A DNA stretch of 55,291 nt. Source: Acidobacteriota bacterium (GTDB lineage: Bacteria; Acidobacteriota; Terriglobia; Acidiferrales; UBA7541). The stretch covers positions 1-55,291 of the forward strand of contig QHYK01000065.1 in NCBI GenBank assembly GCA_003224085.1, given 5' to 3'. The number at the start of each line of letters is the position of its first letter. Position 1 is the first letter of the stretch. Below the pieces are notes generated by a model that was given only the letters and a program-made list of their open reading frames with translations, searched no databases and was not told the DNA's origin. Of the stretch, positions 1 to 55,291 are shown piece by piece. The position numbers were made by a program, and so were the translations under genes.

Positions 1-135
1 AAGCTTGGCCAAACAGCTGGGCTTGGACGCACTGCGGGAGAGCCGACAAGGGTAATACGCGGGCTGCTCCTTCAATTTCTTTCCGTTCAGCTACTTACCT
101 CTGTTTTTTCGGAATCCCGAGTAAACTCCCGCTAG
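1..135 (+). mobile_element. right end of a truncated IS1634/IS4-type element
   Basis: Positions 2-55 read in frame as the last 17 residues of a protein (SLAKQLGLDALRESRQG, then TAA), plausibly a transposase C-terminus. The stop lies in GGGTAATAC (50-58). The end of the neighbouring element has the same nine bases (811-819), and in both copies exactly 77 bases separate them from the terminal CTAG. The last 16 bases here (120-135, AGTAAACTCCCGCTAG) are identical to the right end of the second element (881-896). The bases in between are largely different, so the two ends belong to related but not identical elements. The left part is outside the window. The family assignment is inferred from the neighbouring copy. 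Confidence 0.55.
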
Positions 136-896
136 CCGGAGTTTACTGCGAGTGCGCTCCCGAACCTTTGCGCATTCCCACTAAATCATTCCATCCGTAG
201 GAGTTAGGTCGGTTTCCCTTCTTTGATTATGTATTACCCCTGATGGCTAGCCTGGTCAAAAAGAAAAAGGGCCACCGCCTCTACTACTACCTCGTCGAAA
301 GCGCCCGCGTCGACGGTAAACCCCGCATCGTCCAGCAAGCCTATCTGGGCACCGCCGAAAAACTCGCCCAACTCCTCCAGCAAAACACCGCCCCCGTCCC
401 TCTCTCCGCCACCTTGCGAGACTTCGGTCTTCCCGGCGCCTTGTGGCTGGCTGCCAAACAGTCCGGCGTGTGGCCGCTACTGGAATCCCTGTGGCCCTCT
501 CCGCGTTCCGGCCCCGGCCCGGCTCACTACCTGCTGCTCGCCGCCATTCACCGCATCGGCGATCCCGGTCCGAAGACCGAAGTCAGCAACTGGTACGAGC
601 AGACCATCCTCGCTTCCGAGTGGGGTTTTCCTGCCGAGCGCTTTACTTCGCAAGCCTTCTGGGACGCCTTCGAACAGATTTTGCCGGAGCAGAGCGAGAC
701 CGTGGCTCCCGCAGAAGATCCTCTGGATCGTGCGCAGTTGCGTTTACTCGGACTGTGGAAGGAGAAGCAACTGGTCGTTTACCGGCTGCTGGCTGCAGAT
801 TACCCACCGCGGGTAATACCAACCGGACGCCTTAAACTGCACAAAAAAGAACTCTTAGGGAATCTGCCCACCGAACCCGCAGTAAACTCCCGCTAG
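132..896 (+). mobile_element. internally deleted IS1634/IS4-type element
   Basis: The element is bounded by terminal inverted repeats. The left end 132-150 (CTAGCCGGAGTTTACTGCG) matches the reverse complement of the right end 878-896 at 18 of 19 positions. It holds the first ~190 codons of a transposase, then jumps at about 800-811 to sequence resembling the region around the transposase stop of the preceding copy (GGGTAATAC, 811-819). At 765 bp it is less than half the usual size of a full IS1634-type element (~1.6 kb, from family knowledge). It could be moved only in trans. CTAG 132-135 is shared with the end of the upstream copy, so no separate left target duplication is visible. Confidence 0.7.
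243..896 (+). pseudogene. transposase, N-terminal remnant (IS1634/IS4-like)
   Basis: The start MASLVKKKKGHRLYYYLVES followed by 'RVDGKPRIVQQAYLG' is characteristic of the N-terminal region of IS1634-type DDE transposases. The recognisable part runs to about residue 188 ('RAQLRLLGLWKEKQLVVYRLL'), just where the catalytic RNase H-like fold with the first catalytic Asp would begin. The last ~28 codons read through the element's right end in a shifted frame and are not homologous protein. All catalytic residues are therefore missing and the product cannot transpose DNA. The stop codon lies inside the right inverted repeat. ATG 243 is the only sensible start; no strong ribosome binding site is visible. 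Confidence 0.75.
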
Positions 897-939
897 GGAT
901 ATTCGATTTCGATTAACCTCAAGGGTAGGGGATATTCTC

Positions 940-1518
940 ATGAATCAAGGAGCCTGGTGGTTCGGCCTGTCTATTCTGCTGATTACGGGACTCATCCTCC
1001 TGTGCCTTCACCAGCCACGTATTGCCGAGATGTTTCACCAGCATGTCCGCGACCGTCCCCGGCGACGTCTGTTTCTTGCCACGGTAGGGTTCTTCCTGAC
1101 TTTGGGCCTGGCGCGGGCGATGGCATACGCTGCTGGGCACAATATTGGCCCGTTTCATTACATCTACATTCGCGGCACTCACGTGCACCACTTGGTTTGG
1201 GGGATTCTCCTTTTGTTGGTGGTCGGATTTTGCTGGTTGATCGAGGTGGGCACAGGCACGAAGGTGTCGTCTCTTTTCGCGAGCCGTCTGATGTCGCTGC
1301 TTTACGGTGTCGGTGCCGCACTCACTCTGGATGAGTTCGCGCTTTGGCTCAACCTTGAGGACAAAGTTTATTGGACGCGGGAGGGCCGGGCTAGCCTCGA
1401 GGCCATCCTGATCTTCGCCGCCGCACTGCTCATTGGCATCTGGGGCCGCGGCTTCCTTAAGGCGCTTGGTCGCGAACTCTTCCGCCCACGACGCAAAAAG
1501 GCGGAGACCGACCCCTAA
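940..1518 (+). CDS. conserved integral membrane protein of unknown function
   Basis: This 192-residue protein has about five hydrophobic segments: residues ~6-22, 45-64, 82-102, 112-130 and 147-167. A striking HVHHLVWG motif lies at ~80-87 at the start of the third segment. A short basic tail (RPRRKKAE) suggests a cytoplasmic C-terminus. The ATG is preceded by a good purine-rich site (AAGGGTAGGGGA, 921-932). I recognise no enzyme family. The clustered histidines next to a membrane segment could bind a metal or haem, but that is only inference. The last four bases overlap the end of the convergent gene at 1515-1895, so transcription from the two sides meets here. Confidence 0.75.
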   Translation: MNQGAWWFGLSILLITGLILLCLHQPRIAEMFHQHVRDRPRRRLFLATVGFFLTLGLARAMAYAAGHNIGPFHYIYIRGTHVHHLVWGILLLLVVGFCWLIEVGTGTKVSSLFASRLMSLLYGVGAALTLDEFALWLNLEDKVYWTREGRASLEAILIFAAALLIGIWGRGFLKALGRELFRPRRKKAETDP

Positions 1519-1895
1519 CTCTCGAGCATCTGCTGTTTGTGCCACCACTCTCGAAGGCGCGTGCACTTTCCTTTGTCGTCGAGGGCAACAACCAAGATTC
1601 CATCCAGCTTGGTTTTGTGCCCTTGAGGAGCGATAACAAACGAAGCCCACCAACGAGCAATTCCAAGCTCTTGGGTTAGTGACAGGATTTCGTACCCAAA
1701 TTGAACTTGCTCTTCCGTTCGCGCCACATGGGTCCAATACTCAAGAATGGCCTGGTGCCCGCGCATTGGTTCGAGAAAAGGTGTTACTTGGTAGGTGCCC
1801 TCTTCCGAATAGAGCTCGGCCGCGGACTCGGCGTCGCGTGACTTCCAGGCTCGGCCGTACTTGTCCAGCCAGGCCGAAAATGTTTCTCGTGTCAT
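1515..1895 (-). CDS. SnoaL-like / NTF2-fold protein
   Basis: This 126-residue protein has the layout of the SnoaL-like NTF2 fold. An N-terminal helix (FSAWLDKYGRAWKSRDAESAAELYSEEG) is followed by beta strands and the motifs 'MRGHQAILEYWTH' and 'FVIAPQGHKTKLDGILVVALDDKGKCTRLREWWHKQQ', typical of small cone-shaped enzymes and ligand-binding proteins annotated as nuclear transport factor 2 family. The specific substrate cannot be told. The protein has no signal peptide and is probably cytoplasmic. The gene appears monocistronic. It converges with the membrane protein gene and shares four bases with its end. Confidence 0.8.
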   Translation of the reverse strand: MTRETFSAWLDKYGRAWKSRDAESAAELYSEEGTYQVTPFLEPMRGHQAILEYWTHVARTEEQVQFGYEILSLTQELGIARWWASFVIAPQGHKTKLDGILVVALDDKGKCTRLREWWHKQQMLES

Positions 1896-2065
1896 AGCTG
1901 TGCCTCTCCGTCAGCCTCTGTCTGTCTTCGCTACTTTTGCACAGTCGTGCACAGCTTTCCACAAGGAGACTTTCAGAAAGCCCTTGCCAGGCCAGATGGG
2001 GAGGTTTATCTTCCGTGCCAGATTGAGCCGGGAAGCCTAAGAAACTTTGCGGCACAATTGAAAGG

Positions 2066-2095
2066 GGGCGCAACAGTCTAACGGCTGATGCGCCC
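2066..2095 (+). other. stem-loop followed by a T-run upstream of the first propeller gene
   Basis: GGGCGCA (2066-2072) pairs perfectly with TGCGCCC (2089-2095). An inner CAG/CTG pairing beyond an A-A mismatch extends the stem. A short T-run (CTTTTTGG, 2101-2108) lies just downstream on the plus strand. This looks like an intrinsic terminator, but the only gene directly upstream runs the other way, so it may instead be a leader attenuator for the gene starting at 2231. The rest of 1896-2230 shows no gene. Confidence 0.4.
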
Positions 2096-2230
2096 TCAGT
2101 CTTTTTGGGGCCGCGTTCAAGCTCGCCTTGTCTGCATATTCGCCTCGATATGTCTTTTGGCATTTGCTCGCTTTTGGCCGCCAGAGGATCCTCTCCGATT
2201 TGCCGCCCGAACTTGAAGGGGAGACGCGCT

Positions 2231-5200
2231 ATGAAACTTAAAGTGGCACTCTGTTTTGCATTTGTCTTGGCCATGCGAATCCCGACGCCCAGGATCTCCT
2301 ACGCGCAGGACGTTCCCCCGTCGCTGTATTCGGAAATGAAGTGGCGAATGATCGGGCCATTTCGCGCGGGCAAAGTAAATGGGGTAGCAGGCGCGCCGGG
2401 AAATCCCGCTGTTTATTACCTGGGTGCCGACGGGGGAGGCATTTGGAAAACTACGGATGGCGGCGTCACGTGGAAGCCGATTTTTGATGGAGAGTCTTCG
2501 CCTTCCATTGGAGCGCTGGCCGTTGCGCCGTCGAATCCCAACATTATTTATGCGGGAACGGGAGTGAACACGGTCTACGGCGATGTCACCTACGGAAATG
2601 GCATGTACAAATCCACCAATGGCGGGGAAACGTGGCAGCACCTGGGATTGCAAGATACGCAGCATATTGCCCGCATCCTGGTGGATCCTCGAAACCCAGA
2701 CATCGTGCTGGTAGCGGCGATTGGGCATCCCTATGGGCCGAATGAAGAGCGCGGCGTTTTCCGGTCCACAGATGGCGGGAAGAGTTGGAAGAAGGTTTTG
2801 TTCAAGGATAACACCACGGGAGCGGTCGATCTTTGTTTCGAGCCCGGCAACCCGAGAGTCGTCTACGCGACGTTGTGGCACTTGATCTGGAAGCCGACCG
2901 TAAAAGATCAACCGTTTGAGCCGGGCAGCGGGCTTTACAAATCGAGAGATGGCGGAATCACTTGGACACAAATTACGGGAAACGGGCTTCCAACAGAAAA
3001 CTGGGGACGCTCGGGCGTTGCGGTGGCGCCGGGAATGCAGGGGAAACGCGTTTACTTGATTATTGAAGCGAAGGAGAAAAAAGGCGGCCTGTTCCGTTCG
3101 GATGACGGCGGGGTCACGTGGCAGACAATAACCGAAGACCGGCGCATCGAAACGTCTTGGTACATGGGAGAGATTTTCCTAGATGCGAAGAATCCAGACG
3201 TGGTGTATGTGCCATTACAGAATTTCTACCGGTCAACCGATGGAGGAAAGAGTTTCACGGCAATAAAAGGAGCGCCGGGCGGCGATGATTACCACACCAT
3301 GTGGATTGATCCGACGAATCCGCAAAGAATGATTCTTGGCACAGACCAAGGGGCAACCATCACCATGAATGGCGCCGAGACGTGGAGCCCTTGGTACAAC
3401 CAGCCAACCGGGGAATTCTATCGAGTGGCAACCGACCACCGGTTTCCGTATTGGGTGTACGGGCCGCAACAGGACAGCGGCACAGCGGGAATCGCGAGCC
3501 GCGGGAACAACGGACAGATCACGGAACGGGATTGGTATCCCGCAGGTCCGGGAGAAAGCGGATATACCATTCCGGACCCGTTGGACCCCCACGTGGTCTA
3601 CAATGCGGGACCGGGTGGCAGTGTGGTCCGGCTCTCCAAGACTACCGGGCAAGTGCGTGATATCTCGCCAGCTCCAATTCTTCAAGGAACCAGATACCGT
3701 TTCAACTGGACAATCCCTATGGTTTTTTCGCCACAGGATCCGCACTTGCTCTATCTGGGGACGCAGTTTTTGATGAAGACGAGCAATGCAGGCACAAGTT
3801 GGGACGAAGTCAGTCCAGATTTGACGCGGATTCGTGCGGATGAGAAGGATTCCAAGAAACGGCGCGGAACGATCCTAACGATTGCGCCGTCGGCGGTAAG
3901 AGAAGGAGTGATCTGGGTTGGGACCGACGATGGAAACATCCAGGTCACGAAAGATGGTGGAAAGGCCTGGAAAAATGTGACCCCAACCGCGGTAACGGAA
4001 TGGAGCGTCGTAAGCATCCTTGAAGCATCGCACTTCGACTCCGGAACCGGATATGCGGCGGTGAATCGCAATAGTTTGGATGATCTGCGTCCGCTCATTT
4101 TGCGGACGCGCGACTTTGGCGAAAGCTGGCAAGAAATTGTCAGCGGAATCGGCGAGAAAGATTTTGCGCGAACGGTACGCCAAGATCCTGTTCGCCAAGG
4201 TTTGCTGTATGCGGGAACGGAAAAGGGCGTTTACGTTTCGTTCGACGATGGCGATCACTGGCAATCGCTGCGGCTCAACATGCCGGTCGTGTCGATTCAC
4301 GATTTAGCGATTGAGCAAGACGATTTGGTGGCCGCGACGTATGGGCGCTCGTTCTGGATTCTCGATGATGTGACGCCGCTTAGGCAAATTAGTACGGGAA
4401 TGGCGGCGGGCGCAGCGCATCTATTTGCTCCGAGGACGGCAATCCGCGTACGGCGCGACGAGAATCAAGACACACCGCTGCCGCCGGAAGTCCCGGCCGG
4501 AAAAAATCCGCCGGACGGGGCGATCATTAACTATTATCTTCCGCCGAATTTCTCGGGCGAAGTGCAGGTGGAAATCCGCGATGAGTCGGGAAACAGGATT
4601 CACAGTTATTCGAGCGCGCCAATCCCAAAGGAAGAAGGCGAGCTGCCATTTGTGGCGGAATACTGGCTCGCGCATCCGCAGCCGCTTTCCAAGTCACCGG
4701 GGATGCATCGGTTTGCGTGGAACCTGCGCTATACCGATCCACAGGCGGTGCACGCGCAATCTCCTTACAACTATCCGATTGCGGCCATCGTGGGCTCGAC
4801 ACCGCTGCCGCCTGAAGGACCGCTTGTTTTGCCAGGACCATACAAAGTTCGATTAACGGCAGGCGACCAAGTGTGGGAGCAGCCCCTCGAAGTAAAGCAG
4901 GACCCTCGAGTTCACGCAGCGCGAAATGAATTGGAGAGTGCACTGGACCTGCAACTGAAAAGTTCTGCTGTGCTGGGGCGGAACTATGATGCCTACCAAC
5001 AGGTGAAGCAATTGCGCGCGCGCCTCAGTGAGCTGATGAAGCGGCCCAAGGAAGACCCGGTTGCGGGTGCCGCTAAAGCTTTGGATGAAAAGGCAGGCGC
5101 TCTGGAAGGCGAGGCCACACCGCTTCTGGAAACTCCCAAAGGGATGAGCCTGATGGCGGTGAATGACAGTCTAACGGCTTTGATTGCGCTCGTGGATGGA

Positions 5201-5395
5201 GCGGACTTCGCGCCTTCCGAGCAGTCGTTTGCGGCATTTCGCCGGGTTTGCCAAGGATGGAAAGAGGAAATTGCTGATTGGCGGGAGTTGAAGATTAAAG
5301 ACGTCGAAGCGCTCAACACGCTGCTCGGCAAGAACAATCTTGCGCCGGTGGCGAGCATGCCGGCGGTTGCGGCAGACATTTCGTGCGGGAATTGA
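2231..5395 (+). CDS. secreted Asp-box beta-propeller protein (VPS10/sortilin-like)
   Basis: This protein of about 1,054 residues carries an N-terminal signal peptide ending near SYAQ (residues ~1-27). At least nine Asp-box turns follow (pattern S/T-x-D-G-G-x-T/S-W, for example TTDGGVTW, STNGGETW, STDGGKSW, SRDGGITW, SDDGGVTW, TKDGGKAW), spread over two large propellers up to 'YGRSFWILDDVTPL'. The last ~350 residues hold a beta-sandwich-like region and a helical tail. Acidobacteria and related bacteria encode many such proteins, usually annotated sortilin-like or glycosyl-hydrolase-like; their substrates are unknown. I chose ATG 2231 because GAAGGGGAGA precedes it and the signal peptide follows directly; an in-frame start at 2105 adds an implausible extension. 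A paralogue lies at 9538-12762. Confidence 0.85.
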   Translation: MKLKVALCFAFVLAMRIPTPRISYAQDVPPSLYSEMKWRMIGPFRAGKVNGVAGAPGNPAVYYLGADGGGIWKTTDGGVTWKPIFDGESSPSIGALAVAPSNPNIIYAGTGVNTVYGDVTYGNGMYKSTNGGETWQHLGLQDTQHIARILVDPRNPDIVLVAAIGHPYGPNEERGVFRSTDGGKSWKKVLFKDNTTGAVDLCFEPGNPRVVYATLWHLIWKPTVKDQPFEPGSGLYKSRDGGITWTQITGNGLPTENWGRSGVAVAPGMQGKRVYLIIEAKEKKGGLFRSDDGGVTWQTITEDRRIETSWYMGEIFLDAKNPDVVYVPLQNFYRSTDGGKSFTAIKGAPGGDDYHTMWIDPTNPQRMILGTDQGATITMNGAETWSPWYNQPTGEFYRVATDHRFPYWVYGPQQDSGTAGIASRGNNGQITERDWYPAGPGESGYTIPDPLDPHVVYNAGPGGSVVRLSKTTGQVRDISPAPILQGTRYRFNWTIPMVFSPQDPHLLYLGTQFLMKTSNAGTSWDEVSPDLTRIRADEKDSKKRRGTILTIAPSAVREGVIWVGTDDGNIQVTKDGGKAWKNVTPTAVTEWSVVSILEASHFDSGTGYAAVNRNSLDDLRPLILRTRDFGESWQEIVSGIGEKDFARTVRQDPVRQGLLYAGTEKGVYVSFDDGDHWQSLRLNMPVVSIHDLAIEQDDLVAATYGRSFWILDDVTPLRQISTGMAAGAAHLFAPRTAIRVRRDENQDTPLPPEVPAGKNPPDGAIINYYLPPNFSGEVQVEIRDESGNRIHSYSSAPIPKEEGELPFVAEYWLAHPQPLSKSPGMHRFAWNLRYTDPQAVHAQSPYNYPIAAIVGSTPLPPEGPLVLPGPYKVRLTAGDQVWEQPLEVKQDPRVHAARNELESALDLQLKSSAVLGRNYDAYQQVKQLRARLSELMKRPKEDPVAGAAKALDEKAGALEGEATPLLETPKGMSLMAVNDSLTALIALVDGADFAPSEQSFAAFRRVCQGWKEEIADWRELKIKDVEALNTLLGKNNLAPVASMPAVAADISCGN

Positions 5396-5450
5396 GAGAG
5401 CGCGCAGGACGGCTTGGGCGGGAATTTCCAGGCCTTGAGAAAATCCGAGC

Positions 5451-6014
5451 TTAGGATGGAGGCGCAGGTTTTTGCAGTTCGGCCAGGTCCGCCAGGACTT
5501 CCGCGCTGTGTTTTGCGGGATCGACCTTCAGATACACCTTTCGAATCACGCCTGCCGGATCGATAAGAAAGGTGTGGCGCGCGGAAAGTTTGGCCACGCC
5601 AAGATCCACTACGGAGCCGTAGCGCGCGGAAAGTTCGCAGTGCGGGTCAGCAAGCAGCTTGAAATGCAAACCTTCGGCGGCGCAGAACTTTTCGTGGGAA
5701 GCCTCATCCTGGCCGCTGACTCCGAGGATGACCGCGTTTTTCTGCTCGTAAAGCGCGAGGTCATGCTGGAAATTGCGCGCCTCTTTAGTGCAGCCGCCGG
5801 TGAAGTCCTTAGGGTAGAAATACAAGACGACCCACCGGCCGCGAAAATCGCGCAAGTTCAGAGGTTTGCCGTCTTGCGCGCTCAAAGTAAAGTCCGGCGC
5901 AGGCGTCCCCGCCTCGGGTGCTTTGGGAGCATGGCGCGCGGCACGGACGGCAGTAATTCCGACAACCAACAGGACCGCAACAATAATGGCAATAGAGATG
6001 GTCAACATTCTCAT
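5451..6014 (-). CDS. membrane-anchored peroxiredoxin, BCP/AhpC-TSA family
   Basis: This 187-residue protein starts with a transmembrane anchor (residues ~4-25) and continues with a thioredoxin-fold peroxiredoxin domain (~36-180). The peroxidatic cysteine is C75 in YPKDFTGGCTKEARNF, the position occupied by PGCT in typical BCP enzymes. The family's usual resolving cysteine five residues later is replaced by R80. C111 (KFCAAEG) and C126 remain as candidates for an alternative resolving residue. The likely role is thiol-dependent reduction of hydroperoxides at the periplasmic face of the inner membrane. The PagL-like gene ends its frame upstream at 6608 and stops at 6021, so the two genes are six bases apart and probably co-transcribed. 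Confidence 0.88.
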   Translation of the reverse strand: MRMLTISIAIIVAVLLVVGITAVRAARHAPKAPEAGTPAPDFTLSAQDGKPLNLRDFRGRWVVLYFYPKDFTGGCTKEARNFQHDLALYEQKNAVILGVSGQDEASHEKFCAAEGLHFKLLADPHCELSARYGSVVDLGVAKLSARHTFLIDPAGVIRKVYLKVDPAKHSAEVLADLAELQKPAPPS

Positions 6015-6020
6015 CCCGCG

Positions 6021-6608
6021 CTATTCCTTTTGGCTGAACCAGCCGAAACCGAAACGCAGTTGGACCGTGTTGATACCCGGATTGGGAGTCGCCAGGCCGG
6101 CATTCGAAATGTGCATGAAGCGGAGCTCGGTGCTCAGGTTGTGCTTGCTGCGCAGAAAATGCACACCGACGGCGCCGCTGCTCGTGAAATTGATCCCCGA
6201 AGTTCCCGCAGGAACTTGCGTGTTGGTGAAAAGCGTGCCGCCGCCAATTTCGAGATAGGGAACGACGCTCCCGCGCGTATCGAACGCCCATTTAAATGCG
6301 AATGGATTCACGGCAACCCCATAGGCGGTATTCTGCTTTTGAAAAACCAGGAAGGCCGGCACGGCTTCAACGGCATATTCCAGGCGGCCTCGGAGAAAGC
6401 TGGGCCCGTGAGGTGCGCTCAGAATCAGGCCATAGCGCAGGCCGATATTCCAAACGCCGTCGCTGGACTGGCTTCCATTCGTGCCATGACCTCCGCCGGT
6501 CCAAATCTGGACTTCGTGCTGACCCTCGACCGGACCGGCTTGCGACCGGGCCACCGGCACAAGGACAAAGAGCGCAAGAGGTAGAAGAGCCGAAATGGTC
6601 CTGCCCAA
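6021..6608 (-). CDS. PagL-like acyloxyacyl hydrolase / lipid A deacylase family outer-membrane protein
   Basis: The 195-residue product has a signal peptide (residues ~1-24, ending VARSQA) followed by beta-barrel-like alternating strands. It carries the family signature HISNAGLATPNPGIN near the C-terminus. In Pseudomonas PagL the triad is His126, Ser128 and Glu140 (recalled). Here His (~166) and Ser (~168) are kept, but the residue at the Glu position is Asn, so lipid A deacylase activity is uncertain. I chose the TTG at 6608 because AAGGGAG lies just upstream and the signal peptide starts at once. An upstream ATG at 6746 would add 46 non-homologous residues and overlap the next gene. Confidence 0.72.
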   Translation of the reverse strand: MGRTISALLPLALFVLVPVARSQAGPVEGQHEVQIWTGGGHGTNGSQSSDGVWNIGLRYGLILSAPHGPSFLRGRLEYAVEAVPAFLVFQKQNTAYGVAVNPFAFKWAFDTRGSVVPYLEIGGGTLFTNTQVPAGTSGINFTSSGAVGVHFLRSKHNLSTELRFMHISNAGLATPNPGINTVQLRFGFGWFSQKE

Positions 6609-6723
6609 CGAAAAATCTCCCTTGGTTGATTCGATTCTGGGTCTCGGAATGGGATGCACAGAAGATACAGAAAAACGAACCGAAAGGCGACTCTCTAATT
6701 CCAGTGCTTGCCGGGGTAAGAAT

Positions 6724-7011
6724 TCATTTGAGATATGTGCGCACAATCTGGATCACGCCGTCGGCGGCCTCTTCTGAGGACTTGGAGTTGCGGGGCATGT
6801 GGTTGCGGATGTGGTCTTCCATCAGTTCGGCCATAAGGCTGTTGATTGCGCCGCGGGCGGCGGAAAGGCGCTGGAGAACTTCGAAGCAAGAATCGTCTTT
6901 GTTGAGCGCGCGCAGGACGCTTTCCAGCTGGCCGATCACTTTCTGTTCATCCAGTTGTAACCACTCCCGGTTTAGTTTGGACCAGGCTGGGAATACCACG
7001 GCAGTGTCCAT
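6724..7011 (-). CDS. CsoR/RcnR/FrmR-family metal- or formaldehyde-sensing repressor
   Basis: The 95-residue all-helical protein matches the family that ends '..LMAEVLESHIR...VRAYLK' in E. coli FrmR. The recognisable core is DDSCFEVLQRLSAARGAINSLM, then AELMEDHIRNHM and the terminal IVRTYLK. Sensor residues of this family are visible as C42, H67 and H71. The first-helix position usually filled by a further ligand is not obvious. Members are tetrameric DNA-binding repressors that leave the operator on binding Cu(I), Ni/Co or formaldehyde; which ligand applies here cannot be read. ATG 7011 fits the family length; an upstream start at 7104 would overlap the divergent porin gene. Confidence 0.75.
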   Translation of the reverse strand: MDTAVVFPAWSKLNREWLQLDEQKVIGQLESVLRALNKDDSCFEVLQRLSAARGAINSLMAELMEDHIRNHMPRNSKSSEEAADGVIQIVRTYLK

Positions 7012-7039
7012 TTGAGGAAATCTCGTCGGGGAAAAGCTG

Positions 7040-8467
7040 ATGCTTCGGAGTGTTTCAAACTCGGTTTGGTTGCGGCTCCTCACCGCCTGGCTATTTCTGT
7101 TCATCGGTACGGCAGGTCTGAGGGCTCAAGACGAGCCGAAAAAACCTGAGCCCGCAAATCCCGAAACGCCAGGCGAAGCGCTCGACGATCCGATGCCAAC
7201 GATGTTCCCCCATTTGGAGACGGACCACCTATAGCTTTCCGGGCAGTCGAATTTCATCTTTCAGACGCATCCTCCTTTCCACGCCGCCTACAGTGGAATA
7301 AACAGCCTGAATCCGAATTATGAGAAAGCGACGTCACGAGTTCTGACGTTGTACACCGGGTTTCAGCTCAACGATTCAACTGAATTTCTCGTGGACATTG
7401 AAGAAGCGGGCGGAGCGGCGCTGAGCACGGGTCTCGGTCTCGCTGGCAATACCGATTTGGATATCGTTCGCAACCCCTTGCTCAGTAAAGCGCCCTATCT
7501 TGGCCGCGGGATGATCCACAAAGTATTCGCCTTGAGCAAGGATAAGGTCGCAAATGAACGCAACTTCTTGTCGCTGTTCAGGGAACTTCCGCGACGGCGC
7601 TTGGAATTTCGCTTTGGCAAATTCAGCATGGTGGATTTCTTCGATCAGAATTCGGCAGGCTCGGATACCCATTTCCAATTTACGAACTGGACGGTCGACA
7701 ATAATGGCGCTTATGACTACGCCGCAGAGACGCGCGGCTACACGGTCGGCCTCACGGCGGACTACGAAGACCGTAATTGGGGATTCCGTTTCGCCGAAGG
7801 GCTCATGCCGAAGGTGGCCAATGGCATTGATTTGGTGTGGAAGCCCTGGCAGGCCCATGCCGAAAATCTCGAGTACGAACTAGGTCACGGGGTGATTCCG
7901 AAAAAAGCGGGTGTCATCAGATTGCTGGCTTTCGCGAATTACGCAAACATGGGCATTTATCGCCATGTGATCGCGCAATTTCAGAAAGGCCTTGTTGCCA
8001 GGCTGGACATAACCAACCATCCTTGGCACATCACGCGCAAATACGGCTTCGGCATTAACCTGGAGCAAAACCTGACTGGTAATCTCACCGCTTTCGGCCG
8101 TTTTGAATGGGGCAATGGCAAAACGGAATCTTTCGCCTACACTGAAGTCGATCAGACTTTCGCGGGAGGCATAGGCGTTAATGGCGCTTTATGGCATCGC
8201 GTATACGACCGTGCTGGCCTGGCCGTGGTGACCAATGGAATTTGCAAAGACCATCAGATTTATCTCGCCGATGGGGGACTCGGTTTCCTGCTCGGTGATG
8301 GCGCGCTTCGTTATGGCCGAGAAAACATCGTCGAAACCTATTACACGGCGCACGTTTGGCGCGGAATCTATGTGGCTCCCGGCCTCCAACACATCAACAA
8401 CCCGGGCTATAACCGGGATCGCGGCCCCGTGCTGGTGCCGTCTTTCAAATTGCATCTTGAATTCTGA
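7040..8467 (+). pseudogene. OprB-like carbohydrate-selective porin, interrupted by an in-frame TAG
   Basis: Codons 1-64 encode a signal peptide (MLRSVSNSVWLRLLTAWLFLF..RAQ) and a mature N-terminus. Codon 65 (7232-7234) is TAG. The same frame then continues without a gap through LSGQSNFIFQTHPPFHAAYSGINSL and ~410 codons of beta-barrel sequence to LHLEF. OprB-like porins usually have Trp or another aromatic at this point ('..W.SGQ.N.I.Q.HP.F..PY.G..SL', recalled), so a single TGG to TAG change is the simplest explanation. No frameshift or deletion is visible and the rest is undamaged, so the loss is recent, a sequencing error, or read through by a suppressor. The ATG follows GGGGAAAAGCTG. If made, it would admit sugars across the outer membrane. 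Confidence 0.8.
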
Positions 8468-8650
8468 GACCGCTGCCCTCATCCCAAAACTGCCAACTTC
8501 CGGCAAGCCCAAGCAAAATGTCTTGGCAGCGCGGGGAAAGTTTGCTAACTAAGTGGGGCCGGCTTCGTCCGTATGACAAAGGTCTGGCCCGAGTCCTTTC
8601 TGTCTGCCGTCGAGCCAATTCGAGTCACTTAGCCTGTTCTGGGGGAGCGT

Positions 8651-9445
8651 ATGAGAGATGCCCGTCCCACTCCTAAATTCGTAAAGGTTCGACCATTCCT
8701 CCTGCCTGTGCTCGCCATGTTTGCAGTAGGCGCCAGCGGTGCGAATGCACAAAACGTGGATGAAATCATCGCCAAAAATATTCATGCGCGCGGCGGATTG
8801 GAAAAGCTGAAAGCCGTTAAGACACTCCGCACCACGGTGAAGTTCAGCGATGGCTCGTTTCGCGCGCAATTCCGCCAAGAAAACAAGCGTCCCGGCAAAG
8901 TGCGGGAAGAGTTCATTGTTCAGGGCATGGCGCAAATTCAAGCATACGACGGGAAGACTGGCTGGCAGATTTCGCCCTTCAACGGACGCAAAGATCCTGA
9001 CCTGATGTCGGCAGACGACATGAAAGGCTTGATCGTGGACGGAGACATAGACGGCCCTCTAGTGGACTACAAGGAGAAAGGTCACACCGCGGAACTTGTG
9101 GGGCACGATTCGATGGAAGGAACGGACTGCTACAAGATTAAACTCAGCATGAAAAACGGGGACATTCGCTACTACTACCTCGATACCGATTCCTTCCTTG
9201 AGCTGAAAGTGGAGATTCAAACCACGATTCGCGGCGCGCTCCAGGAGTCGGAGTTGTATTACGGAGACTACGAGCAGGTGAATGGGATCTATTACCCCTT
9301 TGCCGTGGAACAAGCACAAAAGGGCAGTTCTTCGCGCCAGCAGTTCTCCGTCGAGAAAATCGAGCAGAACCTGGACCTGGACGACGCGCTCTTTGCGATG
9401 CCCCTCGCAGAGCCGCAAGCGAAGAAGCCGTCAGCCGGAAAGTGA
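8651..9445 (+). CDS. secreted LolA-like / outer-membrane lipoprotein-sorting-type protein
   Basis: This 264-residue protein has a signal peptide (residues ~12-35, ending GANAQ). The mature part begins VDEIIAKNIHARGGLEKLKAVKTLRTT and has repeated beta-strand segments such as VQAYDGKTGWQISPF, CYKIKLSMKNGDIRYYYLDTDSFLELKVE and YYGDYEQVNGIYYPFAVE. This is the half-barrel pattern of LolA/LolB-like lipid-binding proteins, common as periplasmic proteins of unknown cargo in acidobacteria. Transport of a lipid or lipoprotein is inferred from fold resemblance only. A strong site (GGGGGAG, 8641-8647) precedes the ATG. The second propeller gene starts 92 bases downstream on the same strand and may share a transcript. 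Confidence 0.7.
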   Translation: MRDARPTPKFVKVRPFLLPVLAMFAVGASGANAQNVDEIIAKNIHARGGLEKLKAVKTLRTTVKFSDGSFRAQFRQENKRPGKVREEFIVQGMAQIQAYDGKTGWQISPFNGRKDPDLMSADDMKGLIVDGDIDGPLVDYKEKGHTAELVGHDSMEGTDCYKIKLSMKNGDIRYYYLDTDSFLELKVEIQTTIRGALQESELYYGDYEQVNGIYYPFAVEQAQKGSSSRQQFSVEKIEQNLDLDDALFAMPLAEPQAKKPSAGK

Positions 9446-9537
9446 AATTCTCCCGGAGCAAGAATTTCTTGGGATCCATCAAGGCTAGCTATAGCGAGGA
9501 TTGTTGTTGCGTTAAAGTTTTGCTGAGGACGATCGCC

Positions 9538-12500
9538 ATGCACAACTCAACTCGATGTTTAAGCGCCAGCATACTGTTCGTTGCTGTTTTGCTGACCCTG
9601 GAAGCCGCCGCGCATGCGCAAGACGCCAAATTCGATGCGGATACCATTTCCGGCCTTGGCGCCCGAAATATCGGATCCGCAGCTATGAGCGGCCGCGTCG
9701 CCGCTATCGCTGCGGTCAAAGCGGAAGGGCGGCTTACTGTTTACGTGGGTGCGGCAAGCGGCGGGGTCTGGAAATCCATGAATGGCGGCACGACGTTCAA
9801 GCCCGTATTCGACAAGGAGCCAGTGCAATCCATCGGCGCCATCGCGATTGATCCCCAATCGCCCAAGACCGTTTGGGTGGGCACGGGTGAAGCTTGGACG
9901 CGCAACAGTACTTCCATTGGCGACGGAATCTATAAGTCGACCGATGGTGGCGACAGCTGGCACAACGTGGGTTTACCGGATTCGGAACGCATCGCTAGGA
10001 TTCTCGTCGATCCTAAAGACAGCAATACGGTCTATGCATGCGTACCGGGGAAACTCTGGAGCGACAGCGACGACCGCGGCGTCTACAAGACAACGGATGG
10101 CGGCAAAACCTGGAACAAAATCCTAAAGGGCCCGAATCGGTCGACCGGCTGCTCCATGATCTCGATGAATCCTCAGGATTCAAAGGTCCTTTTTGCGGGC
10201 ATGTGGGATTTCCGAAGGAAAGGCTGGACGTTCCGCTCCGGTGGCGAAGGCCCGACAGCGCCCAGCGGCAGCGGCTTCTTCCAAACCACGGACGGCGGCG
10301 CAACGTGGCAGGACTTGGATGAGAAGAGCGCCAAGGGATTGCCCGCAAAGCCCTGGGGGCGCATTGCCGTGGCCATTGCTCCTTCGAAACCAGACGTCGT
10401 TTACGCCATGATCGAGTCAACGCGAAGCGCGCTGTTTCGCTCGAACGATGGCGGAAAAACTTGGCAAGAAGGCGACCGCAGCAACTGGATGGTGTGGCGG
10501 CCTTTTTATTTCGCGAATTTGATCGTTGATCCGAAGAACGAGAACAAGGTTTACAAGCCCGATTTCGCACTAATCATGAGCGAGGATGGCGGCAAGAGCT
10601 TCAGCGGAATCGGTAATGGGGCACACGGCGATTTCCACACCGTCTGGGTGAATCCCGACAACACGGATCATCTTATTGCCGGTGACGACGGCGGCGTGTG
10701 GTATTCCTACGATGGAGGAAACACCTGGTGGAAAGGCAATAACCTCCCGATTTCGCAGTTCTATCACGTGAGCGTAGACAACGACGATCCGTATCACGTC
10801 TTTGGCGGGCTGCAAGATAACAGCGTCTGGAAGGCCGATTCGCAGTACCCGGGCGGAATCTCCAATAGCCGCTGGGAAAACCTGGGTGGCGGGGACGGTT
10901 TCTGGGCATTTCGCGATCCGGCGGATGCAGACTACGCGTATATAGAATCTCAAGGGGGCTTCATCGGCCGCGTGAACCTGCAAACGCTGGAAGGCCGGCC
11001 AATCAAGCCGGAGCCCAATTATGGGGAAGGGAAGCTGCGTTTTAATTGGAATACGCCGATACACATGAGCCCGAATGAAAAGGGCACGATTTATATCGGT
11101 GCCCAGTTTCTATTCCGTTCCCGAGATCATGGTCAAACGTGGGACCGCATCTCTCCTGACTTGACGACCAGCGATCCCGAAAAGCAGAAGCAGGAGGAAT
11201 CCGGAGGTGTCACCGTTGACAATTCGTACGCCGAGATGCACACGACCATCTATTCGATTAGCGAGTCGCCGCGCGATGGACAAACCATTTGGGTGGGCAC
11301 CGATGATGGCAATCTGCAGCTCACCCGCGACGGGGCAAAATCCTGGACGAACGTTGTCGGCAATGTGCCGAATCTTCCTAAATTCTCCTGGGTTTCGTGG
11401 GTTGAGGCGGGGTTTTATGACAACGCAACAGCTTATGCCGCTTTTGATCGCCACACGTTTGGGGACATGGACCCGCACGTCTATAAGACAACAGATTATG
11501 GGAAGACTTGGGCATCGGTGGTCGCAGCCGATGGCGGCGTCCGCGGCTACGCCCATGTGATCAAAGAAGATCCGGTTTCCCGAAACATTCTGTATCTCGG
11601 AACAGAGTTTGGTCTATGGATTTCGCTGGATAACGGGAAGCATTGGGCGCAGTACAAAGGCCGCGATTTTCCGAGCGTGGCCGTGCGCGATATCGTGGTG
11701 CATCCGCGCGAGTCGGATCTAGTGATTGCTACACATGGCCGCGGCATCTGGATTGTGGACGACATCACGCCGCTGCGAAAGTTGACTGCTGAAGTTATCA
11801 GCCAAGAGGCCGCCTTCCTTACGGCAAAGCCTGCGCAGCAAAGGCTGGAAGCCAATGGTGGCTGGGCAGACGGAAGCGCCGTGTACACAGGGCCGAATCC
11901 GCCGGACGCCGCGGTGATTACTTACTATCAGAAAAAACGTCATATTTTGGGGAAGATGAAACTCGAGATTTTTGATGAACAAGGAAAACTCGTAGACACG
12001 CTTCCGCCGAACAGCCGCCGTGGCATCAGCCGTGTGGAATGGCCAATGCGGATCAGGGCGCCCCGTGTTCCCCCCGCAGCTACGGCTGCGTTCGAGGCCG
12101 CCCAGGGGCCAAGAATCTTGCCCGGAACCTACACGGTGAAGATGACCCGCGGAACCGAGACATACACTACACAGCTCGTCGTGACGCTCGATCCACGCGC
12201 CAAATTCAGCCTCGAAGATCGCAAAATGGAGCTCGACGCTGCGATGCGCGTCTACAATTTGCTTGGCGACATGAGCTTCGACGTCGACCGCATCAACGGC
12301 GTGCGCGGCGCATTGGCGGATCGCAGCGGCAAAGTGAAGGGCGACGCGGCCTTCGCGAAACACCTCGAGGACCTCTCGCAAAAAGTCGATGACCTTCGCA
12401 AGAAAATCGTGGCCACGAAGGAGGGCGGTGCCATCACGGGTGAAGAGCGCATTCGCGAAAAGACCACAGGTCTCTACGCCGATTTTGTCTTTTACGAAGG

Positions 12501-12762
12501 GCGCCCGGCTGATTATCAGGTAGCGCGCATCGATTCGCTGAAGAAGGAATTGGGGGATGTGGAAGCTGAATTCGACAATCTTGTCGCTAAGGAACTGCCG
12601 GCGGTGAACAAATCCCTGGCTCAGAAGAAGTTGCAGCCCATTCAGCAATTGACCCGGAAAGTCTGGGACACTGCAAACAGTGAGTCCGGCGGAGCTTCTG
12701 GAGTCGCGGATCTCACGCAGCACGAATGGACTACAACGGCCGTCAAGGCTCTAAGACCTTAA
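9538..12762 (+). CDS. secreted Asp-box beta-propeller protein (VPS10/sortilin-like), second copy
   Basis: About 1,074 residues. A signal peptide (residues ~1-27, ending AHAQ) is followed by about eleven Asp-box repeats (SMNGGTTF, STDGGDSW, TTDGGKTW, TTDGGATW, SNDGGKTW, SYDGGNTW, SRDHGQTW, TTDYGKTW and others). The sequence HGRGIWIVDDITPL closes the propellers, and the C-terminal ~340 residues contain a beta-sandwich-like part and charged helices. Layout and length match the gene at 2231-5395, and the two are diverged paralogues. The extracytoplasmic role is unknown; family members are loosely linked to binding or processing of polymers. ATG 9538 is preceded by GAGGA (9525-9529) and begins the signal peptide directly. 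An upstream in-frame extension to 9442 overlaps the previous gene and is not plausible. Confidence 0.85.
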   Translation: MHNSTRCLSASILFVAVLLTLEAAAHAQDAKFDADTISGLGARNIGSAAMSGRVAAIAAVKAEGRLTVYVGAASGGVWKSMNGGTTFKPVFDKEPVQSIGAIAIDPQSPKTVWVGTGEAWTRNSTSIGDGIYKSTDGGDSWHNVGLPDSERIARILVDPKDSNTVYACVPGKLWSDSDDRGVYKTTDGGKTWNKILKGPNRSTGCSMISMNPQDSKVLFAGMWDFRRKGWTFRSGGEGPTAPSGSGFFQTTDGGATWQDLDEKSAKGLPAKPWGRIAVAIAPSKPDVVYAMIESTRSALFRSNDGGKTWQEGDRSNWMVWRPFYFANLIVDPKNENKVYKPDFALIMSEDGGKSFSGIGNGAHGDFHTVWVNPDNTDHLIAGDDGGVWYSYDGGNTWWKGNNLPISQFYHVSVDNDDPYHVFGGLQDNSVWKADSQYPGGISNSRWENLGGGDGFWAFRDPADADYAYIESQGGFIGRVNLQTLEGRPIKPEPNYGEGKLRFNWNTPIHMSPNEKGTIYIGAQFLFRSRDHGQTWDRISPDLTTSDPEKQKQEESGGVTVDNSYAEMHTTIYSISESPRDGQTIWVGTDDGNLQLTRDGAKSWTNVVGNVPNLPKFSWVSWVEAGFYDNATAYAAFDRHTFGDMDPHVYKTTDYGKTWASVVAADGGVRGYAHVIKEDPVSRNILYLGTEFGLWISLDNGKHWAQYKGRDFPSVAVRDIVVHPRESDLVIATHGRGIWIVDDITPLRKLTAEVISQEAAFLTAKPAQQRLEANGGWADGSAVYTGPNPPDAAVITYYQKKRHILGKMKLEIFDEQGKLVDTLPPNSRRGISRVEWPMRIRAPRVPPAATAAFEAAQGPRILPGTYTVKMTRGTETYTTQLVVTLDPRAKFSLEDRKMELDAAMRVYNLLGDMSFDVDRINGVRGALADRSGKVKGDAAFAKHLEDLSQKVDDLRKKIVATKEGGAITGEERIREKTTGLYADFVFYEGRPADYQVARIDSLKKELGDVEAEFDNLVAKELPAVNKSLAQKKLQPIQQLTRKVWDTANSESGGASGVADLTQHEWTTTAVKALRP

Positions 12763-12775
12763 GGTGCTCATCCGG

Positions 12776-12808
12776 GAAGACGATCAGCCAATCAGCTGAT
12801 TGATCTTC
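12776..12808 (+). other. bulged palindrome between propeller and VanZ genes
   Basis: CAATCAGCTGATTG (12789-12802) is a perfect 14-base palindrome. Outside it GAAGA (12776-12780) can pair with TCTTC (12804-12808), leaving an eight-base bulge on one side. No T-run follows on the plus strand. It could be a factor-binding site for the VanZ gene starting at 12837 or a weak 3' end stabiliser for the propeller transcript. Confidence 0.3.
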
Positions 12809-12836
12809 TCTGGCCACGATGAACTATTCCTGATTA

Positions 12837-13973
12837 ATGAACCCAGCCCCCTTGCAAAAAATCGACAAAAAGAAGCTCCTTGCCGCAGTTTGTCTACTCA
12901 TCTTTTGCGGCATGGCTTTCGCCGCGTTTTGGCCCTTTAACCCTTTTCCTGCGAATCACGCGGCCTGGTTAGGTGATGAAAATGGCCTTCGCTTCGGCGG
13001 GGGCGGAATCATCTTAAGTTCCGGGAAATTCGAATTGACGGAATCTGGGATGCCGGCCGGCGCGAGTCTGGAGATATGGCTCGAACCAGCTCAGGATACT
13101 GACTCCACCAGCCTGCTTTCATTTTCTACTCCCGCAAATCCGCAGCGAATTCGGCTGCGGCAGGCCCAGAGCTATCTTCTTCTTCTGCAGGAGCCCAAAC
13201 CTACCATCCATCACTCTGCGATGCTCTCTCTCTGGGTCCCGCGGGCTTTTCAAGCCCACAAGAGAAAGTTCATCACCATCAGTTCAGGGAAAGCAGGCAC
13301 AACTGTTTATTTGGATGGAATTCCAGTCGAGAAGTCCGCGCGACTCCGAATTTCGGGCAAGGATATTTCTGCACAACTGATCGTGGGTTGCTCTCCGGAC
13401 GGCTACGACACCTGGCCGGGAAAGCTATTCGGAATGGCCGTCTTTGATCGCGAGATCGCATCCGATCAAGTTTCCCGGCATTACCTGGCTTGGCTAAGCG
13501 GGCAGCTGACGGCCGTACGGAACGATTCTCCGGTTGGCCTGTACGCCTTTGACGAGCGCGCCGGGAATGTTGTGCGGAATCAGGTTTCTTCCGGGCCCGA
13601 TCTGGTCATACCGGGAGTCTTTAACATCCCCTACAAGCCATTTTTGAAGCCCTTCTGGAAGGAGTTTTACCGCAACCGGGCTTACCTTGACGACGTACTC
13701 ATTAACATCACGGGGTTCGTTCCGTTCGGTTTTTTCTTCTGCATGTATCTCTCTAGGGGACAAGCGACCCCTAGAATCGTGTTCATTGCCATTCTTCTGG
13801 GCGCCGTTTTTAGCCTAACAATCGAAGTTCTCCAGTGGTTCATCCCGATGCGGGATTCTGGGACGACCGACATTCTTACGAACACGCTTGGAACCGCAAT
13901 AGGGGCAGTGTTGTATCGCTGGGGAGGTTCCCACCCGTCGCCCAACAGACTCAGATCTCGAACGGCCCCTTAG
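12837..13973 (+). CDS. VanZ-family membrane protein with N-terminal LamG/concanavalin-like region
   Basis: 378 residues. A first membrane segment (~16-34) is followed by a large extracytoplasmic part with a concanavalin-like sandwich pattern ('TTVYLDGIPVEKSARLRISGKDISAQLIVGCSPDG..WPGKLFGMAVFDREI', ~60-230). The C-terminal ~100 residues form the VanZ unit: DDVLINITGFVPFGFFFCMYL, then AILLGAVFSLTIEVLQWFIPMRDSGTTDILTNTLGTAIGAVL. VanZ proteins are small membrane proteins of uncertain biochemical role, named after a teicoplanin-resistance gene and also found in exosortase-linked polysaccharide loci. The added LamG-like domain suggests carbohydrate binding outside the membrane. No clear ribosome binding site precedes ATG 12837. 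The gene converges with the GT39-like gene, 15 bases apart. Confidence 0.8.
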   Translation: MNPAPLQKIDKKKLLAAVCLLIFCGMAFAAFWPFNPFPANHAAWLGDENGLRFGGGGIILSSGKFELTESGMPAGASLEIWLEPAQDTDSTSLLSFSTPANPQRIRLRQAQSYLLLLQEPKPTIHHSAMLSLWVPRAFQAHKRKFITISSGKAGTTVYLDGIPVEKSARLRISGKDISAQLIVGCSPDGYDTWPGKLFGMAVFDREIASDQVSRHYLAWLSGQLTAVRNDSPVGLYAFDERAGNVVRNQVSSGPDLVIPGVFNIPYKPFLKPFWKEFYRNRAYLDDVLINITGFVPFGFFFCMYLSRGQATPRIVFIAILLGAVFSLTIEVLQWFIPMRDSGTTDILTNTLGTAIGAVLYRWGGSHPSPNRLRSRTAP

Positions 13974-13988
13974 TCCTGATTTCCGTCT

Positions 13989-15329
13989 TCAGGGAGTCTC
14001 TTGCCAGGAGCGCCGAATAGGCGAATGCCCTTCCAGGCTTAGTCGAGAGCACACCATTTCCAAAACGACCGCCGCAAACGCCATCACGTAGGCCATCGAT
14101 GGAACCATGTACCGAAGCAGGGGCACGACCACGCAGGCCATGGCCCAGAAATACACCACCAGACTGCACAGGAATGCCGCTTGAGCGGCATTCTCCTTGC
14201 GAGTCTCAAACAGAGACGCAAGTCCGGTTACTCCAAGGACGAGATACGGCAACTGCAAGGCGATCAGGGGCCACTCGTGGCTTTTGGAGTACATTCCATA
14301 CCAGGCTCTCCGCATCTTTAGAAAAGCCAATTCCGCAACACCGCGGGGATTCTGCACGCTCTCATTCCACACAAATCGTAGGATGGCGCTGTTCGTGCGC
14401 ATGCCACCCCTCTCACAATTCGCGCGTTCCATCAGGTCTCGCAAGTGGGTGGACATATTCAACTGCTCTCCTGCGGACGCCGGTGTCAGTCCAAAGACAA
14501 GTCCTTCGGATATGCTTGCCGGGCCATTGCTGGACAGCAAAATGAATTGCCCCACCTTCGCGCGAACGAAGAGTTCCCATGGAGCTATCGAAAGCACAAA
14601 GCCGGCCACGATAGCTGCGGCCATCCTAAGTCCCGCTTTTTTGTCTCTTTGCTCTGGTTTGCTGGAAGAGAATGTCCACACGAAGGCAGCAGCGACAAAA
14701 ACGCAGGGTAGAAAGACCGCTATGGGACGCACCAAGGCCGCTACGCCCAAGAACAGCCCGGCAAAAACGCCGGTTCTCGCAGACGCTCTTCCGCCGTAAG
14801 CTCCAAAGCAGAAAGCCCACACGGCGGCAAAGAAGAAAAGCATGAACGGCACTTCGCTGTTAGGGAGGAGCATGGTGACAAGGCCGGGAATATAACTCGT
14901 CCACAGAAACCATGTGAGCAGGGCGATGGACGCTCCAAAGAGCAGTTCTATGGTCAAATAGACAAAGAGCGAGCTGGCCGCTCCCGTAATAAGATTGAAA
15001 CCAACGATGACCTTCTCACGATCCAGGTGAAATACGTCTCCAACTTTGTACGCTACGACTAGGAAAAAGGGATAACCGGGCGGGTATCTCGTTTCCAATT
15101 GACCGTCGGCTCCCGCGATTCCCCGGCCGTTCAAGATGTTTTCTGCCGTCGGCTCGTAGTCCGTAAAGTAATCCGTGTTAACGTTCAGGTTGATGTTGGA
15201 AGGAAATGCAAGAACAAAAACCTTGCCGATGGCTAGAGCAGCTGCAAACAAAATCGTGAGCCGCCGGGGTTTGGTGCTTGCTGAGAACCGCGCTAACCCT
15301 GACTTGAGAATGGACACGAATTTCAGCAC
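13989..15329 (-). CDS. GT39/ArnT-like polytopic membrane glycosyltransferase
   Basis: 446 residues with about ten membrane-spanning segments. The first periplasmic loop contains DYFTDYEPTAENILNGRG and 'LETRYPPGYPFFL', the acidic-residue loop plus YPPGYP motif typical of dolichol/undecaprenyl-phosphate-sugar-dependent (PMT/ArnT-like, GT-C fold) transferases. The acceptor and sugar are not identifiable. The start is a GTG at 15329 (MLKFVSILKSG); no strong ribosome binding site is visible. It faces the VanZ gene. A second, longer protein of the same class lies at 20145-21980. Confidence 0.78.
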   Translation of the reverse strand: MLKFVSILKSGLARFSASTKPRRLTILFAAALAIGKVFVLAFPSNINLNVNTDYFTDYEPTAENILNGRGIAGADGQLETRYPPGYPFFLVVAYKVGDVFHLDREKVIVGFNLITGAASSLFVYLTIELLFGASIALLTWFLWTSYIPGLVTMLLPNSEVPFMLFFFAAVWAFCFGAYGGRASARTGVFAGLFLGVAALVRPIAVFLPCVFVAAAFVWTFSSSKPEQRDKKAGLRMAAAIVAGFVLSIAPWELFVRAKVGQFILLSSNGPASISEGLVFGLTPASAGEQLNMSTHLRDLMERANCERGGMRTNSAILRFVWNESVQNPRGVAELAFLKMRRAWYGMYSKSHEWPLIALQLPYLVLGVTGLASLFETRKENAAQAAFLCSLVVYFWAMACVVVPLLRYMVPSMAYVMAFAAVVLEMVCSRLSLEGHSPIRRSWQETP

Positions 15330-15956
15330 AGCACCGTCTCAATGTGCGATTTAGGCCGCAAGCATAACCTCCAAGTCCTCGCCTTCAGGTACTGAATAAG
15401 CTTCAGACCAGATAAGCGTCAGACCAACATCTGTAGCCACGGCGTGCCTCAGCGCACAAGTTCGTTGCGAACTTCTGTCCTGATAAACTGCAATTAACAA
15501 AGCCAGGGATAACCCTGAAATCAGTACATTCCCTGAATTTCTGCGCAGGCATCTTCCCGACGCGGTATTAGAGGAAAACGCGTTTAGTTCTCTTCCTTCC
15601 GGTTCTCTCCAACCACTTTCACTCCAGATTTCCTTCGCGAACTCAGCGTTCTCCAGGTTGTGCAGCACTCACGAACCTCCGCCAAACTCCTCCCGACGCA
15701 TTTCAACCCTTTGCCTTCGTTCTCCAGTAGTACCGCTGTCGGACCACGCTGGACAGATCACCGGCAAAAAGTCTGTCGCAAGTTTCATGGTTTCACTGGC
15801 ATCGCTTTCTCGGGTGAACTTCTATCCTCCCTGCCACAACCGGGATCACAAATAAGAAACCTTCGGCACAGTTACAGCTCATCCAGCCAACCCAGTCCTC
15901 GAGACGCGAGCAGGTGACCGTATTCAGCCGCGCCTCCAGCTAGCCCGGCCACGGTT
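15330..15956. other. 627-base intergenic stretch, no confident gene
   Basis: The stretch separates the divergently transcribed GT39-like and choice-of-anchor lipoprotein genes. A 105-codon minus-strand open frame (15351-15668) has one hydrophobic stretch (VLISGLSLALLIAVY) but no recognisable family and no clear ribosome binding site, so I do not call it a gene. No convincing sigma70 promoter, tRNA or riboswitch was recognised. Both flanking promoters are expected here. Confidence 0.5.
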
Positions 15957-16070
15957 TTGCGATCCGTTTTTCGCTCTAAGGTGATGTTCCAGCACACCTT
16001 GTCGGAAGTTTGGAAGAACTTCAGCGAGCAGTTGGTCCAGCCCCAATGCTGCTTCAGCGTTAGGAAAAAA

Positions 16071-18494
16071 ATGGAACCCAAAAAGACGGGAGTCTGTTAT
16101 TCCCGATCGCGGCAGTTGTGTGTAGGTTCGTGCCGCTTAACCATACTTGTTCTGCTTCTTGCGCTTGTGCTGGAAGTAGGAGCTTTGTCGGGTTGTGCCG
16201 CCTATACCAGCGTGAGCACGCAGTCCACGGGATCAAAGAGTCTCTCGGCAAGCCCTTCCAACGTTAGTTTCGGAAGTGTTTCTGTCGGAAGCACCTCCAC
16301 GCAGAGCGTAACTCTGACCAATAGCGGATCGGCATCCGTGACGGTCTCTCAAGCCACAGTCTCTGGGACCGCTTTTACGGTGACAAAGGGAACTCCTTTG
16401 TCTTCGATCGCTCCGGGCCAGAGCGCCACCTTGCAAATTCAATTTGCCCCCTCTTCTTCGGGCAATCTCACTGGCAGCTTCACGGTCGCGAGCGATGCGA
16501 CTAACTCGCCAACTACTGTTTATTTAGCAGGTACCGGAGGGGCGACAAGCCAGTTAACCGCGAGCCCAGGCAGTTTGAGCTTCGGAAATGTGAATGTGGG
16601 TGTCAGCCCTTCGTTGGGGATTACGCTAACCAACAGTGGGAATTCCAATGTGACGATTTCGAGCGTGAACACCTCGGGGGCGGGCTACAGCGCCAGCGGC
16701 GTTGGCTCTAACACCACACTCACACCCGGCCAGACGACCACGCTGAACGTGACCTTTGCTCCCACCGCCGCCGGCAGTGTGACGGGCAGCGTCTCGGTGG
16801 CCAGCAATGCCAGCAACTCGCCAACAACGATTGCCCTAACGGGTGCGGGAGTCTCGGCGACAAGCCAGTTAACCGCGAGTCCAAGCAGTTTGAGCTTCGG
16901 AAATGTGAATGTGGGTGTCAGCCCTTCGTTGGGGATTACGCTAACCAACGGTGGGAACTCCAATGTGACGATTTCGAGCGTGAACACTTCGGGGGCGGGC
17001 TATAGCGCCAGCGGCGTTGGCTCTAGCGCCACACTCACACCCGGCCAGACGGCTACGCTGAACGTGACCTTTGCTCCCACCGCAGCAGGAAGCGTGACGG
17101 GCAGCGTCTCGGTGGCCAGCAATGCCAGCAACTCCCCCGCCACCATTTCCTTGAGTGGGAGCGGGGTGACCCAGAGCGCCAGCGGCGCGCCCATCTGCGG
17201 TATTTCCGGAGACACCTCCACCCACGTGCCGAGCGACTGGACCGGCTTTACCCCTCCGGCAGTGAGCCAAAGCTACGTGGATTCGCTGTTTGGCTGCACG
17301 GTCACACGCTTGACCAATGGCAGCGGCGAGACCCTCGCCGATGGTACGCACCCTGGCCTGATGAATTTCTACTCGACGTTGACGGCCATGAACGCGAGCG
17401 ACACGCTGGTGTTCATCACCTACAACAACGGTAGCTGGCGCATATCCGACCTTCATGGGAACACCGTGGTATCTGCGGCCAACATGCCCAGTATGAACGG
17501 TCACGCGGTGTGGGATGCCGCGAATGGAAGCGTTTTCTACTACGCGTCGAATAACACCCTGTATAAGGGGACCATTAGCGGCAGTTCGGTGACGCCCACG
17601 GCGCTGCACAGCTTCAGCGAATACAGTGGCATCGTTTTGCCGGACGCGGGGGATCTGTCGCAGGACGGGGATCACCTGGCGCTGATGGGGCAGAATTCGA
17701 ACAACACGATGGACGTGTTCGTATGGTCGCTGGGCCAGCAAACCAAGACCTCGGTGTACACGACCATGTGCACGATATCCGGGAGCATCACCAGCACAGG
17801 GCAGCCAGGATGCGTGCACAAGCTGCTTCTGAGCGCCGACAACTTGTTGAGCATCGGGTTTGCCCAGAACGGGACGGGGACCGAGCAAGGAGTGCGGCTG
17901 TGGAACGGCTCCTCCTTGATTCACTTGCAGGACAGCATGACCAGCCACTATGACCATGGTTACGACATGAACGGGAGTCCGATAACGACCGGGAGGGATA
18001 ACCCTTCTTCGCTGGCTAGTTTTACCAACCCATGCCCGAGTGGGTGGGGACTGGATGTGCGGCAACAGGGCAACTTTACGTCCAGTTGTCTGCTGGACAA
18101 CCAGCCGGAATGGCATATCAGCTATCGGGGGAGCGCGTCGCAGCCGTGGATCGCGATTTCCTTTTTTGACACGCGGACGCCGGGGCCGGAGTATTTCACC
18201 AGTGATGCGAATTATCAGACGCCGTCATCCAGCAACTGGCAGCGGTATGAGGACGAAATCATCTTGGCGCGGGTGGATGCCAACAATGCCAACAGCAACA
18301 ACACGGGGATCTATCGATTGGCGCTGGCGCGTTCGCGGAGCCAGGAGAGCTACTGGGCACAGCCGCACGCGACGATCAGCCGGGATGGGAACTACGTGGT
18401 GTTCACCAGCAACATGGCCTATCCCAACGGCTGCCCCGCGAACATGCACGTCCCCAACGAATGCTCCGACGTCTACTTCATCCAAGTCAAATAA
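16071..18494 (+). CDS. lipoprotein with three ASH ('choice-of-anchor D') domains and a C-terminal propeller-like domain
   Basis: 807 residues. A lipoprotein signal peptide with lipobox LSGC puts the lipidated cysteine at C42. Three immunoglobulin-like ASH/HYDIN-type units follow at ~57-155, 158-262 and 263-368, each with 'LTASPSSLSFGNVNVG...ITLTNSGNSNVTISSVN...LTPGQTATLNVTFAPTAAG'. Units two and three are nearly identical in DNA. The C-terminal ~440 residues (from APICGISGD) contain WD/TolB-like turns such as AGDLSQDGDHLALMGQN and AQPHATISRDGNYVVFTSNM and even numbers of cysteines, fitting a disulphide-bonded surface propeller. The likely location is the outer membrane or cell surface; the ligand is unknown. 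ATG 16071 is preceded by AGGA with six bases of spacing; an upstream in-frame start at 15957 is less likely. Confidence 0.85.
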   Translation: MEPKKTGVCYSRSRQLCVGSCRLTILVLLLALVLEVGALSGCAAYTSVSTQSTGSKSLSASPSNVSFGSVSVGSTSTQSVTLTNSGSASVTVSQATVSGTAFTVTKGTPLSSIAPGQSATLQIQFAPSSSGNLTGSFTVASDATNSPTTVYLAGTGGATSQLTASPGSLSFGNVNVGVSPSLGITLTNSGNSNVTISSVNTSGAGYSASGVGSNTTLTPGQTTTLNVTFAPTAAGSVTGSVSVASNASNSPTTIALTGAGVSATSQLTASPSSLSFGNVNVGVSPSLGITLTNGGNSNVTISSVNTSGAGYSASGVGSSATLTPGQTATLNVTFAPTAAGSVTGSVSVASNASNSPATISLSGSGVTQSASGAPICGISGDTSTHVPSDWTGFTPPAVSQSYVDSLFGCTVTRLTNGSGETLADGTHPGLMNFYSTLTAMNASDTLVFITYNNGSWRISDLHGNTVVSAANMPSMNGHAVWDAANGSVFYYASNNTLYKGTISGSSVTPTALHSFSEYSGIVLPDAGDLSQDGDHLALMGQNSNNTMDVFVWSLGQQTKTSVYTTMCTISGSITSTGQPGCVHKLLLSADNLLSIGFAQNGTGTEQGVRLWNGSSLIHLQDSMTSHYDHGYDMNGSPITTGRDNPSSLASFTNPCPSGWGLDVRQQGNFTSSCLLDNQPEWHISYRGSASQPWIAISFFDTRTPGPEYFTSDANYQTPSSSNWQRYEDEIILARVDANNANSNNTGIYRLALARSRSQESYWAQPHATISRDGNYVVFTSNMAYPNGCPANMHVPNECSDVYFIQVK
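16542..17171 (+). repeat. two tandem 315-base units encoding ASH domains
   Basis: Unit 16542-16856 and unit 16857-17171 start with the same bases and stay in register for 105 codons. By hand count I find about 14 differences in the first ~270 bases, mostly at third positions, after which they diverge. The first ASH domain (16250-16541) is clearly more distant. This points to a recent in-frame duplication within the lipoprotein gene. Confidence 0.85.
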
Positions 18495-18694
18495 TCATCC
18501 GAAACTTAAGATAACCGCGGAAGCGTTGGAATCCAGAATCTCAAGAGAAGGGATCCAATGCCCCGTCATTTTAGAGCGCCGAGCATCAGGTGAACACCTG
18601 CTAGTAACTCAAAATCCTTGGATCGAAAATTATCAAATAGTTCTGCTTCCTCGGATTTTGCCACGGCAAGGTTCTTGAGCCTTTGACGCTGCGG

Positions 18695-20119
18695 ATGGGG
18701 GCGAGGATTGTACTCGGCATGTTCTTAGGAAGAATTGCCCTCGCGACGGCTATGACCTTGGTAACCGCCGGTTGTTTCACGAGTGGCAACGCCCAGCCGG
18801 CCGCATCACCGAGGTCACCTGAGACTTCGGGCGCAATTTGTGGGCAGTCCGACGATAAACAGATTCGCATTCCACCAGACTGGACCACGTTCAAACCTCC
18901 GGCCGCTGGCCAGGCCTATGTCGATCCTGTCTTCGGCTGCACCGTCAAGCGATTAACCGACGGCGGCCGCGAAATGCTGGCCGACGGAACCCATCCCAGC
19001 TTCATGAACTTCTACTCGACGGTCTCGCCAATGAATGCGGCGGGCGCGTTGGTTTTCATCACCTCCAACAATGGTGACTGGCACGTTCGAGACAACAACG
19101 GCAACGTCGTCGTGCCCGCAAAGAAGATGCCTACAATGAACAATGGGCACCCCGTTTGGGATGCTCGGGAGGGAGATGATTTCTACTACGCGCTGGGGAA
19201 GATTCTCTACCAAGGGGCGATCAAGGGGAATTCTGTTAGGAGTACGGCGTTGCACACATTCAAGGAATATCGCGGCGTCGTGACCCCGGATGCGGCGGAT
19301 TTGTCCCAGGACGGAGATCACCTTGCGCTGATGGGGCAGAATCCCGACAACACCATGGACGTGTTTGTATGGTCCCTCTCCAAACAAACAAAGACATCGG
19401 TCTATACGACAACCTGCAAACTGGATGGCAACATCACCGAGACATCGCAGCCCGGCTGCGTCCACAAGCTGCTGTTGACCGCAAACAATTTGTTGAGCAT
19501 TGGGTTTGCGCAAAACGGTACGGGTACAGAGCAAGGCGTACGTCTATGGGACGGCTCAGCGCTAGTGCACCTGCAGGACAGCATGACCAGCCACTATGAC
19601 CATGGTTACGATATGAGCGGGAACCCGGTCATTGCCGGGAGGGACAACCCTTCTTCGCTGGAGGGCTTTACCAACCCTTGCCCAAGCAAATGGGGACTGG
19701 ACATCCGGCAGCAAAACAGCCTCTCCGCCACATGCCTGTTGGACAACCAGCCGAGCTGGCATATCAGCTACCGGGGCAGCGCATCCCAGCCTTGGGCCGC
19801 AATTTCCTTTTTCGACGACCGGAAACCGGGGCCCGAACTCTTCAACGACAACAAACAATTCGAAGCACCGTCGTCCAAGAACTGGCAGCTTTATGAGGAC
19901 GAAATTATGCTGGTTCGAATCGACGGCACCGCCGTTTATCGCCTCGCTCATGCGCGTTCTCGGAGCGCGGAAAGCTACTGGGCGCAGCCGCATGCCGTTA
20001 TCAGCCGGGACGGACGCTACGTTGTCTTCACAAGCAACATGTCCTATCCCAACGGTTGCCCCACGCATATGCATGTTCCCAACGAGTGCTCAGACGTGTA
20101 TGTAATCAAGGTGAAATAA
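18695..20119 (+). CDS. lipoprotein, short paralogue of the neighbouring ASH protein's C-terminal domain
   Basis: 474 residues. A lipoprotein signal peptide (lipobox VTAGC, C27) is followed directly by the propeller-like domain (from AICGQSDDKQIRIPPDWTTFKPP) that forms the C-terminal half of the preceding protein, without the ASH repeats. Shared blocks include ADGTHPSFMNFYST, DLSQDGDHLALMGQ, GYDMSGNPVIAGRDNPSS and MHVPNECSDVYVIKVK. The two genes are tandem on one strand, 200 bases apart, and arose by duplication. One 40-base block is identical between them (17926-17965 and 19572-19611). I used ATG 18695; TTG 18683 and ATG 18719 are alternatives because no start has a strong ribosome binding site. 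The ligand or enzyme activity is unknown. Confidence 0.82.
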   Translation: MGARIVLGMFLGRIALATAMTLVTAGCFTSGNAQPAASPRSPETSGAICGQSDDKQIRIPPDWTTFKPPAAGQAYVDPVFGCTVKRLTDGGREMLADGTHPSFMNFYSTVSPMNAAGALVFITSNNGDWHVRDNNGNVVVPAKKMPTMNNGHPVWDAREGDDFYYALGKILYQGAIKGNSVRSTALHTFKEYRGVVTPDAADLSQDGDHLALMGQNPDNTMDVFVWSLSKQTKTSVYTTTCKLDGNITETSQPGCVHKLLLTANNLLSIGFAQNGTGTEQGVRLWDGSALVHLQDSMTSHYDHGYDMSGNPVIAGRDNPSSLEGFTNPCPSKWGLDIRQQNSLSATCLLDNQPSWHISYRGSASQPWAAISFFDDRKPGPELFNDNKQFEAPSSKNWQLYEDEIMLVRIDGTAVYRLAHARSRSAESYWAQPHAVISRDGRYVVFTSNMSYPNGCPTHMHVPNECSDVYVIKVK

Positions 20120-20144
20120 GAACAGCTGGCGAGGGCTTGTCTGC

Positions 20145-21980
20145 TTAGGAAGAGGCCTTGCGCCCGAAAGGCCCACAATCGGGAGGCTGAGCGGGAACCT
20201 TGCGAGGAGCTTCTGCACGACTTCTTAAAATCTCGGGCGATGTAGTTATGCTTGTTGTTTGTGACCGTTCCTTTTTCGCAAGACGCCGGAAAATCATAAC
20301 GCGGCTGTTCTCCGACGCAAGTTGAAGCCATTCCGGCCGTTGCCCTTGCACGAGAGCCGTTAAGAACGCCGATTCCTGCTGGACCGGCTCAATCGTTGGG
20401 TCTATCTCCGGATATAGGATTAGATATTCGGCTCTGTATCGCCCCATGAGAGTTCGCACTGCAGTCTCATCCCAAGGTTGATCGCTGTATTGAGAACTGA
20501 CAAGGCTGATCGTCCTTCGCTTTAGGGCATACTCGGTCGCCTGGCCGTCGGATGCAACCAGGACCGCTTCGGGCGGCACGTTTGCTTGGAACCAGGACGA
20601 TAAGCTTCTGCCCATCTCGTCTGGCATCGCAAATCTCGCTTCCACGCTCCTATGCGATGAGCCTGGCTTCTCCGTTGCGGTGGCTTCTAGATTGATGCCC
20701 CAGTAGGAGCTGATGAGGAGAACAGTGCACACCGTACATACGATGCGAACAGATCGGGCACTCAACAGGAATTGTACCCTCGTCACAATAATGCCGAGCA
20801 GAAGGAGGTAAACGGGCATCAGGGGGTAGAAATACCTGCTCTGGTTCGTGATAACACTAGACATGCTGGTGTAAATCATGCTGGCGCAATACATTGCAAT
20901 ATAAACGACGAGTAGCCTTGCCTGCGGGAATAAACTGCTAATCGCCGAACGGATGCCCTTACTGCCGATGGCCCACGCTACGGTTAATAACAGGATCAAG
21001 CAGCAAACGCCGAATATCACCTGCTTTGGACCCAACCGGCTCGGCAATTCTCCGAAAAACAAGTGAAACGTAGAGGCGCCGAATTGTTTTAGAACGACTG
21101 GAAGCGCGTGCGTCACGACTTTGGTATTTCCGCCTTTCCAGGAGCCTGTCAGCGTTGCGTTCCTGATCAGCAGAAAGCCGATCAGCCCCGCCGGCAGTGA
21201 CAGGCAGGCGACCGCCGTCACTGACCTACGATCGCGGTGCACGAGTGCTTGCCAAATTAGGTGCACAACGGCCGCGGCGAAGAGAAACAACCCCGCATAG
21301 CGCACCCAGAATGCAAAGGCGATCAGAACACTGCCTGCAAGAGCCGTGGAAGTCGCTTTCTCCCGCTCATAACGGAGAAAGCACACCAAAGCGCCAAACG
21401 AGAGCATTGTAAACAGCGAATCACTTGCCACCGAGATGGCCTCCACACTTGCTAAGCCGTTGCCGAGCAGCCCTAGCAACGCTATTCGAGTTGCCATCGA
21501 GCTCAGTCCGAGCAACCCCGCGGTCCAAACGATCAGAGGAACGAGGAAAATGAACGAAGCTAGAGACAGAATCAGTCCAGCAATCTCCCGGGGTATGTGC
21601 GTCTCTGCAAGTGCCGCGATTGCGAGCGGATAACCAGGAGGAAATGTGGTGAGCGGCGCCGGAAGTTTGCCGCTCAGGCGCTCCGTATCGAAATGTACGA
21701 CCGAGGTCTTGAGACCGTACCCGTTGTCGATATTCTCAGCCTCGCTAAGGTATTGGTAACTGTCGTCACTCAGGCGAGGTCCCCCGAAATGGTACAAGAG
21801 ACCGCCCACCGCTATCGCGTAGAGCAGACACCACAGCACGATTTCCCGCAATCCTAGCGCTCTGCCGCGAGTCCCGAGCGCTAAATACGACTCTTGAGAA
21901 AACTGCCGGATTGGCGAAGTATCGGATTGCTCTGGGACGACCGACTGAACCCGCTCCTTTACTCTATATTGGCTCGACAT
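20145..21980 (-). CDS. GT39-like polytopic membrane protein, probable glycosyltransferase
   Basis: 611 residues. About eleven membrane segments lie between ~45 and 450. The first loop carries GPRLSDDSYQYLSEAENIDNG and 'LTTFPPGYPLAIAAL', the same acidic loop plus PPGYP pattern as in GT-C (ArnT/PMT-like) transferases. The C-terminal ~180 residues are soluble and probably periplasmic (ANVPPEAVLVASDGQATEYAL..., YLILYPEIDPTIEP), an arrangement common in bacterial GT39-type proteins. ATG 21980 follows AAAAGAGAGACTCG; ATG 22031 lies 17 codons upstream without such a site. The gene converges on the second lipoprotein gene, 25 bases away. The sugar and acceptor are unknown. Confidence 0.75.
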   Translation of the reverse strand: MSSQYRVKERVQSVVPEQSDTSPIRQFSQESYLALGTRGRALGLREIVLWCLLYAIAVGGLLYHFGGPRLSDDSYQYLSEAENIDNGYGLKTSVVHFDTERLSGKLPAPLTTFPPGYPLAIAALAETHIPREIAGLILSLASFIFLVPLIVWTAGLLGLSSMATRIALLGLLGNGLASVEAISVASDSLFTMLSFGALVCFLRYEREKATSTALAGSVLIAFAFWVRYAGLFLFAAAVVHLIWQALVHRDRRSVTAVACLSLPAGLIGFLLIRNATLTGSWKGGNTKVVTHALPVVLKQFGASTFHLFFGELPSRLGPKQVIFGVCCLILLLTVAWAIGSKGIRSAISSLFPQARLLVVYIAMYCASMIYTSMSSVITNQSRYFYPLMPVYLLLLGIIVTRVQFLLSARSVRIVCTVCTVLLISSYWGINLEATATEKPGSSHRSVEARFAMPDEMGRSLSSWFQANVPPEAVLVASDGQATEYALKRRTISLVSSQYSDQPWDETAVRTLMGRYRAEYLILYPEIDPTIEPVQQESAFLTALVQGQRPEWLQLASENSRVMIFRRLAKKERSQTTSITTSPEILRSRAEAPRKVPAQPPDCGPFGRKASS

Positions 21981-22484
21981 CGAGTCTCTCTTTTCAGCCG
22001 CATGGCAATGTTCGTAAAGCCCATCCCTCACGCTGTCACCGGTTGTTTCGAGTGATTCCGAGGGCGCCAGACTGCTTTTAGCAGGGCTCGTAGTGGCTCA
22101 GAATCGGGTGATTGCTGGAATCCTGCCTAAGTGCCTAAGGATGTTGTGCAATAAGCGTTTTCCGTTTCCCCTGCCAAATTCAGGATTCGGCCAAAATCGG
22201 TGCTCGGTATGTAGGAAGGGAAGGACAAGCCAAATTTCAGGGCCTCAGGCGTCGCCCATCTTGAAGTTCAGCAAAAGATCTGATTGTGCGCGCTGGCCCC
22301 TAACCGTACTGTCACGCAGGTTAGAACCGCTCGAAGCTCGGCACGGTCTTCGAAAGAGGCTTGGAGCGAGTTGCAAGGCCGGCATCCGGCCATCAAATTC
22401 TTACATCAGCCCCTACCACACCACCCAGCCGCCGGCGCGGATTGAAAACGCGGATGGAAAATAAGACCAAGGGAGGGGTGTCTC
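21981..22484. other. 504-base intergenic stretch with a compact hairpin
   Basis: No gene is supported here. A perfect six-base stem with a three-base loop (GGCCGG 22377-22382, CAT, CCGGCC 22386-22391) lies ~95 bases before the truncated gene at 22485; no T-run follows. I looked for c-di-GMP and cobalamin riboswitch cores and did not recognise them. Confidence 0.4.
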
Positions 22485-22733
22485 ATGATCGAGGCGAAGA
22501 GTGTGTTGGGCCAAGTGATTTGGCGGACGGTAGTAACGTTCGCAGTTCTCGTTTTAGCGGTAATGGCCCCACATGCGCAAGCACAAGCGGTCTTCTCTTT
22601 ACCAGTGAACGTCTCAAACAACTCAGGTAACTCTCAGTTCCCCCGTATTGCGGTAGACTCCAGTGGAAACATCAATTTGATTTGGCTCGATAACAGCCCT
22701 GGCAATTTTTCTGTGTTTTTCAGCCGATCGTAA
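22485..22733 (+). pseudogene. truncated secreted BNR/sialidase-like protein, N-terminal fragment
   Basis: 82 codons with a good ribosome binding site (GGGAGGGG) and a complete signal peptide (residues ~12-34, ending AQAQ). The start of a repeat follows: FSLPVNVSNNSGNSQFPRIAVDSSGNINLIWLDNSPGNFSVFFSRS, then TAA. In longer acidobacterial proteins this block is repeated many times and continues 'SRSSDGG..F' (recalled), so the gene stops exactly where the first Asp-box would follow. Downstream bases show no continuation in any frame before the convergent flippase gene, indicating a deletion that removed the 3' part. A short functional secreted peptide is possible but less likely. Confidence 0.6.
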
Positions 22734-22778
22734 AAAGGCATGGCCTGACGACCGTTTTATCAGACCGCGAGGTGGCGG

Positions 22779-24323
22779 CTAGTTGGATTCGGGAGCAAGC
22801 CAGATTTTGCGGCCGAGGACATGAAGAATGTCGAGCCGCAGGACACGAAAAGCGGGTTTGGAATCGTTGCGGGATACCAGGAAAAGAGTCAGAGCGTAAA
22901 CGAAACTGCCGGCCAGGGCGGCGGCGAGCAGGTCGGGCCAAGTATCAATCTTGAAAGAGTGTCGAAAGACGACGAATGTGGCGGCTATGGGTAGAACCAA
23001 CAAACACGGCTTGAGGCAGCCCTGAAGCAAATAGCGGCGCAGGGGAAGATCCAAGATCTTGCACAAGTGGCGGGGAACAAGAAACAAACTGGTGGTGAGC
23101 AAGGTCGCGGCCATGACGACGGCGAGACCGAGCAGACCTGCCGCATGCAGGGCTGCAGCGCCGAGCACGGTGATGGAAAGTCCTTCGCCAAGCCGGAACC
23201 AGAACAGCTGCCGATGGCGTTCGATGCCGAAAAGTATGGATTGAACGCAGCACTGTGTAGCCGCAACGCCAACACCGAATATCAGCAAGACGAGCAGGGG
23301 ATAGGCGATCGTGTATTGAGGGCCCACCCAAAGGGTGAACAGCTCGCGGCCAAAGACGAAAAGAAAAGCGGCGAGGGGAGCGAGCAGGAGAAACGCGCTC
23401 TGAACGCTCATCTGGATGAGTTCGCGAAGCTTGGCGAAGTCGTTGCGGGCTTCGAGCTGGCTGGAGAGCGGATTCATGATCTCGGTCATGGTGCCGATGC
23501 CTTCGGTGGGGAAAGACAGAATCTTCATAGGCAGGGCGAAAATGGTCACGACTACGGGCGAGAGAATGCGCGCGATGAGGATGGGGTAGATGTAGGTACG
23601 CATCCTCTCGGCGACGCCCACGCCTACGCTGACGGAACCGTAGCGAAGCATGTTGCCCAATACCGCCATGCGAATCCATTTGGGATGCAGAGTGAAGCCC
23701 GGGTGCGCGCGGAGAGCGAGAGGCACCTGGACAAAGTAGGCGAGCAACTGAGAAAGGATCGTGGTGGCGCCGACAGCAAACAAGCCGCCGCCCATGCGGA
23801 GCACATAAATGATGGCCACGACGCGAAGCGCGAGACACGCGACATTGGTGAGATAAACCTGATCGAAACGGCCGGCGGCTTCGAGGGAGCTGGCGAAGAC
23901 GATGAGCGGCAAGGTGAGGCCCTGAATGAGGCCGGCGAGCAAGAAGAGAGACTTGAAGTCGCGGAGGACGTGACCGTGAATGGAAAAGAAGCGAGAAGCG
24001 GGATCAACCGAGATGTGTGTGGCGAGAATGACCAGAAAGCAAGCGCCGAGGTAATAGTAGAAAGCCGTTGAAACAACCTCGTTGACGCTTTTCTGATCCT
24101 TGAGCTCCTTATTCCTGGAAACATAGCGAAGGATGGCGGATCGGACGCCGGCATCCAAAATGCCGTAATAACCGACGAGGTTGGTGGTCAGGATCCAGAC
24201 GCCAAAGGCCTCGTCGCCCAAGCGATGCAAGACGTAGGGAGTGAGAAAGATTCCGACAGAGGCGTTAGCGACAACGGAGACCCAACTGGTCGTAACGGCT
24301 CGTAAGATGAGGGAGATGCGCAT
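22779..24323 (-). CDS. wzx: Wzx-type polysaccharide flippase (MOP superfamily)
   Basis: 514 residues with about fourteen hydrophobic segments spread over the whole length. The start (LRAVTTSWVSVVANASVGIFLTPYVLHRLGDEAFGVWILTTNLVGYYGILDAGVRSAILRYVSR) is the hallmark N-terminus of MOP-family oligosaccharide flippases. The role is to flip the undecaprenyl-diphosphate-linked repeat unit to the periplasmic face of the inner membrane. GAGG precedes the ATG. It is the last gene of the exopolysaccharide locus in transcription order, 88 bases after the carbamoyltransferase. Assignment to the class is firm; the exact glycan is unknown. Confidence 0.88.
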   Translation of the reverse strand: MRISLILRAVTTSWVSVVANASVGIFLTPYVLHRLGDEAFGVWILTTNLVGYYGILDAGVRSAILRYVSRNKELKDQKSVNEVVSTAFYYYLGACFLVILATHISVDPASRFFSIHGHVLRDFKSLFLLAGLIQGLTLPLIVFASSLEAAGRFDQVYLTNVACLALRVVAIIYVLRMGGGLFAVGATTILSQLLAYFVQVPLALRAHPGFTLHPKWIRMAVLGNMLRYGSVSVGVGVAERMRTYIYPILIARILSPVVVTIFALPMKILSFPTEGIGTMTEIMNPLSSQLEARNDFAKLRELIQMSVQSAFLLLAPLAAFLFVFGRELFTLWVGPQYTIAYPLLVLLIFGVGVAATQCCVQSILFGIERHRQLFWFRLGEGLSITVLGAAALHAAGLLGLAVVMAATLLTTSLFLVPRHLCKILDLPLRRYLLQGCLKPCLLVLPIAATFVVFRHSFKIDTWPDLLAAALAGSFVYALTLFLVSRNDSKPAFRVLRLDILHVLGRKIWLAPESN

Positions 24324-24411
24324 GGCGCCTCAAGAGATTTGCTGTGTCACGCGTCAGCGCGGTTTTTTCCGTGTTTGTTCAAGGGAACCGCGAGAGCCCC
24401 GGCGTGGAATT

Positions 24412-26247
24412 TCATTTCCCGCGACCTGCTTCGTCAGCGCCGATGGCAACGCCGACCTCATGGAACGCGCGCACCTGGGTTGCGTACTTCGTGGAGCGGC
24501 GTGCGACCAAGATGTCTTCAAGAAACAGGAATTCGATGCCGGTGTTCATGAAAGTCTCGATGGCCTCCCGCGGAGTGTTGACAATGGGCTGGCCCTTGAC
24601 GTTGAAACTGGTGTTCAGCACCATTTCGCGCCCGGTAGTTCTTCCAACGGCCTCTAGAAGCGCGTGGAACTCGCGATTGTCAGCGGCAGAAACGGTTTGC
24701 ACGCGCGCGGAGCCGTCGACGTGCGTAATGGCCGGCAAGTGCCTGCGGACCTCGTTGCGAACGTTTACGGTTGTAATCATGTAGGGAAATTCGGCGCACG
24801 GAGGAACGTCAAACCACTTGTGGACTTCCCGCAAGGTGACCGCAGGGGCGAAAGGGCGAAAAGCTTCACGCATCTTGACCATGGCGTTGATGCGATCGCG
24901 CATTTCGGGATGTCCCGGATCGGCCAGGATGCTGCGATGGCCGAGGGCGCGGGGCCCGAATTCCATGCGGCCGCGGTACCAGCCGATTACCCGGCCATCG
25001 GCAATCAGGCCTGCGGCGTGTGCGCAAGTCTCGTTCAGGTTTTCAAAGGAGTGAACTGCAATGCGGCTGCCGAATTCTTTGAGTGCTGCTTCGATTTGAG
25101 AAAGAGAATAAGCCGGGCCGTAGAACGGGACTGGAATGCGAACGTTTTGAATACCGCCATTCTCTGAGACACGCAAGGCGGCGGCTCCGAGCGCCGAGCC
25201 GTCATCGCCCGCGGCCGGTTGCACGAAGATTTCGTCGAACAGCCCGGACTGAAGCAGTTTTCCATTGGCGGTGCAATTGAGAGCCACGCCACCGGCAAGA
25301 GCCAGCCGGCGCAACCCGGTGCGCTCTCCGAAGTGTTTGCACATGTGCAGCATGACGCGGTCGAGACATTCCTGGAGGGCGGCGGCGACATCGCGGTGGA
25401 CGTCTGTGATTTCATCATTAGGACTTCGCGGCTTGATCAAATGTTCTGTCAGGTATTTGCGCGTGGCGACGTAGTTTTCACGTTCGTCGCGAGTGCGATT
25501 GAGGCGAAGGAGAGGGATGCGAATGGTTCCGTCTTCGTGCAGGTCGACGGCCTGCTCGAACAATGACCGAAAGCGCGCAGGGTTGCCGTAAGGCGCAAGC
25601 CCCATGATTTTGTATTCGTCGGCATTGAAGTCGAACCCGAGATGCAAGGTCACAACGGAATAGAGAATGCCGATGGAATCCCGGGCAGGGGTTTCCTGGA
25701 GCTTCTCCAGTTTGCCGTTGCGTGCGTGGTAAGCGGTGGCGCTCTGAACTTCCCCCATGCCATCGACGACGAGGACCAAGCATTCGTCCCAGCCGGAACA
25801 GAAGTAGGCGCTTGCGGCATGAGCTAAGTGATGGCCGACGTGGCGAACGCGATCGGCAGGATAGCTGTCCAGGTAGCGAGCGACTTGGACGAGAACGGCT
25901 TCGCGCGAGTAGACATCTTTATAGAGAGCGGCAGTCACGGGATCAAAACTGTGAAGCGTGCGGTGCGGCGCGAAATCGAAAGAATGAGCGATTTCGTCGA
26001 GGTTGCTGAGTGCGATGCCGGCTTCCGCAAGACAGTAAGAGATAGCGCCGATAGGAAAGTCGCCCGTATGCTTTTTCCGGCTGAAGCGCTCTTCAGCGGC
26101 GGCAGCGATAAACTCACCATCAACAAATAAAGCTGCAGCGGAGTCATGTCCCTGGGAAATGCGGTATTCACGGTCTTCGAGATTGGGCCAATGGGCCTTC
26201 TTGAAAGGGATAGAGCCTTCAAAACCGCTAATTCCGAGAATTTTCAT
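24412..26247 (-). CDS. O-carbamoyltransferase, NodU/CmcH family
   Basis: 611 residues. The N-terminal Kae1-like domain holds SQGHDSAAALFVDGEFIAAA (H34) and the metal-binding stretch GHHLAHAASAYFCSGWDE (His ~139-143). The C-terminal YrdC-like domain holds RGRMEFGPRALGHRSILADP (~410-430) and KMREAFRPFAPAV. The family makes carbamoyl-adenylate from carbamoyl phosphate and ATP and transfers the carbamoyl group to a hydroxyl of a sugar or antibiotic. Here the acceptor is probably a sugar of the exopolysaccharide repeat or the group built by the adjacent adenylation/carrier genes. I used ATG 26247, which starts the canonical MKILGIS; the frame is open further upstream but overlaps the acyltransferase gene. 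Forty bases separate it from that gene. Confidence 0.9.
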   Translation of the reverse strand: MKILGISGFEGSIPFKKAHWPNLEDREYRISQGHDSAAALFVDGEFIAAAAEERFSRKKHTGDFPIGAISYCLAEAGIALSNLDEIAHSFDFAPHRTLHSFDPVTAALYKDVYSREAVLVQVARYLDSYPADRVRHVGHHLAHAASAYFCSGWDECLVLVVDGMGEVQSATAYHARNGKLEKLQETPARDSIGILYSVVTLHLGFDFNADEYKIMGLAPYGNPARFRSLFEQAVDLHEDGTIRIPLLRLNRTRDERENYVATRKYLTEHLIKPRSPNDEITDVHRDVAAALQECLDRVMLHMCKHFGERTGLRRLALAGGVALNCTANGKLLQSGLFDEIFVQPAAGDDGSALGAAALRVSENGGIQNVRIPVPFYGPAYSLSQIEAALKEFGSRIAVHSFENLNETCAHAAGLIADGRVIGWYRGRMEFGPRALGHRSILADPGHPEMRDRINAMVKMREAFRPFAPAVTLREVHKWFDVPPCAEFPYMITTVNVRNEVRRHLPAITHVDGSARVQTVSAADNREFHALLEAVGRTTGREMVLNTSFNVKGQPIVNTPREAIETFMNTGIEFLFLEDILVARRSTKYATQVRAFHEVGVAIGADEAGRGK

Positions 26248-26287
26248 GCAAGCAATTCCGTGGGCAATTGGTTGTGATTCGTCCGGG

Positions 26288-27514
26288 TTAGCCGCCTTGC
26301 AAGCGCATCCACCATTCGCCTTCGAGCCGGGTGAGAAACGCGTCGCCGCGCTGGATGGCTTCGCGGAGGTCCGCCCGTTTGGAATGCACGAGCATCCATG
26401 GGCCGTTGAAGTTGAACAGGCAGCGTTCCTCGGAAAATTCTGTGACGAATTCGGGATCCAGGCGCCCGGAAACCGCGGAAGATCCCGAACGCCAAGCATA
26501 ATAGAAGAGCTGACGTAGAACACGACGGATGGAGTTCTTGGTGGCCACAAGCTGCAGCACCTGGCTTGTGCCATTCGGCTTTAGGTAATACATGTACCAA
26601 CCGGCAATCTGCCCTCTATCATTGCGAACTAAGGCCTTGCGCAGGCAACCGTGGCTTTTTTTCGCGTTGGCCTGCTCCAGAAGCCAGCACAAAGAGCCTT
26701 CGTCGTAATGGGGACAGAGCGACTTTGCTGGGGCGAACTTTGGCAACTGCTGAAGCAACGTTTCCCAGCTGAAATCTTCCTCGGGGGAGTGTTCCGTTTG
26801 ATGGAACGGACTTCGGCGCTTGTGCGCGGCGACAAAGTCGGCGCCGGCGGACATTGGGCGAAGAGCGAATTCGATGAGAGGAGGAAGACCCCATTCCTTT
26901 CCGCGCTCGACCAGATAGCGGGCAGGGCGCAAGAGACGCATCCAATGAACGCTGTAGGGAAAGGCGGTAAAGCCTCCCAAACCCTCCCAAATCTTGCGGC
27001 TTGCTTCATTCGCGCCATCCGTGAAGGACAAATCCTGCGGCCCGGCAAAGAAAGCGCTCTGGAGCTCCACTGCGGCCAAACGATTTCGGACCGCAGGATC
27101 CACCATAAACTGGGTGGAAACGGCTACACGAATCGGGCGGCCGTTCATTCGCATTCGCCGCGGTATCACGCCATAGAAGCCACCAATTTTTCCGGCGTCC
27201 TCCCGATAAACCAGGGAAGAGAGGTCTTCGTCGCACCAAGGATTTTCAAAGAAGAGCTCACGGAGGTGGAGCTCGAGTTCCCGAAGGGAAAGGGAATTCA
27301 CGGGAAACACTCTTTTGTGCAGCTCGGCGACTTGCGGAATATCTTCGGGCATAAACGGCCGGATTCTTTTTGTGAGGGCACACGCGCTGTGCGCAGCGTC
27401 TGTTCTGGAAAGCGTTGTGACATTCTTGCGGGCGCCGCAAACGGGCGGAACGAGTCCGCTCGGCGCCAAAGGCTCTGTGGCCCCGCTGCTAGTTCGGCTG
27501 AGAAGCTTTCGCAA
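26288..27514 (-). CDS. GNAT-type N-acyltransferase
   Basis: Up to 408 residues. After a poorly conserved N-terminus the GNAT-like fold begins at IRPFMPEDIPQVAELHKRVF (~51) and continues through 'GGFYGVIPRRMRMNGRPIRVAVSTQFMVDPAVRNRLAAVELQSAFFAG', the strand-helix region that binds the pantetheine arm of the acyl donor. A second lobe follows with ALVRNDRGQIAGWYMYYLKPNGTSQVLQLVA. Lying directly downstream of the carrier-protein gene, it may use the carrier-bound acyl group as donor and an amino sugar as acceptor; this is inference. The start is uncertain: TTG 27514, GTG 27421 and ATG 27352 are all in frame and none has a good ribosome binding site. Confidence 0.75.
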   Translation of the reverse strand: MRKLLSRTSSGATEPLAPSGLVPPVCGARKNVTTLSRTDAAHSACALTKRIRPFMPEDIPQVAELHKRVFPVNSLSLRELELHLRELFFENPWCDEDLSSLVYREDAGKIGGFYGVIPRRMRMNGRPIRVAVSTQFMVDPAVRNRLAAVELQSAFFAGPQDLSFTDGANEASRKIWEGLGGFTAFPYSVHWMRLLRPARYLVERGKEWGLPPLIEFALRPMSAGADFVAAHKRRSPFHQTEHSPEEDFSWETLLQQLPKFAPAKSLCPHYDEGSLCWLLEQANAKKSHGCLRKALVRNDRGQIAGWYMYYLKPNGTSQVLQLVATKNSIRRVLRQLFYYAWRSGSSAVSGRLDPEFVTEFSEERCLFNFNGPWMLVHSKRADLREAIQRGDAFLTRLEGEWWMRLQGG

Positions 27515-27562
27515 GGTTGGTTAGTGTCCCCGTATTGGCCCTGTCAGGCGATTACAGCTGGC

Positions 27563-27826
27563 TTAGTGGCCATTTCGCAAAGCGAGATGGCATAGATTCT
27601 TCACGACGGTGAACTCTTCCGGGTCAGCGTCGATCAGATCGAGCTTCTTGTGAGTGCAGTTCTCGATGAACAGGATAAGGTCGACAAAGGCGAAGGAGTC
27701 CAAGAGCCCGCTCTCGAGCAAGTTCGTGTTCCCGGAGATCTCCGCGTGGCTCGAGCCGTTGAGGCCGTTCTGCTTGACCCAACCGACGACCAAGTCGATG
27801 AGTTCTTTTTCGGCGGCCGGTTTCAC
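27563..27826 (-). CDS. acyl/peptidyl carrier protein
   Basis: 87 residues, with the four-helix carrier-protein pattern and the phosphopantetheine attachment serine S44 in NLLESGLLDSFAFVDLILFIE. The motif LLDSF-x-x-V-D-L resembles D-alanyl or aminoacyl carrier proteins (LLDSLGTVELL) more than fatty-acid ACP (GADSLDTVEL). The GTG at 27826 overlaps the TGA of the adenylation gene in a four-base GTGA, so translation is probably coupled and the two proteins made in fixed ratio. Its likely job is to receive the aminoacyl group from that enzyme as a thioester. Confidence 0.88.
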   Translation of the reverse strand: MKPAAEKELIDLVVGWVKQNGLNGSSHAEISGNTNLLESGLLDSFAFVDLILFIENCTHKKLDLIDADPEEFTVVKNLCHLALRNGH

Positions 27827-29427
27827 GCGGCACCCTGGAGCAAGCACGCAAGTTTCCCGCGATCAATTTTCTGATTCGGGTTCAGAGGAAGCTCGTCGAG
27901 GAGATAAATCTTCTTGGGGACCATGTATTCGGGCAGAACATCGCTGCAACTTGTGAGGACGCGGTCGCGGTCGAGCGTCTTGACACCGGAGACGAAGGCC
28001 ACAACCCCCTCAGCGCTGCCGTTGTTGACCGGCCAGGGAAGCGAAACCACTTGGTCGGTGCCGCAGGCGCGCCGCAGCACGGCCTCAATCTCTTGCAACT
28101 CCACACGGTAGCCGCGAATCTTGACTTGCTGATCCATGCGCGCCAGGTAGCAGAGGTTGCCGGCTGCATCCTGTTTTACAAGGTCGCCGGTGCGATACCA
28201 CAAGAGTTCTCCCGAACCGGGAAGATGCACAAACTGCTGCTGGGTTTTTGCGGGTTCGTTCCAATAACCTGTGGCGACTTGCGAGCCGGAGAGACAGAGC
28301 TCGCCAGCTTCGCCGGCGCGGACACTTTTTCCATGAGAATCCACGATTCGGCAATGCTGTCCCTGGAAAACCTGACCGATGGGAACGATGCCGTTCAGGG
28401 ATTCTTGCGGTGATCGTTCCGAATCCCAGCGATAGTGGGCGATGGCGATGGTGGCTTCGGTTGGTCCGTAGAGGTTTTCGACGATGGAGTTTGGAGCGGC
28501 CTCCTGCCAGGATTGCGCATAAGCTGCCGGCAGGGGTTCGCCGCAAAAGAGGCTGCAGCGCAGCGAAGGGAAGCAGTTCGGGAAGAGGAGACGCATTTTG
28601 GAGAGCAGCCCGGCAACGGAGGGGACAGAGAACCACATGGTGAGCTGATGATCGCGGATGAATTTCGCGGGCGCCATGACGGATTTCTCGGGCACACAGT
28701 ACAAAGCTGCCCCACGTTCCCAGCACACGAACTTGTCGTGAGCGCTCAGGTCAAAGGTAAGATCAAATTGTTGAGAGAAGCGGTCGTGCTCATCGACTTC
28801 GTAGCGCTCGCAGATGTAGTCAACGTACGCACGCACATTTCCCTGGGTGATTAATACGCCCTTAGGCACGCCCGTGCTCCCTGACGTAAACAGAAGATAA
28901 GCCGGAGAGTCCGGGCCGGACGCTTGCAGGAGAGAAAAATCTTCTCCGCTCGTTAATTGCCCGGGAAATACAAACCGATGGAGAGGATTGTCCGACGCCA
29001 GGAATTCCAAAGCGGTTATTTCCGGAAGAATGACGGTCAGAGACCGATTCGCCGCCTGCAGCAAGCCAGACAACTGAGGAAGGCACTCTTTGCCGACGAT
29101 GAGGGTCGTGCAACCGGAAAGAGCCAGCATGCGAGAGGTGCGTTCCAGAGGGAACTTCGGATTTAGCGGGACATATCCCTTGCCCACTGTAAGACAGCCA
29201 AGGATACCCGCGTACGCGGTTTGGCTTCGATGCGCCCAAACGGCCGCGAGGGGATAAGCCCGCTGCTCATTCTGGTGAATCGCCAAAGCGATTTGGCTGA
29301 CGCTGCGACAGAGCTGCGAATAGCTCAGCGACGCGTTGTCAACAACCAGCGCAGTTCGATCAGGGAAAAGCTCAACGGATTCCAGGAATGCGCTTGCAAG
29401 GCTTCGAAATGAATTGTTCTTGGTCAT
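27823..29427 (-). CDS. amino-acid-type adenylation enzyme (AMP-forming ligase) loading the carrier protein
   Basis: 534 residues, one complete ANL-superfamily domain. Core motifs are A3 YLLFTSGSTGVPKG (177-190), A5 NLYGPTEAT (318-326), A7 YRTGDL (411-416), A8 QQVKIRGYRVEL (433-444) and the A10 lysine K520 in NPNQKIDRGKL. A4 contains LTFDLSAHD with D226, the residue that pairs with the substrate amino group in NRPS and DltA enzymes, so an amino acid substrate is more likely than a fatty acid. There is no fused carrier or condensation domain. The layout recalls DltA/DltC and the exosortase-A-associated AMP-ligase/ACP pair. It overlaps the carrier gene by four bases. Confidence 0.88.
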   Translation of the reverse strand: MTKNNSFRSLASAFLESVELFPDRTALVVDNASLSYSQLCRSVSQIALAIHQNEQRAYPLAAVWAHRSQTAYAGILGCLTVGKGYVPLNPKFPLERTSRMLALSGCTTLIVGKECLPQLSGLLQAANRSLTVILPEITALEFLASDNPLHRFVFPGQLTSGEDFSLLQASGPDSPAYLLFTSGSTGVPKGVLITQGNVRAYVDYICERYEVDEHDRFSQQFDLTFDLSAHDKFVCWERGAALYCVPEKSVMAPAKFIRDHQLTMWFSVPSVAGLLSKMRLLFPNCFPSLRCSLFCGEPLPAAYAQSWQEAAPNSIVENLYGPTEATIAIAHYRWDSERSPQESLNGIVPIGQVFQGQHCRIVDSHGKSVRAGEAGELCLSGSQVATGYWNEPAKTQQQFVHLPGSGELLWYRTGDLVKQDAAGNLCYLARMDQQVKIRGYRVELQEIEAVLRRACGTDQVVSLPWPVNNGSAEGVVAFVSGVKTLDRDRVLTSCSDVLPEYMVPKKIYLLDELPLNPNQKIDRGKLACLLQGAA

Positions 29428-29498
29428 TGGTGCTGGTAGTTTTTGTCGCGCAGCGCGGCGGTCACAGATATTCGTTTCCCTGTGTGTGGGATGTCGGC

Positions 29499-30605
29499 TC
29501 AGGCAGGAAGTCCGACCTTTTCCAGGGCTCGATTAAATGCGGCAGTGGCGTGTTGCAGCTCTTCTTCGCTTGCTGGAATGTCCAAAATGAACCTTCGGTA
29601 TCCCAATGAGATGTAGCGGGATAATTCGTTGGAGACCGCCTCATAGCCGCCGACCAGGTAAGGACAAAAGGTCTTGTACTGTTCAAAGGGCCTCAGCCAA
29701 TAGGTACTCCGCATAGCGCGAGTTTGGTTTGCGGTATCCGAGAGTTGCTTGTGCCACAAGGAATCAGAGATTTTCATCGCCAGCTGGTGAGTAAGTTCGC
29801 CTTTGCGATCTTCCGGGAATCGTTGCTCGGCAACCTCCCAGGCTTCATCTTCGGTTTCTCGGGCGATGATTCCCACGCGAATCCCCGACTTGAAGCCGTT
29901 GTTTGCGGGTTCGGCCTCGCACTCCTTTGCCGGGCGGGGATATTTCACGGCAGTCGCGCCAAGTTTTTTCGCCGCGTCCAATCCGGCTTCCGATGATCCG
30001 GAGACAAATATTTCCGGAAGCAGTTCTGGAGGAAGGGAAGGGATCATGCGCAGTTGGTCGATCCTGTAGAACTCCCCATGGAAAATGACGGGTGCCGGAC
30101 TAGACAGGAGATGCTTGATAATTGTGGTGTATTCAATCAGACGGGAATACCGCTTGTCGTGCGGAGTTGGGTCGTTCAACGCCACGAGGTCATTCTTGAA
30201 ACCGCCCGCAACCATGTTCAGGTAGAGCCGCCGGTGATAGAGGAAGCCAAAAGAAACCACCATCTTAGCGACGGAGTAAGGGTGCATGTAAACGGGCTGA
30301 ATCGCCACGAGAGGGCTTAGGCTCTTTGTGTTCTCTACGATAATCTGAGACACAAGCCAAGGGTCCACGAGTGAGTTGTCCGTGTAAACCAGGATCCCCT
30401 TGCAACCGCAGCGCTCGCTCCAGCGAGCTACGCTCCTGACTTGGTGGGCATACGACCCCTTATCAAATCCAAAGGATTGGGGACAAGTGGAGAAAAGTTC
30501 GACGTGTTTCGCCGCACTGCCGAGAGCAGCGACTCTCGCGCCAGACACGAGTCTTCCGGTCTCAAGCGGAAGCTCCGAATTCAAGCCTAACTTGTTTGCC
30601 AACAC
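29499..30605 (-). CDS. luciferase-like flavin-dependent monooxygenase (LLM class)
   Basis: 368 residues with the bacterial luciferase TIM-barrel pattern: VELFSTCPQS (first strand), YAHQVRSVARWSERCGCKGILVYTDNSLVDPWLVSQIIVENT, LVAIQPVYMHPYSVAKMVVSF, RLYLNMVAGGFKNDL and PEIFVSGSSEAGLDAAKKLGATAV. The closest described groups are alkanesulfonate-type and natural-product (MupA/Atu3671-like) monooxygenases, which use reduced FMN and oxygen. Lying just upstream of the adenylation/carrier genes, it may oxidise the carrier-bound amino acid or the sugar it decorates. The GTG at 30605 has a perfect ribosome binding site (AAGGAGGT, seven bases upstream), the best in the locus, suggesting independent high translation. 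Confidence 0.85.
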   Translation of the reverse strand: MLANKLGLNSELPLETGRLVSGARVAALGSAAKHVELFSTCPQSFGFDKGSYAHQVRSVARWSERCGCKGILVYTDNSLVDPWLVSQIIVENTKSLSPLVAIQPVYMHPYSVAKMVVSFGFLYHRRLYLNMVAGGFKNDLVALNDPTPHDKRYSRLIEYTTIIKHLLSSPAPVIFHGEFYRIDQLRMIPSLPPELLPEIFVSGSSEAGLDAAKKLGATAVKYPRPAKECEAEPANNGFKSGIRVGIIARETEDEAWEVAEQRFPEDRKGELTHQLAMKISDSLWHKQLSDTANQTRAMRSTYWLRPFEQYKTFCPYLVGGYEAVSNELSRYISLGYRRFILDIPASEEELQHATAAFNRALEKVGLPA

Positions 30606-30731
30606 AATACTTACCTCCTTCCATTGGTCTTTGAGTTCCAGCGAGCTTTCTATCGACTCAGGGATTCTTGTTGTGAGAGCCGATGGCTGTTTGCGTGGTT
30701 GAGGCGCTGACAGTCCGAATCGACGAAGGCA

Positions 30732-32426
30732 TCACTGGACTGCAGGGAGTCTCCTTGAATGAGTCGGAGGGCGGATCGCTTGTGGATAAAGACACCTTTT
30801 TATCGAGTCCACGGCATCAAATACGGACTGCAACTCGAGCTCAAGCTCCCATAGATTTCCATAGAACGCCTTTCTCAACAGATGGCTCGGAAGCTTGCCA
30901 ACCTGCGGGAGGGATTCGCCACCAAAAGTAGAGACGTAATGCTTGTAAGCAGAAGCCGCGAGGTGTTTCGCTTCAGCAGACATATTTTCGGGTTTTCCGA
31001 AAGGGAATGCGAAAAAGTTTACCGGCCTTTTAAGATGCGCTTCCAGCTCGTTCTTTGATCCAATAATCTCCGATCGCAGAGTTTCCAGGTCGGTGGAGCC
31101 GCAGTCAAAGTGGGTGCGGGTATGACTGCCGAACTCGGTTCCGCAAGAGCTCCAATATTGGATTTGCTCCCATGTCAAAGGAAAGAAGCCTCTCACACCC
31201 GCTGCAAGGTCATGGTCAAACTCCCGGCGAGCTTCCACCGGCTCCGTGGTAATGAACAGTGTCGATGGAATTCTTACTTCATTGGCCACGGCGCGAAGAT
31301 TGAGGAAATTATCCGCGTAACCATCGTCGAACGTCAGAACTACCGTTGGAACATTTATCTGACCCAGGCGCTGAAGTCGGGCACTCTCGGCAAGGTTCAC
31401 AATGCGGTAGTGCTTTTGCAAAAAGAGAACTTGCCGCCAAAAAACCTCCGTAGAGACCCCCATTCTGTGAGGACGATCTGATACCAGGTGGTGCGCGAGA
31501 ATGAGCACAGGGTAGCGCCCGACTATGCGCCGATACCAATTCCGGCAAAGGATTCCCGGCGAGCAAAGCAAGAGAGAATCGAGGCAGAGCTTCCAGGTGG
31601 AACGGCTGCGTTTTCCGAAACGCGCGGTTTTGAAAGTATCGGGGAGCACGCCCGTTGGTCTTGACAAGGAGGGGGCGAGAATCCGGTTTGCCCATTCCGA
31701 TACGACCGTGGATGCGCTGCCTCGGCCGCCAGAGAGCAAAGCCGCAGCCGTCTGGAGCAGCAGATCGTCCGTGATGAGGTCAGCTTTTAGTGAAAAGCCT
31801 AACGTCCCATCGAACGGTTGCCAGGGGAGGACCTGCGTGAAGATTGTGAACGAAGCTCCGGCGCCCGCCACCAGCTGTTCAATGTGGATTAAAACGTCGT
31901 TGCTGGAACCGTTCGCGTTGTTATTTCCCTTGTAAGTACGACCGCGAATGCAACCGTTTGATGTATGGACTGGCAGTTCCGGAACAGATGAAAACTCTCC
32001 CAGAAGAATGACGAGACTGACGTCTGAAAGGCAAATAGAAGTTACGGCGCGCGCCTCTTCACCCTGGGCGGCGATGGCAAGTGGCCATCCGGCCTTCGAA
32101 CATTCCTGACGCAGCCTTTCCATTGTCAATCGCTTCGGATTGTTGAGAGGGGAAGGGGACCCGTGCACCAGCCAGAGCAACCAATCGACAACCTTATCCG
32201 CCATGAAGCGAATTAGGGACTGCGCCTTCGCGGCCCACGAAGGCGTGGGATGAGCGATTCGCGTTTTTCCTGCCGCGATCATCTGTTGGACCCAAGGCAG
32301 GGAGCCAATGGACCGCTGGACGATGCCGCAAATTTCAATGCCCGGCACTTCGCGAAGAATGCGGTTTGCAAAGTTCCACGCTCGGGAGGGGCGAGCGTTA
32401 GAGATGATCAAAATACGCTTGTTCAT
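30732..32426 (-). CDS. formyltransferase-like domain fused to NodB-type polysaccharide deacetylase
   Basis: 564 residues in two parts. Residues ~1-235 resemble the Rossmann formyltransferase fold (KRILIISNARPSRAWNFANRIL..., SLVILLGEF, then 'HIEQLVAGAGASFTIFTQVLPWQPFDGTLGFSLKADL'), but the Asn-His-Asp catalytic set is not evident: TSNGCIRGRTYKG sits where N-x-H-P-S is expected. Residues ~305-565 are a carbohydrate esterase 4 domain with VVLTFDDGYADN (D367, D368), the metal motif FGSHTRTH (H435, H439) and FFAFPFGKPE. The second part probably removes an N-acyl group from the polymer or lipid-linked intermediate. No signal peptide is visible, so action on a cytoplasmic intermediate is possible. 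Confidence 0.78.
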   Translation of the reverse strand: MNKRILIISNARPSRAWNFANRILREVPGIEICGIVQRSIGSLPWVQQMIAAGKTRIAHPTPSWAAKAQSLIRFMADKVVDWLLWLVHGSPSPLNNPKRLTMERLRQECSKAGWPLAIAAQGEEARAVTSICLSDVSLVILLGEFSSVPELPVHTSNGCIRGRTYKGNNNANGSSNDVLIHIEQLVAGAGASFTIFTQVLPWQPFDGTLGFSLKADLITDDLLLQTAAALLSGGRGSASTVVSEWANRILAPSLSRPTGVLPDTFKTARFGKRSRSTWKLCLDSLLLCSPGILCRNWYRRIVGRYPVLILAHHLVSDRPHRMGVSTEVFWRQVLFLQKHYRIVNLAESARLQRLGQINVPTVVLTFDDGYADNFLNLRAVANEVRIPSTLFITTEPVEARREFDHDLAAGVRGFFPLTWEQIQYWSSCGTEFGSHTRTHFDCGSTDLETLRSEIIGSKNELEAHLKRPVNFFAFPFGKPENMSAEAKHLAASAYKHYVSTFGGESLPQVGKLPSHLLRKAFYGNLWELELELQSVFDAVDSIKRCLYPQAIRPPTHSRRLPAVQ

Positions 32427-32494
32427 TTCTGTTGAAGTTCACAAGCTGAGTGAGCCTGCATCTCCGATGAGAAAAACGAGTTGAGAATCAAACT

Positions 32495-33883
32495 CTAGTA
32501 AGCATTCTTGTTGCGATATTTTGGGAAAAGCGTCAGAAAAATGATCCTTATGTCGAAAGCAAAACTCCAGTTTTGGAGGTAGAACAAGTCGTGTTCCACG
32601 CGCCTTCGGATGGACGTGTCGCCGCGCCATCCATTCACCTGAGCCCAGCCCGTGATTCCCACTTTCAGAAGATGGCGCGTGTTGTATCTCGCCACTTCGT
32701 TGAGGAATTTTGCGACAAAACGCGGGCGCTCAGGCCGAGGCCCAACGACGCTCATGTCACCTTTCAAGACGTTAAAGAACTGCGGTAACTCGTCCAAACT
32801 GGTCCTGCGCAGGAAGGTTCCGAGTGGCGTGCGGCGCGGATCGCCGGATGTAGTCCAGCGTGTGTCACTCTCGGAAGGTTCTACGACTCTCATGGTCCGA
32901 AACTTATACATTCGAAATAGTTTTCCGTTAAGCCCAACACGGTCCTGAACGAAGAGGATTGGGCCAGGCGACGTAAGACGAATGAGAACCGCAATCATGG
33001 CCATCAATGGGGCCGCAAGCAGGAGGGCCAGAGTCGAGAAAACAAGGTCGAAGGCGCGCTTCAGCAAAGAATAGCGAATGGATTCTGTCGGAGTAGCGGT
33101 TAAATCGAGTATCTGTAAACGTCCGAACTGGAACAGGCGTTCTCGGATTAACATGTGGTCGCCGAAGTCAAGGACCGCACGCACTGGCAGGCAAAAGCGC
33201 TCCGTTGTCTTCATGATTTCCGGGATATCGGAGAATCTGTTGGGAGGAAGAGCGATGATGATTTCGTCGGCGGTGGCGCCCCCGCTCATCTTTTCCACGA
33301 GCTGCTGAAAGGTATATACAGGGGCGTTGTCGACCGCCACTGCCTGACCCGGAAGGTTCACGTAGCCGATCACGCGGCAAAAGGAGAGCGGCCCGCGGAT
33401 CAATCTGTGGGTTGCGCGGCGGGCGAAGCGATCTGCGCCGATAACGAAAACACGACTCGGGTTCCGGAGGCCAGAATGGTTATAAACAAGAAATCGAAAC
33501 AAAGCGCGCATCGCGAGGCATACACCAAGCAAAGTCATGCCGCTGAGCGCAAGGAAGGCCCGGGAAAGGTCTCGGTAAAGGTGAAAGAAGAAGAGCAGCC
33601 CGAGGAGCATGGCATAGGTAGTGGCGCAGGCTTGAAAGGCGGCCTTGATTCCCGTGCGTTCGCGAAAGAGTTCCTGGACGCTCGTGACCCGATAGTATTC
33701 GCTAACGATGGCCCAGACAATGGTAGTGAAGAGCAAGAGGTTGAAATAACTATACTGGTCAATTCCGGTGTCCGGGTGCCTAAATAAACGACGAATGTAT
33801 CTGGCAGCGCCAAACGAAAAGAACGGCAGCGCATAAGTCGCGATTCTCAGATAAAAGTGGTAGTAATTTACGAAACGGCGCAT
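32495..33883 (-). CDS. undecaprenyl-phosphate sugar-1-phosphate transferase (priming enzyme)
   Basis: 462 residues. An N-terminal region has four to five membrane segments (up to ~130), followed by a CoA-binding-like Rossmann part (RVFVIGADRFARRATHRLI). The C-terminal bacterial sugar transferase domain runs from ~270: KRAFDLVFSTLALLLAAPLM, SPGPILFVQDRVGLNGKLFRMYKFRTM, RRTSLDELPQFFNVLKGDMSVVGPRPE. This is the WbaP/WcaJ architecture. The enzyme transfers a hexose-1-phosphate, commonly glucose or galactose, to undecaprenyl phosphate and so starts each repeat unit at the inner membrane. The sugar cannot be read from sequence. Gaps of 134 bases upstream and 68 downstream contain no gene. Confidence 0.92.
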   Translation of the reverse strand: MRRFVNYYHFYLRIATYALPFFSFGAARYIRRLFRHPDTGIDQYSYFNLLLFTTIVWAIVSEYYRVTSVQELFRERTGIKAAFQACATTYAMLLGLLFFFHLYRDLSRAFLALSGMTLLGVCLAMRALFRFLVYNHSGLRNPSRVFVIGADRFARRATHRLIRGPLSFCRVIGYVNLPGQAVAVDNAPVYTFQQLVEKMSGGATADEIIIALPPNRFSDIPEIMKTTERFCLPVRAVLDFGDHMLIRERLFQFGRLQILDLTATPTESIRYSLLKRAFDLVFSTLALLLAAPLMAMIAVLIRLTSPGPILFVQDRVGLNGKLFRMYKFRTMRVVEPSESDTRWTTSGDPRRTPLGTFLRRTSLDELPQFFNVLKGDMSVVGPRPERPRFVAKFLNEVARYNTRHLLKVGITGWAQVNGWRGDTSIRRRVEHDLFYLQNWSFAFDIRIIFLTLFPKYRNKNAY

Positions 33884-34017
33884 GGCTAACAGGAGCTCAG
33901 CTGGCTTTTGGTGCAGGCGTGATTGGCTGCCTAGGCCTCAAATGAATGAAACCGGGGAGCGGATTGGCAACGGATTCCGGACATTGACTCGTCCAAGGGA
34001 AAAACAAGTCATCCATT

Positions 34018-35334
34018 TCAGTTACCTTGAAATGCGCTTTGGCCGCCAGCGTCAGTTTTAACCGCATGATGCGGCGCCGCGGGGTGGTGCGGATTTCTGC
34101 TGCCTTCCTTGTCTACGATTGACTCCGTCTGAGTCCGGCGAGGCGTGGAACTCCAGGTAAGTTTCTTTCCTCCGCCGAGATATCGGAGCAACCCCAGAAG
34201 CATGGCGAGATTCATGGAACAGAAGTACAGGGGCGCGGAGAAGAGTCGAACTCGTATCCCATTCTTCTTGCACAAAAACCCGAGGCCGGCACAAAGATAA
34301 AATGCGCTTTGTGCAGCAAGTAATGTCGAGAATCCTCCCTGACCAGCCAGTAGCGCGTTGCAGCAAAAACCAATGATGAGTAGCAGCGGTGCGAACCAGC
34401 GCAAGACCCGGTGAGAGAAAAAGCAGAAAGCCAGCATTCCTTTTAAAGGGTTAAGGCACTGCAGGTTGGCGAACAGTGTCTGGTAGTTGCCAGCGCCAAT
34501 CCTGACTCTGCGCGCAAACTGCGCCGAGAGCGTGGGAGCAATTTCCTCGACGGCAACCGCTTCGGGATCATAAATGACGCGATAGCCTTTCAAGCGAATT
34601 TCTAGCGGAATTTGGAAATCTTCGATAAGGGTGTGCTTTTGCGGCTGGAAGAGAGAGCGGCGGACCGCCAATACGCTGCCGTTGCCTCCAAGCGTGCAGT
34701 CCAAGCGGTTTTCCAAGAGCTTGAGGGCAGATTCATAACGCCAATAGAGAGCTTCGGCGGCCGGGTCCGACCCGGGAGAGGTCACGCGGTTTTCCTCTCC
34801 GCTGACGGCGCCTACGCGCGGGTCCGCAAAGTGGCGAACCAGGTTGCGAATGCAATTGGGTTCGAGCTTTGTGTTCGCGTCCGTAATCACTAAGATTTCA
34901 GCGGAAGTTTGTTGGGCGAGGGTTCTCAGAACGGCCAGTTTGCCCAGGCGATCTTTGAAGTGCGTTACGCGGAGCCGGTCAAAAGTCATTGGGCTCAACA
35001 GGTCCGCAGTCGCATCCGAAGGTGCGTCAAGCCCGATCAAGAATTCGAGACGCTCGCTTGGATACTCTGTCTCGAAAGTGTTTTTCACCTTCGGCTGAAT
35101 GACGGCCTCTTCGTTATGGGCCGACATCAGAACCGTAACGTGTGGAAGGTACTGGGTTGAAGCGGTGCAACGGCGCCCTCCGCGACGGAAAAGGAACAGC
35201 AGGTCCGACTTTGCCTGAGATAGCATTGAAAGAAGGAATAGAACGAGCGGGTAACCAATATAGTTGTAGGCGACCAGGCTCATGCAAATCCAAAAGACCA
35301 TTTCGGAGTTCGACATAGATACATTCATGGTCAT
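34018..35334 (-). CDS. family 2 glycosyltransferase, membrane-bound
   Basis: 438 residues. An N-terminal membrane segment is followed by the GT2 catalytic domain (HVTVLMSAHNEEAVIQPKVKNTF, then EILVITDANTKLEPN as the D-x-D region, GNGSVLAVRR, and IEDFQIPLEIRLKGYRVIYDP with the catalytic ED and an RRVRIG-type segment in place of QxxRW). Three or four C-terminal membrane helices (~300-400) follow. Such enzymes act on the cytoplasmic face and resemble processive synthases and poly-N-acetylglucosamine transferases. The start is ATG 35334, which overlaps the TGA of the preceding ligase gene in ATGA, so the two are translationally coupled. The tail is low-complexity and His/Pro-rich. Confidence 0.88.
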   Translation of the reverse strand: MTMNVSMSNSEMVFWICMSLVAYNYIGYPLVLFLLSMLSQAKSDLLFLFRRGGRRCTASTQYLPHVTVLMSAHNEEAVIQPKVKNTFETEYPSERLEFLIGLDAPSDATADLLSPMTFDRLRVTHFKDRLGKLAVLRTLAQQTSAEILVITDANTKLEPNCIRNLVRHFADPRVGAVSGEENRVTSPGSDPAAEALYWRYESALKLLENRLDCTLGGNGSVLAVRRSLFQPQKHTLIEDFQIPLEIRLKGYRVIYDPEAVAVEEIAPTLSAQFARRVRIGAGNYQTLFANLQCLNPLKGMLAFCFFSHRVLRWFAPLLLIIGFCCNALLAGQGGFSTLLAAQSAFYLCAGLGFLCKKNGIRVRLFSAPLYFCSMNLAMLLGLLRYLGGGKKLTWSSTPRRTQTESIVDKEGSRNPHHPAAPHHAVKTDAGGQSAFQGN

Positions 35335-36710
35335 GGGCCCCAATTCGTTGCTGAAGGTTGAAGATCATCAGTCACGGGAAGAGCTAAAGAGAAGGAAGGC
35401 TCCTGGATCGAGTGAGCGATCCGCTGAACGCCAACGGCCATGGCGACGGGATAGTAAAGAAAACATCCATAACCAAGATGGGCAAAGAATGCTCCAAAAA
35501 CGAAGGACAGCAGACTAACCGACGTCGCGCGCGCCATCAGTTTGAGTTCCCAAGTTTCCGGGCTTCCGGCAAGTGTCCTGCTCAACGCTTGCATGCGACG
35601 GATTGCGGTCCACAGAAGGGAGACAAAAAGCACTAACGCTGGAATTCCTGCTTCAGAGGAGATCTCGACAAAGGTATTGTGAGTCCCCAGCCAATCCTCC
35701 GGCCGACCAAGCTCAGTGCCGCTGGCGACCGCAAAGTTTCCAAGACCGAGGCCAACAACAGGATTCTGGAAAGTGTAATGAATCGCGCGCCTCAGCAGGC
35801 CTAGACGCTCTTCTTGCGACATCCTAGCTGCCGCAGCGACCTCACTCTGGGAACCTTGCGCCCCGGACCACACGGTCGACATCCTCTCCCAGAAGACCGG
35901 TGGCGCCAGGCTAATAGCCACCAGCAAGACAGCGACAATGCCAATTCCTATAGTTTTCGCACGAGAGTTTCCCCGGAGGACGATAAGCCAGGTCAAGGCC
36001 ACAGAGAAAAGCACGTTCAGCAATCCTCCGCGCGATGCCGTTAGCACCAACATCCACATCAGAAATAAAAGAGAAGAGATGAGTACGCTTGTTCTGAGAA
36101 AGCCCGGCTGGGCGATATAAATCGCCGCGATATAGGGAATAGTTACCGCGGCAGACAAGCCAAGGAAATTCCAGCCGAGGATGTCTTGACTTACTCCCAG
36201 CAGACGTTGGCCTATCCAGATGAGGTGGGAAGATTGCACGACGGAATAGGCGCAAACGAGAAGTTCGCTCAGAATGATGGCCCACAGAATCTTACGGAGG
36301 CGACCGAGCGTTACCAGAGTCTGCGTAAGCAGGAAGAATATAGTCAGAGTCTTAAGCCAAGTTTCTGTCAGGACTTGAAAGGCGCCGCCCCTCCAATAAG
36401 CGAATGGCACTCCTGCGACAAAACAAGCCGTCAGAAAGAGAACGATGCGCAACTCCCTTGTCCAGACCAAAGGGGCATTCCCTAAAAGGTAGGACCCGAG
36501 ATAGCTCAAGCCGGCGCAAAGACCCAGAATGAACGTGACGTGAAATTGACCTATCGACGGAAGAATATCTTCTGGCCGCGCATAGATCGCGAAGGTGAAG
36601 AGAAGTACGAAGAAAAAGCTAACAGGCGCGCTTCGGTTGAGGGGTTGCGATGGAGCAGGCCTCGACTCTGTGATTGCCTCGTCGATGACGTATAACGTTG
36701 CTTCCCTCAA
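35331..36710 (-). CDS. O-antigen ligase/polymerase family protein (Wzy-like)
   Basis: 459 residues with ten to twelve membrane segments. The start of the membrane part (FAIYARPEDILPSIGQFHVTFILGLCAGLSYL) resembles the exosortase-A-associated 'O-glycosylation ligase' group. The Wzy_C region contains LTASRGGLLNVLFSVALTW and the large periplasmic loop with GLGLGNFAVASG..WLGTHNTFVEISSEAGIPALVLF, matching the H-N-x-(F/Y)-(V/L) motif of WaaL/Wzy enzymes. It most likely polymerises repeat units at the periplasmic face; ligation to another acceptor cannot be excluded. The TTG at 36710 overlaps the TGA of the upstream glycosyltransferase (TTGA), and its own stop overlaps the next gene (ATGA). Confidence 0.85.
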   Translation of the reverse strand: MREATLYVIDEAITESRPAPSQPLNRSAPVSFFFVLLFTFAIYARPEDILPSIGQFHVTFILGLCAGLSYLGSYLLGNAPLVWTRELRIVLFLTACFVAGVPFAYWRGGAFQVLTETWLKTLTIFFLLTQTLVTLGRLRKILWAIILSELLVCAYSVVQSSHLIWIGQRLLGVSQDILGWNFLGLSAAVTIPYIAAIYIAQPGFLRTSVLISSLLFLMWMLVLTASRGGLLNVLFSVALTWLIVLRGNSRAKTIGIGIVAVLLVAISLAPPVFWERMSTVWSGAQGSQSEVAAAARMSQEERLGLLRRAIHYTFQNPVVGLGLGNFAVASGTELGRPEDWLGTHNTFVEISSEAGIPALVLFVSLLWTAIRRMQALSRTLAGSPETWELKLMARATSVSLLSFVFGAFFAHLGYGCFLYYPVAMAVGVQRIAHSIQEPSFSLALPVTDDLQPSATNWGP

Positions 36711-37966
36711 GGTATCACCAGGGCAGGTTGACTAACGGATGTGTCCACGAATGACTGGTTGCCGTTCGACACCACCCGGTCGAGAACCTCTTCGACCTTG
36801 CGCAAGACTGCTTCCCAGCTGTGATTGACGGCCACCTCTTTGCGGGCGGCATTTCCAATTGCGTCCCGGAGCGAGGCGTTTTCGAGAAGTTGAACGACGG
36901 TCTGGGCAAAATCCTGGGGATGGCGTGCAATGCGAATCTGCTTGTCGTCCTGAAATGGCAGCCCCTCCGCGCCAATTGGAGTGGAGACCACGGCCTTGGC
37001 CATGGCCATCGCCTCTGGAATCTTGATGCGTGTGCCGCCACCAATCCGCAAGGGGACAACGACTACCTCCGCTTGCGAAAGATACGGCCGAACATCGGGT
37101 ACCCATCCCGTGAGTTCCATGGAAGGAGTCTTGGCCGCGATCGCTTGAAGGCGCGAAGAGGGATTTCGCCCTACGACAACGAAACTTGCGTTTGGCGCTG
37201 CGTTCCGGACGAGCGGGTAAATATTCTCTAGGAACCAAACAACTCCGTCCTCATTCGGGTCCCAGTCCATAGAGCCGACAAAAACCAGCCTTCCCGGCCG
37301 TGTGCGATTCGCGGACGGGTGAAAGAAATCGGTGTCTACGCCAGTGGGGAGAGTGGAGACATGATCGATTCGAAACTCCTGATGAATCATTTGTCGGTCT
37401 TCTTCAGACACCGTTAGCACCTGATCGAACAAGCGGCAAACCCTTGCTTCGAGCGGCCGTGTTCTTCTCCATTCCGAGCCGAACGCGATCCTGCGAAGAG
37501 GATGTTTTTCCACCTGCCATTTCCGTTTTCTTAACTGGAATTCAACGTTGTGCTCAAAAACGATTTTGGGTTTAAAGGTGCATTCGAGCAAAGGGACGGC
37601 GGTGTGCAAGAAATCGCAGAAGAGAAGGTCGAACTGCTCATTCGCCAACAGGTGCTCAACAGCGGTTCGAAAATCGGGCAGGCTGCACTTTGCGAGAAAG
37701 TAGGGCAAGGAGCGGAATTGGTTGGCCACGAGCTCCTTGTAGAATCTGGGCGAGTACTTCTTGGTTTCCTGCCAGAATACTGGGGTGTAGCTTTGGAAAA
37801 CGCTCTGCATTTCGCAAATGGAGGCAGCGTCGGAAACTGGCTCGGCAAAAGAAACAGCATGAATGGACGCGCGTTTTGCAAGGCGCGAAAAGATATTCCA
37901 GGAACGCACTTTTCCGCCGGTGTCGGCGGGGAACAGAGGCTGCCGTAGTGTTAGCAATATCTTCAT
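36707..37966 (-). CDS. family 4 glycosyltransferase
   Basis: 419 residues, GT-B fold. The N-terminal domain (MKILLTLRQPLFPADTGGKVRSWNIFSRLAKR) has the glycine-rich loop that contacts the donor. The C-terminal domain has RLVFVGSMDWDPNEDGVVWFLENIYPLV, MELTGWVPDVRPYLSQAEVVVVPLRIGGGTRIKIPEAMAMAKAVVSTPIGAEGL with the E-x7-E-like donor site. It resembles the exosortase-associated TIGR03087-type transferases. I chose ATG 37966 because the family starts there and it lies seven bases after the stop of the amidotransferase gene; the upstream open frame reads into that gene. Confidence 0.88.
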   Translation of the reverse strand: MKILLTLRQPLFPADTGGKVRSWNIFSRLAKRASIHAVSFAEPVSDAASICEMQSVFQSYTPVFWQETKKYSPRFYKELVANQFRSLPYFLAKCSLPDFRTAVEHLLANEQFDLLFCDFLHTAVPLLECTFKPKIVFEHNVEFQLRKRKWQVEKHPLRRIAFGSEWRRTRPLEARVCRLFDQVLTVSEEDRQMIHQEFRIDHVSTLPTGVDTDFFHPSANRTRPGRLVFVGSMDWDPNEDGVVWFLENIYPLVRNAAPNASFVVVGRNPSSRLQAIAAKTPSMELTGWVPDVRPYLSQAEVVVVPLRIGGGTRIKIPEAMAMAKAVVSTPIGAEGLPFQDDKQIRIARHPQDFAQTVVQLLENASLRDAIGNAARKEVAVNHSWEAVLRKVEEVLDRVVSNGNQSFVDTSVSQPALVIP

Positions 37967-37973
37967 GCGCTGA

Positions 37974-39974
37974 TTAGGAGGGCGGAGGCGTCTGGCGTTG
38001 CGTTGCAACGTATGGTTTGCAAAAAGGCGTCTGCCCGCTGGCTGGGTGGGGCTTCGCCGCATCGCTATCACGGTCGAGGAAAATCCGGCACCACAACTCG
38101 AAATTCAGAAGCCGCCAACAGCCTTCGGTTGCGGAACAAACGCCTTGACGATGCGCCTTCAGCAGATGTTGAACGTAGCTTGGCTCGATGAGTTGTCGCT
38201 CCGCCATGCGCCCGTCCGTAAGAACGCTGTTGAGTTTTTCAAAAAGCTGATTTCTTAACCACGGCCGAATCGGGGTAGGGAAGCCCTTTTTGTTGCGGCG
38301 GAGAACCGCGGGCGGCAACCGCCGGGCCATCGCTTTGCGGAGCAGATACTTGCCGGACGAAAAGCGCAACTTGAAGCGTTGAGGCAGGTTGGCGGCGAAC
38401 TCGACGACTTTATGATCCAAGAAAGGAACACGGCTTTCGATGGACGCGGCCATACTCATTTGGTCTTGTTTCATTAAGAGTTCGACCAGGTACGTCTTCA
38501 TGTCCATGTACAACAGGGCATTCAGGGCGTTTCCGTTCAAGCCGTTTGCAGGGAAATACTGCATCGAATTTGCATAGGCATTGATGTCAGTAAGTTCATC
38601 GTTTAACGCGCGCGTGAACAGCAGTGGCTGTTCGTGCTGGGGACACGCGGCATAAAAGTTGTCGAAGTAGATCCGCTCAAAATTGTCCGGATGGTAGAGA
38701 AAGGAATGCCGCAGCTTGCGCAGGGCCCAGTCCGGACCAAACCCCGATGCCAAGGCCTTGCGCACTGCCTGCTGGATGAATGAAGGAACAAATCTTCGAT
38801 AGAGGGGGCCGCCGCGCAGATTCCACAGAGCGACGCGGTACTTCAAATAACCGGCGAAGAGCTCGTCGCCGCCTTCGCCTGTGAGGACGACCTTTACCTT
38901 TTCGCTGGCTAAGCGCGACACAAAAAACAAAGCGACGCTTGACGGCCACACCAGAGGCTCATCCTCATGCCAAATCAGCTGAGGCAGGCTGGCAAAAAAA
39001 TCTTCAGGGCCAAGGACAACTTCGTTGTATTCCGCGTGAATGTGCTTGGCGACAGCACGGGCATAAGGCAATTCGCTGTATTCGCTTTCGGAATAGCCTA
39101 CCGAGAAGGTCTCAATGGGTTCTTTTCTCAGAGAAGCCATCACCGCGGCGATGGAACTGGAATCGAGTCCTCCGCTCAAGAAAACGCCCAGTGGAACATC
39201 GCTCATGAGATGAGCGCGGACTGTGTCCGTAAACAGGTCGCGGAAATGTGCTACGTAGTCGGACTCACTGAGTGGATGCTCGGGCAAACTGATATCCAGG
39301 TCCCAGTATTGAGTGATTTGGGGTTGGGCGTTTTCGGCCGCAAGATCAAGGCACAGGCGATGGCCTGGAAGGAGCTTGTACACGTTCTCATAAAGCGTTT
39401 CGTGCGCCGAGAAATAGCCAAGAGCAAAAAACTCAGGTAAGGCAGTCCGATTAAGGCGCGGCTGGAAGTCTCGCAGTTCGAAGAGCGCTTTCATTTCCGA
39501 AGCAAAGGCGAACCGGTCGTCTGTCATCGTGTAGTAGAAGGGTTTGATTCCCAGCCGGTCTCTCGCGCACAAGAGGCGCCTGCGTGGCGCGTCCCAGATT
39601 GCAAAAGCAAACATGCCGCGGAGATGGCCAACACAGTCATCGCCAAATTCCTCATACAAGTGAACAATCGCCTCAGTATCGCTGTTGGACGTAAAACGGT
39701 GGCCACGCCGTTGCAAATCTGGACGAAGTTCCGCGTGGTTGTAAATTTCACCGTTAAACACAATCCAGATGCTACGGTCCTCGTTGCACATCGGCTGGTG
39801 CCCGCGGGACAGGTCTACAATGCTCAATCTTCGGAAGCCCAGCGCCAAAGGACCGGAGAAGAGTCTTCCTCGATCATCAGGTCCGCGATGACGCAGAACC
39901 CTCGACATGGCTTCCAGCTCTTCATCCGGAGGCCGGTCGCCGCGCAGGTCGAGAATTCCGCAAATTCCACACAT
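37974..39974 (-). CDS. asparagine synthase-like glutamine amidotransferase (exosortase-type), second in operon
   Basis: 666 residues. The N-terminal Ntn glutaminase domain begins MCGICGILDLRG, so Cys2 becomes the nucleophile after Met removal. RLSIVDLSRGHQP and VFNGEIYNHAELR follow. The C-terminal ATP-pyrophosphatase domain has the PP-loop FLSGGLDSSSIAAVM (~265) and TGEGGDELFAGYLKYR. In exosortase and capsule loci such enzymes amidate a carboxyl group, for example of a uronic acid or an amino-acid substituent, using glutamine nitrogen; free asparagine synthesis is less likely given the location. A homologue is at 46209-48179. Confidence 0.9.
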   Translation of the reverse strand: MCGICGILDLRGDRPPDEELEAMSRVLRHRGPDDRGRLFSGPLALGFRRLSIVDLSRGHQPMCNEDRSIWIVFNGEIYNHAELRPDLQRRGHRFTSNSDTEAIVHLYEEFGDDCVGHLRGMFAFAIWDAPRRRLLCARDRLGIKPFYYTMTDDRFAFASEMKALFELRDFQPRLNRTALPEFFALGYFSAHETLYENVYKLLPGHRLCLDLAAENAQPQITQYWDLDISLPEHPLSESDYVAHFRDLFTDTVRAHLMSDVPLGVFLSGGLDSSSIAAVMASLRKEPIETFSVGYSESEYSELPYARAVAKHIHAEYNEVVLGPEDFFASLPQLIWHEDEPLVWPSSVALFFVSRLASEKVKVVLTGEGGDELFAGYLKYRVALWNLRGGPLYRRFVPSFIQQAVRKALASGFGPDWALRKLRHSFLYHPDNFERIYFDNFYAACPQHEQPLLFTRALNDELTDINAYANSMQYFPANGLNGNALNALLYMDMKTYLVELLMKQDQMSMAASIESRVPFLDHKVVEFAANLPQRFKLRFSSGKYLLRKAMARRLPPAVLRRNKKGFPTPIRPWLRNQLFEKLNSVLTDGRMAERQLIEPSYVQHLLKAHRQGVCSATEGCWRLLNFELWCRIFLDRDSDAAKPHPASGQTPFCKPYVATQRQTPPPS

Positions 39975-40021
39975 AGATTTGCTTTTGAGGCTTTTTTTAC
40001 GTTCGGCTGAACCGTTTCTTC

Positions 40022-42442
40022 TTACTCAAGGTGATCTGTCTCGATCATGCTGGCCCTTAGATACTGCCTAATCGCGCTTGGCAGGTCCGGATGTTCGATC
40101 AGCTTCGGCGTAGATTCATGCTTGGGAGCCGGCGCAAAGGGCTGGGAGATCCGTTGCCCATCTCCACCGCGGCTCCATTCGCTGTGCTTCACGGGCAGAC
40201 TTGCGTCAAAGAGTCGACGGCCATTGAATGCGAAGTAGCTGCCACCACAAATGACGAACTGGCTCACCGTCTTGTTGGAATCGGTCGAACAGTACAAGAA
40301 TTGGGCGTTGCTCGCGCAAGAACCCACCAGCCAATTGGCCGATTTATCGGCAAAGAAGAAATGATCTTCAGCGTTGGCTGTCGAATATCGAAGAGTCGTA
40401 ACCGCGGTTCCTCTGTGCCCTGGCTCAATTGATCGGAGAACACCCAGATGCGCGGCGACCTCCATGTCAGGGATCAGCATGGTCGTAAATTCCGCGGGCA
40501 ACCGAGCGCGTGTCACCGCGCGGAACGTGGGCGACACCTCCTTTCTTCCATACACCGGGGAGTGCCAATCTTCGGATATCTTCTCTTTGCAGCTGCTGTC
40601 CGCGATGAACAACAGAGCCAGAGGAGCAATCTTATTACTGACAAACAGTACTCCTCCCGGGATAGCGTGGAGAGAACCCGGTGCAAAATGCCAAGAGGCT
40701 TCCAGTTCGTGCATTCCTGTTCCCTCGAGAACATCCCGTATCACCCAGAACCGTGACTTCAAGTGAAAGATGTAGCGACGATGTTGGACTGGTGGATTCA
40801 GCCTGGAATAGCCAGCGTGTGAACCAACAAAGAAATCAAACATTTCGCCGGTTATCCAGGTATGGACTGCGGCGTTGGCTCTTCCCCGCCATTCAAAGGC
40901 CCCGGCGCATTCGGCTTGGTTCGAGCTATCAACTCGAATCGTGTTATGAGCCCCTGTCCCACGGAACCAATCTCGTTGGTTGGTGGAATCCGCATAGGTA
41001 AAGGTACCCGGATCAATAAGCAGTGGTTTGCCGTTTCCTGAAAACTGCACGCTGAGTGCGTCTGCGTGACCGTGACCACAGCGTCCCGCGCCTTGTGGTC
41101 CGGCATCGATCACTAGCTGGTAGGAAACTGGACCTGAACTACGCATCGTGTAGACTCCGCTCGATTCCATTGCGAAAGAAGTGTTTCTCGGTTTCTGCAG
41201 TGGGAGGTTTCGAAAGCGCTCGAGGCCTTGCTCTCCAAGCAGCCAGAGGAGTTCTTCCGTGATTTGGCTTCCCTCCGCTTTAAAATCAGGCCGGTTGTAG
41301 AGCGCTACTCCTATGGGCAAGGGATCAAGCAGGTGCTTGTGCTGGTTGCGACTTGGGTCAAAGACACGACCCCCATCGTCATCCCCGAATTGAGCCAGGT
41401 TTCCGCACGCCGCGAAAGCTGAAGTGACCTCGAGCATTTTTCCAATCGTGTGGTCCAGATGCTGGGGGATGGGAACGCGATTTAATCCTGCGAGGATGCG
41501 CGAATGCAGGAAGAAATCCAAAGCATAGGTGTGGTAATACATGGACTGCTCAAAATGCATTCCATCCGGTCGCACTTGGCGCTGTGCTTCGCCCAGGATG
41601 ATTTTCCAACCACACTCCCGCCACCGCGAAGCTGACGGAAGCCCCGGGCATAAGACGCCAATAAAAAACAGTCCCACTCCCTCGCCTAACAAATGCGTAT
41701 TGGGAGAGAAATAGGTGGAAAGGAATCGCTCAATGTGCCGCGCGTTCAAGGCCAGGGCGCGCCCGAGGTCCTCAAGGAACTGCCGGGGAAGAACCGAACA
41801 ATCGTCGAGCAAATGCCAAACCCACAGCCAAGAGAGGCTTCTGAACGCCACTTCCAGGCTGCTTGCCCAATTAATTCCCATCGGATAGGGATTTTGGTCC
41901 TGCCAGTTATACCACTGCCGAAATAGCTCTTCGGCATACCGCTCTTCGCCCGACAAACGATAAGCCTTCGCGAGCGTGACGAAGTGCTGATGCCGATTTA
42001 GCTCCCAGATCACTTTCGAATCGCCGACCTGCTGAAAGTCCAGGTACGGAACGCGAAACCATGGACGCAAGGGAGCGCGTTTGCCGTGGACGGCCTCCAG
42101 GTGCCAATCGATTTCCGGGCCGTAATTCACCTTTTCGTACGCCAGCAAATCAAAACGATGCTGGCAAATCTGTTCCGCACGCTCCACAATTTGTTCCGCT
42201 GCGTCAGGAAGCATTTCCCACAGAGCAGAGAGGATTCCACGCAACTCTTCCTTCGGGAAAAAAAAGCGCCCTTTGCGCTCCAGACAGTTCGGCAAGTCCG
42301 ACTTGCAGAGAGAAAAACCCATTCTGTACATGGCGAGATCGCAATGTTTTGCAAGCGCCTGGTGGGTTCGCGCGCAGATTTCGTTCCAGCCCATTTCGGT
42401 GAGGCGTTTGCAACGCCTGATCCAGGGATGATTAGTCAGCAC
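40022..42442 (-). CDS. heparinase II/III-family polysaccharide lyase-like protein
   Basis: 806 residues. An N-terminal alpha/alpha-toroid region (~100-420, with INWASSLEVAFRSLSWLW and FSPNTHLLGEGVGLFF) precedes the heparinase II/III beta-sandwich core: AGRCGHGHADALSVQFSGNGKPLLIDPGTFTYADSTNQRDWFRGTGAHNTIRVD (~455-510). These contain the conserved Asn, His and Tyr positions of uronic-acid lyases. No signal peptide is visible. Such proteins inside exopolysaccharide operons are thought to trim or clear polymer made by the locus. The GTG start at 42442 overlaps the previous gene by 11 bases. Confidence 0.88.
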   Translation of the reverse strand: MLTNHPWIRRCKRLTEMGWNEICARTHQALAKHCDLAMYRMGFSLCKSDLPNCLERKGRFFFPKEELRGILSALWEMLPDAAEQIVERAEQICQHRFDLLAYEKVNYGPEIDWHLEAVHGKRAPLRPWFRVPYLDFQQVGDSKVIWELNRHQHFVTLAKAYRLSGEERYAEELFRQWYNWQDQNPYPMGINWASSLEVAFRSLSWLWVWHLLDDCSVLPRQFLEDLGRALALNARHIERFLSTYFSPNTHLLGEGVGLFFIGVLCPGLPSASRWRECGWKIILGEAQRQVRPDGMHFEQSMYYHTYALDFFLHSRILAGLNRVPIPQHLDHTIGKMLEVTSAFAACGNLAQFGDDDGGRVFDPSRNQHKHLLDPLPIGVALYNRPDFKAEGSQITEELLWLLGEQGLERFRNLPLQKPRNTSFAMESSGVYTMRSSGPVSYQLVIDAGPQGAGRCGHGHADALSVQFSGNGKPLLIDPGTFTYADSTNQRDWFRGTGAHNTIRVDSSNQAECAGAFEWRGRANAAVHTWITGEMFDFFVGSHAGYSRLNPPVQHRRYIFHLKSRFWVIRDVLEGTGMHELEASWHFAPGSLHAIPGGVLFVSNKIAPLALLFIADSSCKEKISEDWHSPVYGRKEVSPTFRAVTRARLPAEFTTMLIPDMEVAAHLGVLRSIEPGHRGTAVTTLRYSTANAEDHFFFADKSANWLVGSCASNAQFLYCSTDSNKTVSQFVICGGSYFAFNGRRLFDASLPVKHSEWSRGGDGQRISQPFAPAPKHESTPKLIEHPDLPSAIRQYLRASMIETDHLE

Positions 42443-43544
42443 TGGCGAAATCCCGGGCTAGTTCTTTTGCGCGGTGCAGACTCTCTTCCAACAGCCAGTC
42501 GGCAGTTCTCGCGATGTTGTCTTCGGCACCGTGCAACTTTGTTTGTTCCTTCACCCGCGCATAGTGTTCTGTGACAAAGACAAGCTTCTGACACAGATCA
42601 TCTGCATCCTTTTCGGTGTAGGTCGTAACCTGAGGCGGCCGATTGTGATTTTCACTGGTTATGACGGGGACGCCGAGGGCCAGCGATTCCAATACTGACG
42701 CGGCAACACCATCGCAGGCGGGAGTGCGGATGTACGCAAAACACCGTGAAAGCAATGTCGAGAAGGTGTCGTGGTCCACGTTTCCCAGCAACAGCAAGCC
42801 CTCTCGTTCACCGCCTGGCCAGGAAGCCACGAATTCTTGTGCCGACGGTAATTCCTTGGAAGGAAACCCCAGCCAAATGAATCCCGCGCGTTCGCACTTT
42901 TGGCGGAATTGCTTCATTGCCATTCGCAGAATTGGGAGTTGGTACTCTGGTCGAAAGGAAACGTAACAAAAAAAGACCGGATGACGGCTATTCAGGAAAG
43001 TCTCAATCGGTGGTTCCAGCGGCACATGGTGGAATTCCAAGTTTTGTATGGAAAATGCCGGAATCGCGGCAACCCGATGGGAAACAATGCCATAACTTTC
43101 AATCGCCCTCTTGATCTGGAGATCGTTGCAGGCAATTTTTCCGCAGAGGCGAAAGAGCAGCCTGTACGCCTCTCGTACTAGCTGGCCCCTGGGTCTAGGA
43201 AAATACTTTTGTTGCAGTCCGCCTTGCCAGCTCAGAGTTATGGGGCGACCCCTGAATCGGCCGGCCAAAGCAGCCAAGAGCGCCAGGACATAACCTGTCC
43301 TGGACTGGCCATTGACATGCACTTGGAACTGGTAGCCTTTTGCGGCAAAGCGAAGCAGCTTATAGAGGTAGTCAAAACCGTTTTGAACGTCAATGTACTC
43401 GGCCAACTTCTTCTTCCGGTTCTCATTGATGTTCAGGACCTGGCACACATGCCCGCGCCGGCGAATTTCTTCGACCAGTAATTTCGTTTGGATCGCCCAG
43501 CCGCAGGCCGGTGGAGGGTAATTCCCGATTTGCAGGATTTTCAC
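42432..43544 (-). CDS. family 4 glycosyltransferase
   Basis: 370 residues, GT-B fold. The N-terminus MKILQIGNYPPPACGWAIQTKLLVEEIRRRGH is the donor-side glycine loop. The C-terminal domain has FIWLGFPSKELPSAQEFVASWPGGEREGLLLLGNVDHDTFSTLLSRCFAYIRTPACDGVAASVLESLALGVPVITSENHNRP. The E of SVLES sits in the E-x7-E motif region, though the second Glu is replaced. It probably adds one sugar of the lipid-linked repeat at the cytoplasmic side. The start is GTG 43544 without a clear ribosome binding site. Confidence 0.85.
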   Translation of the reverse strand: MKILQIGNYPPPACGWAIQTKLLVEEIRRRGHVCQVLNINENRKKKLAEYIDVQNGFDYLYKLLRFAAKGYQFQVHVNGQSRTGYVLALLAALAGRFRGRPITLSWQGGLQQKYFPRPRGQLVREAYRLLFRLCGKIACNDLQIKRAIESYGIVSHRVAAIPAFSIQNLEFHHVPLEPPIETFLNSRHPVFFCYVSFRPEYQLPILRMAMKQFRQKCERAGFIWLGFPSKELPSAQEFVASWPGGEREGLLLLGNVDHDTFSTLLSRCFAYIRTPACDGVAASVLESLALGVPVITSENHNRPPQVTTYTEKDADDLCQKLVFVTEHYARVKEQTKLHGAEDNIARTADWLLEESLHRAKELARDFASAD

Positions 43545-43594
43545 GTGGGGCTTTTCTCGTTCTTTGAACTATTCCGATTCGGGCAGTCGCAAGG

Positions 43595-44881
43595 CTAGAC
43601 TGAGGACGACTCGGCTTCTGCGAGATGGAGCTTTATCCAATGCAAGATGTTCCAGGCTGGCGCCGGCAGATTGCCGCGAAGCCATTCCTTGCTTCTGGTC
43701 ATGGCATTTGTGTAGCGGAGGTAGAGGCTGCCAAGACTTCCCGGCCGCGCAAACTGCAAGTTTAAGTAGGAACCTGGTTTCGCCCCCCAGTTCTGCTTGT
43801 GCGGATCCAGTCCGCCAAGAAAGTCGTACTTCTTCACGCCCGTTTCAATAAAATGTCTGAGCGCGGCGGCGCGCAGGGCATAGCCTGCCTTATCCGAAGC
43901 GAATCCGGGATCGAATCCTTCCTGCAAGACACAAACCGTATCGGAATAACGGAAGCAGTATTGAGCGGCCGCAGGCACACCATTCAATTCCAAAAGCCAC
44001 AATTCCAGCCATCCTTTGTTGAGGAAGCACTTCGCCATTTCAAAGTAGAACTTTCTTCGCTCGGAAGAGCCAAAGCTACCGGGTTGATTCACAGAGTTCC
44101 ATCGCTTCGCGTGGAGAGAAAAAAGAATTCGCAGGCTCCGCGAAAGATCGTCAAGATGCTCGCACCGATAGATACGCACTTGATACCTCTGGACCAGTCG
44201 TTGCGGATAGCGAGTCACAAGAGGGCGAAATCTTGGAGAAACACTGTCCACATACTGCGGCCACGAAGCCGGAAGCGAAATGGCCGAATTCGGTGAACGT
44301 TCTAACACACAGGTCCACCTGGCTCTTTCGAGATCATGCTTCAAAGCGGTCGCTGCAAGGGAGTGTTCTGGAAGTGTATTTAGAAAGCAGACGTCCCAGT
44401 CTCGCTGGTTGCCTAGCCAGCGGACTAACGCTTGCGCGCAAGCTTTCTCGAATCCCGATTGAATGATTAAGTCGAGATTGTCGGAGTCTCCAGAACCGTC
44501 ACCGACCAGGCGCAGAAAGGCTAGTTTGCCGAAAAGCGGATTCTTCACTTCGTCAAAATAAAATAACGCCAGGCCAACAAGTGAGTTGTCCTCTGTGGAA
44601 AAACCCAAACCAAGCACTTGTTTATTTGCGCCGAACGCTTTCCACCAGGAACCGAGCCATTCGGGCGTGGAGAAGATGGACAAAGCGCGGTTGTTAGCGA
44701 GGATTGCTTCCCATGACAAAACCTGCTTTTTAAGCTGCTCCCAAGAGCCGTAGACCGAGACGCGTACTGCCTGGCCTTCGGCTCTTGAAAAATGCCGACA
44801 CGGCGAGCCGGCCAAGTGCAGAAGACTCGAATTGAGGTCGACGGCCTCGGCAGTGGCGGGAATCAGAGGAGTGGACATCAT
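43595..44881 (-). CDS. GNAT/FemAB-type acyltransferase (CelD/BcsL-like)
   Basis: 428 residues. The first lobe contains FSTPEWLGSWWKAFGANKQVLGLGFSTEDNSLVGLALFYF. The second, catalytic lobe has WLELWLLELNGVPAAAQYCFRYSDTVCVLQEGFDPGFASDKAGYALRAAALRHFIETGVKKYDFLGGLDPHKQNWGA, the signature of the PF13480 family known from cellulose and exopolysaccharide loci. These enzymes transfer an acyl or aminoacyl group to a sugar. It is flanked by two GT4 genes with gaps of 30-50 bases, so it is part of the operon. This is a second acyltransferase besides that at 26288-27514. Confidence 0.85.
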   Translation of the reverse strand: MMSTPLIPATAEAVDLNSSLLHLAGSPCRHFSRAEGQAVRVSVYGSWEQLKKQVLSWEAILANNRALSIFSTPEWLGSWWKAFGANKQVLGLGFSTEDNSLVGLALFYFDEVKNPLFGKLAFLRLVGDGSGDSDNLDLIIQSGFEKACAQALVRWLGNQRDWDVCFLNTLPEHSLAATALKHDLERARWTCVLERSPNSAISLPASWPQYVDSVSPRFRPLVTRYPQRLVQRYQVRIYRCEHLDDLSRSLRILFSLHAKRWNSVNQPGSFGSSERRKFYFEMAKCFLNKGWLELWLLELNGVPAAAQYCFRYSDTVCVLQEGFDPGFASDKAGYALRAAALRHFIETGVKKYDFLGGLDPHKQNWGAKPGSYLNLQFARPGSLGSLYLRYTNAMTRSKEWLRGNLPAPAWNILHWIKLHLAEAESSSV

Positions 44882-44911
44882 TACATTTAGAGATGAGGGT
44901 TTCTTCTAGAG

Positions 44912-46180
44912 CTACTGGACATTTTCACCACGCTGGTTTACTCGGCTAAGCGAGCTTGCGGGAAGGGCGCGGCGAAGACCTCGAGTATGCCGCGGATCCT
45001 TATACAGTTGGCGCAGGTTCGCTATTACGCTTGCAAAATTAAACTGGCTCAGAGTTCTCTCACGCGCCGCTTTCCCCAGTGTTTTGCACAGTCGTTCGTC
45101 TTTCAGCAACCTCAGGATGGCTGCGGCGAGAGCAGCAGGGTTCTCCGGGGGAATCAAAAGTCCGTTAACTTCGTCTTCTATGATCTCCGGTACGCCACCG
45201 ACCGCGGTCGCCACAACTGGCAAGCCAGCAGCCATGTACTCCAGGACGGCATTTGGCAGTCCCTCCGACCGTGACGCAAGAACACCGATGTCACAACAAG
45301 CTAATAAGGCAGGAATGTCTGATCGATGGCCCAGGAAGACGAACATCTCCCTCAGTCCAGCAGCCTTGACTTGGTCTTCAAAGAACTGGCGCATCTCGCC
45401 ATCCCCGGCAAGGATGATTCTTGCCTCCGGGCAGGTCACGCGCACGGTTTGCGCGGCCTCAATCAGGTCGCCATGGCCTTTCATGGCGGTGTGCATGTTG
45501 GAAACCATGATGATTAATTTGTGATTGGCGGAGATACCCGGAAACAAGCGTTCCCTGTCGGGAGATACTTGCATGAATTTTTCTGTGTCGATTCCGTTGT
45601 AAACCACGTGGATTCTCTCCGCCGCAAAACTATCCCTCACCAATAACTCCTGTCGAACGGCTTCCGAGTTCACGAGGATCCGCGTGGAAAGGTCCTGAAC
45701 CCTCCTCAGGATCTTGCGTCTTACGGGCGTATACCACCACCAGCGCGCCAAATCTCTTCGGCTCGAGATGATAACCGGGACTCTGGCCAGCCAGGCCGCA
45801 GGGACTGCAAACAAATTCGAGTAAAGATCGTTCGTGTGAACGACTTGGAGCCGTCTTCTGCGGATGAAAGCCACCAGCTTTAACATCTGCACGAGAGTGC
45901 TTGGCCGAAGTAGGCTCGTTCGAACTGGAAACTCCACGCATTCCAGGCCGGCATCGTGTAACGTGGTTTTCAAGGGACCGTCAGCCTTCATGCAGCCAAC
46001 TGTTACTTCATATCCTTCTTTTCTGAGGTGCCGCGCGATTTCCACGCATTGTGTCTCCGATCCGCCCAATTCGAGCGATTGGATAAACATCAGCACACGC
46101 GTGCCTTTGCGTGGCAAACAAGTCGGCGACGGAGGATATGCTTGTCGTGGCGCTCGCAATGTTACCGGGGACACCGCCAT
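44912..46180 (-). CDS. family 4 glycosyltransferase
   Basis: 422 residues, canonical GT4. The N-terminal domain has LMFIQSLELGGSETQCVEIARHL and VVHTNDLYSNLFAVPAAWLARVPVIISSRRDL. The C-terminal domain has VVYNGIDTEKF, LIIMVSNMHTAMKGHGDLIEAA and the donor motif LASRSEGLPNAVLEYMAAGLPVVATAVGGVPEII, with both Glu of E-x7-E. It resembles exosortase-associated transferases of the TIGR03088 type. AAGGA lies eight bases before ATG 46180. It lies 28 bases after the first amidotransferase gene. Confidence 0.9.
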   Translation of the reverse strand: MAVSPVTLRAPRQAYPPSPTCLPRKGTRVLMFIQSLELGGSETQCVEIARHLRKEGYEVTVGCMKADGPLKTTLHDAGLECVEFPVRTSLLRPSTLVQMLKLVAFIRRRRLQVVHTNDLYSNLFAVPAAWLARVPVIISSRRDLARWWWYTPVRRKILRRVQDLSTRILVNSEAVRQELLVRDSFAAERIHVVYNGIDTEKFMQVSPDRERLFPGISANHKLIIMVSNMHTAMKGHGDLIEAAQTVRVTCPEARIILAGDGEMRQFFEDQVKAAGLREMFVFLGHRSDIPALLACCDIGVLASRSEGLPNAVLEYMAAGLPVVATAVGGVPEIIEDEVNGLLIPPENPAALAAAILRLLKDERLCKTLGKAARERTLSQFNFASVIANLRQLYKDPRHTRGLRRALPASSLSRVNQRGENVQ

Positions 46181-46208
46181 TGTTCGTTCCTTTTTTTCTT
46201 CTCGGTGG

Positions 46209-48179
46209 CTATGCGTTGGCTAATTCTGGCGCATTTGCGCCGCCGCTTGACACACCGAAAGGTAAGAGAGGTAGAAATTCTGTGCTTGTTTTCGTCGCGA
46301 ATTTCTTTTCTAAAAAGTTCCGATGCCAGAGTTCGAAGACCAGCACTTGCCAGAGCTCCCAGGAGCGATCTCGGATTCCCATGCGGTGTTCCTTCAGCAG
46401 TTGCCGCACCCCGCTTTCCGCAAAGTATCCTCGCTGCAGGGTCTTCGGCTCCAGCAGAATGTCCAGCAGGGCAGGCGCGGGATTCTCACGGAACCAATGA
46501 CGAAGGGGCATGGCAAAGCCCTGCTTCGGACGGTATACGGATCGCTTGGGGATTTTCAGGCGCTCGGCCAGCCTTTTCAGTACATACTTAAGTTCTCCAC
46601 CTCGTAACTTCCAACGCGGCGACAGCTTTGCCGCCCATTCGGCCAAGGGATGATCCAGAAACGGGGCTCGGACCTCCAGCGAATTCGCCATGCTCATGCG
46701 ATCCACTTTCGTCAATATGTCTCCGGGGAGATAAGTTTTGGCATCGAGATACTGCACTTCGCTCAATGGGTCCGAGGTGGGATGGCTGCGCAGAAGGCGC
46801 AAGAACGCATCATAGGGCGACTGCTGCTGGTTCGCCCAAGCCAGAAAATCTTTCGAAAAAATATTCCTTTCCCGGTGACTAGTGGGCAGGACCGAAATTC
46901 CGTCTAAATAGCGTTCACGGTGGGGCAGAGAAAGGTTGTAAAGCAATCTACGCCCGCGCCAACTGGGAGGAACCATGGGGTGAAAATGCCTTCGGTACCA
47001 GAGCCCCGCTCCGAACGGAAACAACAGGATTCTTCTACGACGGAGATAGGATCCGTAACGGTCGTATCCGGCGAACAGTTCATCTCCCCCATCTCCGGCC
47101 AGCGCTACCGTGACGTGCTGCCGGGCCAGGCGGCACACGTGGTAAGTAGGGACCATCGAGGAATCCCCGAAGGGTTCTTCGAGCGTGCTCGTCAATAGTT
47201 CTAGGGTCTGCTCGATGTCTGGCTCCACATAAAGCTCGTGGTGGTCGGTCCCAAATTGCTGAGCGACAGACCGGGCATGCTCACTCTCATTGAAGTCTTC
47301 CTCGGGGAAACCAATCGAAAAAGTCTTGACCGGGCGCGAACTGAATCGCGCCATCAGCGCTACCACAATCGAGGAATCGACACCTCCGCTCAGTAACGCT
47401 CCGAGCGGAACATCACTGATCAAGCGTATGCGAACGGCTTCAGCCAATCGGTGCTCGAGTTCTTCAAAACACTCCTGCTCCGATGGGGGCTCGTAGGTCC
47501 CGTATGGAGGCAGATCCCAATATTGCCGGACGTGCGTCAGCCCATCTGAGAATTCCAGAACGTGTCCGGGCGCCAATTTCTTGATGCGTTGGAACGCCGT
47601 ATCTGGATCGGGGATGTAGCCGAAGTGGAAAAAGCCCAACAGTCCGAGTGGAGCGATTTCCGCGAGCCCTGGTGCGGCGGCTAGAATCGCCTTGATTTCC
47701 GACCCAAATAGCAGCCGTACGCCATCCATTCCGTAGTACAGCGGTTTTTTCCCGAAGCGATCACGAGCCAGCAGCAGGTTCTCTCTTCGCTGATCCCATA
47801 CTGCAAAAGCAAACATTCCGCGCAGTTGCTTTACACAGTCAGCACCGTGTTCCTCATACAGATGAACAATTACCTCGGTGTCCGAATTGGTGTAAAAGTG
47901 GTGTCCGCGGGTTTCAAGTTCGTGGCGCAGTTCGGGGAAGTTGTAAATTTCCCCGTTGAAAACGACCCACACATCACCATCTTCGTTATGGATAGGCTGG
48001 TGCCCTGTCGACAGGTCTATGATGCTTAGGCGCCTCATGCCCAGCGCAACTTGTCCGTGCGCATATATTCCTTCATCGTCCGGACCACGGTGGACGATGG
48101 TCCGGCACATCTGATGGACCTCCGCTGCTTCGGCGGAGTATTCGTGTTTCCTACCAACGATGCCGGCTATGCCGCACAT
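46209..48179 (-). CDS. asparagine synthase-like glutamine amidotransferase (exosortase-type), first in operon
   Basis: 656 residues. Starting at ATG 48179 the product begins MCGIAGIVG, giving the obligatory Cys2 nucleophile; a start at 48212 would bury it and is rejected. The glutaminase domain has RRLSIIDLSTGHQPI and VFNGEIYNFPELR. The synthase domain has ALLSGGVDSSIVVALM (PP-loop), AGDGGDELFAGYDRYG and VDRMSMANSLEVRAPFLDH. It resembles the exosortase-A amidotransferase 1 group (TIGR03108, recalled). The predicted role is amidation of a carboxylated sugar or aminoacyl group in the polymer. Confidence 0.9.
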   Translation of the reverse strand: MCGIAGIVGRKHEYSAEAAEVHQMCRTIVHRGPDDEGIYAHGQVALGMRRLSIIDLSTGHQPIHNEDGDVWVVFNGEIYNFPELRHELETRGHHFYTNSDTEVIVHLYEEHGADCVKQLRGMFAFAVWDQRRENLLLARDRFGKKPLYYGMDGVRLLFGSEIKAILAAAPGLAEIAPLGLLGFFHFGYIPDPDTAFQRIKKLAPGHVLEFSDGLTHVRQYWDLPPYGTYEPPSEQECFEELEHRLAEAVRIRLISDVPLGALLSGGVDSSIVVALMARFSSRPVKTFSIGFPEEDFNESEHARSVAQQFGTDHHELYVEPDIEQTLELLTSTLEEPFGDSSMVPTYHVCRLARQHVTVALAGDGGDELFAGYDRYGSYLRRRRILLFPFGAGLWYRRHFHPMVPPSWRGRRLLYNLSLPHRERYLDGISVLPTSHRERNIFSKDFLAWANQQQSPYDAFLRLLRSHPTSDPLSEVQYLDAKTYLPGDILTKVDRMSMANSLEVRAPFLDHPLAEWAAKLSPRWKLRGGELKYVLKRLAERLKIPKRSVYRPKQGFAMPLRHWFRENPAPALLDILLEPKTLQRGYFAESGVRQLLKEHRMGIRDRSWELWQVLVFELWHRNFLEKKFATKTSTEFLPLLPFGVSSGGANAPELANA

Positions 48180-48277
48180 AACGTTTGCCGCCGCGAAGTC
48201 ACTTCGACCCATGCATTGAGAATTGCAAGCTTTGAGACTTCAACGGCTCGTCCGGAACGCCTCAGCCTCCAGAGAGC

Positions 48278-48835
48278 TTAGAGAGCGGAAGAGCCGATCG
48301 GGGCTGTTCGTGCCGGTTGCTGTGGAATGGAAGTCACCCACGCGCTATCAACTTCCACGGCCACCGATCGCTGGAGCAGGGAAACGGACAGCACCAAGCG
48401 GTAGCGCCCTTTAAAATTGAGCAGAAAACCTTCCAGGCCGGAGAGTGGTCCGTATTCCACTCTGACTCTTTGTCCCACTTTTAGAAAAGGCCAGGGATGC
48501 CTGGGCAATCCCGTCTTGACCGCAGCCTGGAGGGCAACGACCTCCTCCTCATCTACGGGAATGGGCGTCTTTCCATTTCCCACAATCTGGATCACTCCAG
48601 GCGTGGTGAGAATTGGGAGACGGTCGAATAAATTAAATCGAGAAAACAAGTAGCCTGGAAAGAGCGGTACCTCGAGTTCCTGCATCCGATCTGACCAACG
48701 CCTCTTGCAGTAGTAAAAAGGCAAAAAAACGTCGTAGCCTCGGCCGACAAGCTGTTTTGCAGCGAAGTGTTCATACCTTGTCCTTGTTTGCACCGCGAAC
48801 CAAGGATGAGCCTGAGCTGCGCATATCGGGTTCAT
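48278..48835 (-). CDS. NusG-paralogue transcription antiterminator (UpxY/RfaH type)
   Basis: 185 residues. The NusG N-terminal domain begins HPWFAVQTRTRYEHFAAKQLVGRGYDVFLPFYY and includes ELEVPLFPGYLFSRFNLFDRLPILTTPGVIQIVGNGKTPIPV. A KOW domain follows (FLKVGQRVRVEYGPLSGLEGFLLNFKGRYRLVLSVSLLQRSVAVEVD). Specialised NusG paralogues such as RfaH, UpxY, LoaP and TaA bind RNA polymerase at a leader signal and stop premature termination in very long polysaccharide operons. Its position inside the ~32 kb locus and an ops-like motif 53 bases upstream of its ATG fit that role. The ATG overlaps the stop of a 22-codon leader ORF. Confidence 0.92.
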   Translation of the reverse strand: MNPICAAQAHPWFAVQTRTRYEHFAAKQLVGRGYDVFLPFYYCKRRWSDRMQELEVPLFPGYLFSRFNLFDRLPILTTPGVIQIVGNGKTPIPVDEEEVVALQAAVKTGLPRHPWPFLKVGQRVRVEYGPLSGLEGFLLNFKGRYRLVLSVSLLQRSVAVEVDSAWVTSIPQQPARTAPIGSSAL

Positions 48836-48900
48836 ATTCGTTCAGTTCGATCGCTCGCCTGCGACGGTCTTCTCTTACCTGCAACACAAGCTACCGCCAT
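48832..48900 (-). CDS. possible 22-residue leader peptide
   Basis: ATG 48900 opens a short frame (MAVACVAGKRRPSQASDRTERI) ending in a TGA that overlaps the antiterminator ATG in ATGA. The overlap would couple translation of the antiterminator to this ORF. Its first codons contain the ops-like motif. There is no strong ribosome binding site and no known homologue that I can recall, so it may be fortuitous. Confidence 0.25.
   Translation of the reverse strand: MAVACVAGKRRPSQASDRTERI
48888..48898 (-). promoter_or_regulatory. ops-like element upstream of the antiterminator gene
   Basis: On the minus strand 48898 to 48888 reads GGCGGTAGCTT, fitting the enterobacterial ops consensus GGCGGTAGNNT exactly and matching 11 of 12 bases of GGCGGTAGCGTG when one more base is read. 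ops is where paused RNA polymerase recruits RfaH. It lies in the 150-base gap between the kinase and antiterminator genes, on the operon's coding strand. Confidence 0.55.
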
Positions 48901-48901
48901 G

Positions 48902-48976
48902 AGAGTCCCAAGTTTCTGACTCTAAATCGCACTGTGGAGCTTCAATGCGGGGCCACCGCCCAGGACGTACTGGGCG
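48902..48976 (-). other. two leader hairpins between kinase and antiterminator genes
   Basis: The first in transcription order is a seven-base stem with a six-base loop (48957-48963 with 48970-48976), about ten bases after the kinase stop. The second is a six-base stem with a ten-base loop (48902-48907 with 48918-48923), ending three bases before the ops-like motif. No T-run follows either, so they may act as pause or rho-related signals rather than intrinsic terminators. Confidence 0.4.
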
Positions 48977-48985
48977 ATTGGACTC

Positions 48986-49879
48986 TTATTTCTTGTCCAT
49001 TCCAACTCCGGCGTAGCCCGAATAGGAACTGTAATTCGCTTCTAAGTTGGCGCCGTTCAACACTACGCCGAGCAGGTTGATCCCGCGGAACTCTTGCAAG
49101 GTCGTCTTGACCAGATCGTGAGAAGTCTGACCCGCCCGAACCACAACAATCACTCCATCGCAAAACTCGGCAACAATACCGGCGTCGGCCAAAGCTAGAA
49201 CGGGGGGCGCGTCGACGATGACCCAATCGAAGATTGGGCTCATTCCATGAAGAAAGTCCCTTAATAGCCCATTTCCAAGCAACTCCGAAGGGTTGTGCAC
49301 GGGCCTCCCGGCGGGAACAAGGAAGAGCTCGACTTTAGGGTCTGCTTGGATGATGGAATATTCGTCCGCTCGCCCATTGAGATAGTCGCTCAAACCAGGC
49401 GCGGACGGCGCACCCAAGCGCACGTGAAGCCTTGAGGCTCGAAGGTCGGCATCGATTACCAGGGCGCGCCTTTCGGGCTGACGGGCAATCGCCAGTGCTA
49501 GATTGAGAGCAACAAAGGTCTTTCCTTCTCCAGGCAGCGTGCTCGTAACCAGGAGCGTGCGGATCGGGCTCTTCTCTCGAAGCCGGTAGAGGCGGGAGCG
49601 CAAAGTCCGAAACTCCTCGGCACACAAGGCCGAAGATTGTTTCGTAGAGAAAACATCGTAGTCCGCGTTCAATTTCCAACCCGGCTTTAGACAGCGGCGC
49701 CTCAATTCTTCAAGTCCCAGACACCGCCGTGCCGTGGGCATTTCTTGCTGGAGTGAGGGCTGCAACACTCCGGGAGCCAAACGCTCGCCGCCGAACCGCA
49801 AGGGAGTGGGTTCGGCTGGCTTCCAGGAGGGAGGTCTTTGTTCTTCTGCCCTCTTCAAAGCTTCATGAATTCGGCTCAT
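48986..49879 (-). CDS. CpsD/CapB-type tyrosine autokinase
   Basis: 297 residues. It starts MSRIHEALKRAEEQRP, the typical opening of exosortase-locus tyrosine kinases. The BY-kinase core has Walker A TSTLPGEGKTFVALNLA (~112-128), Walker A' RALVIDADLRASRLH, and Walker B FDWVIVDAPPVLALADAG. The C-terminus YSSYSGYAGVGMDKK holds a small tyrosine cluster for autophosphorylation. With the separate co-polymerase at 50813 it forms a split Wzc system that controls polymer length and export. ATG overlaps the preceding stop by one base (TAATG), with AAAGGAAG as ribosome binding site. Confidence 0.92.
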   Translation of the reverse strand: MSRIHEALKRAEEQRPPSWKPAEPTPLRFGGERLAPGVLQPSLQQEMPTARRCLGLEELRRRCLKPGWKLNADYDVFSTKQSSALCAEEFRTLRSRLYRLREKSPIRTLLVTSTLPGEGKTFVALNLALAIARQPERRALVIDADLRASRLHVRLGAPSAPGLSDYLNGRADEYSIIQADPKVELFLVPAGRPVHNPSELLGNGLLRDFLHGMSPIFDWVIVDAPPVLALADAGIVAEFCDGVIVVVRAGQTSHDLVKTTLQEFRGINLLGVVLNGANLEANYSSYSGYAGVGMDKK

Positions 49880-50820
49880 TAGCTTCCTTTCCCGGATTCA
49901 ACGGCCAAGGGGGCAGGCTGACGCATTCGTTCCAGAACCGCGGACAAATCTCGCAGCACTTTCTCAACGGATGACAAGTTTTCTTTTTCCGCGCTTGCGG
50001 ACGCCGTAGGTCTGTCGAGTTCAAATTCATGGGCCACGGTTTCTACGTGAGCAGGCGTAACTGTTTTTTCTTGATCGGCGAAAGCATTGATTAGGGCATG
50101 TTCGCAAAGCACGTTGATTACGCGCGGGATTCCTCCAGCGTGGCGATAGATAGTCTGGACAGCCTCCGGAGAAAACAAGGTCCCGCCGTTTGCTCCGGCA
50201 ATCCGCAGACGCTCCGCAATGTAGCCTTGCGTTTCCTCGAGCGACAGCGGATTGGTTTTGCATCGCACGGTAATCCTTTGGCGAAGCTGGCGCAGATGCG
50301 GTTGCCGGAGTCTTTCTTCAAGCTCGGGCTGGCCCGACAGCACGACCTGCAAGAGTTTCTCAGTCGACGTCTCCAGGTTCGTGAGAAACCGTATTTCCTC
50401 CAGCACTTGGTCGGAAAGGCTCTGCGCCTCATCCACGATCAACACAGCGGTTTGGCCATTGGAGTACCGATCCAGCAGCCACCGATTCAAACGCATTAGA
50501 ATTTCGCTCTTCGAGCGTGATCCACATTGGATTCCGAGATCCGCCAGCAAGCACTCGAATAGCTCACCGGTGGTTAAGTGCGGATTGAAAATGAACGCTG
50601 TGGCGGCACGGTTCTGGCGAAGCCAGTTCAGGACCATGTTCAGTAAGGTTGTCTTTCCTGTCCCCACTTCGCCGGTCAGTAAGATGATGCCTCTCCGGCC
50701 CCTAATCCCATACGCCAGACTGGCCAATGCTTCCTGAATCCCCGGCGTCAGGAACAAATAGCGGGGATCTGGATTGACCTTAAATGGGCTTTCTCGCAAA
50801 CCGAAAAACTTTCTATACAT
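49879..50820 (-). CDS. GspA/ExeA-type AAA ATPase (exosortase-locus type)
   Basis: 313 residues. MYRKFFGLRESPFKVNPDPRYLFLTP is the standard start of this family. Walker A LLTGEVGTGKTTLL (48-61), Walker B AVLIVDEAQSLSD (~125) and the arginine-containing sensor stretch QLRQRITVRCKTNPLSLEE follow. The last ~60 residues are charged and probably mediate contacts. Members sit next to the chain-length regulator and kinase in exosortase-type loci and probably couple ATP hydrolysis to export assembly. Its start lies inside the last codons of the co-polymerase gene (eight-base overlap) and its stop overlaps the kinase ATG. Confidence 0.9.
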   Translation of the reverse strand: MYRKFFGLRESPFKVNPDPRYLFLTPGIQEALASLAYGIRGRRGIILLTGEVGTGKTTLLNMVLNWLRQNRAATAFIFNPHLTTGELFECLLADLGIQCGSRSKSEILMRLNRWLLDRYSNGQTAVLIVDEAQSLSDQVLEEIRFLTNLETSTEKLLQVVLSGQPELEERLRQPHLRQLRQRITVRCKTNPLSLEETQGYIAERLRIAGANGGTLFSPEAVQTIYRHAGGIPRVINVLCEHALINAFADQEKTVTPAHVETVAHEFELDRPTASASAEKENLSSVEKVLRDLSAVLERMRQPAPLAVESGKGS

Positions 50821-52360
50821 TTCGTTCTTTCCAAGACGAACCTGTCAAACTCAATTCAGGCCGTCTTTTGGGAATGCCGCCCTTTGTTAAGTAACGGATT
50901 TTCCCCGCACTCCCGGTGTGAGAAATCAGGGCTAGGGCTGGAACGCCAAGGTAAGCTTCTACGTCGCGTCTGGTGTGGAGGGACCTGTCGCGCATCGCCG
51001 AAAAATGAACAATGCCGACGGCCATCGCAAGCCCCACGCAGACTCCACCGAGGGTGAAGAGCCGCCGATTCGGGAAAGAAGGTTGCTCCGGCAGGCTTGG
51101 CGGATCGATCACCCGAAATTTCTCCGCTTGTTGATCATTTTCCAGGGCGGTGGCCATTTGCGACTCATTCCGCCGTTTGAGCAGGTCATTGTAAAAGTTG
51201 AGTGCCGTCTGGTAGTCGCGCGTCAACGCCTGGAATTCCTGTTGGATTGCGGGGCTTGACTCAATCCGATTCTGAAGCACGCGGATTTCCCGCTGCAGGT
51301 CTTCCTGCTGCTTCGCCTTTTGGGTGATGATCAGGTCTTGTTGATGCAGTTGCGCCCTAAGCTGTTGGATCTGCGGCGTTTCCGTAACAGGAATTGTCGG
51401 TTTCAGTTCTCCAGCCACAGTTTGATCTTTCGGGGGGCCGGCTTCGATTTGCTTTTCTAATTGCGCGATCGCACTTTTGAGCTGGATTACACGCGGATGC
51501 TTGTCCGTGTAACTTCTCTGAAGCACGGCGAGCTGACCCTGCATATCCTTTAACTGCTGCTCGAGCGACTTGGAGCTCAGGCCATCGGAAGCGGATTTCA
51601 ACTCCGCAAGTTGTTGGTTCAACATGGATTCCAAGAATGTTTTCTCTTGACGGGCCTGATTCAGGCTTTGCGTGACGGCTTCGAGTTGCGGCGTCATGCC
51701 GGCCAGCAAAGTGAGATTCGTTTTTTCATCCTCTGGCAGGGCTCCCATGTGCCGGCTTTTAAACGCTGCTACCTTCGCGTCCTGTTCGTTCAGTTTGACC
51801 TTGGCTTCCTCCAACTGTTTGGCCAGGAACTCTGTCGTATCCTCGGCCTGCTTTTGGCGCTGATGAATATTTTGATTCCTGAACATGGAGCTGATTTGTT
51901 CGCAGATTTGTTGGGCAAGGCGGGCGTCCCCCAGAGTCACATCCACAGTGAACCCCGGCAGTTCATGCGACGAAGTTCCGGGCATGGGATTCAACGGCCC
52001 CACTTTGATGGATCTCCTCAGCTCTTCGATCATTACTTCCATGGGGACTCGGCCGGAGTCTTTCTTGAACGGGTGGAATTGTTCAACGAGATCCTGCAAC
52101 CTCGTGCGGCTTAAAATTTGTCCCTGCATACTCGCCAAGCGCTGGTTTAGATCTTCGTTTACCACCGGCTTTACGTAGTTGTCGGTAACGACTGGTTCCT
52201 CCACAAGGACCATCGTGTGTGAGGTGTACTGCGGAGGGATTACCCGCGACAAAACGAAGCCGGCTGCGCCTCCGAGGACCGTTGTGATGAGAAGCAACCA
52301 GCGTCGCCGCAGCAGCAGCGTCAAGTATTGTTCGACATTCATCTGGCGATGTACTTCCAC
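50813..52360 (-). CDS. Wzz/GumC-type polysaccharide co-polymerase
   Basis: 515 residues. The N-terminal Wzz part begins MNVEQYLTLLLRRRWLLLITTVLGGAAGFVLSRVIPPQYTSHTMVLVEEP (first membrane helix ~22-42). A long periplasmic coiled-coil section follows (~160-410, rich in Gln, Glu and Leu). The second membrane helix lies at ~440-460 after the proline-rich DPPSLPEQPSFPNRR. There is no kinase domain; it is encoded separately by the gene at 48986. It sets chain length and contacts the Wza-like channel. GTG 52360 is chosen because GCGAGGTAAGAA precedes it; ATG 52342 lies six codons on without a site. Confidence 0.92.
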   Translation of the reverse strand: MEVHRQMNVEQYLTLLLRRRWLLLITTVLGGAAGFVLSRVIPPQYTSHTMVLVEEPVVTDNYVKPVVNEDLNQRLASMQGQILSRTRLQDLVEQFHPFKKDSGRVPMEVMIEELRRSIKVGPLNPMPGTSSHELPGFTVDVTLGDARLAQQICEQISSMFRNQNIHQRQKQAEDTTEFLAKQLEEAKVKLNEQDAKVAAFKSRHMGALPEDEKTNLTLLAGMTPQLEAVTQSLNQARQEKTFLESMLNQQLAELKSASDGLSSKSLEQQLKDMQGQLAVLQRSYTDKHPRVIQLKSAIAQLEKQIEAGPPKDQTVAGELKPTIPVTETPQIQQLRAQLHQQDLIITQKAKQQEDLQREIRVLQNRIESSPAIQQEFQALTRDYQTALNFYNDLLKRRNESQMATALENDQQAEKFRVIDPPSLPEQPSFPNRRLFTLGGVCVGLAMAVGIVHFSAMRDRSLHTRRDVEAYLGVPALALISHTGSAGKIRYLTKGGIPKRRPELSLTGSSWKERNV

Positions 52361-52710
52361 TTCTTACCTCGCTCCCGTGACCCCACGCATTCGCGCTGCG
52401 CCGGACGATGCCCTCCTTCCCAGCGCGCTTGAGAAGGGGCCGCCAGAACAGACATTTTCAGCGAGCCACGGCTGCGCGCTGGCCGTTGTCTGAACGCCGA
52501 GACGGTTCCCGGTTGAATAGTTCCCTGGACCTTGCTTGAGCCCACGCAGGGAAGGCTCTCACTTGGTGCGCAGCCTAATGAACGATAACTCTGCCGGCAA
52601 TCGGGAACCTCCCCCATCCGAATAGGTGCAAACACCTGAACAGTAGCTAAAGGGAATTCCCCCAATTGCCTTAGATCACCAAGTCACCAATTTTTGCACA
52701 CGTCCTTTCT
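52361..52710. other. 350-base gap in the export operon, no gene
   Basis: It separates the outer-membrane beta-barrel gene from the co-polymerase gene, the longest gap inside the minus-strand locus. Only small inverted repeats are visible, for example AGGTG (52624-52628) with CACCT (52633-52637). I see no convincing -35/-10 pair, though an internal promoter for the co-polymerase, ATPase and kinase genes would fit here. Confidence 0.4.
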
Positions 52711-54051
52711 TCAAAACCTGTAGTCATGCGGGCGATAGAAAATCCCTAGCGTGAACCGGTTCCTGTCCGCATCTAAAGCAAGCGGCACAAACTGATTCGT
52801 CCGTTGGCGGAAATAGTTGTATCCCGCATGCACGCTTAGAACCGGAGCGAGCGGGTACTCGAAGGCCAGTCCCCCGGACTGGGTGTCCACAGCTCCCTTT
52901 CCGGTGAGTCCTTGCAGCGCCACGGACCTTGCGTTCGATGCGGTTAACGCGATATCCAATCTCCCAACCATGCGGCGTCGAATCTCCGCCCCTTCATAAG
53001 AATTCGTTACTGTCGGCAGCAGTCCGCCGCCGTCCGCCACAAGCTGCTGAGCCGTCAATCGAAGGACGGTTTGATTGGAGCGAAATGTCACCGAGGCGCC
53101 GCCTCCTGGGCTCCATCGCATTGTTCTCAGTGTGGTTGTGACGGTTCCAGGTTGAAGAGGATTTGTCGAAGGGACTTGGAATTGTCCCAGGGAGTCGGAG
53201 TATTCCGCTCCCCCAAAGAAACTCAACGTCACATTTGGACTGACATCCCACAGCGTCTTAAGAAAGACACCCTGTGTCCGGTCATGAAAAAGCTGGCTAA
53301 ACCGGTAGTTCCGGAACTGATATTCGAGACCCGCAGTAAAGTGTCTCGTCAACCGGTAGCTATAACCCGCTCCGCCTGCCTCGGTCTGGGTATTGAAGAG
53401 GCTTGCGCTGGCATTTGCATTTCCTACGTTTTTGAAGCGCCGGAATGCATGTCCGCCGGAAAAATGAAGCGAGCTCCGGCGGCTCATGTCATATTCGGTT
53501 TCTCCCGACGCGTCATTGCCAAACTGGCGGGCAAAGGGAGTGAGGATTGTGCTATTGAGATTAGACGAGTTGCCGATCGGAAGGGAAACGTCTCCATTCG
53601 ACCGAGGCTCCAGAACGCCGGTTGCGTAATCCAGAGAATCTCTCAATCGAAGAAGCAGATGTCTGGACAGGTGGGACTCGTTATTAAAATCCAGCCGCTG
53701 GTCCACTTGGTTGAAATTGCTGGCTGTGTGGTAGAACAAAGCATTGGGGCGGTACTCCAGTCCAAGCTTCCAACTCGGCTTGCTGCTCCAGAGGCTTATA
53801 ACTCCGCCTTCTTCAAAAACAAAGTCGCGAATGCGGTGCGCGTTGTCCCCTAAGATGTTATCGTCATAACTCGACGCCGTGTGCAGCTCGACTGCAAGTC
53901 CGCTATCCTCGGGTTGCTCGGTAACGTAGCGTGAATTGCTCTCGGGCTGTTTAGGAGCAAGGGGCGGCTGCTGGGCTTGAGTAGTAGCGGAAGCGCTCAC
54001 CAGCGCCAATAAAGTACCCAGTTGGAAGAAAATTCTTTTCGAATGGCCCAT
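52711..54051 (-). CDS. outer-membrane beta-barrel protein of the export machinery
   Basis: 446 residues. A signal peptide (MGHSKRIFFQLGTLLALVSASATTQAQ) is followed by strand-turn-strand patterns throughout and a terminal aromatic strand (RFTLGIFYRPHDYRF) with a C-terminal Phe, the signal for BAM insertion. Phrases such as TASSYDDNILGDNAHRIRDFVFEEGGVISL resemble PEP-CTERM/exosortase-associated barrel proteins (TIGR03014/03016-like, recalled). The likely role is polymer secretion or anchoring at the outer membrane. ATG 54051 has AAGG nine bases upstream; a TTG at 54066 would overlap the previous stop. Confidence 0.82.
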   Translation of the reverse strand: MGHSKRIFFQLGTLLALVSASATTQAQQPPLAPKQPESNSRYVTEQPEDSGLAVELHTASSYDDNILGDNAHRIRDFVFEEGGVISLWSSKPSWKLGLEYRPNALFYHTASNFNQVDQRLDFNNESHLSRHLLLRLRDSLDYATGVLEPRSNGDVSLPIGNSSNLNSTILTPFARQFGNDASGETEYDMSRRSSLHFSGGHAFRRFKNVGNANASASLFNTQTEAGGAGYSYRLTRHFTAGLEYQFRNYRFSQLFHDRTQGVFLKTLWDVSPNVTLSFFGGAEYSDSLGQFQVPSTNPLQPGTVTTTLRTMRWSPGGGASVTFRSNQTVLRLTAQQLVADGGGLLPTVTNSYEGAEIRRRMVGRLDIALTASNARSVALQGLTGKGAVDTQSGGLAFEYPLAPVLSVHAGYNYFRQRTNQFVPLALDADRNRFTLGIFYRPHDYRF

Positions 54052-54062
54052 GATCGTGACCT

Positions 54063-54731
54063 TCAAGGGACTATGATGGTGTCGCCTGCCTGAAGCTCGA
54101 TGTTCTGCGATTCATTCTTGCCTTTTGAAACCTGCTTATAGTTGAATGGCAGAGAGACTATGGTTCCGCTGGGATTCCGTCTCAGTACATGAATCTTCGA
54201 GACTTTGGCGAAGTCGCGGAAGCCTCCTGCCTGAGCCAAGGCGTCCAGCACGGTTGTTGGTTTGGTCAATGGAAATGAGCCAGGATGTTCGACCTCGCCC
54301 ATGACGCTGAATTGGCGGCTCTTCATTTCCTCAACGACCACAGTGACTTCCGCGTCCTTGATGTACTCATGTAGCTTTTGAGCTATCGTTGCCTGAAGGT
54401 TGTCAGGCATCATTCCACTGGCTTGGATTTCCCCAATTAATGGCACGGTGATCTTGCCGTCCATCCGTACCGAGACCTTCTGCGAGACATCGGGTTCGTG
54501 TAACACGTTAATGTCAAGCAAGTCCCCTGGCCCAATGATGTACTTGGGGTTCGTTGTGTTGACGGGGTCTGAAGGAGCGTTGGGGCTTGGGTTGGAACCC
54601 GCTTTTTCCCCCCGCTTTGCCAGACTTGCACTGTCTTCCTGGCAGGGAACCGATCCGGCAGCAACGCCGAACAAAATCAGCCCTAGGATTAGCAGCCTCG
54701 CGGGATAGGTAGGATATGACGCCTCAGGCAT
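54063..54731 (-). CDS. Wza-type polysaccharide export protein
   Basis: 222 residues. A signal sequence with hydrophobic core LLILGLILFGVAAGSVPCQ ends at a cysteine; the SVPC box is not a classic lipobox, so lipidation is uncertain. The poly-export domain follows: YIIGPGDLLDINVLHEPDVSQKVSVRMDGKITVPLIGEIQASG, VTVVVEEMKSRQFSVMGEV. One SLBB domain closes it (HPGSFPLTKPTTVLDALAQAGGFRDFAKVSKIHVLRR). It forms the outer-membrane export channel together with the co-polymerase. I chose ATG 54731 because AAGGTGGTGAG precedes it. It is the first gene of the minus-strand locus. Confidence 0.92.
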   Translation of the reverse strand: MPEASYPTYPARLLILGLILFGVAAGSVPCQEDSASLAKRGEKAGSNPSPNAPSDPVNTTNPKYIIGPGDLLDINVLHEPDVSQKVSVRMDGKITVPLIGEIQASGMMPDNLQATIAQKLHEYIKDAEVTVVVEEMKSRQFSVMGEVEHPGSFPLTKPTTVLDALAQAGGFRDFAKVSKIHVLRRNPSGTIVSLPFNYKQVSKGKNESQNIELQAGDTIIVP

Positions 54732-54935
54732 CTCACCACCTTGATCACTTAATCGCTCGTGCAGATCCCCGGGGCACATCGCGGTTCCACACCGAGTCGG
54801 CAAGGCTGGATTGCAGACCTAATCTAGACTAGTAAGGCAAGACCTAAGCAACAATCCGGTGAGTACACGAAACTCCATGTAGGGAATCTCCTAAAGTGAC
54901 TTTTGGAGATCTGCGGACAGCAGATCCTAACCCTT

Positions 54936-54971
54936 GTTTTTCAAGAACTTAACGTTTTTCAAGAACTTAAC
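54936..54971 (+). repeat. perfect 18-base tandem duplication
   Basis: GTTTTTCAAGAACTTAAC occurs at 54936-54953 and again directly at 54954-54971 without a mismatch. It lies ~205 bases upstream of the first export gene, on the side where a regulator of that operon would bind. Confidence 0.9.
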
Positions 54972-55157
54972 AGGGGCGTTTTGAAGAGTGTTTGGCACTC
55001 AGGGGAAAGCAAGACGACACCGCAATCTAGGGTAGGCAGATTTGCCTTCAAGCATGCTGGCTCAAGCCGCTGCTATCGAAAAATCGGCGCTTGGGAGAGT
55101 AGCTAAAGCCTGTTGAAAAACCCCCAGCCTAACCCCTGTCGAATGCGAGCAGCGGCG

Positions 55158-55199
55158 CTGCGAACGTGACCGTTCGCAGGGGCTCGCCCCCGTGTTTTT
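55158..55199 (+). terminator. double hairpin with T-run, terminator-like
   Basis: CTGCGAACG (55158-55166) and CGTTCGCAG (55171-55179) form a perfect nine-base stem with loop TGAC. A second GC stem (GGGGC 55179-55183 with GCCCC 55186-55190) and then CGTGTTTTT (55191-55199) follow. There is no plus-strand gene upstream within 300 bases, so it could be a mobile-element end; CTGTTGAAAAACCCC just before it resembles IS termini. Confidence 0.4.
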
Positions 55200-55254
55200 C
55201 CTCGGAAATTCGTAGAAAAAAAACCAGAATCCTTCGATTTTTCTCATTTTTCTC

Positions 55255-55283
55255 TTGACAATCATACGCCTAATCGATATATT
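55255..55283 (+). promoter_or_regulatory. sigma70-type promoter pointing out of the window
   Basis: TTGACA (55255-55260) and TATATT (55278-55283) are separated by exactly 17 bases on the plus strand. This is the only near-consensus promoter I found in the window. Its gene lies to the right of the window. Confidence 0.65.
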
Positions 55284-55289
55284 CGATTA
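55271..55289 (+). promoter_or_regulatory. probable operator overlapping the -10 box
   Basis: TAATCGA (55271-55277), five bases, then TCGATTA (55283-55289) form a perfect inverted repeat that encloses the -10 box. A dimeric repressor bound there would block the promoter. The regulator family cannot be named. Confidence 0.55.
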
Positions 55290-55291
55290 AG

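Follow-up and report, generated by a model that had tools for sequence, protein, structure and literature searches.

Why would a soil acidobacterium carry an amino-acid-activating enzyme, a carrier protein and a flavin monooxygenase inside an exopolysaccharide locus? The question is raised by a window of 55,291 nucleotides (the whole stretch of DNA analysed here), in which five co-directional genes on the minus strand (24412-30605) encode an LLM flavin monooxygenase, an adenylation enzyme, a carrier protein, an acyltransferase and a carbamoyltransferase, placed between a deacetylase gene and a flippase gene. The initial annotation had read them as a route by which an amino acid is activated, loaded, possibly oxidised on the carrier, moved to an amino sugar and O-carbamoylated. 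Our analysis confirmed that the cassette and its five gene families are present as described, in the following setting:

22779..24323, minus strand: Wzx-type flippase, downstream of the cassette (PF13440, PF01554)
24412..26247, minus strand: NodU/TobZ-type O-carbamoyltransferase of an LLM-linked subfamily (PF02543 and PF16861)
26288..27514, minus strand: two-lobed GNAT acyltransferase with a predicted N-myristoyltransferase-like architecture (PF13527, predicted model)
27563..27826, minus strand: carrier protein (GTG start, GLLDS motif, aligned relatives)
27823..29427, minus strand: stand-alone amino-acid adenylation enzyme, pocket DLHSLCLIAK (TIGR01733, pocket, DltA likeness)
29499..30605, minus strand: SsuD-fold LLM flavin monooxygenase, putative oxidiser of a carrier-bound aminoacyl group (PF00296, fold, SsuD residues)
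30732..32426, minus strand: N-terminal region of about 300 aa without an assigned family, fused to a NodB-type polysaccharide deacetylase (PF01522; TFDDG at 365, SHTRTH at 434)
32495..33883, minus strand: WcaJ-type undecaprenyl-phosphate sugar transferase, upstream (TIGR03023, 416.5 bits, cut-off 410.75)
34018..54803, minus strand: remaining exopolysaccharide run, with glycosyltransferases, a Wzy-type polymerase, asparagine-synthase-like enzymes, a heparinase-like lyase, a NusG-like factor, and chain-length/kinase-like and export proteins

Intergenic distances are 71 nt between the LLM and adenylation genes, -4 nt from there to the carrier, 48 nt to the acyltransferase, 40 nt to the carbamoyltransferase and 88 nt to the flippase. 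The stretch 52711-54066 had no Pfam match. The N-terminal part of the deacetylase was also considered as a formyltransferase, an assignment we dropped after a profile made from one FMT sequence gave no match.

Enzymes of the cassette

The adenylation enzyme scored 331.5 bits against TIGR01733 (cut-off 317.4), in agreement with the previous description of a stand-alone amino-acid adenylation enzyme with D226 in an FDLS motif. Core motifs A3, A5, A7 and A8 were found; the A10 pattern that we used had no match, yet KIDR is present at K520. D226 and K520 correspond to D235 and K517 of GrsA, the anchors of an alpha-amino acid, in a numbering verified on 1amu. In this numbering D235, S278 and K517 occur in all 81 aligned rows and C301 in 80 of them, and the window pocket equals that of DltA (DLMSLCTVAK) at 7 of 10 positions; one of the NRPS pocket codes used for comparison may mix domains, its source protein having two adenylation domains. 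Because the pocket is nearly invariant and similar to that of the D-alanine ligase DltA, it suggests a small amino acid substrate, of alanine, glycine or serine size. Fatty-acid specificity, which had been named as a possible refutation, is not indicated: TIGR01733 was passed, fatty-acid ligase models remained far under their cut-offs, and we rejected a fatty-acid ligase on these grounds.

The carrier ORF opens at 27847, and the GTG at 27826 is the start that aligns with a relative (L053); read from there, the gene overlaps the adenylation stop as GTGA, as had been claimed. The serine of the GLLDS motif is residue 51 in the longer reading. Two of the 15 rows of the carrier alignment (L054, L055) are in the wrong frame, and the carrier counts below use a different profile. 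As in the DltA/DltC pair, the adenylation enzyme stands alone, has a similar pocket and works with a separate carrier, but the enzyme stayed below the cut-offs of two DltA models (264.5 versus 559.85 bits; 273.5 versus 476) and of the exosortase-A ligase TIGR03098 (213.7 versus 592.35), the carrier stayed below those of two DltC models (20.9 versus 52.35; 21.2 versus 68), and an LLM, a GNAT and a carbamoyltransferase take the place of DltB and DltD. ACP models were sub-threshold for the carrier, too.

The LLM protein matched PF00296 (E 2.8e-27; 96.4 bits, cut-off 27.9), and its GTG start is preceded, 7 bases upstream, by the perfect ribosome binding site AGGAGGT noted earlier. In a fold search with its predicted model (pLDDT 89.1), MsuD and SsuD were the closest folds, whereas its score against the SsuD equivalog was 106.3 bits versus a cut-off of 518.2. 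We take the catalytic set of SsuD to be C54, W196, R226, H228, R297 and Y331; all but R226 are replaced in the window LLM, and R226 is retained in 56 of 57 aligned rows. This loss of five of six residues makes a sulfonatase unlikely, so that oxidation of sulfonates, likewise named as a possible refutation, is not indicated and a sulfonate monooxygenase was rejected. TIGR04020, a natural-product LLM family, is absent from the 11 families listed for the protein at E 1e-3. As for its reduced flavin, PF01613 flavin reductases occur in 6 of the 80 LLM loci sampled below. A further set of 7 operons (L046-L051, L063), which shares two contigs with the 80, has them in 6; for L051 and L116 the family was confirmed. 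Beyond the window, its genome holds one PF01613 match, and it also has two PF01648 phosphopantetheinyl-transferase matches.

The acyltransferase reached PF13527 only marginally (25.2 bits, cut-off 25), and its predicted model (pLDDT 84.8) consists of two GNAT-like lobes, consistent with the two-lobed enzyme first proposed. Foldseek matched this model to NMT1 (E 7.4e-13), VIA-align superposed it on N-myristoyltransferase (Z 20.6, rmsd 5.1, 301 aligned, 11% identity), and a PDB sequence search for relatives had a best E of 0.027; the resemblance concerns the predicted fold only. The carbamoyltransferase assignment was upheld by PF02543 (201.1 bits, cut-off 24) and PF16861 (228.1, cut-off 27), together with the motifs HHLAHAAS, DGMGE and GGVALN. 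Its ORF extends to 26574, with ATG 26247 as the likely start, and it fell short of the NodU model NF041651 (152.2 bits versus 1000). LLM-linked carbamoyltransferases from seven other genomes are 67-74% identical to it (50% in one), as against at most 42% for paralogs.

Conservation across genomes

The LLM family was found at 248 places in the named genome collection, and the best 80 of these relatives, all named loci, formed our sample. Within 6 kb of the LLM, counted in stop-to-stop frames, an adenylation gene was found in 74 of 80 loci, a carrier in 67 and both in 66. For 72 loci 2 kb of downstream sequence was available, and 66 of them had the adenylation gene on the LLM strand with its start less than 300 nt further on; among 58 loci with 5 kb downstream, the adenylation gene was missing in 3 and the carrier in 4. 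The 80 loci span 11 named phyla, in 10 of which the adenylation gene stands beside the LLM. They are not independent: 66 are left, the window counted, after LLMs more than 90% identical are dropped, and some share contigs with loci from the other genome search. In five plasmid records that we opened, LLMs of 39-48% identity likewise cluster with adenylation, NRPS or carrier genes. These results bear out the proposed tie of the LLM to carrier chemistry, and with the core retained even in distant genomes the grouping is more than chance.

The other two genes occur in fewer loci. The acyltransferase lies near the LLM in 22 of 80 loci, and 3 of 9 loci found via the acyltransferase have neither an LLM nor a close adenylation gene; a Bradyrhizobium protein 3' of the carrier matched GNAT2 weakly (hhalign probability 25, E 0.00078). 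Carbamoyltransferases belonging to one subfamily recur within 6 kb in 24 of 80 loci at 450 bits or more, or in 27 at any score by clustering of chosen ORFs, longest-ORF calls being partly wrong in high-GC loci. On the LLM tree, built quickly and with long outgroup branches, the presence or absence of this gene switches state at least 8 times. All five genes stand together in just 4 of 80 loci; the closest relatives of the window account for two of these. Of the co-occurrence that had been expected for the five families, joint conservation of LLM, adenylation enzyme and carrier was found, and a strict five-gene unit was rejected. Distances between proteins correlated with those of the LLM at 0.35 for the adenylation enzyme, 0.59 for the carbamoyltransferase and 0.76 for GNAT2 (0 of 2000 permutations as high), and were low for the adenylation enzyme against FMT (0.09) and GNAT2 (0.28); distances and counts hinge on thresholds that we set.

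Formyl-, acetyl- and methyltransferase genes occur as optional neighbours of the carrier in some relatives. Formyltransferase (10 loci) and RimL-like acetyltransferase (15 loci) share none of 58 loci (hypergeometric P 0.037), which is only suggestive of mutual exclusion. Polysaccharide genes, counted in stop-to-stop frames with conservative home-made profiles, were detected in 26 of the 45 loci that span 15 kb or more and in none of the other 19, which include 8 of the 9 Bradyrhizobium loci of the carbamoyltransferase clade on the LLM tree; the ninth falls under this length. The earlier interpretation is partly supported: its enzyme types and carrier link stood, and the cassette is found beyond polysaccharide loci as well.

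Candidate products and related systems

Our leading reading, held at slightly less than even confidence, is that the cassette makes an oxidised aminoacyl unit on the carrier and transfers it, here probably to an exopolysaccharide amine. The adenylation enzyme would activate a small alpha-amino acid and load the carrier, and the LLM would oxidise the resulting thioester. Hydroxylation is the most likely form of this step, being reported for BtrO (see below) and suggested for LLMs from PKS/NRPS lines; FMNH2 would be supplied by a flavin reductase whose gene lies outside the window (some relatives have it in the operon). The two-lobed acyltransferase would pass the unit to an amine that the neighbouring deacetylase could free. 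Because 19 of the long loci have no detected polysaccharide gene, we infer rather than observe that this amine belongs to an amino sugar. The carbamoyltransferase may act last and cap a hydroxyl, either on the unit or on the sugar.

The same loci lend some weight to a small diffusible product (a modified amino acid or a peptide), for which polysaccharide loci would be one of several settings. Two examples away from polysaccharide genes are Bradyrhizobium L135 and L141, the latter (gene order from chosen ORFs) combining LLM, adenylation enzyme, carrier, an ATP-grasp-like protein below Pfam cut-offs and a carbamoyltransferase, and the 39-48% identical LLMs sit in NRPS, ligase or carrier clusters, some with halogenase, P450 or MbtH. 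We nevertheless consider this product rather unlikely here: the window genes form one run from deacetylase to Wzx flippase, polysaccharide genes accompany 26 of the 45 long loci, and the scan of 30 window ORFs listed no condensation domain. It is improbable that an unoxidised amino acid is transferred to the polymer in the manner of Dlt while the LLM serves another substrate (a sugar, a sulfonate or a free amino acid). The DltA-like pocket, the weak DltC matches of the carrier and the sulfonate monooxygenases as closest LLM folds would fit such a division, but the adenylation gene comes straight after the LLM in 66 of the 72 loci examined for this, the LLM has lost SsuD catalytic residues, and the scan of the same 30 ORFs listed no family of DltB or DltD type. 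Very improbable, finally, is chain cutting by the LLM (Baeyer-Villiger reaction or oxidative decarboxylation) to a shorter or non-amino acyl group; an amine that survives would better explain why formyl-, acetyl- and methyltransferase genes accompany the carrier in some loci.

Known systems share parts of this logic. In Nod-factor decoration, NodB deacetylates, NodA transfers a fatty acyl group from a carrier to the freed amine and NodU carbamoylates. The cassette shares the deacetylase, the carrier-to-amine transfer and NodU-type carbamoylation, but its carbamoyltransferase is below the NodU cut-off, no NodA family was listed, and an aminoacyl would replace the fatty acyl group. Butirosin assembly employs the carrier BtrI, the ligase BtrJ, BtrK, the monooxygenase BtrO, which acts on the carrier-bound chain, and the transferase BtrH. 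BtrO, of the flavin/F420 superfamily, is reported to hydroxylate the amino acid side chain (PMC2922099), and the side chain is moved, as the AHB moiety, to a sugar amine (PMC11405602). As far as the cited descriptions go, the likeness lies in a side chain hydroxylated by a monooxygenase, a sugar amine acceptor and a carrier; unlike the butirosin genes, the cassette lies in a polysaccharide locus, uses an NRPS-type adenylation enzyme, counts no decarboxylase among its five genes and includes both a two-lobed GNAT and a carbamoyltransferase. The palmerolide module 9 LLM, which aligns with TIGR04020, is proposed in the cited account to hydroxylate a carrier-bound chain, and that cluster also contains a carbamoyltransferase (PMC8739492); the window cassette differs in having no PKS and no listed TIGR04020 match. 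In Flavobacterium psychrophilum, an O-antigen-specific carrier is predicted to feed an amino-sugar acyltransferase (wfpD/wfpG; PMC6519341), again a dedicated carrier with an acyltransferase, although the acyl group is of fatty-acid type, the transferase is PglD-type, and the consulted portion mentions neither an adenylation enzyme nor an LLM.

Among the matches listed from open-access full-text literature, we recognised none as describing this gene set, which is no proof of absence. We give only a small chance to an undescribed cell-surface glycan decoration in the specific form of an N- or C-hydroxylated small aminoacyl group, elsewhere N-formylated, N-acetylated or methylated and in many cases O-carbamoylated. 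Should the hydroxyl group be placed on nitrogen, acylation would yield a hydroxamate, and the polymer would become a metal-binding exopolysaccharide. For annotators, the almost invariant pocket and the lost sulfonatase site offer a way to separate this LLM clade from alkanesulfonate monooxygenases. The occurrence of the adenylation gene beside the LLM in 10 named phyla points to a widespread, unrecognised cell-surface amine modification or small-metabolite route.

Locus organization

The five cassette genes lie near the end of a minus-strand exopolysaccharide run, with intergenic gaps of 71, -4, 48 and 40 bases:

22779-54803, minus strand: exopolysaccharide run, with an export protein (54803) at one end and a Wzx-type flippase (22779) at the other
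48278-48835, inside the run: NusG/RfaH-like factor (PF02357), possibly an antiterminator for the run
46209-48212 and 37974-39974, same run: two asparagine-synthase-like glutamine amidotransferases
30732-32426: deacetylase joined to roughly 300 residues that match no Pfam family at E 1
29499-30605, minus strand: LLM flavin monooxygenase, its GTG start at 30605 preceded by a strong ribosome binding site
24412-30605, minus strand: the cassette, encoding the LLM, an adenylation enzyme, a carrier protein, a two-lobed acyltransferase and a carbamoyltransferase

With a carrier start at 27826, the carrier gene overlaps the adenylation gene by GTGA. For the carbamoyltransferase, 26247 is the most likely start, compared with 26574 for the longest ORF. 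Of 80 related loci, 10 have genes similar to the two amidotransferases.

A conserved core with optional partners

An LLM query recovered full-length family members at E 1e-123 or better in 11 of 60 relatives and in the genome itself, clearly separated from paralogs (E 1e-8 or worse). The adenylation gene adjoined the LLM in all 11, one copy being cut by a contig end. With the acyltransferase as query, 396 genomes (own included) gave strong matches at nine loci in eight other genomes and weak matches in two further genomes. LLM and adenylation gene were present at five of the nine loci, a sixth was cut by a contig end, and three lacked both an LLM and a close adenylation gene.

Scanning the named genome collection yielded 248 confirmed LLM relatives, and our counts rest on the best 80, many of them from metagenome bins. 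These represent 11 named phyla (three loci unassigned), and those with an adenylation gene represent 10. Within 6 kb of the LLM we found:

Gene neighbours within 6 kb of the LLM, 80 loci
Adenylation gene: 74
Carrier: 67
Carbamoyltransferase subfamily: 24
Two-lobed acyltransferase: 22
RimL-like acetyltransferase: 22
Formyltransferase: 14
Methyltransferase: 6
Flavin reductase: 6

Adenylation gene and carrier occurred together in 66 of 80 loci, and in 53 of the 58 with at least 5 kb of downstream sequence. Where 2 kb of downstream sequence was available, the adenylation gene started on the same strand within 300 nt after the LLM in 66 of 72 loci. Based on these neighbour counts, LLM, adenylation enzyme and carrier form the core and the remaining genes are optional. 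The initial annotation was right that the gene set is real, and its core is widely conserved; the five genes did not prove to be a fixed unit, the complete set being present in 4 of 80 loci. In a Nitrospirae bin (L071, 10987-12524), only low-scoring adenylation fragments lie between LLM and carbamoyltransferase. In four Gemmatimonadota loci (L115, L124, L125, L128), a second carrier-like gene follows the RimL-like acetyltransferase.

To pair carbamoyltransferases with loci of the 80-locus scan, positions were matched by hand. The copy at the LLM locus was the best carbamoyltransferase of seven other genomes, with 67-74% identity to that of the window in six and 50% in L142; across the eight genomes searched, no other copy exceeded 42%. 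Its presence required at least eight state changes on a quick LLM tree (57 rows). LLM distances correlated with those of the adenylation enzyme (0.35), carbamoyltransferase (0.59), two-lobed acyltransferase (0.76), formyltransferase (0.73) and RimL-like acetyltransferase (0.73), with 0 of 2000 permutations as high in each case. Adenylation enzyme distances correlated weakly with those of the two-lobed acyltransferase (0.28; 85 of 2000 permutations) and did not correlate with those of the formyltransferase (0.09; 672 of 2000).

Adenylation pocket and monooxygenase

The adenylation enzyme scored above the curated cut-off for amino-acid adenylation and below those of the listed DltA, exosortase-A ligase and fatty-acid ligase models. 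At the positions that we take to form the pocket code, numbered by the GrsA structure sequence and cross-checked with DltA, the window enzyme reads DLHSLCLIAK. The code is DLFSLCLIAK in 47 and DLHSLCLIAK in 15 of 81 rows, a set in which some contigs are represented twice; D235, S278 and K517 were present in all and C301 in 80. The DltA pocket (3dhv, DLMSLCTVAK) is identical to either at 7 of 10 positions. By this comparison of sequences, the substrate would be a small amino acid, with D-alanine, alanine, glycine and serine as the candidates.

The closest solved structures to the LLM are MsuD and SsuD. Five of the six catalytic residues of E. coli SsuD are replaced in the window LLM and in nearly all of 57 rows; R226 is retained in 56 and N106 in all 57. 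A flavin reductase gene lies within the run in six of seven operons (L046-L051, L063) and in Nitrospira defluvii, which fits a two-component FMN monooxygenase. Its identity (PF01613) was confirmed in L051 and L116, and the one PF01613 match in the window genome is on a different contig.

Seven plasmid LLM relatives share 39-48% identity; gene contexts were taken from five, leaving out two further Tritonibacter matches. On two Streptomyces plasmids (L144 10017-17529, L173 1973-9523), the LLM relative lies beside an NRPS in a shared cluster that also has MbtH, HPPD, P450 and tryptophan-7-halogenase-type genes. In Tritonibacter and Rhizobium (LLMs 47-48% identical), carrier and ligase genes lie about 6 and 3 kb upstream, respectively, and the pocket of a ligase in the cluster reads DVFSLCTVAK. 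In Gemmobacter, an AMP-binding gene accompanies the LLM relative, together with genes for a halogenase and a phosphopantetheinyl transferase. A Priestia megaterium plasmid cluster (L147 5247-13935; LLM 30% identical) has PEP-mutase-type, ATP-grasp and TPP-enzyme genes, with no carrier among the genes listed.

Acceptor and proposed pathway

The AlphaFold2 model of the acyltransferase is two-lobed (pLDDT 84.8). Its top structural matches are N-myristoyltransferases, a likeness at fold level only (11% identity), and the sequence match to them is at E 0.027. The window deacetylase, with motifs that look intact, is directly upstream of the cassette, and the Nitrospira defluvii run also holds a PglD-like acetyltransferase and a DegT-type aminotransferase; these neighbours would fit an amino-sugar acceptor. 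Because a polysaccharide gene was detected in only 26 of the 45 loci that are 15 kb or longer, and none in Bradyrhizobium L135, which encodes a further protein besides carbamoyltransferase, LLM, adenylation enzyme and carrier, we do not fix the acceptor on an amino sugar, and the initial restriction to polysaccharide was not confirmed.

Its family and pocket support a role of the adenylation enzyme in activating an amino acid and loading it onto the carrier; fold and linkage suggest that the two-lobed acyltransferase may transfer the unit and that the carbamoyltransferase may add a carbamoyl group. One paper suggests that a seryl-tRNA-synthetase-like enzyme and a carrier might attach an amino acid to the amine of a sugar on the cell surface. 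The pathway, initially put forward as possibly new, is not unprecedented in its logic, and it remains plausible.
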